A DNA stretch of 64,000 nt from NCBI GenBank assembly GCA_024305745.1, contig JAHRBS010000004.1, positions 1,302,001 through 1,366,000 of the forward strand. The letters are read 5' to 3'. The notes below the pieces were generated by a model, which was given only the letters and a program-made list of their open reading frames with translations, searched no databases and was not told where the DNA came from. Of this stretch, positions 1 to 64,000 are shown one piece after another. The position numbers were made by a program, and so were the translations under genes. Position 1 is the stretch's first letter. Each line of letters begins with the position of its first letter. Origin of the DNA: Polyporus tsugae. Taxonomy: Eukaryota; Basidiomycota; Agaricomycetes; Polyporales; Polyporaceae.

Positions 1-504
1 CTACGACGAATCCTTGGCCCCGATGTGAACAGCGAGCAGCGTTTGGACTGTATGTGCATGTCTACTGGCATATTATGACGTACTCAAACATGGACACCAT
101 ACTCAGGTGCTAACAGCGCTTGCGTCTCAGTATCAACCCTACGATCGGGGGTTGGTCAGGCACTAACATCCATGGTACTTGTTCCCAGAACGACAATCGG
201 ATTTGTCTTCCGCCTGCGCCCGTGCATATATTCTGTGTTCATCATGGCAGTTGCGAGAATACAAGCCTGACGGCGTTTTTCCACCTCCTTGGGCACGTGG
301 GGCGTATAGAAGCTATAGGACGTGTTCGGTCGAAGGTAAACATGCTATTGGCTCGCCCCCCTGTGGCTGGGTATCTCGCTTAAATCATCTTTTTGTAAGG
401 CTCTCTACCACAATACTTTCAGTTCCCTTCTGACTCACTTATACCCCAAACCACAACTAGAGATGCGACAGCGCGCGACGAGACAGTCCAAGCATAGCCA
501 AGCA
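1..504. other. Left-edge stretch, no gene seen
   Basis: I see no exon chain with a recognisable protein here. Open frames are short and lack splice-linked continuation. It may hold the promoter or a lost first exon of the decayed surface-protein gene that follows. Confidence 0.4.
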
Positions 505-1450
505 TACGCCCTCACCCGTCGACCTCCACCCTCCTCTTCTTCAGGCTCGTCCTCTCTTTATCCGCAGCATGCCCTTTCTTGCCAGGGTCCGCGCAACTCG
601 TCAACACGACGATCGATGACACGAGCGGCGACCTGCTTACCGGGGCCACCATCCTCTACGAACCGGCCAGCTTGTGGCGGTCTGGAAACCATAGCCTCTG
701 CGCGGACTGCACAGCGCACCCGGATCCGTCCCGCGCGTACAGGGAGACGTGGCACGAGGGCGCGTCTTTGCCAGCCCAGTCCGGAGGACAGAGCCAGGTC
801 TTGACCGCAAGTATGGGGTTCACGGGTGCGTCTCCCCCTTCCCATCCTCGCTGCCGCGGAAAGTGAACTGAGCCACTGAGGACCCTCACAGGCTCGGCAG
901 TGTACGTGTGCTGCAACATCGCGCCCTTCTGGCGAACACGACGAGCGCGTACGAGTACGGCGTGCTGATGTACTCTGCTGCGTTGCTCCCGCTCACGGAG
1001 CACACCCTCACGATCCAGAGCGGGAGCGCAGGAGACGGGAACGACACGCTCGTCTTGCTCGATCGCGTCGTCTACACGTACGTCCCTCTCCCGAGTGGTC
1101 CCTGCTATCAGACTTCGCGCGCGGATGCGCGACCGCTCACACTACCTCCGCGCGCAGGCACGACTCAGAGACACGCACTGGCAACAACACCTCCCCCGCC
1201 GCCTCTTCGACGTCGATTTTCTCCGGCCCGTCAGAGACGCCCAACCAGGAACCCAACTCTTTCAGCAGCTCATCGAACAGGGTGCCAGTGGACGCGATTG
1301 CGATACCGTGCGCAGTCGGCATGGTCGCCGTGGCGGTACATAGTGGTTGGCATGTCGCGCAAGCTCTGGAAGCGCTACAAGCGTATGCGGCTCCCGCCGT
1401 GCGCGCTGTACCGCCACTGGAGCGTCGGTGGGGCGCAGGGTGCCCAACCT
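505..1450 (+). pseudogene. Decayed paralog of the one-TM surface protein at 3722-6115
   Basis: The frame around 570-825 gives a hydrophobic leader and then an ectodomain start (VNTTIDDTSGDLLTG, WHEG) that parallels the intact gene at 3722 (INITVDDTFGDPFTG, WHQS). An intron at about 826-897 leads to SAVYVCC, matching VAVYVFC in the intact copy. That frame soon hits a TGA (about 985). The homologous continuation (ANTTSAYEYGV...LLDRVVYT) lies in another frame, and about 25 residues of the intact protein are missing between the two. The leader frame has no ATG; the ATG at 463 is in another frame. After VVYT an intron at the same place as in the intact gene leads to a Ser-rich stretch and a TM-like segment, then a stop near 1450, so the long cytoplasmic tail is absent. 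Two independent lesions favour a pseudogene. An unseen upstream exon could supply a start but would not repair the internal shift. Confidence 0.62.
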
Positions 1451-3721
1451 GAGAGCGGGTGGGCTGCGGGAGGTGGAGGTGGACTCGGAGGGGACTTGGT
1501 GCCAGGCGGGGGCGAGCCTAGTCTCCGTTGCTGACCATATACGGACAATGGATGACAGTCGATCCATTTTAGTATGGGCGAGCCTGAGTGTAAGGGCCGC
1601 AGACTCCAGAGGAGGCGGCCGTGGACATGGACCGTGACACCGCAGTGAGCAGGCTTGAGCGGACATGGAGCGGCGGACGAGGTCACGGTGCGTGTTACGT
1701 TGACCCTTGTGCTGATCGCGGCGAGGCGTTTGTTACCGCCGCCATCTGGTGGTGGGTCTCCATGCTGACGGGGTGTTGTACTTTGTCGAAACTTGACAGG
1801 CACGCCGCATCGTGAGGAGGCGTCGCCGGATGGGATCGAAGACGTGTCAAGAAGCTGAGGGATCTTCGGGCTCCGACACAGGGAAGGGGAACGCGATGGA
1901 CGATCTCTGCTCACGACTCACGATGAGTGGTCATCATGCTGGCCGTTGGACCTGTCACGATCACGAACCTCCGAGTGAGGCATGCAGATGGCCCCGCCGC
2001 GCTCTCGGACTGAGCTCAAGGACACGAACGAAGGGGTGGTGTTGGGAACTCGGGTAAGTTGGTCGCATGACCTTTGTGCCGGAGTGTACGTACGTAGTCC
2101 CGCGAGTATTTAGGTGCCAACACGGAAACTATTGAACCATAAACGAATGGCATAGAGACGAACGCGATCACGTGTGCGCGTGGACCGTCGAGCTCGGCCA
2201 GCAACGTCCTTCTGGCAGGGCCGCCGCTCCTGCCCCTCGCTACACACCGAGTCGACATGTTTCCTGGCCCCATGCTACGGAGCGTATGACCGCGAAGTTC
2301 TTCCGGACACTTGATTGCGCCACACTGCTACCGTAGTGTCAGTCTCAGACTGAGTATCAGTGAGTAAGATGATGGAGTAAGTGTTCGGCGCCACCATTTG
2401 CTAGCCGGGGACCATGGATCATAAACATTTCCTTAGGTTAGCTTCATGTTGACAGGGATGATTCACCCAACTAAACCACTTTGGACCCAGCCATCTGACA
2501 GTGGGTAAGTCTGACGATCAGAACGGAACTAGCTATTGGTAGTTTTAGTATGTACGCCGCGGTCTGCTGCGGTTCGTTCACAATAAGGCCGCAGCCTGCA
2601 GGTATGCTTTAATAATAAAATTACTGTATGGTGAGGCCCCGCCTCAACTAGAGTCAGTGCTGTGAGCAGGCACAGGACGCCTCGCGCTGCCAGTAAGCGC
2701 AGAAGACACAAGTACTTACTCCGGATGTCATTTGGTAAGTAGGTTCCGAGCAGGCGGTCCTGGTACTCGTTGAGCTGAGCACAGAATTATGTATAGGCGG
2801 AAGCTTAAAGCCAAACCACCTACCAAATACGCCTGACGCAGATAGCGATACCGGGCTGTTTGCATGCAGGCGGCGGACCGACAGCGGGGAGCTCGAGGCT
2901 GGACATGTCTATCTGACAAAGCGTGAGAGGAGAAATACGGTGGTTGAACAATACGCGCATTGCGCTGTAAGAAGTCGAAGGAGGCGGCGTTGTGCGGTGG
3001 ATATATTGGTAGTCGGTGTAAGCGTTCATCCGAGCTTCTTATGTCGCACGCTGTACTATGGACGGGCGGGGATGTGTAGCTTTGCATGTGGGTGGCGAGG
3101 GCATAGCGACAGCCGGTGCGAAAAGCGGTCAGAGATACGTCGTGAGGAGGACAGAATTGACTCCGGGACTGTCTTGCGAACTGACTGGACTGTGGCCGGC
3201 TGGCCGCTGGTTGACCGTTGACCAACCGCGTTTTTCGTAGACGGTTCGTATCAGCTTGCAATTGACAGATGATTGGATGACACAGCATGTACAGGCAGAC
3301 GAAGGGAGGCTGTTGGGATTGATATTTACGCCAACAGTAGATGAAGGGTAAGTAGAGGGTGCCAGAAGCTCGAGTCCGTCATGGCCGAAGTCGTGAAGGT
3401 TGACGTTGGGCAGTGGCGCAGTTGGATACGAGGCGAGGTGGCACGTGAATGGATGCTATGGAGGGCGCTTAGAGAAGGGAAGGGGATGGGTTCTGTGGAT
3501 GATGAGAGCCATGGTTTGTGCCCTGACAGAAGTCGACGACCGATCCCCGCCGCAACAATCCTCTCATCCAGCCCATGCCTCCCTTTCCTTCTCTCCCCTC
3601 CTCGCCTCCCGCCCCCGCCCCGACACCGCCCTCCCCTGGCTCCCTCTCCCTCCTTTCCCTTCATAGACCCCCTCGGGGCTCGGCCACCGTCCCCTGACCG
3701 CCGCCCCACTAATCCCCCGCA
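1451..3721. other. 2.3 kb intergenic stretch without a recognised gene
   Basis: Open frames up to 186 codons exist on the minus strand (2728-3288) but have no recognisable domain, no splice-linked partners and unremarkable codon use. The last 200 bases are pyrimidine-rich on the plus strand (3560-3720) and are probably the promoter and 5' leader of the gene starting at 3722. Confidence 0.4.
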
Positions 3722-6115
3722 ATGCTCTTACCCTTAGACGTCCTATCCCTTCTTTTTCTTTCCCTCTCCGCATCTCACCTTGCCCCCGTTCCTCAAGCTT
3801 CCGCGGTTCTCATCAATATTACCGTAGACGATACCTTCGGAGACCCGTTTACTGGCAACCAAATAATGTACGAACCCCAAGGAGCATGGCAACTCGGTCA
3901 GTCCTGCACTACCTGCACCCCTCATCCCGACAACTCTCTGGCTTTCAATCGCACCTGGCATCAGTCGACCTTCAACGATGCTGGCCTTCCAGACGCGGAT
4001 CAGCTCCCCACCGCAACATTTTCGTTTGTCGGTGCGTTTCTCCATTCCCGTCTCTGCTCCTCCCGGTACCCACCACGACCCGACCCTTGGCTTATCGTCC
4101 CATTTTAACCCAGGTGTGGCAGTATATGTATTCTGCATTGTTACACATTCCTTCACCTCGCCCTTTGGAAACTCAGATACGAGTTTCCTCATCGACAATG
4201 CTCTCGTCGGTACATTTCAGCAACCCCCAACAGGCGACTCCACCTACTTCTACAACGTGCCGGTATATGTCAATGATTCTCTCTCTCCAGGGCAACACAC
4301 GATCACCATCGTTAATGGCGAAATAAACGGCAACAAGTCCCTCACTTTGTTTGACTACATCGTGTATACGTCAGTCCTTCCCACATGCTGTCTCTCGCCT
4401 CACCTGTCCCACTGATCCGGCACGTCCACAGACGAGTTGATAACTCAACCGCCGACGAACCCCTCCCGTCTCTCACGCCCACCAGTATCTCTACCTCCTC
4501 CCCGAGACCTCCCCCGGCCGCCATGGCTGCAGCAAGTCCCTCCAGTCTCTCGTCTTCAAGACGAACCGTTATCATTGCCGTGGTCGCATCTATAGCTGGA
4601 GTCTTGGGCCTTATCACAATCATTGCTGCTATCATATACTTCGGGCGACGGCGAGCCAAGGCGAACGCGCCCGCTGGCTCTCAAAACGGTGTTATTGCCT
4701 CGGACGCCGTCCCTATAGACCAAGAGGACCCGAGCACTAGCGGTTGGGTGGAGGGAACATGGGCAGGAGGCGATGACGCCGGGCAAACTGGGGCACGACG
4801 TACCCTTTCAAACGGGCGGAGGAAACGCGGGCCTTCAAACGCGTCTGCGTCAAACGTGTCCCTCCCCAACACGCCCTCGACGAGGAGTCTCAACAAGCCT
4901 CTCCCCCCGGTGAGCAACATCCAGACCCGTTCACCGTACTCCCGCGTGGAGCCCGTGAGCCCGTCCTCGTCGTTCGGGAACCTCGGGAGCGCGCCCCCAG
5001 ACTCGGCCACCTTCTTCACGCCCCCAGGCCCTATCCCCCCAATGCCCCCAATGCCCGCAGCACCGCCGGCGCGACCACAGCGTCCCCCCACAGAAAGCGA
5101 CACCTTCCTCGACATGGGCCAGTCGTTCATCGATACGAGCGTCTCCACTCGCCCAAGCCACCCCTTCGCGACGGCACAAGCGTACACTCCCTCATCATCC
5201 TCCATCTTCACGCGCCAGCGCTCCGACACCAACCCGTCTGTCACCATCCCGCCCCCCAGCGCGTCCTCGAGCGCGCTCGCCGCCGCGACGCGCGGGTACG
5301 CGTATGCCACCGCGGCCAGCCCCATGCGCAAGCGCTCGGACTCGGACCTTGAGCGAGAGAAGCGGCGGCAGCAACAACAACAAACCTACGCCCGCACGAA
5401 CCCCCCTTCGCGGCAGCGTTCCGGCTCGGACCTCTCCAACTCCGCCCACGCCCGCGCAGCACCCGCATCGGCAGTGGTAGGGCGGCGACGCGCAGGGTCC
5501 GACCTCGAGGTGAACTACCCTCGCGGTGGCACGGCCGTGAACCCGCTCGCGTCCACATCCATACCGACCCAGGCAGTAGTGACACGGCAGCGGTCGGGCT
5601 CTGACCTGGAGAAGGGCGACTATGCGTCGGCGCACTCGGGGATGCAGTCGCCCAACACGTTCGTATCGACGCTGCCGTCGACCGTGACGACGCCGACGAG
5701 CATGACGATGCTCATGCCGAAGGCGCAGCGAAATCCGGGCTCTCAAGGGCAGGGTAAGGGGCAGGGGCAGGCGAAGGAGACGGAGAGAGAGAGGGAGAAG
5801 GACAAGGAGAAGGCGTCGACCGCGCGCAGGAAAGTGGACCCGATCGACCCCTCGCTGCAGCCATCGCGCGATCCCCCACCGACGCAAACACATACGCAGA
5901 CGTCGTCGCGCTCCACGTCCCGTGCGCGCGAGCTCGCGACGCACGGGGACGAGCCGGAGCAGCCGCAGAGCGCGAGCTCGAGCCGGAGCGGCCGGCGGGC
6001 AGGTATCCTCATATCCGACCGCGACCGTGACCGCTTCGGCTTTTTGGACGTGCCGCGGGACGCAAGCCTGAGCCTCGACAGCAGGCCGCCGTCGTATCAC
6101 GAGGCCGATCGCTGA
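3722..6115 (+). CDS. Signal-peptide, single-TM surface protein with long Ser-rich cytoplasmic tail
   Basis: Three exons, 3722-4031, 4114-4369 and 4432-6115, join in frame to 749 codons. The N-terminus is a signal peptide (MLLPLDVLSLLFLSLSAS). The ectodomain of about 170 residues carries the pattern NITVDDT, CTTCTPHPD, TWHQST, AVYV, TSFLIDN, HTITIVNG and FDYIVYT, which I know as a common Agaricomycete domain of unknown function. A Ser/Pro-rich stalk follows, then a TM helix (VIIAVVASIAGVLGLITII), the basic stop-transfer FGRRRAK and a cytoplasmic tail of about 480 residues rich in Ser, Pro, Arg and Gln. The tail holds five Arg-rich/SDL-type repeats (see separate entry). Topology suggests a cell-surface sensor or anchor; this is inference, as no catalytic motif is visible. 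A damaged paralog lies about 2.3 kb upstream on the same strand with introns at matching places, so the pair arose by tandem duplication. Confidence 0.82.
5212..5610 (+). repeat. Five degenerate R-x-R-[SA]-[DG]-S-D-L motifs in the cytoplasmic tail
   Basis: Within the tail of the surface protein the motifs are RQRSDTNPS (about 5212), RKRSDSDLE (5329), RQRSGSDLS (5411), RRRAGSDLE (5482) and RQRSGSDLE (5586). Spacing is 24-39 codons. They look like repeated basophilic-kinase phosphosites or docking motifs; that role is inference. Confidence 0.75.
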
Positions 6116-6874
6116 GCGCGGCTCTGAGTACGGGCGGTCTCGGGGACTGCGCCCCCACCCCACCCCACCATCAACCCCGTCATGGGGCCACCGGACCCGC
6201 CTGCCCGAGGGCGCAGCGTACTGCTCACGACTCGTCACGACCCAGGAATCCGCCATTCATTCCCAGCTCTTCAATGTCTTTCCTTGCCCTCTGCGTCGCC
6301 GCTCGGGGTGGCGCGAGGGTGTGTTTTGTGCTCTGCCAGTGTTGTATCTCATTGCGCATCGCATCTAGTAGTACATATTCAGACTTAGTGCTTGTTTTGT
6401 ATCTTCTTCGGGGGACCGTCGTCGCCGTCCTCCACCGTATCATTATGCTACTTTTGTGCATTTTTGCTTCACGCCGTTCTTTGCTCGCATTATGTACCTG
6501 TAATCTTATTCACACGTCTTACTTAAGCATACGAATCGTTCATTACTTGGGGAGGAGGGAGGTCTTGGTCTCTATCTGCGCACTTTGTTGTACATGACAT
6601 CTTACTGGGCGACGTGTTGTGTGTATGCTTTATGTTTGGGCGGTGCATATCTGGACGGTTTGTTAGATACTGACGGATGAGGAAAAGTAGTAGTCGTTAA
6701 ACGGCGCAGTATGTAGTACACGGATGTCGGAATGGGTATAGTTACAGTACAAGTCATCGCGGAAATCATCAAACAGCAGATCATACGCTGGCAGCATCAC
6801 TCGTCATCGCAACCGAGAAATCCAAGTCCGTTCAGGGGGGGGGACGGGGAGGAGACTCAGGAGAGATGAGGTGG
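6116..6874. other. Convergent 3' region, no gene seen
   Basis: This lies between the stop of the plus-strand surface protein and the stop of the minus-strand small gene, so it holds both 3' ends. A short G-run is at 6836-6843. No coding exon is recognised. Confidence 0.45.
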
Positions 6875-7451
6875 CTAATGGGCACGCGCGCGCGAGGTCG
6901 ACCTTGAACGCGCCCGCTTCGACTTCGTATGCTGCCGCTGCTTTTGCGAGGGGCGGCCCCACGCGAAGTTATCGTCGTCGAGCATCTCAGCCTGTGTCCA
7001 TGCAAGGTTCTGCGGTCAGCGCCCAGTGTGGCCAGCAATGGCAACAGATGATGATGGGGGCGCGGTGTGATCGAGGAAGGGAGCAATACTCACTGGTTGA
7101 GACGAAGAAGCGTTTGACGTGGGTTCGGCGGGCAGTGTCGGCGGTGGGTACATTGAAGGCTGTTATGGGGAGAATGGAGTTGGAATGAAGGTGTGAGAAC
7201 GATGGATGGGCAAGGAGCGCGTGGACGCCGTGCAGAGGCTCACCAGAGAGATAATGTAGGACTCGCCAGACTCGAGTGAGTCGATGGAGGTCCGTCGGTC
7301 GGGACCGCTGGACCGCTGGAAACATCGTACGGATGACAAGCGGGGTTCCAAGAGACGCAGACATAAACACCGTCAGCCATCTGTTTCACCGAGGGGTGCA
7401 ATAGGATGTACGCACTCTGGAGCTCCGGGACAGGAACAGTTTCGAGAGCAT
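6875..7451 (-). CDS. Small AW-motif protein, copy A (96 aa)
   Basis: Four exons on the minus strand, 7451-7416, 7315-7244, 7159-7094 and 6991-6875, give 96 codons. Every intron starts GTGCGT or GTGAG, ends CAG, and lies in phase 0. Exon 1 encodes MLSKLFLSRSSR. Exon 2 is Ser/Arg-rich (DRRTSIDSLESGESYIISL). Exon 3 is Pro/Ser-rich. Exon 4 begins AEMLDDDNFAWGRPS and ends in a very basic Arg/Lys/Ser tail. No signal peptide or TM is seen. The acidic AEMLDDDNxAW core followed by a basic tail is shared with copies at 12511 and 22651, which is the main support for the model. The basic tail could bind nucleic acid or act as a nuclear localisation signal, but no family is recognised and function is unknown. 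A TATATAG on the minus strand at 7720-7714 lies 265 bases upstream of the ATG. Confidence 0.72.
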
Positions 7452-9257
7452 GGAGTAGATGGTGGTGGTGGTGGTGGTGGTGATGTGGTTTGGGTCGTGT
7501 GGTCGGCGATAATCTGCTGTGATCGATGTCGAAGCTGAGCTGCTGGCTGTGAAGGAGTAGGTAGGAGTACGCAGATGGTGAGGTGAGGACGGGGTAGGCT
7601 CGGAGCGTCGGGTAGGTTCCGGCGACGGTGACGGGAACTGGGTATGGTTAATGCTTGCGAATAAGGATGGTAGGCTGATGGGCAACGAGCCCATAGCAGC
7701 TCCAGCCCACAAGCTATATACCTAAGGATCCGCCACATGACGCCCGCTAAAACAGCACGAGAAGGGCTGAGAAGGGCAGCCATTGGACGCAATTGGCCAA
7801 TGGGGACATCATGCAACTTGCCCTATCAGGGGTGCACAACGACATGAGCGGTCTAGCTGCTGACGGAGACTCAACAAGCGTATACCGTGACCAGATTGCG
7901 AGCAGGGCGTCGTCCGAGTGTCGCCCATGTCAACGTAACGCGGAACAGTGAGCCGACGCCACCTCGCTACCCAGCGGCGGGGAGAGAGAGCAGGTGACCG
8001 GGTCAGCCTCTGACATACTTGGATAATCTGACAGGTTGGGACAGCTGGCAATAGTGCGGGGCAGTGACGGATGCGGGGTCGGCAAGTGGTTGATGGCGGA
8101 TAAACGGAGGGCAGCTGCGAGCGTTGTTCCGTACAGTAGGCCGAGCGAGCCAGTGAGCTATTGTGGTTTTCGCCCGCGTTTAGGTGTCCATTCCCAGCGT
8201 CTGCGTATGGCCGGATGTCCGACCAAGAGGCGCGGGGGCGGCATCCGTCCACACTCGTGATTGGCTTACTAGTGACCTGCGTACCTGACATATGTAGGCA
8301 TTGGAAAAGAAGAAGACCGGTTGGACATGTGTCAGGCTCACCGGAGGTCATGCACTGCGCCTTTGTGGCCTTCTCGTGGTGGGAAGCCTGCGAGAAGCTG
8401 GATGCTATGAGAAAACCAAGGTCAAACGCTCACTCTGGAAGCTTCGTAGCCCCTTCGTTAGCTGAAGGAGTACCGCATATGAAAAGAGTTGCACGAGGAT
8501 CGTGGCTTTCAATAGCCTGGCCATCGTTCATGCTTTCATAAATCAGAGAAGCGGGAAGAGGTTCATTATATTCACGGCACGCCAGAAGACAAATAAAAAT
8601 CGGCGGCGACAGAATGGGGTGCCCGGATGCCACGAATGCACGACGTATCCGTATGCCAGACGAAGGGGAATATTGAAGAGATGACAGGGCTGTACAGTAA
8701 CAGCGAGGGACGCACCGAGTCACGTGGGGGGTTGAAGCTGAAGGATGGGTAAGGCGACGGGTGGAAAAGCTAGCAGGCTCCGGATCTCGGCTTGTCACGA
8801 ACTATCGTGAGCTGCCCAGCCAATCTGCGAGCTGCTGCGCCCATGCATGAGGGCGTTTCGACTCCAGCTTTACCAGAGTCGATAGGCGTCCACCCCTGCC
8901 ACATTGAGATGGCGGGCTAGTGAGGTGTGCCTGATGTTGGGCGGCCTTGTGCGTTGACGGTGGTGCTATAGCGCTGGTTGGAGGCTCCAGTGAGGGCGAC
9001 ATCCAATAGAACCATGGCGCCTCTTCCTTTCCGGGCTTGCAAGGTTCGCCGTACCGCACGATGATAGGGGAGCGGCGCTGTGCGCGGGATAGTCTGAGAG
9101 GTATACGGGGCGTGAGAGTGTCAGGCGGCGTACCAAAGTCTGTGAGCGGCGACGAGCTTTGGGTACCCTCCGTGTTTTCTCCCGCCGCGATAGTCTGTCC
9201 CATTCACTGTGTGTCCCAGATGTCAGACAACAAACCTGTACAGGATTGGCGCAGCGC
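7452..9257. other. Intergenic stretch; promoter of AW copy A, otherwise no gene seen
   Basis: The first 300 bases hold the CAC repeat and a TATA-like element for the divergently placed small gene. From about 7800 to 9250 only short or unlinked open frames occur on both strands, none with a recognisable motif. Confidence 0.4.
7461..7481 (+). repeat. (GGT)n trinucleotide repeat in the 5' leader of AW-motif copy A
   Basis: Seven GGT units on the plus strand (CAC-type on the coding strand) sit just 10 bases upstream of the copy A start codon. It is a microsatellite in the likely 5' untranslated region. Confidence 0.85.
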
Positions 9258-10895
9258 TTACATTGACTCGAAGAAAGCATGCGCCTTAATTTGTGACCAG
9301 GTCGCTCGCTTAAGGGGGTCCTTCTGCAACATCTACGGTAAAGTCAGTGAATCGCCGTATAACTAAATTGTCAGGACGATCCTACCATTTTGAGCAAGCT
9401 TCTTGCATCCGCATCCTCGATGTTGTCAAGCTCCAACGGAAGCATGACCGTCCTCTGCATGACCTCGATCGTCTCCTGGGGTGGCGCAATACCAAAAGGC
9501 AACTAGAAAGCAGCGTGTTCAGGCAGTGATCGGCGCTCGAGAAGGCCGGTATACGTACTTCTCCAGACAACAGTCGGTAGAGGACGACTCCGGCGGACCA
9601 GATGTCAACCTCGTACGAGTGTCTATCGCAATAGATTTCGGGAGCGACGTAGCCGGTAGTTCCAAACCAGCCTTCGGTCTTATCCCCGAACGGCCGAGGA
9701 GCTGAAGTGTCCCGCGGACCTGCGGACCAGGGTAATTCGTGCTGTGGGCAACCAAAGTCCCTGGCAAGGCCGAAGTCGGCGAGGATGGTATGGTAGTCGT
9801 TGTCGACGAGGATGTTGGCGGGCTTGACATCCCGGTGGACTATGCGCATGACATGCAAGGACTCGAGGGCGATGACCAACTCCGCCATGAGAGAACGCGC
9901 CAGAACGACATCGCACTTCTTCATGAGGTAGGTGGTGAGGTCTCCTCTAGGTGCGTAATCCTATGTCCAAAGTCATCAGCGGAAGCGAGCATCACGGAGT
10001 GTACAATTCACCATCAAGAGGTAGAAGTGTTTTGTGTCTTCAAAGCTGCCCCTGAATTCGGTGAAAAACGGATTCCCAGACAGCCTCTTCAGCATGTGCT
10101 GCTCGGCGTAGATGGCGAGACGATCGTCCCCCTTGAAGCTCTTCTTCTTGATGGCCTTCAAGACGAGTGTCTCGCCGCTGACAGTATCTTCGACTAGTAC
10201 CACCACCCCGCCGGAGCCATGCCCAAGAAGCTTAATCTGCTTGAAGTCGTTCGCATGGAGTATTCGACCAGGTGTGGCGTGTGGCCGTGTTAGATCCGTG
10301 GAGTGGTTGTCGATATGTCGATCGTTGCGAGACGTCGCAGATAGGACAGGGGTAGAGGAGGAGCGCTGGAAAGCCTCGGAGAAGGGAAAGGTCTTCTTTT
10401 CCCTCGACCTGCCGTAAAGTGCGGTTCTGCTCTTGGCGTTCACGTTCACAGGACGGTTGGTAGCTCGAGTCGAGACAACCTCTAGGAGCGAAAGCCTAGT
10501 CGTCGTCTCATGTCTTGACCGAGGAAAGGTGTTGGCGCATTTCGTGGCCGCAGATGAACATGTCGCATCGCAAAGCTTCTCAATCTTGCAAGTAAGCTGA
10601 TAAATCTCAGTGCGGTGGCATCAATGGACAATCTCGATTCCCAACGCACGATATTTCCTTGTGAATCCAAGTCCATGGAGACGTGAACATCTTCGACTGC
10701 GACGGGGTCTTCTGGGACGAGGAAGAGGTCGAATGGCTAGGCGATTGTAAGCTCGAGATGAAGACGGTGAACCATACTTGCACCAGCTCACTGGAAGCAC
10801 GCGTATCCCAGACAGCCTGGTGACAAATTTCTGATATGGAATATAGTCAGTACACATCCAGGACGATGGAGGGGACCACTACCTGTCGAGGACAT
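9258..10895 (-). CDS. Serine/threonine protein kinase with fungal N-terminal domain (442 aa)
   Basis: Seven exons: 10895-10883, 10830-10778, 10736-10520, 10463-10012, 9960-9559, 9502-9386 and 9332-9258. All phases agree and give 442 codons. Residues 1 to about 95 form an acidic/hydrophobic N-terminal segment (PFDLFLVPEDPVAVEDVHV, then an amphipathic SLLARLRSFAMRHVHLR) that I do not recognise. A low-complexity linker follows. The kinase domain starts near residue 150: glycine loop GHGSGG, VAIK-type lysine in VLKAI, catalytic loop IVHRDVKPANIL, DFGLARDF, activation loop GTTGYVAPEI, and a C-lobe ending KDPLKRATWSQIKAHAFF. All catalytic residues are present, so it should be active. The HRDVKPAN form and the GTxGYVAPE activation loop resemble AGC/CAMK kinases; no specific ortholog is claimed. 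Start was chosen because the upstream reading frame is closed and the first intron fixes the frame. Confidence 0.85.
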
Positions 10896-12510
10896 TGATA
10901 ACCAAGACCGACCTCAGTAGACTTCTGCCAAAGACGTTTGCCGAGAGCGAGGAACTCCTCGAAAATCATGGAGGAGGAGTCACTGAGACGCGATGCAGGG
11001 GATGAATAGACGGAAGGTAGGGGCTACGGTTTCCAAAATTTATATCCTGTGGGCATGGGGCTGACGTTGCAAGGAACTCGTGTTGCTCGAGCGGCCAGCC
11101 CATTAGAATGACGACTGGGTGATCTTCGAGCGATCGGCAAGTCAACCTTCAGGATAAACCTTGGAAATGAACCTGGATAAGCGATACATCTGTAGTTTTA
11201 GTGCACAACAATGCAATCCAGATCAGAGGGTATATGTACCTTGATGCAAACATTGCGGGTAGAATGGCCCTTTCTTGAACCTGCCATCTTGCAAGGTGCC
11301 GTCGATGGCGGATGTTCGCTGTTTCTCTCGTCTGGATCTCTCTTATGTTTATCGATAGGCATGTACGGCATTTACCAAAGTCCCAAAGTCTGAAACAAAA
11401 ATATTGACATCGCTGGACGACGAAGCATGTGGTTGGGAGCGAGGAGGGATCGGCGCCAAGTGTTGAGATCAGGCGTCTGTTCAAGCGATGCGATTTCCGT
11501 CCGGAAAAGGTAAGTAACGCAGGTTCTCCCGGTGTGGTTCAACCACCCGAACTTAAGCTTGGATGTGTTGCGGCAATATAGGTATAGGAGAAGAAATTTT
11601 TGAATAGCAATAACAGTACATGGCGTATCTGCCAGCCCTGTCCATGACCAAACGCTGGAGAGAGACGGTACTAAGCACACCGAGATCAGCGGGTTCACGG
11701 TAGCTTTCCCAAAACATAGATGCACAACACATCTGTACGTCTACGGCAAGATAACCCTGCCGAGGGGGAGTTAGACCCATGCCATGTCCTTGGGGCGCCT
11801 TGGCGTCCATAGGGTCTAACTACGCCAATGCTGCGGTATGTGGAAAGCTTTCACCATTCTGTGCCTGACCATAGTGCGGGGTGTGATCACTTTTGCTGTT
11901 TCCCACCACTCACGCCGAGAACTGCTTAGGTTTGGGAAATTTACCGGTGCGTGCGTATTACGATGCCGGCGCGGAACAGGTTTCATTCTCGTCTCATCTC
12001 TCCAACGACAGAACTTAGTAGATTCGCGATCGGCCCCATGTAGATTCTTCAACTTTACATAGTCTACGCAGCACATTTAGTCAAGAACGTCATGCGGAGT
12101 CGTCAAAGAGCGGAGATGAGGCCTGTGCAAAGAAATTGTGGGAATAGAAGAAGTTACCGGATACCGTGGGAGGAAGCGTCAATCCAAGGGAGTGCGGGGC
12201 AAAGAAGCTTGCGCAGCACAGATGACACAAGAGCATCGCCCTCGGGAGCATTGTAAAAAACTCTGGACGACATGCGAAAAAGTGTGCCGATTACCCCACT
12301 AGAGCTAAAGAAAGACTCGGGGGTATGACGTGCCCAGAGAGAAGTGAACCGCAGCAACCTTGGCATAGCCTTCGAGCCATTCAGCAGAACACATATAAGG
12401 ATGTTCGACGTCAGGACTCGGACTGACCAGACCGTAGAACCCAAGCACCTGAACTCTTCGAACAAGTCGACAACCGTCGCTTCCATACCCCGAACCACCT
12501 CCCATCCACC
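10896..12510. other. Divergent promoter region of kinase and AW copy C; no gene seen
   Basis: The region lies between two divergently transcribed genes. A TATAAG at 12394-12399 is 112 bases before the start of AW copy C. Open frames between 11149 and 12498 are short and show no domain or splice-linked chain. Confidence 0.4.
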
Positions 12511-13162
12511 ATGTACTCAGCATCCAGCATCAACTTGCCAGTCCCTGACTATCGGCCCACCGTGAGCTACCGCGCGTTTGACGCCTTCATATCGAACAAG
12601 ACTCACCGCCAGACCTCTAGAGCATCCAACATCCTGACAACTGTCGCTCGAAGTTGAAGAAATTCATCCGCCGGTTTGGTCAGCACTCCGCAGAGCACAG
12701 GGTAAGTGCCAACGATTCAACTCTGCACTACCATTTCAATGGCCCACTGAATGACATCGATGATAGGACATAGCTCACCTACAGGACTCCCGGGCCGCGA
12801 ATAGTTCCGTCAGCCTCGCAAAGAGCTTATCATCCTATGTAAGTTTCTGCCCTCCACACTCCGCATGACGGCGCACATGACTGAGAGATCGATCATAGGC
12901 GGCCGAAACGGCCGACAACGATGATATGGCTTGGAGCCGACCGTCTAGCAGGGCCACAACATCAAGGCCATCCCCTAGAGCGAAGCGCCACCGACTGAAG
13001 GCCGCCTCCCCGCAGGTATGATCACAACGAAGCCATTGTCTCATGACGCTGACGAACAATTTGAAGGACCAAGCCGAGATGCTTGACGACGAGAACTCCG
13101 CTTGGGCGCGACCATCCACGCACGACGACCGTCACGCGGGCTGGAGACCCTCTCATGCGTAG
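12511..13162 (+). CDS. Small AW-motif protein, copy C with two AW motifs (138 aa)
   Basis: Five exons, 12511-12561, 12621-12701, 12767-12838, 12899-13015 and 13067-13162, all in phase 0, give 138 codons. Exon 2 encodes a basic amphipathic stretch (CRSKLKKFIRRFGQHS). Exon 4 carries AAETADNDDMAWSRPSS and a basic tail. Exon 5 carries DQAEMLDDENSAWARPST and ends after a short tail. The two exons therefore encode two copies of the same acidic-Ala-Trp motif, and exon 4 has the same length (117 bases) as the last exon of copy A. Exons 2 and 3 (81 and 72 bases) match the lengths of exons 2 and 3 in copy B. No signal peptide, TM or catalytic motif is seen. Function is unknown. The first two exons show no clear sequence similarity to the other copies, so the 5' model is less certain than the 3' half. 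Confidence 0.68.
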
Positions 13163-13767
13163 TCCTTTCTAGCGCACATTAGCATTAGGACGGTCATCTT
13201 AGGAGCTCACTTAGTATCCGTTCATTGTGTGACATTGCCGACACGATTAGGACTCCAGAATACACTACGCTTGGACATTAGCTTCATTCCTTTCCTAATC
13301 ACGCACAGGTACTTACTAATCCGACACTGCTCGCTACTTTGGACTGGTAATAAAACTTGAAGCCACCTAAACCGATAGAAGTGGACGGTGGACAGCCGCC
13401 AGGGAGATGGCCTGAGATCGAACGAGTTCACACCAGACGGCACGAAGATAAGGTGAGATTCGCTGGGCTGCGGAGGGCTACTAGTAGGTTGGATGCGGTG
13501 CGCCAATAGGACAAAAGTGTGTCGTCAGTAGGGTAAAGTACTGGATATGAGGCGTAAAACGCACGCTTTGTTCGCCGTTCATGCCATTTGCATCCCAATA
13601 AAGCAAACAGATCGTGGGATCTTGAGGAACAGGAATGCCCCGACATTGCATACAAAATCCAGCTGAGATGATAGCATATGACCACAGATACTATCGTACA
13701 TAAATCCGCCAATGATCGGAGAGTGCAGCACCCAATCACAAACATCAGGAGTCCGCCAGGAAATAGC
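13163..13767. other. Convergent 3' region, no gene seen
   Basis: This separates the stop codons of AW copy C (plus) and the thiolase (minus). It contains only 3' flanks and short open frames. Confidence 0.45.
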
Positions 13768-15809
13768 TTACAGTTTTGCAAGCTGCAGGATATATGGGGA
13801 GTTCTTCTGTGCCTTGACTTTGTCGACGTCCTGGCGGGTGATTGGCCGGTACTCGTGACCATGGTTATAGCCAAGCCTGCCGCAGGATCGGCAGAAATAG
13901 GCACACCGGTAATCAGCCCCACATCCACGGGTAAATGAACGATAAGAATGGCCGCACCTCTTCCGCCCATCTTCGCCTCCTTCTTTGTAGAACTCAGGCC
14001 GGCGCAGCAGGCTGCACACGACTGCACCCCCCAGACCGATGTTATGAATAAGTCCGTACTTGCCACGCTTGTCTGGGACGTCGAAGAGGCCGGGTGCCTG
14101 CATCGGTCCAGCCCCTGCGATACGTGTTAGCGCATATAAGGTCCATACCAGCCGGAGCCCGTCTTACATTGGCGGAGTTGCACTGGTTGGTGCCATCCTA
14201 TCAGCGCAGGGGTGGAAGTGTGCATGAATGGAGGACGTACTTGCAATGTAAAAGTGCATGCCGAGACCCGTTGCTCCTAGCGGGTGACCCTTCGCCTCCA
14301 GTCCGCCGCTTGGGTTGACCACGTACTTGCCACCGTACTAGACCGTCGTGAGCTACTGACCGATTCTCAGGGGACAGGTCGAGACGCACCGTGTTATCTC
14401 CCCGCTCAACCATCTTGTGCGCCTGCCCATGCTCGCAGAGACCGAGCGCATCGTAAGTGAGAAGCTACGGAAAGCTAGTTAACATCCCTGAATACATGAT
14501 AAAGTGATTGACAATACATACCTCGTTCGCAGCGAAGCAGTCGTGGAGCTCAACAACGCCGACCTGATCCCGGCCCTCCCCTTCCTTGAAGCCCGCCTGA
14601 GCAAAGACCTCGTCGGCGCAGTTCTTGGACATAGTGTAACCGACGACGTTCATCGCACTCCTGCTTTCGAAAGTGGTTGGGTCATCAGTCGTCAGAGCCT
14701 GAGCAACAATCTCGATGGCTTGGTTCTCCAGGCTATGCTTGTGGACGAAGTCTTCGGACGCAACGATGCAACAAGCACCACCATCCTGGAAACTCAGGTA
14801 AGGAGACGTGCGAGTAAATAACTACGAACGTACGGAGGTGGGGCTGCACATGAACTTGGTCAACTGCTTCGTAATCTTGGGTGCAGCAAGGACTTGCTCA
14901 ACAGACCAGCCATCGCGGAACTGGGAATATGGGTTGTTGACAGAATGCTTGTGGTTTTTGCTCGCTGCGAGCGCATAACGTAGTGAGTAATTGACATCGG
15001 CCTTCATACATCCAATCTCACCAATCTGTGCAAGGTGATTGATGTTTCCGCCAAACTTGTCAAAGTACTCCTGACTGCCATTCGCAAACATCCGAGGAGC
15101 ACCTGGACCGTAGTTTTCTCCAGGGCTCAGCGTCTCCTCGAGTTGGATCGAAGCGGCCCCGAACACAGCCGTAGGTGGCTCTCTGTCTGGGAAGTTTGAG
15201 GCAAGGCTGCCGCGAGCCATGCGCTCGAACCCAAGAGCGAGCACGCAGTCGTACAAACCAGCCCTGACAAGAGTGTTTGCGTTGTACAATGCTGTGCTGC
15301 CGGTAGAACAGTTGTTATTCACGTTGGTGATTGGGATTCCGGTCATCCCGAGCTGGTACAATGCCCTCTGGAACGCTCGTCAGCATTTCGCCTCGCGTAC
15401 GAACACCAAAAGCATGCTTACCTGACCAGCAGTGGAGTCTCCATAGCAATAACCGACGAAGGCGGCCTGAACTTCGTCATAGGTGATGCCTATGTATGCG
15501 TCAGATAATTGCAACGCGAGGGCCCTGGAGTACGCTCATGTTTGACATACCAGCATCGAGGAGGGCCTTCGTCCCAGCTTCCAGACCCATCTGAAGTGTC
15601 GCCACATCAACATTTCATGCACCAGCATGCTGTCCTGGGAGCTGCGTGCTGCTCACCTCTTCCGTCGTCCTCAAGCCTCGAGGCTAGCATCAAGAGCATT
15701 CTACTTGAACACACGCAACGCTTAGACGAGCGTGCGGACATACCTTGGTAAACGCCGCGCACCCAACCCCCACAATGAAAGTCCTCTGTCCCTTCAAGTT
15801 CGATGACAT
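13768..15809 (-). CDS. SCP-x type thiolase with peroxisomal C-terminus (483 aa)
   Basis: Eleven exons: 15809-15744, 15683-15657, 15590-15551, 15489-15422, 15367-14834, 14785-14522, 14464-14390, 14337-14241, 14182-14168, 14114-13958 and 13876-13768. They total 1452 bases with consistent phases. The protein is the thiolase half of sterol-carrier-protein-x: nucleophile Cys in [22 protein letters not shown], and [14 protein letters not shown] with the catalytic His near the C-terminus. These enzymes cleave 3-ketoacyl-CoA, including branched chains, in peroxisomes. The last residues are LAKL, so the terminal AKL fits a PTS1 import signal. There is no SCP2 lipid-transfer domain. Two exons are tiny: 27 bases (PRGLRTTEE) and 15 bases (completing MQLRQW). 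The intron at 13877-13957 is 81 bases and in frame, so retention would insert 27 residues without a shift. It is divergent from LIP2 over 317 bases. Confidence 0.9.
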
Positions 15810-16126
15810 CTTGGAGCTGTAGCCAGTTTCAAAGGTTGCGGTGCGGATTCAGAACAACGAGATCATTCGTCATCAGCATGGTACATCGCATATAGTTCGC
15901 TTCACGGCTCAGTGAGAAGGCCGGAGACATTGGTGCATGATTCTCACCGCAGTCTGAGTAACTTCGCATAGAGGCTGAGCGCCCTTTGGTCACGAGTCAC
16001 GCCACGACGACGACGACAGGCGCCTCAAGAGTGTCACCACTCTGTCCTCCGCTGGTCTTCCCCAAGGTCTTCCCCTAGTCAGGTCTCGCAAATCCTACCC
16101 AGATCCTGCTCCCGCCGATCTTCGAC
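15810..16126. promoter_or_regulatory. Shared divergent promoter of thiolase and LIP2
   Basis: A 317-base gap lies between the two start codons of divergently transcribed genes. No clear TATA box is visible; CT-rich tracts precede the LIP2 start. Shared regulation is inferred from arrangement only. Confidence 0.5.
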
Positions 16127-16927
16127 ATGAGCCTTCCGCCTATATTCTATTACTGCTTCAAAACTCCTTTGCCTTACACGAAAGCCTTTTCGCTTCAGGA
16201 GCGCATCCATGCCCACCAGCTACTCACTCGGAAGACATCCCATAATCACCGAGACTACCTCCTCTTGCTCGAGCATCGGCCCGTGTACACTTTCGGAAGG
16301 CGACAGCTCGAGTCGTCTGAGGAGATCACGTCCGAAGCCACTCGTCTTACAGGTCTCGGCGCGGACTGCGTCTCGACGAAGCGTGGCGGCGAGACGACCT
16401 ACCATGGACCCGGCCAAGTCGTCGGATACCCCCTCTTAGATCTCGGCCGCACATCTCCACCCATGGGCATCCGTGAATACATCTGCAGGCTACAAAAGAC
16501 GCTCGAAGCACACCTACTAGAGGCGCATGGCATTCAGCACACTCCCAGCGACCACACGGGAGTGTTCCTCGATCCCCACACGAAGGTCGCGAGCATTGGC
16601 GTACAAGTCCGACACAGGCTCACGACGCATGGCTTCGCCATGAACATCACTGACGAGCCCCTAGCCTGGTTCGACAAGGTGGTCGCTTGCGGCCTCACGG
16701 ATGTCAAGGCCGGCAGCATCGCGAAAATTTCGAGCACCGGAGGAAGCCCGAGTTCGATTTACGTCGCTGCTGAGCTGCCGGGGCTCATTGCTAGGTTCGG
16801 ACGGATAACGGGGCGGGAGTTGGTCGAATTAGATGTCTCTGCGCGTGGGGAGGTCGAGGAAGCAATCAAAGCTACTGAGCAGGATGCAGTGGAGATGGGT
16901 CCTTGGCCTCGTATACCAGTTCCTTGA
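16127..16927 (+). CDS. LIP2: Octanoyl (lipoyl) transferase, LipB family (266 aa)
   Basis: A single exon of 266 codons. The enzyme moves octanoate from acyl carrier protein to lipoyl domains of mitochondrial 2-oxoacid dehydrogenases and glycine cleavage H protein, the first step of lipoate synthesis. Diagnostic motifs are present: RGGETTYHGPGQVVGYPLLDL, the Lys in TKVASIGVQVRH, GFAMNI, and the catalytic Cys in VVACGLTDVKAGSIAK. Length fits the family. The ATG follows a pyrimidine-rich leader and no earlier in-frame Met exists nearby. The N-terminus has little positive charge, so a mitochondrial presequence is not obvious although the pathway is mitochondrial. Confidence 0.93.
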   Translation: MSLPPIFYYCFKTPLPYTKAFSLQERIHAHQLLTRKTSHNHRDYLLLLEHRPVYTFGRRQLESSEEITSEATRLTGLGADCVSTKRGGETTYHGPGQVVGYPLLDLGRTSPPMGIREYICRLQKTLEAHLLEAHGIQHTPSDHTGVFLDPHTKVASIGVQVRHRLTTHGFAMNITDEPLAWFDKVVACGLTDVKAGSIAKISSTGGSPSSIYVAAELPGLIARFGRITGRELVELDVSARGEVEEAIKATEQDAVEMGPWPRIPVP

Positions 16928-18375
16928 CCACGCATGCCATGCGCTGGTAATGGACTGAGAGGCCAAACTTTCATAGTGCGTATTTGCGAGCATTACCAGC
17001 TTCACCGGCGGTAAATCCTACCTTGCGTTCATCTGCTAAATGATCCTTGTTTTTGCTGTCAAGTTGCCTGCCTAATACCGCACTGTCACTTATAAGTGCT
17101 ACAGCAGGTTGATACAACCCCTTCGAAACCACAGCAAAGGTTCGACCCGGTGCTGCGAACGTCGCGCGTCCTTGCATACAGCAGTACATATCCGACGTGC
17201 CGGGACGCGCGACGTCCTGCAGGCGGGTGCCCAGCTTTCGTGGATACGAGAGACCCTCAGGCTCCAATCAGGCTCTGCTCGCATGTGAACAGATGATCGC
17301 GGCCGTTCCCCTGGGTCTTGCGACCTCTCTGGGTGTGCCAACTAAATTTACTCTCCTACGGCGGTCCGTATCTCTCTCCCGCCATCACCTGGTTGAGGCG
17401 GCCGCCAGGCAGCCCAGAGGGGGCTGGAGGCAAACACTGCCCGCGGCCGCGTAATACTAACACCGCCAGCTCAGCTGTATGATGTTAAAGCCATCAGCGT
17501 TCACAGGTCTCGCGACACAGCAAATAAATCAATACATAATATAACATCTCCACAGGCAGGAGAGGTTTGGATGTGCACACGATTTCCAGCCCTTCTTCGG
17601 TGTTGGGACAGTGCTCGGGTAAGGCTTGGGACCAAAGTTGATTTCCTTACGAACGAAATACCCTTAGGCTTTTCCTGCGCAGGAATACCCATCGAGGAAC
17701 ACTCCCCCATAGAAGTTTACAATGCAGTAGCCGTTTCCCAAGCCTACTCGCGTCAGAGGAAACGCTGATTGTGTATATTTTGGACGTGCATCATTGTCTT
17801 TCCTTTGATCTTTAAGAGTGCGTCTCGTATTCTACCCGCTAGACCCTCAGGCTGTGTGGTTTCAGACCGTCCGCGTGTCGCCGGGGACGGGAGCTTCGCT
17901 TTTACTCAGGCGTCAGCTAGCGTGGCGTATCAATCAAGCGCTTGCGGGGAAACAGTTGCCGTCGGTCAAAGCCACTCCGACTTGTGCGTTTTGACGTTGG
18001 AGTTGGAACAGAGTTCTGCCGTCTCAACGAGACGCCTTGTATCGCACATGTCGCATGGGTTTCCCCACTCACTGCTGCGAGGTCCCCACGTACTGCAATG
18101 TCAAGTGGATAGCCATTGATCGTTGTTAAGTGCGCAAAGCCCTTTGACTGTGCGCGATACGCCAAACCGCCGACAATTCGTCACAATGGATGATCCGTCT
18201 TTTCGTCGGCCTGTGCGTCCGCGTCATGGCCGAGCGCTGGGACATCACAAAAGATGATCATTCGGATACACTCGTATATAAGGAGGGATGAACTGACTGT
18301 GTTTCTTCAGATCCTGTGGATTTCACCCCGACGCTCACTCACGTTTCCCTCTCTTCCCTTTATCTTATTCTCGTC
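16928..18375. other. 1.4 kb intergenic stretch, promoter of GH16 gene at its end
   Basis: No coding exon is recognised between LIP2 and the GH16 gene. Open frames are short and unlinked. The final 100 bases contain the core promoter of the GH16 gene. Confidence 0.45.
18275..18282 (+). promoter_or_regulatory. TATA box of GH16 gene
   Basis: TATATAAG lies 94 bases upstream of the ATG at 18376 and is followed by a CT-rich leader, the usual layout for a highly expressed basidiomycete secreted-enzyme gene. Confidence 0.7.
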
Positions 18376-19778
18376 ATGCGTTCTACAGCTGTGCTGTTCG
18401 CTGTCTCTGCCCTCGTTTCTTCTGCTCTGGGAGTTACTTACCCCAAGAAGGATTCCTTTGTCGGCAAGGATTTCTTGACCGGCTTCAGCCATGAAGCGAT
18501 CGCTGACCCCACCCACGGTCGGGTGTAAGTACAGGTCTTGCTTCGCTACGCGGTTCATTGCTCACTGAAATCTTCCACTAGAAACTATGTCGACCAAGCC
18601 ACCGCGCTCCAGACCAACCTCACGTTTGCGACGGATGACACGTTTGTCATGCGCGCAGATGACTTCAACACCCTCACCCCTACCGGCCCTGGACGTAACT
18701 CTGTCCGTATCAAGAGTAACAACCAGTATGGCGCGAACCATGTCTCTGTCTTCGACATCCGCCACATGCCACAAGGTTGCGGTACCTGGCCCGCGGCCTG
18801 GGAAGTCAACGAGGCGACCTGGCCCAACACCGGCGAGGTCGATATTCTCGAGGGCACGAACGACATCGAGCCCAACCAGTCGACGCTTCACACCAGCGCC
18901 AACTGCGCACAGCCCGGCGGCCTGACGATGAACGGGTAAGTGTACCTTTTGCACAGTATTTGAGTTTCTACTGCGCCCGTACTGATGGCGCTCGCTCGTG
19001 CAATAGAAAAGCTGTCTCGAACAACTGCGACGTCGCTGCCAACGGTAATGCTGGCTGTGGTGTCCAGGCCACCGCTCCTACGAGCTACGGCAAGTCGTTC
19101 AACGCGGCCGGCGGAGGGTTCTATGCGATGGAGCGCACGAGCACGTTCATCAAGGTCTGGTTCTGGAGCAGGAACGACCCCACGGTCCCTACGGATGTCA
19201 AGACTGCCGGTGCTTCTGTCAACACCGACACATGGGTGAGTAGCCGAATTCCGTATCCAGCACTGCGGACCAGCAGCGCAACGTATTAGACTCGCGCCTT
19301 CGTCCCCTGCGCCGCGGTCGCAACCACTGCCAGTGGCGGGGATGAAACTCGGGGGGATTGACGCGCTCTGTTCCGTGTTACTCCCTGCGGGTTGCTGATA
19401 TCACACGTTATCTCCACAGGGTACCCCCACCGCGCTCTTCGTCAACAACCAGTGCGACATCCCCAGCCACTTCGGCGCGCACAACATCATCATCAACTTG
19501 ACGTTCTGTAAGCCTCTACGACACCCCTTTATTGGATCATAAGTGATGCTGACCGTTGCCCTGCTAGGCGGCGACTGGGCTGGCATCCCCCAGTTCTTCA
19601 ACACCCTCGGTGGCTGCCCAGGTGACTGCAACAGTGCGTTATCTCTCCATCTTGCTTCTGGAGATGGGATACTGATCTGGGACCACTCATTGTAATAGCC
19701 TTCGTCAACCAGAACCCCAAGGCGTTCTCCGACGCGTTCTGGGACATCGCTGGTGTTCACGTCTACGAGTCGGCGTAA
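18376..19778 (+). CDS. Secreted GH16 endo-beta-1,3(4)-glucanase-like protein (321 aa)
   Basis: Six exons, 18376-18524, 18582-18935, 19007-19235, 19420-19507, 19568-19633 and 19699-19778, total 966 bases. The product starts with a signal peptide (MRSTAVLFAVSALVSSALG). The GH16 catalytic motif is GEVDILEGTND, giving the E-x-D-x-x-E nucleophile and acid/base pair, preceded by GTWPAAW and followed by conserved NNCDVAANGNAGCG and CGDWAG segments. Paired Cys residues suggest disulphides. It probably hydrolyses beta-1,3/1,6 or mixed-link glucans in the cell wall or medium. No carbohydrate-binding module or GPI/TM anchor is seen. The intron at 19236-19419 is unusually long (184 bases) for this window. 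Confidence 0.92.
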
Positions 19779-20366
19779 GCTGCACGAACAAAGTGGGTGT
19801 TTTGCATCCCCATATTCAGACACGTCAGAGGCTGACGACACATTTCAACTACTAGTACTGTATAAACGCTGTGTCAAGGCCGTTAGAGAACTCAAGTATT
19901 CATACCACAGTCAGATGGCTGGACTTCCATCTGGCATGATGTACACACCCCGTTATACCTGTACGACAATACATGAGAGCTCGGGCTCCGTCTTGATGCT
20001 GAGAAACATCTCCACGGGTGCTTCAAACCTCTGCACGTTCTAGTATCGATACAGGGACTGGAACTCGGCTAACCCATACCCCTTGAAGTCCACTTCCATT
20101 GCATTCGGCCACCAATAGGCTTGTGATCAGGATGGCTTAGACTGTCTTTCCGAGAGGGAGCTTGCTTCAGACGCTAAAGAGCTTCTTGAAGGGGCTGACT
20201 GAAGTACAGTAACATGTGTCTATTGGATGAACCAAACATAGTCAAACATGGAGGGCATCCAGTGGAGAACAAGCGCCCAGACTACTTCAAGTCCAGACTC
20301 CACAGTCCGTTCTTCATCCTAACACTATATGCACTCACACTTAGATCTGACCACCACACCGCACCA
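19779..20366. other. Intergenic stretch, no gene seen
   Basis: It holds the 3' flank of the GH16 gene and the promoter of the reductase gene. A TATATG lies near 20327, about 40 bases before the chosen start at 20367. Confidence 0.45.
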
Positions 20367-21032
20367 ATGCATATCTTGATCCTTGGCGGCACTGGGCCCT
20401 GCGGAATCCAGCTGATCCAGCAATCGTTGGAAATGAACCACACGGTCGTCATATACGCTCGATCCCCCCAGAAACTCCCCGCTGACATCTCCTCCAACCC
20501 CTCCGTCACCCTCGTGGAAGGGGAGCTCACCGATGCGGAGAAGCTCGCGTCCGCTATGCAAGGTGTTCACGCCGTCCTCTCTGCCCTGGGACCCGCGGTG
20601 AAGAACGGACCCTTGCATCCCAACAACACCCCGCTCGCCCACGCGTACGCGCTCATCATAGAGGCGATGAAGGGACAGAGCGTCAAGCGTCTCATCGCGC
20701 TGGGCACGCCCAGCATGAAGGACGAGCACGACAAGTTCAGTCTGATCATGTCTGGGCTGGTCTTGGGCGTCGCGACGCTCGCCCATAACGCATACAAGGA
20801 CGTAGTCGCTATCGGAGAGACTATCCGAGCGGCCGACCCCCACGAGCTCGTGTGGACCATCGCGCGAGTGCCTATCCTGACTGGCTACGAGGATAGGTCC
20901 GTCATCGCTGGATACGTCGGAGACGGGAAGGTCGGGACTAGACTCGCTCGCCCAGCATTCGCGGCGTTCGTGCTGGGAGAGCTGGAGCAGAACGAGTGGT
21001 GTCATAAGGCACCTCTCATTTCTTCGCCATAG
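20367..21032 (+). CDS. NAD(P)-binding, NmrA/atypical SDR-like protein (221 aa)
   Basis: Single exon, 221 codons. The N-terminal Rossmann motif is HILILGGTGPCGIQLIQQSL with the GxxGxxG dinucleotide loop, followed by VVIYARSP (ribose/phosphate binding) and VHAVLSALGP. This is the layout of NAD(P)-binding atypical short-chain dehydrogenases such as NmrA/HSCARG-type or flavin-reductase-like proteins. No Tyr-x-x-x-Lys catalytic pair stands out, so it may be a redox sensor or an atypical reductase. The frame is open for 51 more codons upstream (from 20214), but the Rossmann strand starts exactly at this ATG (ACCAATG), so the shorter form is preferred. Confidence 0.82.
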   Translation: MHILILGGTGPCGIQLIQQSLEMNHTVVIYARSPQKLPADISSNPSVTLVEGELTDAEKLASAMQGVHAVLSALGPAVKNGPLHPNNTPLAHAYALIIEAMKGQSVKRLIALGTPSMKDEHDKFSLIMSGLVLGVATLAHNAYKDVVAIGETIRAADPHELVWTIARVPILTGYEDRSVIAGYVGDGKVGTRLARPAFAAFVLGELEQNEWCHKAPLISSP

Positions 21033-22650
21033 TAAGTTGTCTTGTCATGTGTTATCCGACAACGCAAAAGGGAGCTGACTTCGGCACAGGACTGAACGGA
21101 GCTGATATGGACTCACACCGGGCGAGGTTTTGTGCGTATTTTGCACACGGATGCGTCGGAATAGGCTAACTCACCGTGATGGATGCGCAGCTGCAGATAT
21201 CTGACAAGGTTAACTCTCGGACCTTTTCTTCGACGTATTAATGAAGTTCAACACAAGTGATCTGCAGATACTCGACGGAGGAAGGGCATACGGACGGGTG
21301 ACACCGCAGCTCCGGCTTCGTATCCGAGTCTGTTCTTCAAGATCCGATGCCATCTTTCCAGTGGTTAGAATCTGTTTCGTTCATTTTGCGTGGCCCTCAC
21401 GGATGGAATCACGGAGGTTGTTGATCGATACACCTTATATTGCCTCCTCCTGTGTGCTCTATCCGTGTTCAAGGACTCGTCTTCTGGCATTCCCACCATT
21501 TCCTTCCCGTTCCCGCCCATGAATGCATGAAGCCCTGAGGACGTCGAATGATGACCAAGTTGCCTGCCAGCCCAACAGCGCTTCAGTTATCCGAGTCTAT
21601 GCGCAACGGTGCGTCTGCGCGGGTAATTCACCGCGGCGCACGTTCACGACGCCGCTCCCCATTTGCATTCTCCGAATCAGGCTTACAGGCGGTGAGAACT
21701 CTCCCGTTGTCCCCAATTCATTCAGTAGTTCCTGGGAGAAGACTCATACACTTGCTGCAGGGGCGTACTCGTCATTCAGACGATCGGTCTTCCCATGCAA
21801 GCTTCCACTTCCATGGGTCTGGACGGATCCCGCCTCGACATCTTGGCCCGCGTGCTCTTCCGCTCCACGAAGCTCGTTCAAGAAGCCTTCTGGAGTCCTC
21901 ACCGCAACGCCATGACCGCCCCGCTCGCGGCAAGTGCGACTCGGAGTCGGCCAGCTCGGCCACGTCAAGATAAGGCCGTCACCAGAAAGGCAAGGACAAG
22001 GAAGTCGAAGACAGGAGCAAATGAATGCACTGTGGCCGCTATTGTCTAATTTGCAGTGAAACACGTGGACACTTCTCGGGGGTAGAGTGCACGAAGGGCC
22101 CGGGCCCCCGTCATGCAGTGTTAGTAGAATCACTAGACGAACGCCCCGACGTCCCCGTCTTGCGGCCCGCAGGTCCAGTCCCTGGTCGTCGGCTCTCCGT
22201 ACTCCCGCTCCCATGGTAATAGTGGGGGCATACAGTCGACGGGGGGTGTGTACTGTACGTACTTACCGTGTTTTCCAGCATGAGAGTCTCTGAACTGTCA
22301 CATGTATATGTCACATTGTGTGCTTGTGAATGTTCCGATGCAGGAGAGTAAGGCTTGCCAAAACGCTATGACCTTAGCTGACCAACTGCGCTACAATTAC
22401 TGGTGCCCTGAGAGCACTTCTACGAACCGTGATGTAAGATGGTACATCGCGAAGTTCGGAATGCTGGAAGGTCTGTTGAAAGCGGGAAGCGTTTCATGGC
22501 CCTTTGGCCGATGATGAGTCCAAACGATCGGAATATGACATGTATGATTGGAGGCAAGGTATAGATATACGGCACTGATTGTACACTGGAGAAAGGTCCC
22601 AACGCGCTGACGATGCTGGAATGTTGGCCAAAGAACGAATACAATCGGGC
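21033..22650. other. 1.6 kb intergenic stretch, no gene recognised
   Basis: Several overlapping open frames of 60-156 codons occur at 21500-22220 on both strands but none shows a domain or convincing splice chain. A small spliced gene cannot be excluded. Confidence 0.35.
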
Positions 22651-23098
22651 TTAAGATCGCCTTGACGCTTTTTTGGGCTTCACCCACGCCATGTTATCAT
22701 CGTCCAGCATTTCCGCCTAAAGCGCGCCAAACATTCGGTGACCTGTTGACACATGGAAAAGTGATGCGGCGAGTACTCACATATCCTCCCCCGTTTGAGC
22801 TGGAGGTTCCCGACCCTGTCGGGGCTTGTTTTTGTGCAGGCGCCAGACCGGCCTACAGAGGGCCGATTATGAGCGACCACTTTACGTTATCGCGCGTAAC
22901 GTGAAACTTACGAATTGCACGTATGAAATCGGCGATGGGTCGCTCATCGTGGATCCGGAGGACCGTCGGGAGCTGGCTGAGCTCGAAGACGCCTAACGAC
23001 CACATGTCGATAAATCGAACAACTCGACGCGCCAAAAGATGACAACGCACCTGGGACGACGTTGACGTCGACGACTTGAACAGCGACAGGCGAGGCAT
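22651..23098 (-). CDS. Small AW-motif protein, copy B (88 aa)
   Basis: Four exons on the minus strand, 23098-23051, 22992-22912, 22852-22781 and 22716-22651, all in phase 0, give 88 codons. Exon 1 encodes MPRLSLFKSSTSTSSQ. Exon 2 is Ser-rich with RRSSGSTMSDPSPISYVQF. Exon 3 is Gly/Ser/Pro-rich. Exon 4 is AEMLDDDNMAWVKPKK and a short basic end. The last exon matches copy A from its first codon onward (AEMLDDDN-x-AW), and exon 2 shares the RR[ST]S...SY[IV] pattern with copy A. No signal peptide, TM or known domain. Minus-strand TATAAG at 23287-23282 is 184 bases upstream. Function unknown; the short acidic-Trp motif may be a protein-binding site (inference). Confidence 0.72.
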
Positions 23099-24512
23099 GG
23101 AGATGACGGGGCGGAGTACGGTGGTAGAGGGCGAAGTGCAAGGTACACAGCTCGCGGGCTGGTGCGAACTAGTACTCGGTTGGCGAGCCAGGGTGCACGT
23201 GGAGTTCACAGATGCAGTAAGCTCCAAGAGACGATGCGCCGAGCGGAGAACCTGCCAGACAGGATCTCAGCCCGCCGCCTTCTTATATTCCCCAAGAAAG
23301 TGGCCGACTGAACCACCCCATCTGGGGATCTTGCAGGCGTTCCTCTGCGAATCTCGATGCCCTCATGGACGCACTTCCCGTGGCATGCTTCGTCGGGGAT
23401 GCCATATGCATCTGACATGGCCAGGGCGACCAGCGCCCACGCCGGTCGAGGCCCCAGACGACGGCAGAACGCGGGGAAGTCGAGCGATCACGCGCACGCT
23501 CTCCCCAGCGGGCGATCTGAGAGTCAACGTGCGCGGTGCGGGCAGACGAAGGGAACATCGATACACATGCAGGATTTTCTTCTCAAGGAACCTCGCTGTA
23601 AGGCTATACAGTACGGGTCGGAGAGACTGAATTTTAATTTATGACCGCGCGTCTAGAGCGGTCCGACCTTCAAACACCGACGTTCATGCCGATCCCAGGC
23701 GCAGCTGCAGTAAGTATTCGCATGCGTATTTTAAGCCAGCGCGCAGAAGCTTCTTGACTGCAAACTAGGGAGAGAAGCCATACTTCAGCGCTTACTGGAC
23801 GAGATACGGAGAAGGCGGACCTAAGAGGAGGCCACAAGGTGGGCGAAAAATATATGAAGACGTTCCGACGGTTCCAACAGGAACAAGGCTGGAAGTCCTT
23901 GATTCATCACAATGAACGCTGGAGCGACAAGCGACATCAAATGGGTCTTCCCGGACAGAAGTGGAGCTGAGCGACAAAAGGAATTCTGACGAATCGTTGC
24001 AAGCGGCAGATGTAAAACGTCAGAATGGTGGCAGCTGCAGATGCCACACTTGCCACGTACAATGCAATTCACGTTCGTAATGCGCGGGGCGCATGATCAT
24101 TGAGCCTGCTGGAGTGAAACCAAATCACTCCTGGCGTCCCCACAGACGCATGTACGCGGCCGTTTGCATGCGGTTCGGCAGGCTGAGGAAAGGAGTGATA
24201 CACGGAGATAATGCGACGGACAAAATCTAGAAAACAAGCAAGCGGCAAACTGTTGATCAGAATCCAGCGACTTTCACCCGGTTCTTGCTGTTGCTTTGGC
24301 ACGGAGTGGATGCGTTTGAGCTTGAACTAAATCAACGCTCAGAACAAGCAGGGCGTTGAATAGGGAGTCTCGTCGGGCCAATGGTATTGAAACGAAATCT
24401 AAGCGCATGTTGAGCAAGGAGCCTATCACCGATCGAAGACCTACTTACTCAGCAGTCTAGCTACGACGCATTCACGTTGTTGCGGGCGAAACCTTGGCCA
24501 GGTGCACGACGC
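23099..24512. other. Intergenic stretch, no gene seen
   Basis: Upstream of AW copy B it contains a minus-strand TATA-like element near 23285. From about 23640 to 24510 no coding exon is recognised; the end is the 3' flank of ATP11. Confidence 0.4.
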
Positions 24513-25679
24513 TCAGGCCGAGAAGTCGGCATGCTTCAACAGTTCTTCCCACTTAAACTGCTCCGGTGCCTCGTGAAACGTCTTGAGGAGCGTGGCCCTC
24601 TCCTTGGAGTCCTCGTTCTGTAGGTAGAACCGCTGGACATGAATAGCGAGCAACTGCGCGTCCTGCTGGCTGAGCATATAACGCGCGCCGTCTTCGCTGG
24701 CTCCCGCGCCCGCAGAGGCTCCCGACGGCGTGGTTTCTCCGCGGAGGAGCACGAGGCCATGCGACCTCACCAAGTCAGTATAATGTGTCAGGACGAGATA
24801 AGGGGTGGCGAACGATTGGCGATGCTTGTATTCTTGGAGAGGGGTGAAGAGGACTGTTGACGTTTGCGGATTTGAAGAGGCCTTAGCGGGGGAGAAGAGG
24901 TTGCCCGTCGTGGCTGGCTCCGGCGGAGGACCATGGAAGCCCCATTCCATGAGGTAGAATTCGTAAGCGGGCTCCTTCGACCCTTTTTCGACCTGTGCAT
25001 TTTCTCGCGGGACGGGAAGGATGAATGTAGGATACTTGCTCGCAACCCCCAGCATCTTCTCGTAGCTGTCGACGGGAACTGTCGCACAGAGAAAACCGCG
25101 GCCAGTGCCTCCAGTGCGAGATTCGTGGTATGCTCTCCAGAGCAGAGAAATTTGCTCAGGCGTATGCGGCTTCGCTAGTAGCTTGTTGAGGTTGAGAATA
25201 CTGGAAAGTGGCTGGTTGCTCTCGTCAAAGAATCGAAGGGTATGGGTGACAAATTACTCGTACCTTCACAGGAGAGTTATCCTTTCTGGACGCGCTTCCG
25301 ATAGATGATGATGTTGAACTCGGCGAAGAAGGAGAAGGACTACTCGCAGAGGAGGTCCGGGCAACCTGTGGGGCTTTGCTGCGCTCTTCCTGGAGCTTTT
25401 GAAGACGACGTTGCCTTTCCTGCTCCTTGAGCTCGGCGCGAAGGTCTGACACATTCTTTCCTTGCCTAAGACACGGTCATCTCGCGTAAATTGCACATAG
25501 AATACACATGCTTACTCTTGCGCCCGCTGTCGCAACTTCTCTGCATACTTCTCGTCATAGTTCACCCTTGGGGAAGCGATTTCGCAGGCCAGTGGAGTGG
25601 AAGAGAAAAGACGCGACACGATCGGGCTCCTTGAAGGGCCGGCGTGTAAAGAAGCAGACAGCCAGTGCCTAGACAGCAT
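24513..25679 (-). CDS. ATP11: Mitochondrial F1-ATPase assembly chaperone Atp11 (357 aa)
   Basis: Three exons, 25679-25516, 25465-25264 and 25220-24513, give 357 codons. Atp11 binds free F1 beta subunits in the mitochondrial matrix until alpha subunits join. The N-terminus (MLSRHWLSASLHAGPSRSP, then FSSTPLA) is a mitochondrial presequence. A charged coiled segment (LKEQERQRRLQKLQEE) and a Ser-rich linker precede the conserved domain: LNLNKLLAKPHTPEQISLLW, FLCATVPVDSYEKML, YEFYLMEWGFHGP, FTPLQEYKHRQSFATPYLVL. It ends QFKWEELLKHADFSA. The start codon is the first Met that gives the presequence; the frame is open further upstream into the shared promoter. Confidence 0.92.
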
Positions 25680-25847
25680 GGCGAGGTCGAGCACGATGGC
25701 GGGGATGAGGATGAGGTGGCGGCGCGGGTGGTGACACAGGCGCCCAAGACTGTGGGATGGCAATTCCCGACGGTCTCTCTCAAACCACCACCGCATCGCC
25801 CCCTCCCCCTGCCCCCGTCTGCCGCGATAAGGCTCTGGAAGTGCAAA
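25680..25847. promoter_or_regulatory. Compact divergent promoter of ATP11 and GT49 gene
   Basis: Only 168 bases separate the two start codons. Both reading frames remain open across it, so start-site choice rests on the N-terminal signals. No TATA box is evident. Confidence 0.5.
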
Positions 25848-27815
25848 ATGGGTGCCGGCCTGATCTTCAGATTTATTCAACTCTGTGTCTGTCTCTACGT
25901 CCTTGCGGCTGTTATCTTCACAACCTGCGTCTACGTCCTCTCGCCGGTCTCTCGTTTCTTCTGGTCTAGAACGCGTCGTAATCTCGCTCTGTCTCTCGAC
26001 AGTCACGTCAACAGTCATACCCCGGTACAGGAATCTACTCTATTTTTCCAAGAGCCGCCAGAAATGCATCTAGACCTTTCGGAACTGGCGGAACCTGTGG
26101 ATGAGAATCACTGGGCAGACAACTGGCCATCCGGGTATACATCTTCCGAACTGCTCTATCTCCCTCGCTCTGGGGGTTCATCCGGCAAGACCTCGACCAC
26201 GAATGGGTTTAGCATCCGCGAAGAGACCCTCTTGTCAAAAGCATTCTCCGAGGCTATGCACCCGACACGCATCATACCCTTCTACTTCAAGGCCTCCAAC
26301 GATGCCGATCTGGACGACGTGACCATCGCTACTCTCGTCACCAACAATAGATTCAAGGTGTTCAAGCAGCTAGTTGAACGATATCGCGGTCCTATCTCCG
26401 TGACGATTCACATCCCATTCCCTCTGCACGCAACCTTCTCATCTCTGAAGCCAGACCATCCCTCCAGAGTGGCTCTCAGCAATCTTCATGCGCTATATGC
26501 GTCCTCCTCTCTATTTGCTCGACACGTAGATGTACACCTGGCACTCTCCCCTTTCACTAGTGCTCTCTCAACCGGCCCTATCTCTCAAACAGAGAGCGAT
26601 TCGGAAGGAGGACGTCAGTTCAACGTCTGGCGAAACGCCGCACGGCTCTTCGCACGCACCGACTTCGTGATGATGCTCGACGTCGACTTCGCGGTCTGTA
26701 CCGACTGGCGCGAGTTCGTCCGAGACGTTATCCGAGCCGCGGCCTCCTCGACCCCGATTCGTCCTCCCTTTCGCACAACACGTCGGCTCCAAAGGACACG
26801 CGATGCCACCCACGTCGGCGCGAACACCACCGAAATAGTCGAGAAGCTCCGCGAAGGCACCGCGGCGCTCGTCGTACCTGCATTTGAATATGTGAAGCAA
26901 CAGGATGGAACCGACCAGCGCACATTTCCTACGGACAAGCAGGTCGGTGTCTTCTTGAACTACTCGACGCCGGGGACTTGAGTTTTCGGCTCTCTTCTAT
27001 CTCGTCTCCATCGTGTTCTGCTCCCTGAAACCTTGAGTCACTGGCTGACGAATGACCGTTCCCGCCGGAACGTAGGGCTTACTCAAGCTGGTGCGAGCTA
27101 CCCCACCCGTCATCGCGGCCTTCCATGCATCCTGGGGACCCGGCCACAACAGCACCGATTACGAACGTTACTACTCGATCCCACCCGGCGCGGGCGCCGT
27201 GTACAAGGTCGAGCAGTATCAAAGCGCGTACGAGCCATATGTCATCACGAGCAAACGTGTCAGCTGGTCAGTAATTTTCCAGAACCCAGAACGGCGTTGT
27301 TCTCTGAATGACCCGGTCCTCTTCGGTGGCCGGCAGGTGCGACGAGCGGTTCGCAGGCTACGGAGGAAACAAGGCCGCTTGCCTCTTCGAGATGTACCTC
27401 AGCGGGGTTTCCTACTATGTCCTCTCGGACCACTTCCTGATCCATCAGAGCCATAAATACGAAGAAGAAGCGAGGAGGGAAGAGGTAGAGTGCATTCCAA
27501 GACCTCGTTTGGCACTTCGTTCACACCCTCCAGCGCAAGTCGAACAGGAAGTTGTACGCAGACTTCAAGGAGGAAGCTTGTCTTCGGTACGTTTCAATTT
27601 TGCCCCCGTCCAGCTGACCCATGTGCATGAAGAGTTCCAAGGTACATCTACCGCTATCTTCGGGAAGGGAAATTGCACAGTGAGCGGGCCGCGAATGCCC
27701 GTGAGGAGTGCAAGAAGATCAAGAACATAGCGAAGACAGTAACGCAGGTGACCAATACTGAGCTCTATATCGGACACTGACTAAACACCATCCTACCCAG
27801 CTGATCAACGCGTGA
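25848..27815 (+). CDS. Type II membrane glycosyltransferase, GT49/LARGE-like (535 aa)
   Basis: Six exons, 25848-26942, 27076-27266, 27337-27484, 27534-27586, 27642-27747 and 27801-27815, total 536 codons with stop. The N-terminus has a signal anchor (LCVCLYVLAAVIFTTCVYVL) behind a short cytosolic end, as in Golgi enzymes. The luminal domain has FKVFKQLVERYRGPISV, the metal-binding DxD in MMLDVDFAVC, a conserved VVPAFEY, YEPYVI and DERFAGYGGNKAACLFEM. These fit family 49, which contains B4GAT1 and the second domain of LARGE and transfers GlcA or related sugars. The last exon is only 15 bases (LINA and stop). The fungal acceptor is not known to me. The frame is open upstream, but the Met at 25848 directly precedes the anchor. 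Confidence 0.88.
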
Positions 27816-28226
27816 GCGGCGACCCTTTAAGCATTCATAAGGTGGTGGCCCCCAAATGGCGGACCCGAATACCATAATCTGTACTGGAGGCGCGCTTCCC
27901 ACATGTACTCTCCTGATGCGTTTACGTTGATGAATTCTACTGTATATGCAACGCATACATTAAACCCCTTCATCCGTATTACACTCCCACCAGGGAGCTC
28001 TAGAGCACTACTCTTCGTACCTAGCATGTAGGGTATGGCACGAACCCCCGACACCATAAAGGTAAGCAGAGCGGTTGCGGTATCTGCAGCGTCCTCGAAA
28101 AGACGGAACATGATTCCGAGCTGCATCGTGACATCCGCCTCTGCTTCCTTCTCCCAGCGGAGGGCTGGATGGCGAGGCTGGGCAAGCGTCCCAGGGTATC
28201 TGCGGCGCACTTCCCAGAAGCCGGGC
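27816..28226. other. Convergent 3' region
   Basis: It lies between the stops of the GT49 gene and MDV1. A minus-strand frame of 128 codons (27827-28210) has no recognisable domain and no link to MDV1, which stops before it. Confidence 0.45.
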
Positions 28227-30920
28227 TTACAGTGCCCAGATTTTGACGATAGAGTCCCGCCCGCCCGAGACCATGTACCGGTCCATATACCGGAGCCGTT
28301 CTACAGGTCGTGTGTGGCCGTTAGTCATGAGCGTGGAGTGCTGCATGCTCGTCCGGTTGTAGATCTGGGAAGGAACGAAGGCGAAAGGTAAGCATTCATT
28401 CCAGCGCCGGCCGCCACCTCGGCCGGCCAAGATAAGGAAAGCGTTAGAATTGCCGTATCTGGGAAAGAAGCACACCTTGACACCATTCTCGCCCGTGGCG
28501 GCGACGATCTTGCGGGTATCGAACTGGAGGGCAGTTACGGCATGGTCATACTTGAGCGTTTCGAAGATCCCGCCTGTGCGCACGTCCCAAATCTATTCGG
28601 AGACGGCGATAAAGGGATCACAAATAGGTACGCAAAAATCCATATCATAACAAGACGTACCCGGATGGACTTGTCGAGGCTCCCGCTGACAATATGCAGC
28701 TCGTCGAACTGGATACATGTGACTGGGGCCGTGTGGCCGAGAAGGGTGCGATGTGGCTGGCCAGTGCGCACTATGACCACGGTCAGTCACTTGAGCGCAT
28801 TCGGTACCGCCAAATACGATACTCACTGTCCCACATCCTGACGGCGCCATCGCCGCTACCGCTGACGAGAGCGTAGCCCCAGAACTGTAGAGCGCCGACA
28901 AAGTCTTGGTACAGTTCCCAAGTACCATCGGCGTAAGGAGGCGTCGGCACCGCGAATGTTCCCGCAGCAGCCGCGGCTCCGGGAAAGAGGTGGGCAGGAA
29001 GTGCGGTCCCAGGAGTAGTCGTGGGTGGATGCGAAATTGCCCAGAGAATGTCCATGGTCATCACACACTGACCAGTGTTGAGGTCCCATTGTCGCATCGT
29101 CTTGTCGGACGCACCGGTGACCTGGATGTGCGGTAAGTGTATGCATATTGCGCGGTAACGACTAGCACGTACCAGGCACTCGTCCTCAAAGTACATCGTG
29201 GAAACCGCTCTGGTGTGGCCCTCTAGTGTCCTCACGCATGGTCCATCCTTCTCTACAGCACTTGATGGCCGACTGCTAGTGCTGCCTTCTTGTCGCGTGC
29301 CATTCGTACTTGCATCTGTGCTCTCGTCCTCCTCGGCAACATCACTCAAACTGAGCATGTCGCCCGACTCCCAATCTTCGTCCTCGTCTACCCGCCGCAG
29401 GTCCCATACTCGGACTGTCCCATCTTCGCTACCAGTCAGACAGATATGGTCCTCCACCTGGACGCACTTCACCGTCCCGCGGTGACCACGCAGCCGTCCG
29501 AGCTCTTCGCCCGTGAGTAAATCCCATACCCGCGGCTGGGTATCATCTTGACTGGCGGTGACGAGCGTGCCGTAAGGCTCTGAGAAGTCGAGTGCGCAAA
29601 TAGGGGTCGTATGGCTCTCAAGAGACTGGTTACGGCATTAGATGGTGATCTCGGATGGTGAGGCAAGAAATCATTACCATGAAGGCGACGCCTGGTGGCA
29701 ATTCATCGTGTTCTGAAGGGAGGAACACCGGACCTTTCCGTCTCCTTGAACTTGGTGGAATATGGCCCGTTCGCGAGGCACTGCGCGAAGGTTGACTGGT
29801 AGACTCTTCCAGCTCAAGACGTTCCCGGACACCTTCCACTAAAAGTGATACTCGGTAAAAGATAACCAAGTACTGGAAAGGAAACACGCACGCTCATCGT
29901 CCAGTTCCAATTCTTCTTCCTGCAGTCTCAGCAAGTCGTGTTCCAGCTTGGCTCGGATTGCATCCAACGCATCAATCTTTCGGGATACCTCGTCTATATC
30001 GTTATTGATGAGAGTCTACAGAGCCTTGTCAGCGGATTAACTGCAATGGACGGAAAGCCGACATACCCTGCGGACATGAAGATTCTCCTTGTCCCGTTCG
30101 ATCTCGTGGGTTTGTCGAATAAGTTCGTCGGCACCGAAGGTCTTACCTGCGCTCAGACTCTGTCTCCCTCGCCGCTTGCCCTTGCCCTTCTTTCCACGTC
30201 CGTTCCGCTCTGACCGCCCAACCATCACCACGTCGTCTTCACTCGCCACGCTTTCCCCATCTTGGTCCTCCTCGTCTCCTAGCAGACCTCTCACACCTAA
30301 GCTCATCCTCTTCAGGCCTAGTCTTGGCGTTTCCACGTTCCTGGTCTGCCTGCGACGTATCCGACTCTTCTCGGCACTCGGGATGGTCGCATTGAATCCC
30401 CTGAGGAGCGAGACGTTCTCAGCGACACCTTCTGGCTCGGGGACCTCCTCCTGAAGTAGCTCTTCCGTCGCCTCGACAATCTGGAGGTCGCGCGACGTCA
30501 CTCGGCGGGAGCCGAAACCAAGCCGAAGCGGCGCGCGACCAAGTGTCGCGAAGTCGACGTGCGCGCTGCGGCCTGCAAGAGAGGCACGCGGGCGTGCAGA
30601 AACCGTCGCGGCACCTATCATGCGTGGAGTCATGATGACCGGGGCCACTGTACCCGCCAATGCCATGTTGGCACCCCTCAACCACTCAGCGCCCGAACAC
30701 CCGAAGACAACCACAGAGAGAAACACGCACGCTCTGTGAGGATCTTCGCAGAGTCGTGTTTGCGGGACGTGAACGGCGACAGGATGGCTTTGGAAACGAC
30801 GTCGAACTTGCTGGTCCCGGACGAGGAGCTCCCGCTGCGTTCTCCAACAGGGTCGGGGCTTGTGCGGTGGCCACGTCTGCTGTCCTTATGGTGCCCATGG
30901 GACTTGCTGGAGGCGGCCAT
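28227..30920 (-). CDS. MDV1: Mitochondrial division WD40 protein, Mdv1/Caf4 type (733 aa)
   Basis: Nine exons: 30920-30727, 30676-30067, 30015-29892, 29838-29678, 29625-29173, 29121-28827, 28770-28661, 28592-28476 and 28364-28227; phases agree and give 733 codons. Mdv1 bridges Fis1 on the mitochondrial outer membrane and the dynamin Dnm1 during fission. The N-terminal half is basic and low-complexity. A coiled coil follows ([21 protein letters not shown]), then a C-terminal WD40 propeller: [24 protein letters not shown]...[49 protein letters not shown]...DKSIRIWDV, ending [11 protein letters not shown]. An Asp/Glu/Ser-rich insert sits in the second blade. The coiled coil plus propeller order is diagnostic. 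The first exon start (MAASSKSHG) and the first intron (donor GTGTTT) are the least certain parts. Confidence 0.86.
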
Positions 30921-31288
30921 GGGTGCTCGCGCCCTACACGGGCGGAAAGAGGGGGAGCTGGGCGTGCTCGCGGCGGTGGATGGTGAGAAGGAGGTGTTTC
31001 CGTCCGCGACGCGTCCGAAGCGCCCTCTCCCCTGCACGTGCGCCTTCGTCACTCCCGACCGCGCGCCGAAGGCCACATCTCTGGCGCACCCATACAGGGC
31101 GGACCGTGGCTTTGCAACGCGGCGGAGCGACGGATGATGCCCACATTTTGGTGCTGGTACTGGCAGATGCAAGGCGAGCGAAAGCCGTAGAAGTGGGGCC
31201 AGGTACGTGGGGTATTGCCTCGGAATAGTACAAACATTAGAGTACTCCTACTATGTACATATATGCTACCTTTTCTCGCTCCACACAG
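30921..31288. other. Upstream region of MDV1 and 3' flank of the next gene
   Basis: It contains the promoter of MDV1 (minus strand) and the 3' end of the minus-strand gene at 31289. The MDV1 frame remains open upstream to about 31172, so a longer N-terminus is possible. Confidence 0.4.
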
Positions 31289-32208
31289 TCATGAATGTGA
31301 CGCTAGCCATCCAAAGTCCAAGACCATCGCGAAACCAAACTGCCGCAGATCATACTCGCGACGCAGCCATGGTTGGGAAGCTGTAGAGCCGACGGGAATG
31401 GCGGACTTCTTTGAATCCACAGCGTCCGGGGCAGATGCAGATGTAGGTGGTGCGTTCGTGTCGTCCTCGGTAGACGAGACATTGAGGATGGATGGAGTTG
31501 ACGCGAACTTGAATGCGCGGAACATATCCCAGATATAAGGCCGCCTATCTGAATAGCTCTCGAAGAAGGAGGCTGCGGAGGTCATGGTAATGACTTGGTG
31601 CTGCTCGCGGACCGCTGCGCAAGCACTCGAACCGGCGGCATCCTCACCCTCACCTTTTTCGCACTCCCGCTTCTCTCTCTCTTCCTCCTCCTCCGCCATC
31701 TCCTTCTCCAAACTATCCTTGAGCCGGACCACGCTTTGCTCTTCCCATTTGGTGGTGTTGAACGAAGCGAAGAAGCCGTTCGAGAGGTCGCACCAGCATC
31801 GGTCTGCGACAGGTATTGTGGTAGGCACTTTCTCTTCCGGGAGGTTGGGCATCATGAGATAAAGTGCGTCAGCGAAGGTGGTGACGTTCTCCGCCCACGG
31901 TCGTACGAGAGGTGTTTGGATGGGTATGGGAGGCCAATAACACGTCGACATGAACATGGCAGTGAGGAGCACCATGCAATAAAAACTAAGAATGCAAGGT
32001 TGGTCTATGACAACACGAGCAGGTAGGCACTCCGTACGAAACTCACCATGGTCGCGCGTGCATCGTAGTCGAGAACAGGAATAGCAACAGATAATATGGT
32101 GGTGCGATTGGCATAGGGAGCAAGACAAGCGGGAGGTACCATCGTGTGCACCTTTCATGTGTCTGTCAGTTCTCGGTCTGCTGCGTTTTCCTGAAAGACG
32201 TACCACAT
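31289..32208 (-). CDS. Unknown protein with signal peptide/anchor (268 aa)
   Basis: Three exons, 32208-32204, 32151-32047 and 31985-31289. The first coding exon is only five bases (ATGTG); the frame then reads MWCTRWYLPLVLLPMPIAPP and continues as a very hydrophobic stretch (YYLLLFLFSTT, CMVLLTAMFM), so the N-terminus enters the secretory pathway or forms one or two TM helices. The rest has two N-glycosylation sequons (NVT, NTT), a Glu-rich charged coiled segment (EKEMAEEEEEREKRE), a Ser/Ala/Pro linker and a conserved-looking motif YSDRRPYIWDMFRAFKF. It ends RQFGFAMVLDFGWLASHS. I do not recognise the family. The splice solution is the only one that keeps the hydrophobic leader and all phases. 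Confidence 0.68.
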
Positions 32209-32631
32209 TCTGCAGCGGTGGGACAAAGGATATACTGGTGTTTTACGGCTTACGTCGGAAGTAATGGAGGAGTCGCGTAGGTTCGCGTGAGGAGAAGGAC
32301 AGCTTAGATGGGATGTGCCTTAAGCCGTTTGAAAGAGGAGCAGCTCGAGATGATGAGACGACAGCAGCAGTGGTTGTCGATGTATTAGTATTACAGTCTC
32401 AGTAAGTACGGGTGAGCGAGGGTTACGTAAGCTCCGTTTCCCCGCATTTGGACACGTGGGGGACGCGAACGTCGAGTGACGCGGGACGCGTCGCCTGCGA
32501 AGCGCCTGCGGAGATTCTCCTGGATTCGAGAGCATTCCTCCTTGATTCCTCCAGGCTCCAATCGTTTCGCTTTTAATTCCCCTCGCCCAGCACATCATCC
32601 AACACATCGCCAACGACATCCAAAATCCAAA
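32209..32631. promoter_or_regulatory. Divergent promoter of unknown gene and p23
   Basis: A 423-base gap lies between divergent start codons. No TATA element is obvious. A run of C/T-rich sequence precedes the p23 start. Confidence 0.4.
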
Positions 32632-33621
32632 ATGCCGACTCACCCCGAGGTCCTGTGGGCACAACGTAGCTCCGAATCCGATGAGAAGAAGGTATGCGAT
32701 CTTCCAATACGCGCGTACCCCTCTGAATATGCGCATGCTGACCATGGCGTCTTGTACCACGGGTCTCCGTCTTGTAGAACGTTTTGTATCTCACGGTAAA
32801 TCTGCCCGACATCCAGCCCGACACGTTGAAGTACAACCTCTCGTCAACGACGCTTTCGTTCGTGGCGAGGACGGGCAAGTGAGTGCATATATTGCATCGC
32901 CAAAAAGGCTTCCCGCGATATGGGCGGGTGTGCTGACGCGTTTATCTGATCCTCACAGCGCTGGACAGGGGATTGAGGAGAAGGACTATGAGTTCTCGAT
33001 TAGTTTGTTCGAGGAGGTCGTTCCGGAGGTGCGTCCGCCACTTCCCCGACCAGATCAACTCATTTCTAAACACGACCCGAATCGCGCCACAGGAATCGTC
33101 GCAGTCGCTCACCTCGCGTCACCTGGCGCTCCGCCTGCGCAAAAAAGAGCTGAAGGCCGAGTATTGGCCCCGCCTCACCAAGGAGAAGGTCCGAAACGCG
33201 TTCATCAAGACCGACTTCTCCAAGTGGGTTGATGAGGACGAGCAAGACGGCGAGAAGGCGGCCGTTGACGAGGACTTCGACATGGGTGGTATGGGCGGCA
33301 TGGGTAGCATGCCGGGTATGGGTGGCATGCCAGGTATGGGTGGTATGCCGGGCATGGGTGGCATGCCTGGTATGCCCGGTATGGGCGGCATGGGTGGTAT
33401 GGACCTGGAAGCCGTAAGTTCTCCGCACCAAAACAATCCTTCCAAGACCATGAACTCGATGCTCATCGTACTACTAATTTATTTGACAGATGATGAAGTC
33501 TATGGGTGGTGGTGCAGGCGATTTCGGTGCCGGCGGGGCCGGTCCTTCGGGTGCAGGCGAGGAGGACGACTCGGACGACGACGGCCCGCCGCCACTCGAG
33601 GAGGCGGAGCCCAAGGCATGA
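32632..33621 (+). CDS. SBA1: Hsp90 co-chaperone p23/Sba1 (227 aa)
   Basis: Five exons, 32632-32691, 32778-32878, 32959-33028, 33093-33413 and 33490-33621, give 227 codons. p23 clamps the ATP-bound closed Hsp90 dimer and stabilises client complexes. The CS domain is clear: PEVLWAQRSSESDEKKNVLY, LTVNLPDIQPDTLKYNLSS, YEFSISLFEEVVPE, LRKKELKAEYWPRLTKEK and FIKTDFSKWVDEDEQ with the conserved Trp residues. The C-terminal tail is a Gly-Met repeat followed by an acidic end (EEDDSDDDGPPP). The tail is longer and more Met-rich than in vertebrate p23 and resembles fungal Sba1/Wos2. Confidence 0.94.
33284..33404 (+). repeat. Gly-Gly-Met / Pro-Gly-Met repeat in p23 tail
   Basis: About 40 codons made almost only of Gly, Met and Pro in the pattern GGM, GMP and PGM. 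It belongs to the low-complexity tail of p23 and is likely length-polymorphic between strains (inference). Confidence 0.9.
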
Positions 33622-33911
33622 TCGTCTTGCAGGACCGTGCCATGCCGAGGTAGAGGGACGTGCATAGTTTACCGCATTGACGGTTTGTATTAAGCTTCAC
33701 TGATGCTGCAATGTAATCTTGTGGGATTTCACAGAGCCCACTCTCCGCGGGTTTAGTGCGCCAGCCGACGGCCTCTCGCTGTACAACAAGTATGCGCCGG
33801 ATGTCGAAACTTGAAAGCATCCCTGTCGACAGCACAGCAGGGAATTCCGCTTTATCCAGGCTAACTGGGTGCTCAAGCAACGAAAGAACAGTATATCATA
33901 TGGCACCTCAT

Positions 33912-35027
33912 TCACAGCCTAGTGACAGACCAAGTCAAGACCCAGAATTTCGAGTCCTCACCAACGGGCTTCAAATCATCCCTCTTCAGTTCGGTCACGT
34001 CAGCGTCGACGCGAACCGTGCCCGGGGGAAACACGTCCTCCCACAGCTCCTTCCAGCTATCGGGGGAGTGGCAGAGCATCTGTTTCCCATGCGAGTTCGG
34101 CACCCCAGCCTCGACACGGAAACCCTTCTCGGCCCTCCCGCTCTGCAAACCGAAGATGATAGAGCCGGACTCGGGCGAGAGGAGCCCCGCGAGCGAGTGC
34201 GCGAGCCGCACCTGCTCCTCCTCGTTCAAGAGGTGGAATACGGCGGAGACGTGGATCGCAGAAACGTGTCCGCGCAGCGGGTTCAGAGAGTTGAGGGTAG
34301 GGAGGTGTGGGCCCGGGGCGGCGGGCGTGAAGGTCAGGGGCGGGACGCGCTCGAGGTGCACGGGGTCGAAGACGTCCCCGGTGAGGAAGCGGGTCTCTTG
34401 GGTCGTCCCGAAGAGTTTATGGCCAAAGTCCCAGAATTCTGCGGCAGACGATAAAATGTGAGTGCTTCCCTGTTGGAATGCTGGATGGCGAATACTCACC
34501 CGGGTGGATGTCAGTCGCCACGCAATTCTCGACCGGGAAACCATCAGAGACGGCCTTTCTGAGGTCGTTTCCGACTGCCAGGACACCTTCTATGAGCAAC
34601 GCGACGTGCATTTACAAGGGATTCGCTTACAGCAGCAACCAATATCTACAAGTATGGCCCCTTCCCGCTCCCGTCCGAGCTTGAGCAGGGCGCTGTATGC
34701 GGGTATACGGTGTGAGGGCTTCATCCTTAAGTGGCGGTATCAATGTTGACGAATGTTCTAGGAGGACGTCATATGCGCTCACCTGACGAAAACGAACATC
34801 TTAATGCACGGGTATGGGTGCACGCTGAGGGCCTCGGCCTGTATGTTGAGGATGTGTTGCCGGAGGGCATTCTCGTCCTTGATCCCCATCTGCTCGCTTA
34901 CGAAGCCAAGCTCCTCCTTGGTAATAGAAGAGTACGCCTGCAACATGGGGTTGCCCTCGGGCTCCTCGCTATCCCCGGCGGATGTAGTTGCGTCCGAGGG
35001 CCTCACGACTGGGGGCGAACTCGTCAT
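33912..35027 (-). CDS. SAM-dependent methyltransferase, copy 1 (313 aa)
   Basis: Four exons, 35027-34783, 34725-34631, 34574-34500 and 34438-33912, give 313 codons. After an N-terminal helix region (ITKEELGFVSEQMGI, ALRQHILNIQAEAL) and YPCIKMFVF, the Rossmann methyltransferase fold starts: ALLKLGREREGAILVDIGCCFGND (motif I, SAM binding), ENCVATDIHPEFW (motif II acidic residue), FLTGDVFDP, and GHVSAIHVSAVFHLLNEEEQ. It ends SKFWVLTWSVTRL. This fold is widespread in basidiomycete secondary metabolism, but no core synthase lies nearby, so the substrate is unknown. It is paralogous to the gene at 36857 on the same strand; the two exons of 75 bases and the last two introns are at identical places. 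Confidence 0.85.
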
Positions 35028-36856
35028 GTCTGATATGGACAAAAGATGGGCTGGGCAAGTGAGTGGTGAGTACATCTTGGGCTTTTCAGATGTCTTCCGC
35101 ATTAAACCCGTCATGCTATCTCAAGACAGTACGGTACGATTGATGCAGCCGTCTTGCAGGATATTCAATCTGCGCAGTGTCGGACATTTGGGGCGAGCAC
35201 ACGCCTGCCAATTGCGCTTTGGAGCCCAGCTGACAGCGGCGCTCTTGTTCATCCCCGGTCAAAATCGACAAGCGCCCCAGTTTCCCGGAGCGTGCGCGGT
35301 CGTGAGCGGTCGTGCCGGAGCAGCCCCGTCGTGTCGTATCGTGAAGCTTCGAAACCAGCGATGGTGAGCCATCGTCCACGCCTGCAAGCGCTCGTAAAAC
35401 GAATGCGGCGTAAACCTATTCGACGTCGATGGGCTGCGCAATCCTTTCCTCCTGCAATGCATTGACTCAACAAACTCAACTCAGGTGACCCGATACAGAC
35501 ACCTGCCTTCACACTCTCTGCAGCGCACATATATGTCCCACCTTCTCTGGCGCCATTCAACATCTCTCCTTTCTTCTTCCCACCATGCCCCCACCCGGAA
35601 GCGACTCTCACTCTGGCAGACACATGCAGGACCCAGGTAGGTGCCTTCCCACTCGGGATGCTACAGGTGCGTCCACGCACGTCCGGTCTCAGGTGAGTCG
35701 CGAACCCCATGGATGCTATGATAGGTGCGTTCATTTCCTCACCAGTCCGAGTTCTCGCTCCGTACCGAACGTACGTCTGCTTCCTTTTATCTCGCGCGTG
35801 CAATGTTGGGGGCTGTGGGGGAGCGCGGGCGGAGGCGGGTTAGGGGGAAGGGTATGGTGCCGGCGTTGAGGCGGGTGGGTACACGGCGGGGGCGACTCAA
35901 GGGTTCTACATCGGGGGGGCGCTATGGGCGGGGCTACGTCATACATAGTGATCAATCCGTGTAAAGTAAAAATAGACATAAAATGCTATTTATCGTATGT
36001 GGTAGTGCGCGAGCCTGTGGTATCGTCCGACAAAAGCTTGAGAGTATAGTAGATGATGGGGAACGACGTGGCAGGATCGGGCAGTGCAGAAGCAAAACCG
36101 GAGAAGTTCATGGCACGACAGGGAATGATCCCCATCTTGCAATTGAATTGGGCTATGGGTCGTGCCCCATCGTCCCCAGTCGTGAGAAATGCCCGGCGGG
36201 TAAGCCCACAACGTTCAAGATGCGTCGAGCCAGTCCGTAATTGATCTTGCTTCTGATTGTACGATTGCAGTTACTTTGCTCCACATTGCAGGGACGGACC
36301 CGGAACAGGTGAATGAGAATTTCAACGTTCTCCTCGAATGCTCGATGGGAATCTATGGGAATACGGTCTCGCTTACCCGGATTGGAGACGTCGCAACAGT
36401 TCGTTGTGGCCACTGGCAGGCTGTGGGGCAGAGTGGAGCACGGGAGCGGCTTCGTTATTCGGCATCTGGTGTCAAGGAGGTACTACGTTCATATATCAAT
36501 CTCCCATTTTCTATGACAGGCTCTAGAACGTAATGAACAGTCTTCCCATTCCGGTTGCAAGGCCAGTGCGCACATCCGATATATTCCGATATTGCGATCA
36601 TTGTTAGCCACGAAAACGAACCGACGGATGACTATTCCACACGGCAAAAAATACAAGACAACAGCATCTAATGGAACAGATAATCGTAGTTGAATACTTG
36701 ATACTCGCACAGTAACTTACATCCATCAGGTAAAACCAAGCAAACCGACATCTACACGAACGTAAGTGACAGTCCCACACGAATGCCCAAGTAGCCCTTA
36801 CTCACGTTGAGATGCCCGCGCAGCAGCACATTCCACCCAGAGCTCATAGCATCAGC
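35028..36856. other. 1.8 kb stretch; weak candidate for a small Gly-rich gene
   Basis: An ATG at 35585 starts MPPPGSDSHSGRHMQDP before a plausible donor, about 60 bases after a TATATAT-like element near 35529. A Gly-rich frame (GEGYGAGVEAGGYTAGATQG) follows a possible acceptor near 35844 and stops near 35944. I could not join them with certainty, so no gene is called. 35985-36850 shows nothing coding. Confidence 0.25.
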
Positions 36857-38066
36857 TCAGAGCCTCGTCACGGACCACCAAAGGAAGTGAAACTTGGTCT
36901 CCTCCGAGACGTGCGTCAACTCGGGCCTCTTGATCTCAACGAGGCCCGCCTCGACCTTGACCGTCCCCTTCTCGAAGACCTGCCCGTCCCAAAGCTCGAG
37001 CCAGCTCTCGGGCGAATGGCAGAACATAGTGATCCCGTGTGAGTTCGAGCGGGACATCTCGACCCGCAGTCCCTTCTCCGGCCGGCCGGCGTGCGCCCCG
37101 AGGAGCATCGAGCCGGGCTCGGGCGAGAGGAGCCCCGCGAGCGCCTTGGCGAGCTGGAGCTGCTTCCCCTCGTCGAAGAGGTGGAAGAAGGCCGAGGCGT
37201 GGATCGCGGAGACGTGCCCGCGGAGCGGGTTGAGCGAGGTGATGGTGGAGAGGTCCGGGCGCGGCTCGCTCGGAGGGCTGTAGAACGGACCTGTCGCCTC
37301 GAGGAAGGCGGGGTCGAAGGCGTCCCCTGGAAGGAATGGGACCGGGAATGTCTCTGGGGTGGACCTAAATAGCTTGTGTCCTAGGTCCCAGAACTCTGCA
37401 CATGTCCGCCGGTCCGGTGTTAGTGGTATTGGGGGGAGATGGACGCAGGCGCGAACCTACCGGGGTGTAGATCGGAGGTAATGGCCCCTCCCTTTGGAAA
37501 GCCATGTTGGATGGCTCCCCTCATGTCATTTCCAACTGCGATTGCTTGGTCAGTCCTCAGGGCGGCATGGGAGGATATGTGGAAGCTTAAGGTTACAGCA
37601 GCATCCTATGTCGAGGAAGATGGGGTCTTGCCGCTCCTTGCCGAGAGCCAAGAGTTGTTTGTATGCAGGCAAACGCGTGAGCTTGCACCTATACGTCGAT
37701 TGTATTGCAAGATTACACCGTGATCCATATTCCCGCATCATAGTGACGCGGCGCGATTTGGCGATAGACTTACTGGAGGAAGCCAAACCGCCGAATGCAC
37801 GGATAGGGATGGATCTGCCAATTGAGCGTTGACGCGTTGACGGGCCGCAATCAGCATTATTGGCAAGCTGAAGCCAAGGAACAACCCAAACTGACGTGAT
37901 AAGCTTCAGCCTGGATGGCGAGGATATGCTTCTTGAGTTCTTCTTCATCCTCGATACCGGTTTGGGTCTTCATAAAAGCGAGTTCCTCATCTTCAAGCTT
38001 GTACAGACGCTCGTCCAGGGGGTTCAACCTGCCAAACTCCTTCTCGAGTTCTGTAGTTGAGGACAT
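36857..38066 (-). CDS. SAM-dependent methyltransferase, copy 2 (305 aa)
   Basis: Five exons, 38066-37896, 37814-37774, 37688-37597, 37535-37461 and 37395-36857, give 305 codons. The order is the same as in copy 1: EELAFMKTQTGI and KKHILAIQAEAYH, IHPYPCIRRFGFL, then RLPAYKQLLALGKE, motif I FLDIGCCFGNDMRG, ITSDLHPEFWDLGHKLF, FLPGDAFDP, GHVSAIHASAFFHLFDEGKQ, ending FHFLWWSVTRL. Copy 2 has one extra intron that splits off a 41-base exon around IHPYPCIRR; copy 1 reads through this place. The pair arose by duplication. Substrate unknown. The frame is open upstream of the chosen ATG only with a GTG, so MSSTTELEKEF is the start. Confidence 0.85.
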
Positions 38067-39411
38067 TGCGAGATCGGGGATGTACACTGGACGACGAGTG
38101 GCGGCGAGAAGGTTAGACGATAAGTTAAGTCTGCCGAGGAAGCTAAGTACAAGTGTTGTGTAGGCCTGGGACGAACCCGCTCATACACGGCCACTATATG
38201 TACCAACCTAGAAGCGCTGACTCGGAATCTATGCTTTCTATGATGGAGATGTGCATGTGAAGACAAATCCGAGTCTCCGTTGCCGACCATATACCCAGAT
38301 ATAGATGTAAGATGATAATCGATAGATTGTTAGTGATAGTGGAGACCAGGAACGCTTACGCGGCTCTCACGAGTGGACCATAGATAGAAACATAGCCATT
38401 GCGGCACCATGCAGACAGTCGGGGGCATATATTGGCACTGCGGATCCGAGTCGCGGGGGCGTTCGCAGGCATAGTACAGGTTCCGAACCACATGTGCGAC
38501 GATGGGGGATGGTTGAAGTATATTATATCCCAGTTATATCCCCTCCGTACTGTCCGAGCCGTCATCATTCTTGACCATGCTCGAGGTGAGGATGCCGAGT
38601 TGTTGGATAGCGGGATTTTCGGGATGGACATCGTGCCTATCATGATAACATTGTTTTGTATTTATTATGTGCGCGATTCGTGAACGAGAGACCCCGCGCG
38701 TTTGCGACGTGGGTTCCCTGCATCACCCCGGATCTCTCCTCTGCTCGACGACGCTCAGGAGCTCGTTCCAACACGAGTGTGTTCTGGGTGGACAAGCTGA
38801 ATTCGGCTTGGTTAAAAACACTCCACATGACCGCCAGTTGAATGGTCCGCTCTATGAGCTCCAGAGCTATCTGAGATCTGAGCGTTTGCGTGGCTCTTGC
38901 ATGATTTTAATTTAGCGCTGTGTGGCGCGTCACGATGAGAGAATGTGACACGAGGTGTGACATGGTGAGAAAGCCGCGACAACCGTGACAGTGGCGCTTG
39001 TTGGTTCTGCCAGTGCTCGAGTTTGAACCCCAGTCAAAACGCCCTCGGGATCGGTGGAGAATGGTGGAGATAATGTATTAGACGCCTGAAATCGGTGGAG
39101 AACCGTCGGAATAAACACAACGCAAGCGCTTATCGTAGCCACTTGCACACGACTACCATCATGCGCCATCGACAGAGTTCTCTGCGCGCTCTCTGTCCTC
39201 ATGAACGCCAGGAAACCCTTGAGATAATTACGTAGATGCTGTGCTGGACTCAGGCTGGACTGCAGCATATTTGCATATGTGTGCTTGCATTCTGCGATTG
39301 GACTTGTCGACGTCGAGCTTGACATCAAGTTGCCCTCTCACCCGCATCTCTGTCCTGTCGCGATACACTAGCTTTTCACAAACTTCCTTGGCTTTCCACT
39401 CGGACTACATT
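38067..39411. other. Gene-poor stretch, no gene recognised
   Basis: A minus-strand TATATG near 38197 may serve the methyltransferase copy 2. Open frames such as 38356-38643 (minus, 95 codons) and 38930-39328 (minus, 132 codons) show no known motif. Confidence 0.35.
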
Positions 39412-40330
39412 ATGGCAGCCTTGCCTATATTTGATACCCACCAATGTAAGTACCGGCCCTACACGTTCCTCTAGTATGCCGCAGAGGCGACTCTCACCTG
39501 GCAGCTCCACCACTCCCACAACCACCCAGCGAATATTCCTGTAGAATCTGGCTATTAGGGCTGTCTAGGTTTAGACGAACATTTGTGTCCAAGAACACCT
39601 GGATTCGGCACGAGGACTTCCGCTGTCGAAGAGCATGAAGAGAGCGGTACGTTATTTCTCTCAACACGCCTCCCATTCCCGCCATCAGTTCCTCCCGCGT
39701 CATCCCCTCAGCCTACTTTCTCGACTCCTGAGCTAGTGGTGCACAGTACAAGCGTCAACCCGGCCGAAGGAGTCGAGCCTGTTGGCCGCTACTGGAGACT
39801 CTCGCCGTTGGGAGGCGCTAGCCTCACCCCAAGTGTGCGTGTACTATGGACGACCTCCCAGTAAGTACACTTCTATTCTCCATTCATTTCCCTGCTCCAT
39901 CTCTCCCCCACATGGAAACTGTTACCTCTAAGGTACCAGTGACATCCGAAGCCTTGAACTCACGCACTGCTCCTAGTATTACCACCTCCGAGGCGACTCG
40001 CATTGCGGCCGCCGTCCTTCCCCAGATCCCTGTTCCCAAACCACTGTGAGTATTATACACATCTTCCCGGGGTGCAAGCACTGACTCGGTTGCGCGCCGC
40101 TCCTCAGGCTCTCACACGGTAGACGGCAGAGTGACAACTGCTGGCAGTGTCGGATCCATCCCATATGCCCTCTACCCACCGAGGCTCCGCCGCAACCGTG
40201 ACTGCCACCGCCTCAAGGTGCATCCAACCTCTTCGAAGAGTGTATTCCCGCTGATTTTCTGCCTTGGCAAGCGTTCCGGGCGGAGGCACTGCCAGGCATC
40301 AGGTAAGCTGTCTTTAGGTTGATCGTCTCA
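39412..40330 (+). other. Possible decayed or multi-exon gene fragments
   Basis: An ATG at 39412 (MAALPIFDTHQ) is followed by a donor and, after an acceptor near 39501, a Pro-rich frame PPLPQPPSEYS. From there the plausible continuation (VESGY, GLSRFRRTF) is broken by a frame change and a stop. Further open segments at 39640-39864 (VNPAEGVEPVGRYWRLSP) and 39905-40045 are bordered by GT/AG sites. The pieces look coding but do not join into one protein, so this may be a pseudogene or a gene whose splicing I misread. Confidence 0.25.
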
Positions 40331-41246
40331 AGTTCGCGGTGGTAACTCTTTTTCTTCAAACAGACTCAGTAGGATGTCGCAAAGGAGCGCGCCGGATAGC
40401 TGGTACGTTCGGTCCAAGACGCGGTGGTGCGCAGGTCATGGTGCACTTCTTTCGAGCCCCGTATAGTACTACAGTGGATAGATGTAGCGTACATGTATCG
40501 TGGCAGCTGTATCTAGTCCCAATAGATTTTCATGTTCCATGCCATAATTCCGACAGATTCCCAGCATTTTCGGCTGCACGTGAGCAGAGCGAGGGACTAC
40601 GCTGCATGATTCAACGTGATTGGTGGATTTCATCGAGTCTGGTCGAGATCACATCGCGGCGTCAAAATATCTGGCGGGTTCATGAGGCATTGCGTGAGTT
40701 TGTCTCACTTTCACCAAAAGCTACGAGATCGGTCGAGAAAATCACCGGCTGCTCCCTTTCTCCATAGATCTCGGCCGTTCTCGAGAGCGTTTTGACTGGG
40801 TTTGAACCGCCGAGTCTCTGCTGCCTAAGTTACAGTACACTGAGTACACTCCTCGGAATTGCTCTGTGCTCACTAGCCTGAGAGACTGATGCAAACCTTT
40901 AACCTACCAGAATGTTGCTATTCGTATGTTTTCGTTGTGCTTCCCGGTATTTTCTCGGATCGGCCTACGCACAGTGCATACGAGATATCTCGTGTCGCTA
41001 CGCGCTGTCTTGCCTTTCCCGCACCCTCCCATTTTCGTCTACGTCAGCATTCACATCACCTGGACGTACATACAGATCCTCACCGGTGGCCCAGAAGCTT
41101 TCACAGCAAACCACCTTCCCATCGGCCCTACGCGACTTATCCGTGAGTGTTAGCTCATCCTAGAAACACCGGTTATGTCACTCGCCTTGCTTGGATCGCT
41201 GACCGTACAACTTTTGTTTGGGTGTTCTCCCGACGGACAGAGCACC
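40331..41246. other. Gene-poor stretch, no gene recognised
   Basis: Open frames of 142 and 85 codons are present (40339-40767, 40889-41146) without recognisable motifs. It is adjacent to a pseudogene and has lower GC than its neighbours. Confidence 0.35.
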
Positions 41247-42130
41247 ATGAAGTACTCCATCTTTCGCACTCTCCTTCCTCTTCGTACCGGCTGTCGCACG
41301 CCCCCGGGACGCCTCAACCGCTGTGCTTCCTCCTCATTCCAGAGTGGCGACGACGGGATCGCACTCAGGTGAGTTCGAGTTTCGATTTCATCGTGATTCA
41401 GTCATTTGTCCCGTTGTGCCCTTCAACTCGTCCTTTGAGTTCAGAATGGCCTTACTAACGACCATTTCGTTTCTGTTGCCCGTCTTGACAAAGTTTTGAG
41501 ACAACGACAGCTACGGCAACGACCCGCAGAACTCACACACGCTCCTCAAGTCGGTGATCTCGCATGCCTTCGAGAATGATTAATGACGGTCAGAGCACCC
41601 CTACGCCCGGCCAGACCCCGTCCCTCACCTCGCCGAACAACTTCATCAACTTCTGCGCGACGGTGCCCCACCTGCCGCTCACGAACGGGAGGCAGCTCAA
41701 GTCCGCGTCGTGCAACCCGGCGTCGATGGGCATCATAGCCGCGGTGACCAACATGCCCTCGGCAAAATTCGTGTCCCCGAAGAACGGCGCGACGCTCCAG
41801 GCGAACACGAACTTCACGATCGCGATGGCGGTCCAGCACCTCGAGACGGGCTGATTCGTGAACCCGGACGAGAATTACTTCGCCGCCGCAGCAGATCAGC
41901 GCGCAGGGCGACATCCTCCGCCCCTCGACTCGACGGTGCTGACGGATCCGTCCAGGTTCACGTTCTTCAAGGGCCTGAACGCCAAGGCCGAGGGCGGCGT
42001 CCTCACCACGGAGGTTGTGGGCGGTCTGCCTAATGGCGCGTACCGCCTTGCGTCGATCAACGCCGCCGCGAACCACCAGCCCCTCCTCGTCGCCACCGCA
42101 CAGCGGGGTGCCCTGAACGATATGATCTAG
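41247..42130 (+). pseudogene. Decayed secreted-protein gene of an Agaricomycete family
   Basis: The remnant starts MKYS, then a hydrophobic leader (FALSFLFVPAVARP) that is in another frame. After an intron (about 41369-41511) come NDPQNSHTLLKSVISHAFEND and, in a shifted frame, DGQSTPTPGQTPSLTSPNN, FINFCATVPHLPLTNG, SCNPASMGIIA and AKFVSPKNG. At the FEND/DGQ junction seven bases (TTAATGA) are inserted between GAGAATGA and CGGTCAG. Next, LETG is followed by TGA and then FVNPDENYFAA. After that a further frame change and a missing block precede DSTVLTDPS, FTFFKGLNAKAEGGVLTTEVV and RLASINAAANHQPLLVATAQ. Four separate lesions make a functional product very unlikely. I recall intact relatives as abundant signal-peptide proteins of unknown function in Agaricomycetes, but could not check. 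Confidence 0.8.
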
Positions 42131-42924
42131 TGAGCATTATCGAGCCGTGAACGCTGGTTGACGAGAGCTTTACTGACGGATGTTCCAGCTTCACTGTTGC
42201 ATGAGCTTTACATGAAATCATGATGTTATACATTATTGATTTTATTCACGGGGGTGTAATGATTAGTACTGGGAAGTAGCAATTCGGATCTGTAGCTTGT
42301 GTTCGTCTGTTTCGTATTCTGGCAGCTTCCTGTTTTCTAGCCTCCGTAACCACCATATACCCGAGATGTTGCGTCCTGTAGTGTTTGTTGTCAATCTCAA
42401 TTGAACGTCCGTCACTCACATGTAGGAGCGGATATTCGAAGAATTTCGAACCGTTTTTCTGTTCGTTACCTTGCAAGTTACTGCACTCCCATAATTCGAG
42501 CTCCACTTGACCCGGTTTACGCCGAACGACAGGTGCTCCATCCTCCTGGCCCGGTTGACAGCGCAAAGCGAAGCGCGCGATTGACATCGAATTTGGCAAG
42601 CAACTAATTGAGTGGGGCACCGTATTAGCTCGAAGCTAACATAATATACTAGGAAGACTACTCGATGTAAACCGGTTAGTAATCTATCGATGCGACTATG
42701 CCACAAAACTCTCGGAGGACTTCACCTTGGTACTAGTGACTATACCGTACCCAAGGTTGCCGCCGCGGCTCCGCGGCATCGATCTCGTCTCGCTCTCCAT
42801 TCAATATTGCTCACCAGCCAACAGTACCCTCAATATTGCTTCATTATACATTTCTCCGTCGGGCAAGACTTCGCGTATGTATGCACCCATTCAGCGCAAT
42901 GATCCGTGCACAAGCCAAAAAAAA
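42131..42924. other. Convergent intergenic stretch, no gene seen
   Basis: It separates the pseudogene and the 3' end of the HET gene. AT-rich, with short open frames only. Confidence 0.4.
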
Positions 42925-45243
42925 TCATATCAAGTCTATCAGACTCTTCTCGGCGCCCGCTCTCATCCACACCGGAACGTCCAGTGGGACCGCACTGTTC
43001 ACCTCCAGCATCAAGGACCAGGATGCAATCCGCCTGAACTTTCCCTCTCCCGCGCTCGTCACGATCAGTCCTTGTCCCGTTACCCGCTCGCGGCGTTCCC
43101 CCCTGTTGATCAGGACGAGCCAGCTGTCTTCGACGTCCGTGCGCTCCGGGCTGTCGAAGTAAATATTGCACTGCCCCAATCGCTGCACTAGGGCGCCATC
43201 TCCCTTGAATACTCCCGACCCTAGAGCGAGCAGGCTACCGTCGATGCACGTGAAGTGTGCGGGGACCACCACCGGGATCGTCGTCTCCGCTCCGTCGAAC
43301 AGCAGTTCGCCCACCTTCACCCCTCCACTAGAGCTAGAAGGCACTAGTCCCGCCATACGAGACCGTAGTTCCCCCGTCGGCGCAAACAGCCGATAGTAAT
43401 GCGTGTCCCCATATTCCGACCTAGGTTTCAAGTCGGGCGGCCCGACGACGACCCACGCGGGCGCGACGACGGCGCGCAACTTCAAGTGCCCACCCACGAC
43501 ACGCCCGTACGGCAGCCGCTCGTCCCCGAGCGCGACCTCGCACTCCAAAACGTCGCAGACGTCCACAATGTGTTCTCTCGGATCGTACGCCGTGCCGGCG
43601 CGGACGACAACGTGTCCGTCGACGGATGGCCACGCCCACGACGGCGCGAGGTACTCCGCCGGGCGCGGCCGCAGGTCATCCTCCGTATCGAGCCACGCGT
43701 ACGCGACGAACTCACGGCGCCACAGCAGGTCCCTCGGCAGGAACCCCTCCCAGAGCCCCGCGACGTACCGCCCGGGGCGCCATGCCGCCTCCCAGATCCC
43801 GTCGAACTGCTCCGCGATCGCCGCAAAGGCGAGCAGCTTGTCCGTCTGCCACGACAGGGAGCGCTGGGTGTAGTTGGCGACGGCGAGGCTCCAGAGCATG
43901 CACTGGCGCGCGAAGTGCTCCTCGGGGGAGAGCTCCGCGAGGTCTGGGTTCGCGAGCGTCGCCTGTGGAAGAGGGAGGAAGGCGTGGTCCAGTGTCGAAC
44001 TCTGCACGGTCCTGATCGCTCGCATCGAGTCCTCGACGGGGCGCGCGCTCGTCTGGCAGTGGTATCGGAGGGTGTCGGTGGTGTACATGAGCTTTCGCGG
44101 GGAGAGGAGCCATTCCTGAAAACACCATGCGCGCCGGTCCACCGGCTCCCTCCCGGGAACGGACGAAGGAACTGTCTCCCCTCGTTGGCCGATACAGACG
44201 GACGCGAGCCGACCGTCTCGGCGATAGAAGGGAGCTCGCCAGTGGGGAGGGAGGACGCGATCCTGGAGGAACCCCGCGCTGCCTTCCGGGGAGCTCGAGG
44301 CGATGATGGTGAAGTATGCGTCCCGGTAGATATCGCCCATCTTGACCAGCTCCTTGACCTTGTCTTCGTCCGAGTCCTGTATGATACAGAAGGCGTCGAT
44401 CCAGATGTAGCGCATGCCGAGCCCGTTCGTCACAGTAATGGCGTCGCGGATCGTCTGTGGGATGATCCCGTAGTCGATCCCTGCCTGGTAAGCCTCGTAG
44501 TTCGCCATACGCGTGCAGTGAGTCGAATCTCTGCCCCACACGTAGCTCAAAGCAACGTACGGAACGAACCCGTCCTCCAAGGCCGCCATGACGACAAGAC
44601 GCGGCTCCGTCGGAACCCTGCAGTCGACGACACGAGTAGGAAGACGCGTCTTCTTCGGCTTCAAACAAGTACCGTGGTTGTCGACGCAGTCCTTGATGTG
44701 TTGCAGAGCGAGCATACGAGCTCGAGGGGAGTCCACCCGGAGCGTCGGCGCCTTGCAAACGATCTCGTCCGCCGCCGGGTCATCTGCAAAGAAAATTTGT
44801 TAGTCATGTACACCCCCGTATCCTACCTAGATCTAGCAGAGACCCTACGCACCTGCAGGCGTGTACACGCAGTACGTCCTGAACTTGTCCGTCTGCCCAA
44901 CGACGCGCGCATGGACGAGCAGATACTGAGTGTCCACCGGCTCGTCGACCGGGTTCTCCGGATCCTGGTCCACCTGGAAGACGACCTCCGCTTCTGGCCC
45001 GTCCCCAACTCCGAGGTCCACGAGCAACCGGCAGAGGTGGCATCCACCCTTCTCCCCCGCGAGTAGTCGGGCCCGCGTCGCGCGGTACACGACGGCGCCC
45101 TTGTCGCGCATCATTGCCTCCCATGAGCGCGGGGCCAGCGGTCCTGTCGCGCAGTAGACGCAGACAGTCGAGTGGCTGGGGTGTCGTGTGAGACGATGGA
45201 ACCAAGGTAGGATGGTGAGCCATATTTCGCGTACAGTTAACAT
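42925..45243 (-). CDS. HET-domain protein (heterokaryon-incompatibility type, 749 aa)
   Basis: Two exons, 45243-44853 and 44783-42925, give 749 codons. The HET domain (about residues 215-370) is clear: FVPYVALSYVWG, IPQTIRDAITVT, RYIWIDAFCIIQDS, KVKELVKMGDIYRDAYFTII and DRRAWCFQEWLLSPRKLMY. Such proteins act in allorecognition and programmed cell death in ascomycetes; in basidiomycetes they are numerous and mostly uncharacterised. Upstream lies a Cys-pair segment (CVYC, CHLCRLL), common before fungal HET domains and possibly metal binding. The C-terminal 350 residues have no recognised domain. The gene is GC-rich and its antisense strand is open for over 500 codons, a shadow effect. It is divergent from THR1 over 317 bases. 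Confidence 0.9.
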
Positions 45244-45560
45244 CGTCTAGCAAGACGTCGCAAAGCCCCAGGTCGCGGCATTAGTGAGGAGACAAAGAAT
45301 TTCAACATCGCTAAGTACAGTGGTGCGTGGTGGGAGTCGTGAGGCAAAGTGCACGAACAAGCGCCACGGATTCATCTCCCCTGTCGAACGCTCGTTACCT
45401 TGGGTACGTCAAGCATAGCTAGTACCAAGGTTACCTGAAGGTTAAGTATGGATAAAATCGTGGATACATGGAAAAGGTCGAGTCATGCCTACTAGGCCTA
45501 CGTTGAGCAGACAAACCCACATCGCCATCATGATCTAGCGCCGAGAGGTTCCCTCTCGCA
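45244..45560. promoter_or_regulatory. Divergent promoter of HET gene and THR1
   Basis: A 317-base gap lies between divergent start codons. No clear TATA box on either strand. A CTACTAGGCC/TACCTTGG-rich segment lies in the middle. Confidence 0.45.
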
Positions 45561-46803
45561 ATGTCCAATCTCGACGACGACCCACGCTCGTTCACCATCC
45601 GCGTCCCCGCAACCTCAGCCAACATCGGCCCTGGCTTCGATGTCGTCGGCCTCTCCCTCTCCTTGCATCTCACACTCACCGTCAAGCTCACCCCCTCCGC
45701 CTCCCCTGTACCCCCCGCGATAACCTACTCGGGCGAAGGCGCCGACGAAGTCCCCCTCAATGCCTACAAGAACCTCACGACCCGCGTCGCGCTCTACGTC
45801 CTCCGCTGCAACGGTATCCCCAGGTTTCCCTCCGCACTGACTCTCCACTGCGCGAACGAGATCCCGTTCGGCCGCGGGCTCGGCTCGTCCGGCGCCGCCG
45901 TCGTCGCGGGCGTGCTCCTCGGCAACGAGCTCGGCCAACTGCGCCTCTCCCGCGAGCGCATGCTCGACTTCGCGCTCATGGTCGAGCGCCACCCCGACAA
46001 CGTCACCGCCGCCCTCGTCGGCGGCTTCGTCGGCTCGTACCTCCGCGAGCTCGACGCCGCCGCAACCGAAGCCGCGAGCGTGCCCCTCAGCGAGGTCCTC
46101 CCGGAGTACCCGCCCGACGCGGGCGAGGGCTGGGGCATGGACCCGCCGCAGCCTCCGCTCGGGATCGGGCACTTCGTGCGCTTTGGGTGGGCGGGGAGCA
46201 TCAAGGCGTTGGCGATCATCCCGAGGTTCGAGCTGAGCACGGCTACGGCGCGGAGCGTGCTCCCGGACCAGTACTCCAGGAAAGACCTCGTACGTCCCTT
46301 TCCTTCAACCCATCTCATCGCCCCTTTGTTCATTCGGTGGCTGGTCGGGCGTGTCAGGTCTTCAACATGCAGCGACTAGCGGTCTTGACGACGGCGCTCG
46401 CGCAGTCGCCACCCGATCCGGAGCTCATCTACGAGGCGATGAAGGACCGCGTCCATCAGCCATACCGCAAAACTCTGGTGAGCGCGCCATCTCCTTTTCC
46501 ATCTTACCCTTTGCGCCCTCGCCCCCGCCCCCCTTTCTCGTACTTAGCGCTGACCGCCAGGGACGCACCCGCACATAGATCCCCGGCCTCCCGGAGGTCA
46601 CGAACAACATCACCCCATCCACACATCCCGGTCTTTTGGGCATCTGCCTCTCTGGTGCAGGGCCAACAATCCTCGCACTGGCGACGGGCGGCTTCGACGC
46701 CATCGCCGAAGATGCGCGTGCCATCTTCAAAAGCCATGGCGTCGAGGTCGACTGGAAGGTGTTGGAGGTTGTCGGCGGCAGCGTCGTACAACAAGATTCA
46801 TAG
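45561..46803 (+). CDS. THR1: Homoserine kinase (357 aa)
   Basis: Three exons, 45561-46289, 46358-46477 and 46579-46803, give 357 codons. It phosphorylates homoserine to O-phosphohomoserine in threonine synthesis. GHMP-kinase motifs are present: RVPATSANIGPGFDVVGLSL near the N-terminus, the ATP loop PFGRGLGSSGAAVVAG, ERHPDNVTAALVGGF, and the C-terminal GICLSGAGPTILALA. Length and motif order match fungal Thr1. The product is cytosolic. The Met at 45561 starts a few residues before the first strand. Confidence 0.95.
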
Positions 46804-47047
46804 TAAATATCAATGTAGAACAACGATACTCACAACCAGCTATACGTCGATGGCCCGAGTGCTCGGGAGCCAGCCACCTAACAGAGAAGTTTGGATCATG
46901 ACAAAAACGTGACGTTCATTAGGCATTAGAGAAACATGAGAGCGAACGAAGATATGTATGCTATGGTGGGGTATGCGTGCGTATATACGTGCGAGAGATC
47001 TACCAACGTCCATCCAAGCTCATCAACCCCATCTACGTGCGCCCCGC

Positions 47048-50000
47048 TTAACCGCCGGCGGTCAAGCAGACGGCGCGGGTCGCAACGAGGGCACCGGCGG
47101 CAGCGTCGAACGGCAAGTCGACGGTGAAGAGCACGTCGCTACGGTCACCATTGAGGTAGACCGGCAGGTTGACCCTGTCGGGCGACGCCTCCTCGGACTG
47201 CACCCAGCGGACCTGGGACGGGCCAAGTCGAACGGTCTCCCCGTCGTTCAGGACGAGTTTGTCGGTTGCCCAGGCTGCGCCCTCTAGCACGAGACCTGAA
47301 AAGTAGCCATTAGATGCGTTCATACAGGGCATACAAGAACACTCACCATCAACAATGAATGCACCAGGGTCATTGACCTTCTCGATGTCGAGCTCGAGGC
47401 GCAAGGTTTCTAGACTCCACCTCTTGCGGTGTGCGACGGCTTGCCGCGTTGCGGTGATGTATGCCTCGGGGAAGAACAGACCACCCAACCAGACTTCGAC
47501 GTCGTTGAGGTTGTCCAGTTGAGCAATCTGGTCGAGCTGCGCGAGACGGCGCGCGAAGTTCGCGATCCATTCGGATACACCCATCGCCTTGTGCACCTTG
47601 TAGCGTCGCCAGTGTGTCGGGATGGTGCCTGCAGGGGTGCTGGAGTTAGTAATAAAGACGGGCAACGATCAGAAGGCCGACACCCACCCTTAGTGAGTGA
47701 GCTCATGAGGGTACGCAAGTGGTTCGTCTGCTTGAGCGCACCCTCGCAGACTTGGACGACGTCCGCCAAGTCCTTCCGGACTTGCGACAGAAGCTTGCTA
47801 CCGATGCTGCCCTCGCGGAAGAACAAGCGGTACAAGGGGTCCGAATGCTCCGCGCTCTGCTTCTGCAGTGTATGGAAGTTCTTTGGAAAAACATGAGCTA
47901 TGCTGCTTGTATACCACAGGATGGGTTTGCTCACTACAGGGAGCTGCTGAAGCCATTCACGGCAACGGTCGTGCAGGTTCCGCATCCACGCTGGCTGCTG
48001 AGATTGAGCCGGGCCCGATGGTCCGACAGTAGGGGTTGCCTCATCGTCATCGTCAGCCAACATACGCATCTTGCGCAGTTTGCCGAGCAGTTCGTTTCCT
48101 GCATGGCGATGAGTAAACGAGTTCTATATGCCGGAAAAAAACCGACAGGGTTTACCTTGAGCAACGGCGATGACACGTTCGGCAGTTGGAGGAAGGCTAA
48201 GCCATGAGGGAGGTTCCCGGTCAGGTAGCTGCTGGACCCAGGACAAGAAGTGCTCAAGCTTGGTGCCATCAGGAACGGTGAGAACCTGAGAACCGGTGAC
48301 ACTGGGAACGAGGTCGAAGTCGACATTGTACGCGGAAGGGGTGAAAAGTCCATCCACGAACGCATCCACGATCCTCTGGTCGAAGTCGCTGTCGACCCTG
48401 CCACCATAGACCGACTGTTTGACGAGTGTGCGGATGGCATCCCAAGGAATGGCCGCTGGATCGACGTTTGCACGGCCTTTCGCGACGCTATTAAGCCAGA
48501 TGTCGATCGTAGTGAACGCAGCGGCCATATCGGAGTCGTTGAAGTCGTACGTCTTGCTCCATCCGAGGGGAACATAGCGTAGACGCTCCTGCACAACAGC
48601 GTGGAACCATGCAAGGAGGAAGTACAAACGTACTTTCTCCGCAGGGCCCTGAGTAAGACGGTTGGAAGGAATGTTGCGCAGAGAGTCCGAGAGGTTGGCC
48701 TTGATACCCGGAGGCGGCTCGTTCATGAGGATGCGGGACTGGCGGAGAATGTTGACAGGGATGCTCGGGTTCGCCTCCATCGTAAGGAACAGACGGAAGT
48801 TCCTATGCGGGTTGAGAGTCTGCAGCTTCTTCTCCAACTGTCCCAGCCAAGACGGTGCGAGGTGGACGTTCTTGAGCAAGACCCAAGACCCTTGACGGGC
48901 GGCCAACGCAACAGCCTGATCCGCCAAGGTGAAACCTTCCTGCGAGCCCATGGCGACTGAGACGCAGCGAGAACTCGTGTTTTGGACGAGGTTCTCCACA
49001 CGGTAACTGGCATCGTAGCCGGGTACGGAGACAAGGGCCAAAGGAGTCGCCGGCTGAATCTCATCAGTGACGATCTTCGCAAGCTCGTAGGCAGCTTCGG
49101 CAGCGATATCGGTCTGGAACACCGTCTTGACGAAACCGGCGGTAGACTGCAAAAGACGATCTGGCCGCAAACACTTGATGATAATCATATTCCGAATAGC
49201 CTCAACGGCGGCTAGGAAATAGTCACTGTTAATTGACCTAGATACGTCAGGGGGGTGATGGACTTACGTGTGCTGGGATCCCAAGGCGAAGGGACGGATT
49301 GCTCTGGGCTGACTGACTCTAAGAACGGGATCCATTCATCTTCGTGTTCGGTGAGATGTGTGAGGACGGGTTTGAACATGGGGTGCTTGGCAAACGTGAC
49401 GACACGTTGCGTCTGGTCGGGAGTAAGGATAGTAGATTGGACGGCGTCCGCGACAGTAACAGCACCGTCGCCGCTCTCTAGGAAGAACTCCAATTCGTCG
49501 GCGATATCCTCTACGCCGCGAAGTTTCATCTGTGCGAGGAGTACAGCGAGCATGACGTGATCGCGATGGAGTAGTGCGCGGGACGTCCTCTTGTAGACAA
49601 TGACGAATAGGTCATTGATCAAAATCTCCCTACGCTTGGCATAGTCAGAGACGCCTTGCAAGTTCGGGTTATGATGGAGGATATAGTCGAAGATGTCGAG
49701 GAAGAAGCGCAGCGAGAACTGGTAGAAGTGGTTGACGAGGTTCAGCTGCTCGAGAATGAAGAATACTGCACTGCAGGCTTGTGCGAGAGGAAGGTACTCG
49801 GCGGTGACCTCTTCGACCTCCTTGATGACAACGTCAGTTTCCTCCACCTTGCGAGTGATCTCGGCGGCCTCTCGCTTAAGTGTCTCCAAGGTGTTGATGA
49901 CTTTGTCGTCGTCCAAGATGTTGCCTGAGGACTCGTTGAGCGCCTGAAGAAGCAGTTTCTCAAGGGTGCGGAGCCGGAGACGGAACTCTCCCTGCATCTT

Positions 50001-53000
50001 CATGAGGTCTGTGCGTTTTCGTTCGGTGTCCGCGCGCTCGACCTTGAGCACCTGATCCAAAGACTGACTTTGCAGACTGCTCCTTGTCATCGTGAAGTTG
50101 ACGAAGGTCACACGACTGCAGATATCCGGGGAGAACTCGACGGAAGGATCGCGGGTGGAGAGGAACATGGTGAATGATGGGGAGAAGTCGATGTCTTGGT
50201 TGCCAAGGCGGATGAGAACCCGACCACCGGTACGCCGAATCTCCCTGTTGAGAACGGGGTTGAGAATAGGGTCGAGGTGCTCGACGTCCTGAATGAGGAG
50301 AGTGTTGCCGAAACGGAGGGCACTCTCCAAGACCTTCAAGAATGCTTCGTCGAGGAAACTAGTGACAGTGATCTTCCGGTCCTTGTACTCGTTCAGCAAG
50401 AACGTTGTGGCCTGGCCGGTAGGATCGATGATGAGCGGGTAACGACTGTAGCGCTTGATCATGATAGCGTTCTCCGTGCACAGGTTGTCAGAGGGAAGAG
50501 ACTTCGACTGCCAGTTAAGACGGTCGTCGGCATTCGACAGATATTCGGGGAGAGAGAGCTCCGTCTTGAACTTGATAGCGGCATCGCTGAGGTGAGACGA
50601 CCACTCCTGCCACATCTGCTCACGGTACTGCTGATCGAAGAAGCCAGCGTATGCCAAGAAGGCTGCCGACAACAAGACGTCGCCGACGATAGTGCCCATC
50701 TCTGTGTCGAAGGTGCGGCTGCCATCCTCCCAACGGGTCTTCTCGGAGGACAAACTCTCCAACAACCTCATGCTACGATCCACCTTGCCCTCGACGCGCT
50801 CCATCTCCCCCTTGATCGCCTCAGTCTCACGAATAAGACCGGCGTATTCCTCCTTGTAGCGCTCGATACTGGTCTCAAGCTCAGCGATCATCGTCACCAT
50901 CGTCGCCGCTTGCTGCTTGGTCGCCTCGGCCTGGTCCTCAAGAGACTGCACTTCGTTGCGCAGAGGCTCCACTTTGTCGAGGATCTCGGAGAAGCGAACT
51001 TGGGCAATCGCCCACTTGACGAGAGGACCGCAAGCTCTACTGGCACGTTGGACAGTCTCAAAGTTGTAAGACGGTCGGCTGAGGAAGTCCTTCTTCATGA
51101 GGTTTCGCAGTTGCTTCGTCATCTGGTTCGCTGTGTCGTAGTTGACGATGCTTTGGATGAAGTCATCACGACGGATGATACCCTGGACCGTCCGCCAGCT
51201 GTCGATCTTGTGGCCCAACAGGGTGCATACAGACTCCATCGCCAACTTGACGGCCTCAGGAGGGTTGGCCATCGCACGGACTTCCTGCAAGTGCTGGCGT
51301 TTGATATTACTGACAGCGGACTGTGCTTCGAGGACAGCAGGCTCGGCATCAGCGAGGTCGGCCATGACAACCTCCCGTCGCTGCTTGATGTTCTTGTCCT
51401 GCTCTGCGAGGGCGGCCTGGATTTCGATAGAAGCCGCCTTCTTCTGTTCTGCTTCCTGCTGGTCGGAAACCATCTGCTTCAGCTTCTCGTTCGCCTCCCT
51501 GTTCTTTGCCTCTAGCTGCGTCCGCTTGATGGCCAAACTCTGCCGAAGCTCCTCGACCTGTTCGACGGTCTCGCGAAGCTTATCGAGACCGACATGCAAG
51601 TGGCGTTGCTGCTCCTCGAGCTCTTCGCGCTTCTCGTTGTGCAAACGCACGTATTGGTTTATGCTAAGGGGCAAATGTTAGCAGCTAAGCAGAGACAGCA
51701 AAGTAGCAACGTACAAGTCGAGGTAGTGGCGCGGGGTGACGTAATTGTAACGTCCTTGACGCCGACTGAGACGTTGGTTGATGTGGTGCATCGACTGGTG
51801 AACGTGGACCAAGCCGTTAACGACAGCAGAACGATGGGTGGGAGGCATAGACAGGTCGCGATAAGCAATCGGGAACATTGTGGGAGGGTTATACGTCTGT
51901 AGATCCAAGTCGAGAGTGTTTGTGAACTCCATGCCGACCTGGAAGAAAGCCTGATCGGACCAGTCGCCGAACCAGTCGAGTACGCAACGATTGAAGAGCG
52001 CAGGGGAAGTGGCCGCACGAGACGCCAGACCATTCTCAGGAGGGTTCATCGTGAACACAACATGGAGGTTCTTCGCGACCTGCTGTGTGAACCAGCGGTA
52101 AAGCTCTTCATGCGAGTCAAGCATGAGACCATCGCGCTGCGAACCCTCCTTGCACGCCGTCATGAGCGCAGCGTGCTCGTCTCCCTCAAACAGGCCCGGA
52201 ACCTCGGCGTTAGCAAGCAGCGTGTTCATCCGCTCCAGGAAACCAGAATCGAGGACGTTCGACTCGTCCATGATGAAGCAGATCTTCTCGCCCTTGCACC
52301 CAGCACGACGGAGGACAGTCCTGAGGTCCTCGTCGAAGTCTTCGCCGGTGTACTTGTTGGAGACCTTGATCTGGAATATGCTGAGACCATTCATCCAAGC
52401 AACGAAACGCGACAAAGTCGTCTAAATAGACGAGGTCAGCACATTCCAGGCAAACAGAGAACAAATCGTAAACAGGCACAAACCTTCCCACTACCAGAAA
52501 CCCCGATGAGGAGCAAGTGACCTTGAACTTGTCGGAAGACACGATCGATACGCAAAACATGGTCCAAGACATCGTTGAAGAGGACGAGCGGGACGTCCAA
52601 CTCCTCTTCGTAGAAGACACGTAGGCGAGCCTTCGTGTACTCGCGGAGAGCCTCGCGATCGACGGGGATGTAATTCTTCGACGTCCAGTTGGAGAACAAG
52701 ATGGGGCGGAAAAGTGCCTCGTCACGATTGATGGTCGGGAAGTGCTCCATAGCGGCGTTGTCAATAGTCTCGTCCGTCCATCGCTTCTCCTCCTCAGTGA
52801 CGAGACGGTCCTGGAAGAGACGTAGCGCCTCGTGCGCCCAGACGCGAACCAAACCTTCGACGGACAGGATCTCCAGAGGTCGAATTGCCTCGTAGATACC
52901 GCGTACCCATCGAGTAAGCTCACGAGGAGAGTAGACGTAGTGGGCTTGGATATCGGTAGTGAACCGCTTCTGAGAGGCAAGGTAGAGGGCGACCATGGCG

Positions 53001-56000
53001 TCTGTAAGGGGCTCGGCGTACGCGCGAAGGTTGGGGACGACCTTGAGCAGTGCGCGGTTGTAAGTTCCGTAGATCTGCTTGAGCGACAGCTCTCCAGGGT
53101 AGTCGACCATGACCAAAGGCGCGTGGCGCAGGAAACGGTGGCTGAGCGGCACACGGCCAGGGTCAGTTGGAGGGTTACATGCGCCGACAAACTGGATGCG
53201 CTCGAGCTTGACCCAAGCCATATCGCTCGTCCTCCAATAACCACCACACTCGACCAATTGACGGATGAACGAGATGACGCGCTGGGTGCCGTACTTATCA
53301 GTGGCGGGCAGATTAATTTCATCGCAGAAGACGACGAGCCACCGGCCGATTTGGGTTGGGGCGAGGATGACTCCGTTTGGTGTCTTGCGGTACTCGCAGT
53401 ACTGCTCGAAGGTCTTGAGGATGAGCTCGGGGACGGTAGCACTGGAGAAGTTCAAGCCGACGACTTCCATGTCTGGGAGCTTGCGAAGAGCGCTGAAGAG
53501 CGTCATGGTCTTTCCGGAACCTGGAGGACCACAGAGCATCAAAGGTTTGTGCTCGGAGAGCCACGAGTACAGAACCTCCTCGTGGCGGACTGTGTCGACG
53601 GTGGGCACGACGACGTCCGAAGCAGTGACGGCGTGCGACTCGATCTCGATGACCGGAACTCGGGACTGCCATCCAGCCCACTCCCCGTTGGCGACCTGAA
53701 CGTCGTAGTCAAGAAGAGAACCGCCCTGGGTGAGAGGAGGAAGGTCGACACCGGTGTGCTTCCGCACGAAATTGCCGAGCTCAGCACGGAGTTCTAAGCG
53801 AGCATCTCCGGAAAACGCCCAGATGATGTTGACGAGGAGGCGTTTCGTGACGTACTGCTCAACACGCTCGTGGCTGAGAGGGAAGTCGGAGTGCTGGATG
53901 TTGTACTCGACGACATTCCGAACAGTCTTGTTGATGAGCGAGAATAACGTGTTGAGAGCGCGAGTGACAGTGAAGTCCATGATGTGCTCAATCGTCTCCG
54001 CGTACTGCAGCGCAGACATGACGAGCTCGCCTTCACCGAAGAACGGTTCGAGGATGGTGGCAATCTCCTTCTGCGTAGCCAGGTGCGGTGATGCTGCGTT
54101 CTCGTTCGCGTCAGGGCGACGGCCTAGGAGGTCGGCACCTTCGTCGTCCTCGGCGTCCAAAGGCACTGTGGACAGCGTGTCGAGATAGTGACGGAAGACC
54201 ATGGCAGGTTCTACAGCGTCCTCGCTAAACCAGATCATACCACAACGACTGACGGTAGCGAGGGTTGCGTACTTGAGGTGCTCGACCTCGAACATGATGC
54301 GGACGTTGGGCGGCAGGTTGAGACGCTCACCATTCGGGAGGGTCAGGAGTTTGTTGTCATCGAGGACACTGACAGGCTTCTGTGAGCCCGGTAACCAAGT
54401 GGAGTGGGCAGAAGGAAGGACATACCTGTTCAAGTTCTCGACCCATTCGGGGTCGACATCACCATCGAAGATGATCCAATGCCTCTTGCCACTCTCACCG
54501 CGAACGTCGTCAACAATCTTACGCAGCGTGTGCGTGAAGAGACCGTCATTCCACTCGCGAGTCGTCGGGTCGAGCGTACCATAGAGCGCGTCCTTGTGCA
54601 TGGCCTTGGGGTCGATGACATATGAAATACCCTCAACGCCATCGAAACGCTCGAGAGCAGCCAGAAGGACCTGCCACGCGTTACTCTTTCCGCTGCCTGA
54701 AGGGCCGACCATCATGAGACCGTGTTGAATCTTCTGGATCTGGTAGAGCTGCAGGATCTTGCTGACCCAGCGCTCGCCCTCGACGAGACGCCGCTCGGAG
54801 CACACTTGGCTGATCTTCTCGTGAAGTGCGTCCAGGTTGACAGGGACGTAATCGACGCCAGGGAAGACATCGGCCAAGAGGCTAGAAACCAGGAGGGTTT
54901 ATCTCGGAGTCATAGTGCGCATAGATGAACGTACCTCGTCAACAAGGGGACATCATCTGCGACTAGCTTGGGCACGATAGTCTCGGTGACACTCTGGATC
55001 AAGATGACCTGCTCAGAGGCAGCATCCGAGAGACCAGCAGCATCGGCACCGTCCAACGCAGATGCGAGCAAACGTTCACGCTTGAGGATACCGGCGGACG
55101 CCAAGACCGCCTTCAGGGCACGCAAGCCGAAGTCGTAGTGAGGCTGGGGAGAGAGTTGCTCGTCGCAAAGGTTGAAGAATGGAACGATCTTGGACGCGAG
55201 GGATTCTGCCGTACGGAAACCTTGGGAGAACAGCATCACCTGAGCGATGAGTTCTCGGTCGGGTCGGGTCATAGCCATGGGGCGGAACAGCTTGGTCAAG
55301 TTGGGCGGGAGTTGCGAACGACCGGCGTAATTTGGGTTAGTGGTGATGAAGATGCCCATGTTCTTATTCAGCTTGACGTTCTTGCCGACAAGCTCAATCT
55401 CTGTGTTCGGGTTCTTCACCAGTGTCGCAAGACCCTGCTGAATACTTTGGACCTGCTGTGAGACGGCAGACAGGATACGCTCCTCGAGACGGTTGAACTC
55501 GTCGAAACACCCCCATGCGCCAACCTGACAGAGACCGACGAAGATACGACCCATAGCTTGGAAATCGAAGGTCTCGTCACAGCAGAAGACTAGGACGAAA
55601 CGACCAAGTTGGACACCAAGTGCCTTGACGGATTCGGTCTTGCCTGCATTCCAGTCAGTACATGCCAGCCCCCCAATCGGACCAAAAGACTTACCGGTTC
55701 CAGCGGGACCGAAAGGAGAGCCACCAAGTTGATTGTCCAAAGCCTGGGTGAGTGTAAGGTAACACCTGTCCGTAAGCGGGGTCTGAACCAAGCGATCGGG
55801 AACGCCGAGGTACTCCCATCCGTACGGGAACGAGGCATCCGCGACCCGGATGGCTAGTCGCTCCAAGTGGTTTTCTGTGGTCCTATTGAGGTAGAAACGC
55901 ATCTGGTACAACCAGGTGAAGGCGCGGTTGTTGGAGATGTTCTGCTGGAGCAATTGACGTGTAACATCGCGCTGATGGACGAGCTCGGTGATGAGGTGCT

Positions 56001-58361
56001 CGCACTTGCGACGCGTCACGGCGGTGAGCTCCGTCAACACAACGTCGGCAAGAAGATCCAAACCCTGACGGATTGTATCGAGGGGACCTTCCAATGACTG
56101 TGAGCTCTCGAGTGCGCCCTCGACGGAGGCCGTCCAAGCAACCTGGACAGCGAGTGTGACGAGTTGAGCCGGATACTTCTCGAGCCAGGCCATAAATTGA
56201 TCCTGAGGAAGAGGTATGACGCTACCGTAGAATGATTGGAGTTCCCCAACGGCGTCGCAAAGAAGCTCAGACAACGATACTCGCATCTCCGACTCAAGCT
56301 TGCTGAGCCAGTCGTTGATCTTCGGGTAGTCCTTGAGAAGGATGGGGGTCTTGAACTGGACTTCCTCGCCTTCTCGAGAAGCCATCCCCTGGATCTGCGT
56401 CAAGTCATCGTCCAGCATTATGGTCGAGATACCCGCGAACATCTTCTTGAGATGCTTCATGATGCGCAAGATCTCCTTGCTGTTACCGATAATTTCGAGC
56501 AAGTCCTCATCACCGACGAAGTAGAACCGCGGGAAGGAAGCACGCTCCCGCTCCAAATACTCTCCGAGCGCCTTCTGGATCTTGTTAAGCAGGTCAGCGA
56601 GACGCTCGAGGGACTTCTGGATGCCCTGGATGTTCATGACGTCGACGACGAAGGGTGACTTGTACACCTTCTTCATTACGGCCAAGAACTCGGTGTTGAT
56701 GTTCTGGAAACGGGCCGACTCCACTGGGAGAAGGTGCTTGATGTCGGCGCTTCCAGAGAAGATACCCTCCAAGTACACCCATTGTCGTTGGACGTCGATC
56801 CAAACATCTGGGAACCGCGGTTAACGAGTGTGCACTTGACCACGAGAACACGCTCACCGAAGAGAACATGTATGCGGTTGAGTTTCTCTTCCCAGGACCC
56901 GGCCTATCCACAAATCAGCACGGTTCCAGAATTTCCTGGACTAATGTGCATTACCTCTTCTTCGAAGACTGTTCTAAACGGATAAACAACCATGGGACTA
57001 CAGCAGGACTGGGATGCACTCACCCTTGTAGTACGGGGATAACTTCATGGCAGTCAGCGAATTCAAGTTCTCGCTGCACTTGTTGAACAGGTCGTCCCAT
57101 CCTCTACACCCTACGTCAAAATCTTGATCCAGGAAAGCCCAGGCACATCACATACCGGATCAAACGGCATCTGTTCTGGTAATTGACCAGGTCTAGGGTA
57201 TAGTTGGTCCATGTCTCCTTGACTTGCCGGATGTACTCCTCGAGAGCCATCTACGGCGCAATGAATAAATAGGGCAGTTCCAGGCACAACAAGTTACTCA
57301 CCTCTCCCTGCGCTTGTATAATGACCTCCTTAATAAGGTTCTCGTTCTTCCGCAGGTCCATATCGTAAACATGGCCAAGGGTCATCCTAAGCTGACCATG
57401 AGCATCCCTTCGGACTCATCGTGTGCCTAGACTGTACTCACAAAGGCAGACTGATCTGCGACGGCACCCGCAAAACCTTGAACAACTGTTTCCAATGTCT
57501 GTCCTTCAAAGCCTCCGACTTGAGCTCGCCGATGAGGGTGTTCGACTTGAGAAGCCCCCTCAACACATCCTGCACATACTCGAACGCCGCATACTGGCGC
57601 ATACGTGTCGGCATTTCCTTCGTCGACGATAGCAACCCATCGAGCTGTTGCCTCAGCTTCCTCGGCTGCACCGTGGCCCACGTCATCTCCCTCAGCTCTC
57701 CAACCTGGTTCCACACTCCCGACAGCGCCGTCCAGACCGCCTTGAGGTCGCGCAGCTCTTCGAAGACGGGCTCTAACCGCGTGTGGCGGATGAGTTCTAG
57801 GTCGAGCGCCTCCTTCGCCTTGCATACGAGCTCGTAGTCTTCTTGTACACGCGTGAGCTTGCCCTCGAAGATGTTGATGGTGTTCAGCGCAGTGTCGGCG
57901 CGCATATTGCCTTGCACGGGGCGAGTCTGCTCCCATTCCTGGATGATATCGTTAATCTTGTTCTCAACGATCTTGTCTTCCGCGACAATCTTGAGTTGTA
58001 GGCCGGCTGTGACGCAGTCAGTAATGCGCCCTCCCGCCCAAGCACTGGCACGCACCTAATTGTTCCTGGATGGAATCGTTCTTTCTCTTGAGGATCTCAT
58101 TGAAGGCACTCCACTCTCCACGTAGTTGATCGCTGTACAGCCAGTCATCGGGGAATTGGTATCGAAATCGTTCTAGCGTCTTCTCTCCGCCTGCGCAGAG
58201 TTCGATCATAGGGCCCCATGTCTTCGTCTTGCGCTTGAGGTCTTGGACGAAGGTAATGAAGGTAACCGCCGCGGCGGTGGATGAGTTGGAGGGTGCCAAC
58301 AACTGTTATCCGTATCAGCGGGTGCAGCAAACTGGTGACGGCAACGAGAACATACCTCCAT
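47048..58361 (-). CDS. DYN1: Cytoplasmic dynein heavy chain, motor part lacking most of the tail
   Basis: More than a dozen exons. Clear ones at the 5' end are 58361-58356, 58302-58056, 58006-57442, 57386-57302, 57250-57156, 57103-57024, a 14-base microexon 56968-56955, and 56903-56858; long exons follow. The protein (roughly 3,400 aa) begins at the helical region just before the linker ([17 protein letters not shown]-type GEWSAFNEI). It continues through the linker ([21 protein letters not shown]-type [19 protein letters not shown]) and AAA1 with Walker A GPAGTGKT (an in-frame 51-base intron at 55644-55694 splits it). AAA2 (GPSGSGKS), AAA3 (GPPGSGKT) and AAA4 (GVSGSGK) follow, then the coiled-coil stalk and microtubule-binding domain (about 51660-50700), AAA5, AAA6 and the C-terminal domain ending CLTAGG. 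Full-length heavy chains have about 4,300-4,700 residues; here about the first 1,000 (dimerisation, intermediate- and light-intermediate-chain sites) are absent. It moves cargo and nuclei to microtubule minus ends. In Schizophyllum the heavy chain is reported as two genes, and this would be the C-terminal one. Confidence 0.9.
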
Positions 58362-58553
58362 GTTGTTGACACACTGGTTGAGGACAAGTTTAAATAGCAG
58401 GACGCGACGCGTCGCTACAGGAGGCTGTCGGCAATTCCCGAGGCATCCTCGCAGTTCCGCGCCAAACGCACCTCTCCCTCTGACTTCACCACGCTTGTCC
58501 TCTCCAACCACTTCACGACTCTCTTGTACGTTTTTCGACACGCATAGCCCGTC
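58362..58553. promoter_or_regulatory. 192-base divergent region of dynein and SmE
   Basis: The start codons of dynein (minus) and SmE (plus) are only 192 bases apart. A minus-strand TATTTAAA at 58396-58389 is 28 bases before the dynein ATG, unusually close for a TATA box, so transcription may begin at or just before this ATG. The minus-strand frame stays open to 58541 but has no ATG. Confidence 0.55.
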
Positions 58554-59149
58554 ATGTCAGGCCGCCAGCAGAGGGTGATGGTTCAGCCCATCGTGAGTCT
58601 TTGGCCAATCCCTCTCGCGCGTGGAGCGTTCCTAACAGCTTCATCTAGAATGTAATCTTCAAGAACTTGCAGCAGGTATGTTCCTTATTACGATAAGAGG
58701 GTCAAGCTAACTTGGTCTTGCAGAAATCAAAAGTCGTGATCTGGTTGTACGACAACATCGAGATGCGTATTGAGGGAACTATCATTGTGCGTGTCCAGAA
58801 TGCACCTTCAAGCCCTCCGCGTTGAACTTCAGTATGCACGAAGGCGACAGCTTCTTCATTGCACATATCTTACTGCGCGCGATGAGTGTTTCCACTCAAT
58901 TTCTATGCATTCTCTCAACCCTACGAGTCTAAAGCCGAGGCTGATGGACTTCCTTTCAGGGTTTTGATGAGTTCATGAACGTCGTGATTGACGATGCGGA
59001 GGAGGTATATGTGAAGGATGCGAAGCCCAGGCGAGAACTCGGTGCGTGGTTATCTCTTCTCGTTTCACACTGGTAGCTAAGTCTGCCGTTCATTAGGTCG
59101 TATCCTACTAAAAGGTGACAACATTACGCTCATCCAACAACTGGTTTGA
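58554..59149 (+). CDS. SME1: Small nuclear ribonucleoprotein SmE (87 aa)
   Basis: Five exons, 58554-58592, 58649-58675, 58724-58786, 58960-59041 and 59097-59149, give 87 codons. SmE is one of seven Sm proteins that form the ring around spliceosomal snRNAs. Both Sm motifs are present: [40 protein letters not shown] split over exons (Sm1), and GRILLKGDNITLIQQ (Sm2). The length matches the family. The 27-base second exon is in phase 0. Confidence 0.95.
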
Positions 59150-59318
59150 GCGGCAGCCTCGTTTCTTGACTCCTGTAAAAGTGGCCTTCTTGCGCACCTG
59201 TTGTACGTTTCTTGCTGTGATATTACTCTCGATGCCAAGCTATCAATCGCAACCTTGGACCCACACTCGGCGATTATCATAGCATGCAACGAAAGCAATA
59301 CGAATTAGACAGCAAATA

Positions 59319-60566
59319 TCAAAGGTTATATACGGGCAACAGTGAGGCGAGATTCAAGGACTGTCGACACAGCGGACATTCGGCCTGTACGACGCTCAAG
59401 GTCAAATTGCAGAATGGAAGGCATCCATTGTCCAAGGCTCACCTTCTCCCGACTCCACCCAACGATACAGTTCCAACAAAACAAGTGTCCACAATCCGTA
59501 GCGCAACTCGCCGTCCGCTCCTCCAAGCACAATGTACAATTCCTCCCCGCCCGCACCGCAGGCGAGATCTTCGACACGTCCAGAATCGTCCGCTCGTCCT
59601 CTTCCGCAGGCAGTGGTGGCGCATCCTCGATATGCGCCCCAGTTTCAAGCATAGTCGAGACTCGACGATCATCAATGAAAATCTCGTCGTCGCCGTCTCC
59701 TATTCGCTTGCCTTTTCCGTTTGCAGAATCTGCCTTCGTGGAGCGCGATCGAAGGTAACTCAGAGCCCGATGTAATAACCGCACCCCGAGCAGTATGCCG
59801 AGGAGAGCATATGAGGGTGGTCGTGCATTTGGGTTCTCCGGTATCGCAGATATCTACGCAGAAGTGAGAGACGGTCCTAGACATGGATGAGTGGGTCATG
59901 AACGTACGTATTTGATACCAAGGAGTCGTTTGACGATGTTGTAGTATGTCCCCCGCAAGTAGAATATGGCCAAGTTAATTTCGGAGAGGACCTGCAGCAC
60001 AGTCGGAATTTTGCGAAGCACTGCGCCGGTCAGGGATGTTTGAGAGAGCGAAGTGCTCCACCTTGATAGCAAATATGACGGGAGGGTGGGAAGTAGGATG
60101 AGGGCCGCTCTCAGACGGGGGGATGGTCGACGTCGGTCGCGAGACGAATGGAGCCAAATGTCGGTATACTCCTCCCCCAGTGTTTGTGAGCCTGCATCGC
60201 GAATTAACGTTTGGTATTGTCCGTAGTCAAAAAATACATACCAAGCCCCACAGTCAGACCATAGTATAGAACGTTCGCCGCAAAGTCGATTTCTTTATCC
60301 CAGCGCGTGAGCCATCGCGTCCCTAACGCGCATTCGTTCAACTGACAGCATGATGCAACCCCACACAAAACACTCACCTAGCCACGACCGCAATACGTTC
60401 TCAGTCTCTTCTCTCAACGCAGACACCTGGAACAGGTCGCGTTGATTCGACCGAACTGTCGCCGCATGTGAAGTCAGCACAGTCCCTCCGGCTTCAAGGC
60501 ATTTGTCTTGCACGCACTAATTTGAGCCTGCTGTGCATGAGGAAATGCGGGAGGTCTTCCAGGCAT
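59319..60566 (-). CDS. PEX10: Peroxisome biogenesis RING ubiquitin ligase Pex10 (322 aa)
   Basis: Six exons, 60566-60518, 60455-60378, 60322-60242, 60191-59908, 59853-59443 and 59384-59319, give 322 codons. Pex10 forms a membrane ubiquitin-ligase complex with Pex2 and Pex12 that recycles the import receptor Pex5. The N-terminal part has the conserved QRDLFQVSALREETENVLRS and TRWLTRWDKEID. Hydrophobic TM segments follow in the middle (ALILLPTLPSYLL, SYALLGILLGVRLL) together with ISAIPENPNARPPSY. The C-terminal C3HC4 RING is complete: CTLC, ATDCGHLFCWNC, and after the last intron CPLCRQ. The ATG begins MPGRPPAFPHAQQ, a usual Pex10 start. It converges on SmE (169 bases between stops) and diverges from MGR2. 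Confidence 0.94.
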
Positions 60567-60788
60567 TGCAAGAAACGGTTACCGGTAGAGGACGAGGGGT
60601 CCCAGAGCACGTCGTGCGACGTTGTGCGGGAGAATGGGAACAGGATGATCGGCGTCCGGGAGAGAGCGAGCCATGGGCGTTCCGCGGCTCGACGCGTCTT
60701 GTCAACTTCCACGACGTCAGACCTACCCTTGTCACTGCACGCTTGCCTCACATATCCATACCTCTTCCCTTTCTAATTCTACTGCATA
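60567..60788. promoter_or_regulatory. Divergent promoter of PEX10 and MGR2
   Basis: 222 bases separate the divergent start codons; the MGR2 side is CT-rich just before its ATG. No TATA box is seen. Confidence 0.45.
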
Positions 60789-61395
60789 ATGCCTCCTGCA
60801 GCGGTCCCTCAGCAGCATGGAATGACTGTATGGCAGAAGTGTATGTCGTTACGCTTGTTCCACGCGAATGACATTGCATACTGAATACCCTTCCTTTCTT
60901 CAGTAAAGTGCGTGATTTCCTCAATACGGGCGGCGCAAACGAATCACTGAGGCTTGGGTAGGATGGGTGCTGCGATGGGTGCAGGTGTTGGTCTTACCAT
61001 GGGCTTCCTGTTTGGAGGCTTGAGCATTCTTCGGTGCGTCTCAGACCGTTCGAGTAATGGCCGTCAGGCATCCTTACTCGTGTGTTATATCCAGAGGAGG
61101 CGCAGGGCCTCGTGGTGTACTGCCCACGTTGTCTCAATACATGCTCGGTAGCGCTGCGACGTTTTCATTTTTCCTCGCGATTGGTTCCGTATGTGTTTCG
61201 CAATCCGTGCTCGTTCTGCCTCCTGATTTATGACATCTGGTGTAGGTGATTCGAAACGATGGGGAGCTTCCACCACAACTCGAAGCAGCGCGCCTGCAGC
61301 TCTCTTCCCCCATGATGCGGACGAGGTCCGAAGGCTTCGCAAACATGAGGTTGCGGTGGGAAATGGAGAAGGTGCAGAGATCGAATCCCCAGTAA
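60789..61395 (+). CDS. MGR2: TIM23-complex subunit Mgr2/Romo1 family (121 aa)
   Basis: Four exons, 60789-60838, 60962-61033, 61095-61188 and 61246-61395, give 121 codons. Mgr2 is a small inner-membrane protein that gates lateral release of preproteins from the TIM23 translocase. It has two Gly-rich TM helices: MGAAMGAGVGLTMGFLFGGL and, after RGGAGPRGVLPTLSQYML, GSAATFSFFLAIGSV. The N-terminus is MPPAAVPQQHGMTVWQK. The C-terminal tail of about 45 residues (ARLQLSSPMM, RLRWEMEKVQRS) is longer than in yeast. The first intron is 123 bases and the residues just after WQK are uncertain; a microexon could lie in it. Confidence 0.88.
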
Positions 61396-62217
61396 CTTTC
61401 GCCCCCAGTTTTCCTCCCTCACAGGTTACCACAAAAGTAGAAGACTCCTCATGTTTCCTTCCGCGCTCAGAGGATATACAGATTGGATCTTCTTTCACCT
61501 TGTCGTGATGATTCGACATAGCAACGCAAACGCCGCCAGCTGCACCATGCGCCTGCACGGCAGGCAAGTGGAGATCATGCCCGTCTCCATTCTACCTCCA
61601 CCTATATCCCGTCACATTGACATATATCGAAGCATTCACTGACACAAAGAAGGTTAGAGCCAAGCTTCTCTGTGCGCCTTGAAATACACTGACGTCCGAG
61701 TCCGTTGGTAGGCTACGGAGCTCGAGACGTGGTTCAGTCGATGGAAGGTGTGGCCTTAGTTTGCATTTCTCCAATGCATCACCCGTCATTCGAATAATCT
61801 AGTGCTTGCTTGCGTATGTCTTTTCACCGTTTTGCGGTATTCCCGTCCCTAGTTGACGTTTCCGCAGTGCACTGCTGAGTCGACGCCATCGTGTGTCGAG
61901 CGTACCGTATCGATCATGTATGGCAGTACGAACGCTGTTCCGCTCTTCTCTCATCACCATGCGTGCCCGCCTGTCCGCCTTCTAGCGAACTTCTGGAGCC
62001 TTATTGGGATACGCCGAAATGACCCTGTCTTCGATGAAGCGGTGAGCGGCAATGGCCGAGACTAGCATTCCGTCCCGAGGAACGCGTTTTACGAACTCGG
62101 CAACCGACCATCTCCTCGTGTTGCGGCCCCTGTCCAAAGCGAACCCACGAGAAGGTCTATATATTGCGTGCGTCGTTACGCCAGGGCTCGCGACGCTACT
62201 CTCAACTCTGTACAACG
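61396..62217. other. Intergenic stretch with promoter of the TPR gene
   Basis: No coding exon is recognised. A TATATAT at 62158-62164 lies 54 bases before the TPR gene start. Confidence 0.45.
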
Positions 62218-64000
62218 ATGACCACGGCTCTCAACCAGGCTGAGCGTCTCAAAACGGAAGGCAACGCCCTCTTCGCCAAGAACGACTTCACGGGCGCGTA
62301 CCAGAAGTATACCGAGGCTATCAAGCACGACAAGAAGAACGCGATTCTGTATTGCAACCGGGCTGCCTGCGCGTTCGGCTTAAACAGGTACTGTGATTCA
62401 GATTCGACTCGTTGACGATCCGTCAGAAGTATCATCTAAGACTAATCTTGTGGTTCCAGGTATATCGATTCCTGCACAGATGCTGCTACGGTCGGTTTAG
62501 ATCATTAGACATCGTAAATCGCGATACTGACATGATCCTCCGTGCCACAGGCGACCGAGCTCGATCCTTCTTACGCGAAGGCGTGGAGCCGCTTGGCTCA
62601 AGCGCAATCGGTCAGTCAAGCTCAGTACCTACGCCAGTGGATTCATGGATTCGTGGGGTACTAACATTCGCCGATTCGGTCAGAGCCTTCACAGGCCAGA
62701 CCAGGCCCTCCGGTCGTGGAAACGTGCGGTCTCCACGCTTCCTGTCGAGAACCTGACGCCGGCACAGAAGAAGCAGAGGGAAAGCTACACTGCGGAGCTT
62801 GCTGTTGTCCAAGCCAAGGCGGCGGATATCGAAGCCAACCCCAAGCAGCCCAAAGACGCTGTGACAATAAGCAAGCCCGAGCAGATCCCTTGGAACCGTG
62901 CGGCGGCCTTGATTCCTGGTTTGCAGGCTACTCGGCAATGGAATAGCAGCGTAAATCCACTTCGTAGTTCGTTGGAATGCACCTAGTAACATCCAGCTGA
63001 ACCCCTTCTAGGCTTGGGTCATATGGAAGGCGTATCTCGTATGCCCCTCTTGTCGTAGACCGCGTACATTGTGTTGACACGAAGGTAAAGGAATGGCAGG
63101 ACGCGATCGAAAATATGAAAATGGGAAGACTAGTCCGGAATCCAGCGGGAGCACCGGCGGGAGCGCAAGGTTACTTCGGTCGTTTGGGAGTAAGTCCTCA
63201 TCGATCCTATCTGGAGCAGCACACCCCAACCTGATGTGATTCAGGTTCTCGTTGGACTCACCAATGCACTTATTTCTGACGACCGTGTATTCCACATCTC
63301 CGATCAGAACTTCCTTGACCTGTACAACAAGCAAAGTAAGACCTTTCGTATGCTCGTTGAAGACTTCCCGTGTCTCACTCCTTCCCCTTAGTCCTATTCG
63401 AAATCACTCAGGCGAGGGCTTGGGGCGACAGTGGGGCCAGGAAGGTCATGGAGCAGATCCCCGCGAGGCTCAGGATCGGTGGCTGGGATGCTGTCCGCCC
63501 GGCAATCTCGATCACGGTCAGGTGCGTGCAGATGTTCGTCCACTAATTAGTAATTCCGATCAAGTTTGCGAATTGAACTGGTTGTGCTCAACAGAGCTTG
63601 GATGATGCACGGGTTCATGGAGGAGAAGCTCAAGAACAACGTCGAGACCGCACTGGAGTTCTATACCTCAGCCCTGGAAGTCCTTCAGTGGGGGAAGGAG
63701 CTTTGGAAGGATGTGTCCTTCGACGACAAGGGTGCAGTCTTTAGGGAAACTTTCATACGCGGCGTCAAGTGCATGCGCCTCGACGCGTTCATTGCAGTAA
63801 TGGTCTCTTTATACCTGCTTAAACTAATCTCTGAACGATCTTCTCAGGCATATTACAAGAACCCTGGCGAGGACTCAAAGTTCCCGCTCAAAGAGATCCT
63901 TGCAGGCGGAGACGACTTGTTGGCAGAGCTTGGCGGCATCCCGCAGAAACCGGCACAGTTCAACGCGGATGATATTGCCTTCTGTCTCTCCTTCTTCCGG
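62218..64000 (+). CDS. TPR-containing protein, 5' part only (runs off the window)
   Basis: Exons read so far are 62218-62387, 62460-62490, 62551-62610, 62684-62950 and one from 63012, with further exons (about 63105-63190, 63245-63332, 63392-63522, 63596-63797 and 63848 on) to the window end. The N-terminus is a three-helix-pair TPR module: AERLKTEGNALFAKNDFTGA, YQKYTEAIKHDKKNAILYCN, RAACAFGLNRYIDSC and LDPSYAKAWSRLAQA, which resembles Hsp70/Hsp90-binding TPR clamps. After a linker (PEQIPWNRAAAL) come a segment EWQDAIENMKMGRL and longer helical regions (ITQARAWGDSGARKVMEQIP, MMHGFMEEKLKNNVETALEF). These parts are not a family I can name. The role is probably protein binding or chaperone-related (inference). 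Confidence 0.75.

Follow-up and report, generated by a model that had tools for sequence, protein, structure and literature searches.

A 64,000-nucleotide stretch of the Polyporus tsugae genome (the window; positions refer to its first letter) contains three small spliced genes, copies A, B and C, whose products share one short peptide, here called the AW motif. The question is whether these genes form a genuine family and what the shared peptide may do. All three genes proposed by the initial annotation could be read as intact models from the window DNA, with GT-AG introns that are in phase 0 without exception (10/10), and the common sequence AEMLDD[DE]NxAW was exact. Copy A (6875..7451, minus strand) has four exons (7451-7416, 7315-7244, 7159-7094 and 7009-6875 or 6991-6875) and encodes 102 aa, or 96 aa with the later acceptor. 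Since the preceding exon of the Ganoderma sinense orthologue P0003 joins directly to AEMLEDD, the last exon probably begins at 6991 and not at the earlier in-frame acceptor 7009. With this acceptor the motif AEMLDDDNFAW (6959..6991, minus) opens the exon, as had been proposed. G. leucocontextum also has an orthologue of copy A (P0008).

Copy B (12511..13162, plus strand) has five exons (12511-12561, 12621-12701, 12785-12838, 12899-13015 and 13067-13162), encodes 132 aa and is 92% identical to its orthologue P0005 of G. leucocontextum. The motif AEMLDDENSAW (13073..13105, plus) lies two codons into exon 5. Exon 4 (12899..13015, plus) carries a second, diverged AW motif (AETADNDDMAWSRPSSR), which the initial annotation had overlooked; a peptide like this copy, AETADNDDMAWSRP, recurs in most B-type relatives and is missing in the Trametes rows P0043 and P0044. 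Copy C (22651..23098, minus strand; exons 23098-23051, 22992-22912, 22852-22781 and 22716-22651) encodes 88 aa, with AEMLDDDNMAW at the start of its last exon (22684..22716, minus) and P0001 of G. sinense as orthologue (E 3.7e-28). The size range given before was 88 to 138 residues; the largest product read here is the 132 aa of copy B. A TATA-like box was seen within 300 bases upstream of 3/3 genes versus 11.8% of random stretches, with a pattern chosen post hoc.

The motif is rare in the genome. A degenerate DNA pattern matched three times in 43,241,137 bases (43.2 Mb), all matches being A, B and C, and its reversed control gave none, which bears out the view that the motif exceeds chance. 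A longer pattern with three mismatches allowed added DYMLDADNSAW, ELLEDEDCVW and ELMDDDNRAG. Of these, the first is rather similar to the motif, though without AE and without a basic RP/KP tail directly after W. With the loosest pattern 23 matches were obtained versus 1 in the reversed control: three are the genes, eight belong to one repeated sequence and the other 12 are without AEML. No more family members were found in this genome by protein queries, which returned only A, B, C and exon 4 of B; these queries score the best candidates only, and too short or too diverged exons could escape.

Protein searches with an E limit of 10 yielded 63 relatives; for 51 the E-value is below 1e-3. For 52 of the 63 an organism is named, giving 35 species (31 below 1e-3), and all 52 relatives are from what we take to be mushroom-forming fungi. 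Thus, the absence of homologues, which the initial annotation had considered as evidence against the genes, was not encountered, and the motif is conserved among the 31 named species with relatives at E <1e-3. The expectation that automatic annotation would probably miss such genes was not supported, as the databases already list hypothetical proteins of the A, B and C types. GSI_07069 and GSI_07075 of G. sinense are orthologues of A and C, and LXA43DRAFT_1088607 and LXA43DRAFT_250829 of G. leucocontextum are orthologues of B and A; architecture and motif are the same. Nothing essential distinguishes these Polyporales proteins from those of the window, and they belong to the same family. Lentinus tigrinus and Daedaleopsis nitida have annotated proteins of all three types, G. 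sinense of the A and C types.

Weaker matches outside Polyporales were obtained for Agaricus (E 6e-5), Suillus (2.8e-4), Dentipellis (4.4e-3), Leucocoprinus (0.14) and Sanghuangporus (2.7), and within Polyporales for Phanerochaete sordida (5.7e-3). In a core-profile test 19/19 held-out rows reached at least 23.3 bits versus 14.9 for the best of 200,000 residue shuffles. Because shared words had already been used to pick these rows out of 5.8 billion sequences, the Dentipellis, Leucocoprinus and Sanghuangporus matches remain leads. The protein search has limited sensitivity: P0004 has the AEMLDDDNMAW of copy C yet escaped the search with C. Therefore, absence from the list of relatives, as in the case of Coprinopsis cinerea, is not absence from a genome.

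In the family tree (100 columns; 15 of 52 inner branches starred) the A, B and C types form separate groups, with starred support for the B group only, moderate support for A and C, and unsure placement of distant relatives. Each type occurs in several genera, and so the duplication, as judged from this tree, is not recent. A true three-member local family, as suggested initially, was supported. In 13 of the 14 species with at least two relatives these lie on contigs of the same length, and for this reason the linked cluster looks old.

All together, 71 motif copies were collected in 66 proteins (63 from the database, three from the window), with the near-invariant consensus AEML[DE][DE][DE]NxAW(G)xP near the C-terminus. 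Among the 71 cores, A(1) is found in 70, E in 71, M(3) in 64, N in 65, A(10) in 69, W in 71 and P in 65; these counts arise partly by construction, because the picking rule requires E and W, restricts which residue may precede W and demands at least five of seven preferred residues at positions 2-8. The core AE[ML]L[DE][DE][DE]NxAW is present in 3/3 window genes, and a scored core in 66/66 proteins, which the rule again partly fixes. Free of this rule, a MAFFT alignment of 40 of the 66 proteins showed no variation at A, E and W and at least 90% conservation of M, D, N, A, G and P, at a mean column identity of 32%. Constraint was also visible in the 11 core codons of A, B and C, where synonymous differences are high (pS 0.56-1.03) and amino-acid differences low (pN 0.07-0.13), with about five synonymous sites per pair. 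P0029 has two motifs and the Agaricus protein P0046 three spaced related peptides, one of them with AQW.

As proposed initially, the proteins match no familiar family. Pfam gave no match for A and C and one weak match for B (E 0.097, 13 bits vs a cut-off of 31.1); scans of 40 and of 10 members produced scattered weak matches only, the best (E 0.0018, one member) to an unstructured-linker model. No PDB chain reached an E-value below 1e-3: one match was obtained for A (E 1.2), and none at E up to 10 for B or for a profile of 40 members including A and C. A literature search by motif string and locus tag retrieved no paper on the family. A, B and C belong to an undescribed family of proteins from mushroom-forming fungi, wider than had been supposed.

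The general layout is a Ser/Arg-rich body predicted to be disordered, then the motif, then a basic tail with positive net charge in 66/66 proteins (median +5). RRx[ST] sites occur in 30/66 proteins versus a shuffle mean of 10.6, a statistic that ignores kinship. AlphaFold2, run on the relatives P0001 (C type) and P0005 (B type), predicted no fold (pTM 0.18 for both; mean pLDDT 62.8 and 56.3), and this low confidence also reflects shallow alignments of 32 and 9 rows. Copy B adds the second AW exon and a predicted basic amphipathic helix, for exon 2 (12621..12701, plus) encodes SKLKKFIRRFG with a hydrophobic moment matched by 0/300 shuffles; in P0005 a helix was predicted at 24-39 with low confidence. 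An N-terminal hydrophobic signal was found in none of the three window proteins (15-residue hydropathy maxima 0.43-0.61), and A, B and C are probably soluble. Solubility may not hold for all relatives: in 6/66 a hydrophobic stretch exceeds 1.2, with the highest value (2.73) in P0031, perhaps stemming from wrong gene models.

The reading we prefer, at about even confidence, is that the three linked paralogues make small, probably soluble, intrinsically disordered adaptors or inhibitors docking to one conserved partner via the AW motif. The peptide AEML[DE][DE][DE]N[M/L/F/S]AW(G)xP would fold upon binding this partner; as AlphaFold2 predicted no helix at the motif in P0001 and P0005 without a partner and the helical moment of the motif is low (0.16-0.41), such folding is a conjecture. 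The Ser/Arg-rich body may be a tether open to phosphorylation, and the basic tail could strengthen binding or serve for targeting to the nucleus or acidic surfaces. Motif number would tune avidity, with one motif in A and C, two in B and up to three related peptides in Agaricus. Duplicating a motif exon could add a docking site with the frame unshifted, because these exons have phase-0 boundaries. A bolder version, which we regard as possible but tentative, is a hitherto unrecognised motif-receptor system: one conserved, mushroom-specific binding domain would read AEMLDDDNxAWG, and an old set of three linked, small disordered ligands differing in motif number and anchor would compete for it. 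If true, the ligands would form a multivalent switch regulating the development of hyphae or fruiting bodies.

Short conserved peptides can alternatively be modification, cleavage or degradation signals. Turnover or modification of short-lived regulators, with the AW peptide as degron or kinase docking site and not as effector surface, would suit a short conserved peptide within Ser-rich proteins, 30/66 of which have R-R-x-S/T sites, and the post hoc TATA-like box of 3/3 genes would suit regulated expression. We consider this unlikely, as the peptide matches no degron consensus known to us and the spacing of the APC/C D-box (RxxLxxxxN) misfits. Similarly improbable is an acidic-aromatic transactivation peptide of small nuclear coactivators or corepressors with the tail as nuclear localisation signal. 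The acidic run flanked by M/L and W, the tail charge in 66/66 proteins and the lack of a predicted fold agree with it. Activation peptides, however, usually keep composition rather than sequence, whereas position and residue identity of the AW motif are near-invariant; furthermore, no DNA-binding domain and no Pfam match were found.

A membrane-surface adaptor, whose N-terminal helix inserts in an acidic membrane while the AW peptide recruits a partner, e.g. at the septum or hyphal tip, is equally doubtful. The basic amphipathic segment was found in 9/9 rows of the B group (its value is reached by 0 to 6 of 300 shuffles) and in the Agaricus (3/300) and Sanghuangporus (1/300) relatives. In the other nine rows of this test, which covered 20 of 66 proteins chosen by the analyst, no amphipathic segment stood out (the value was equalled or exceeded by 42 to 207 of 300 shuffles); these are three A, two C, Wolfiporia, Suillus, Dentipellis and one metagenome row. 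Since the tested A and C rows lack the helix, membrane tethering, as far as can be predicted, is not a family-wide trait. Very unlikely is a secreted peptide precursor (ribosomal peptide or mating pheromone) with the repeated motif as released core. Small precursors with a repeated short motif near the C-terminus would fit, but conservation, not variability, marks the supposed core. A small secreted protein was rejected on the missing hydrophobic signal of the window proteins, and a basidiomycete pheromone precursor on the missing C-terminal CaaX, with Cys at -4 in 0/66. Chance or non-coding exons are practically refuted by annotated relatives with E down to 1e-32, next to the three genome matches versus none in the control and the synonymous excess in the core codons.

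The family has practical sides. Its peptide, some 13 residues long and hardly varying among relatives from 31 named species (E <1e-3), is directly usable as bait for the partner, e.g. as AEMLDDDNMAWGKPKK. The linked paralogues, which carry the motif once or twice, and the relative in which three related peptides occur form a natural series for the effect of motif number. Domain libraries easily pass over small disordered proteins, as with this family.

Among known peptides, the Atg8-binding LIR motif is defined as [WFY]xx[LIV]; it was rejected, as W+3 is P in 65/71 cores and never L, I or V. PAM2, which binds MLLE domains, is defined as L-N-x-x-A-x-x-F-x-P. Here the residue after L is D/E in 70/71 cores and T in one, and the +4 position holds N or D instead of A. 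With PAM2w only the L..W spacing of 7 is alike. In general, disordered proteins with short linear motifs are likewise small, predicted to be disordered and equipped with one near-invariant, sometimes repeated peptide, but the AW peptide fits no motif class that we can name. Many conserved genes of unknown function are described for mushroom-forming fungi (PMC10949477, PMC8893723). PMC10949477 mentions 158 conserved developmental orthogroups of unknown function, and PMC8893723 names the septal pore cap proteins SPC14, from S. commune, and SPC33. Snowball (snb1) and other conserved unannotated Agaricomycete genes are likewise conserved families of unknown function in these fungi (PMC10949477, PMC8893723). 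The product SNB1 is a predicted seven-transmembrane protein with DUF6533 (PMC10949477), whereas the window proteins have 88-132 aa and no hydrophobic segment.

All three AW-motif genes that the initial annotation had read as spliced could be built at its coordinates: copy A on the minus strand (7451-6875; four exons, 102 aa, or 96 aa if the later in-frame acceptor 6991 is used), copy B on the plus strand (12511-13162; five exons, 132 aa) and copy C on the minus strand (23098-22651; four exons, 88 aa). Each of the ten introns has GT..AG ends and phase 0. The G. sinense orthologue P0003 corresponds to the shorter, 96-aa form of A with acceptor 6991. The two in-frame acceptors of copy A (7009-6991, minus strand) are separated by 18 bases, and the earlier one (7009) would add NLAWTQ, an AW peptide immediately ahead of the motif; judged from the sequence, the pair could be alternative splicing. 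Ahead of copy A, in what is presumably its 5' leader, runs a series of CCA/CAC triplets (about 7480-7461, minus strand). The A-type record P0008 of G. leucocontextum has a poly-Thr stretch directly before the shared start, so its N-terminal extension may represent a mis-called start. A TATA[AT][AG] box lies within 300 bases upstream of all three genes (-269, -117, -189); this pattern was picked after inspection and occurs in 11.8% of random stretches.

Open frames between A, B and C match a kinase, a thiolase, a lipoyl ligase-type protein and an NmrA-like protein; those beyond C match Atp11 and a family 49 glycosyltransferase. On the plus strand, the adjacent open stretches 340-1534 and 3713-6115 contain segments similar by eye (NTTIDDTSGDLLTGATILYEP / NITVDDTFGDPFTGNQIMYEP) and are perhaps tandem paralogues. 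After the second come a transmembrane-like stretch and a long tail in which RQRSGSDLE-like strings recur. The long ORF of 3713-6115 matched no Pfam family at 0.01.

The degenerate AEMLDD[DE]N DNA pattern was found at three places in 43,241,137 bases and at none in the reversed control, which agrees with the earlier view that the shared motif exceeds chance. With a longer pattern and up to three mismatches, three extra places appeared (DYMLDADNSAW, ELLEDEDCVW and ELMDDDNRAG). Of these, DYMLDADNSAW (contig C1:4226828-4226857) comes fairly close; it lies in an open stretch, and Ser/Pro/Lys-rich sequence follows it. It lacks AE and the basic RP/KP tail, and is possibly a diverged relative or chance. 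A second AW peptide, AETADNDDMAWSRPSSR, is encoded in exon 4 of B. An identical 21-base match to the loosest motif pattern recurred at eight places: six loci whose sequence reads EAEPEDEEDAAWVELAQRLQTIN (L018 C3:10979, L022 C6:7880, L026 C8:4657, L027 C13:11748, L030 C14:1059778, L031 C16:10024), and C16:2896051 and C16:2918977. Five lie less than 12 kb from a contig start and two less than 27 kb from the end of C16 (2,922,500 bases); this looks like a subtelomeric repeated gene without relation to the AW genes.

The AW genes are a real, constrained gene family. Among 71 motif copies from 66 proteins the residues were A70, E71, M64, L58, D/E70, D/E65, D/E71, N65, M/L/F62, A69, W71, G55, R/K51 and P65. 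Copies were picked with E and W fixed, the residue before W limited and at least five of seven preferred residues at positions 2-8. Since this rule biases the counts, an alignment covering 40 of the 66 proteins serves as the unbiased check; in it A, E and W do not vary, at a mean column identity of 32%. In pairwise comparison of the 11 core codons of A, B and C, third positions differ at 4-7, first and second positions at 0-1 each (pS 0.56-1.03, pN 0.07-0.13; few sites).

Homologues in related genomes, whose absence had been named as refuting the family, were found in 31 named species at E <1e-3. In single-sequence protein searches, C (E 3.7e-28) and A (E 1e-32) each had an orthologue in G. 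sinense. The alignment-based search returned 63 proteins at E ≤10, 51 of them <1e-3, out of 7852 candidates. An organism is given for 52 of the 63 rows, comprising 35 species (<1e-3: 47 rows, 31 species), all of which we take from their names to be mushroom-forming fungi. Polyporales form the majority; Agaricus bisporus and Suillus luteus match less strongly, though still at E <1e-3. The Dentipellis, Leucocoprinus and Sanghuangporus rows are treated as leads only to putative members.

Three sequence types were distinguished, with typical strings assembled by eye from alignments: A (MAPLSFTKLFSSRSS...SYVISLPS...AEMLDDDNFAWGRPSRKQ), B (SKLRRLIRRL...MAWSRPSSR...AEMLDDENSAWARPS) and C (MSRLSLFKSS...RRSSMTSDSS..SYVQFPGLAP...YAEMLDDDNMAWGKPKKSRR). 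A tree was built from 55 rows (52 named, three from the window), with support of 96/85 for the B group (n=9, starred), 88/90 for C (n=20) and 92/64 for A (n=15). At least two rows were present in 14 species, in 13 of them on the same contig, as inferred from equal size of the longest contig; only Dichomitus squalens departs from this, its rows bearing tags of different strains. In many cases the locus numbers are near one another (GSI_07069/07075; A0H81_00335/00336/00357; GY45DRAFT_1366306/1366312; BXZ73DRAFT_102615/102626). Both observations argue that the linked A/B/C paralogues are old. Of the local duplication suggested initially, the linked family was thus retained, but not a recent origin, as the paralogues are linked in 13 of 14 species.

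AlphaFold2 predicted no fold for database sequences (32 rows mostly A-/C-type; 9 rows B-type or near; pTM 0.18 in both runs). The sole element was helix 24-39 of the B-type P0005, a basic amphipathic segment. Among 20 of 66 proteins tested, such a segment exceeded shuffles in all nine B-group rows, Agaricus and Sanghuangporus, and in none of the nine remaining rows. No hydrophobic segment was found in the three window proteins, and one >1.2 in six of 66 relatives. The tail is positively charged in 66/66, and R-R-x-S/T sites occur in 30/66 proteins (shuffle mean 10.6; kinship not corrected). Two motifs are present in P0029 and three related peptides, one of them AQW, in Agaricus P0046.

A near-invariant peptide of about 13 residues, set against a free body without predicted fold, is expected of a docking peptide selected by a single partner. 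The AW peptide would then dock onto one partner and be under its selection. Because phase-0 exon boundaries surround the motif, a further copy could arise by exon duplication, for which B is suggestive, and avidity might vary with motif number. This pattern, with the variation in motif number, favours a small protein acting as adaptor or inhibitor, with an avidity that changes with motif number, a reading we hold at about even chances; docking, partner and role are what we infer. Three rival readings stay in play, each rather improbable to us and all to a similar degree: an activation peptide, a turnover signal and a membrane adaptor.

No Pfam family match above the gathering cut-off was obtained for A, B, C or the members scanned, no precomputed Pfam domain among the 63 rows, and no PDB relative in the searches with A, B and a 40-member profile. 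All 52 organism-bearing rows are named hypothetical or uncharacterised, and no paper with any of five motif strings or seven locus tags was found among the main texts of a library of open-licence PMC articles. As the individual proteins are already public, the novelty is limited to recognition of the family, its motif, the repeat variation and the old linkage. In kind, the family comes closest to Snowball, a mushroom family that is likewise conserved and unannotated and whose knockout has a phenotype (PMC10949477). Unlike the AW proteins, Snowball is described there as a predicted seven-transmembrane protein (PMC10949477).
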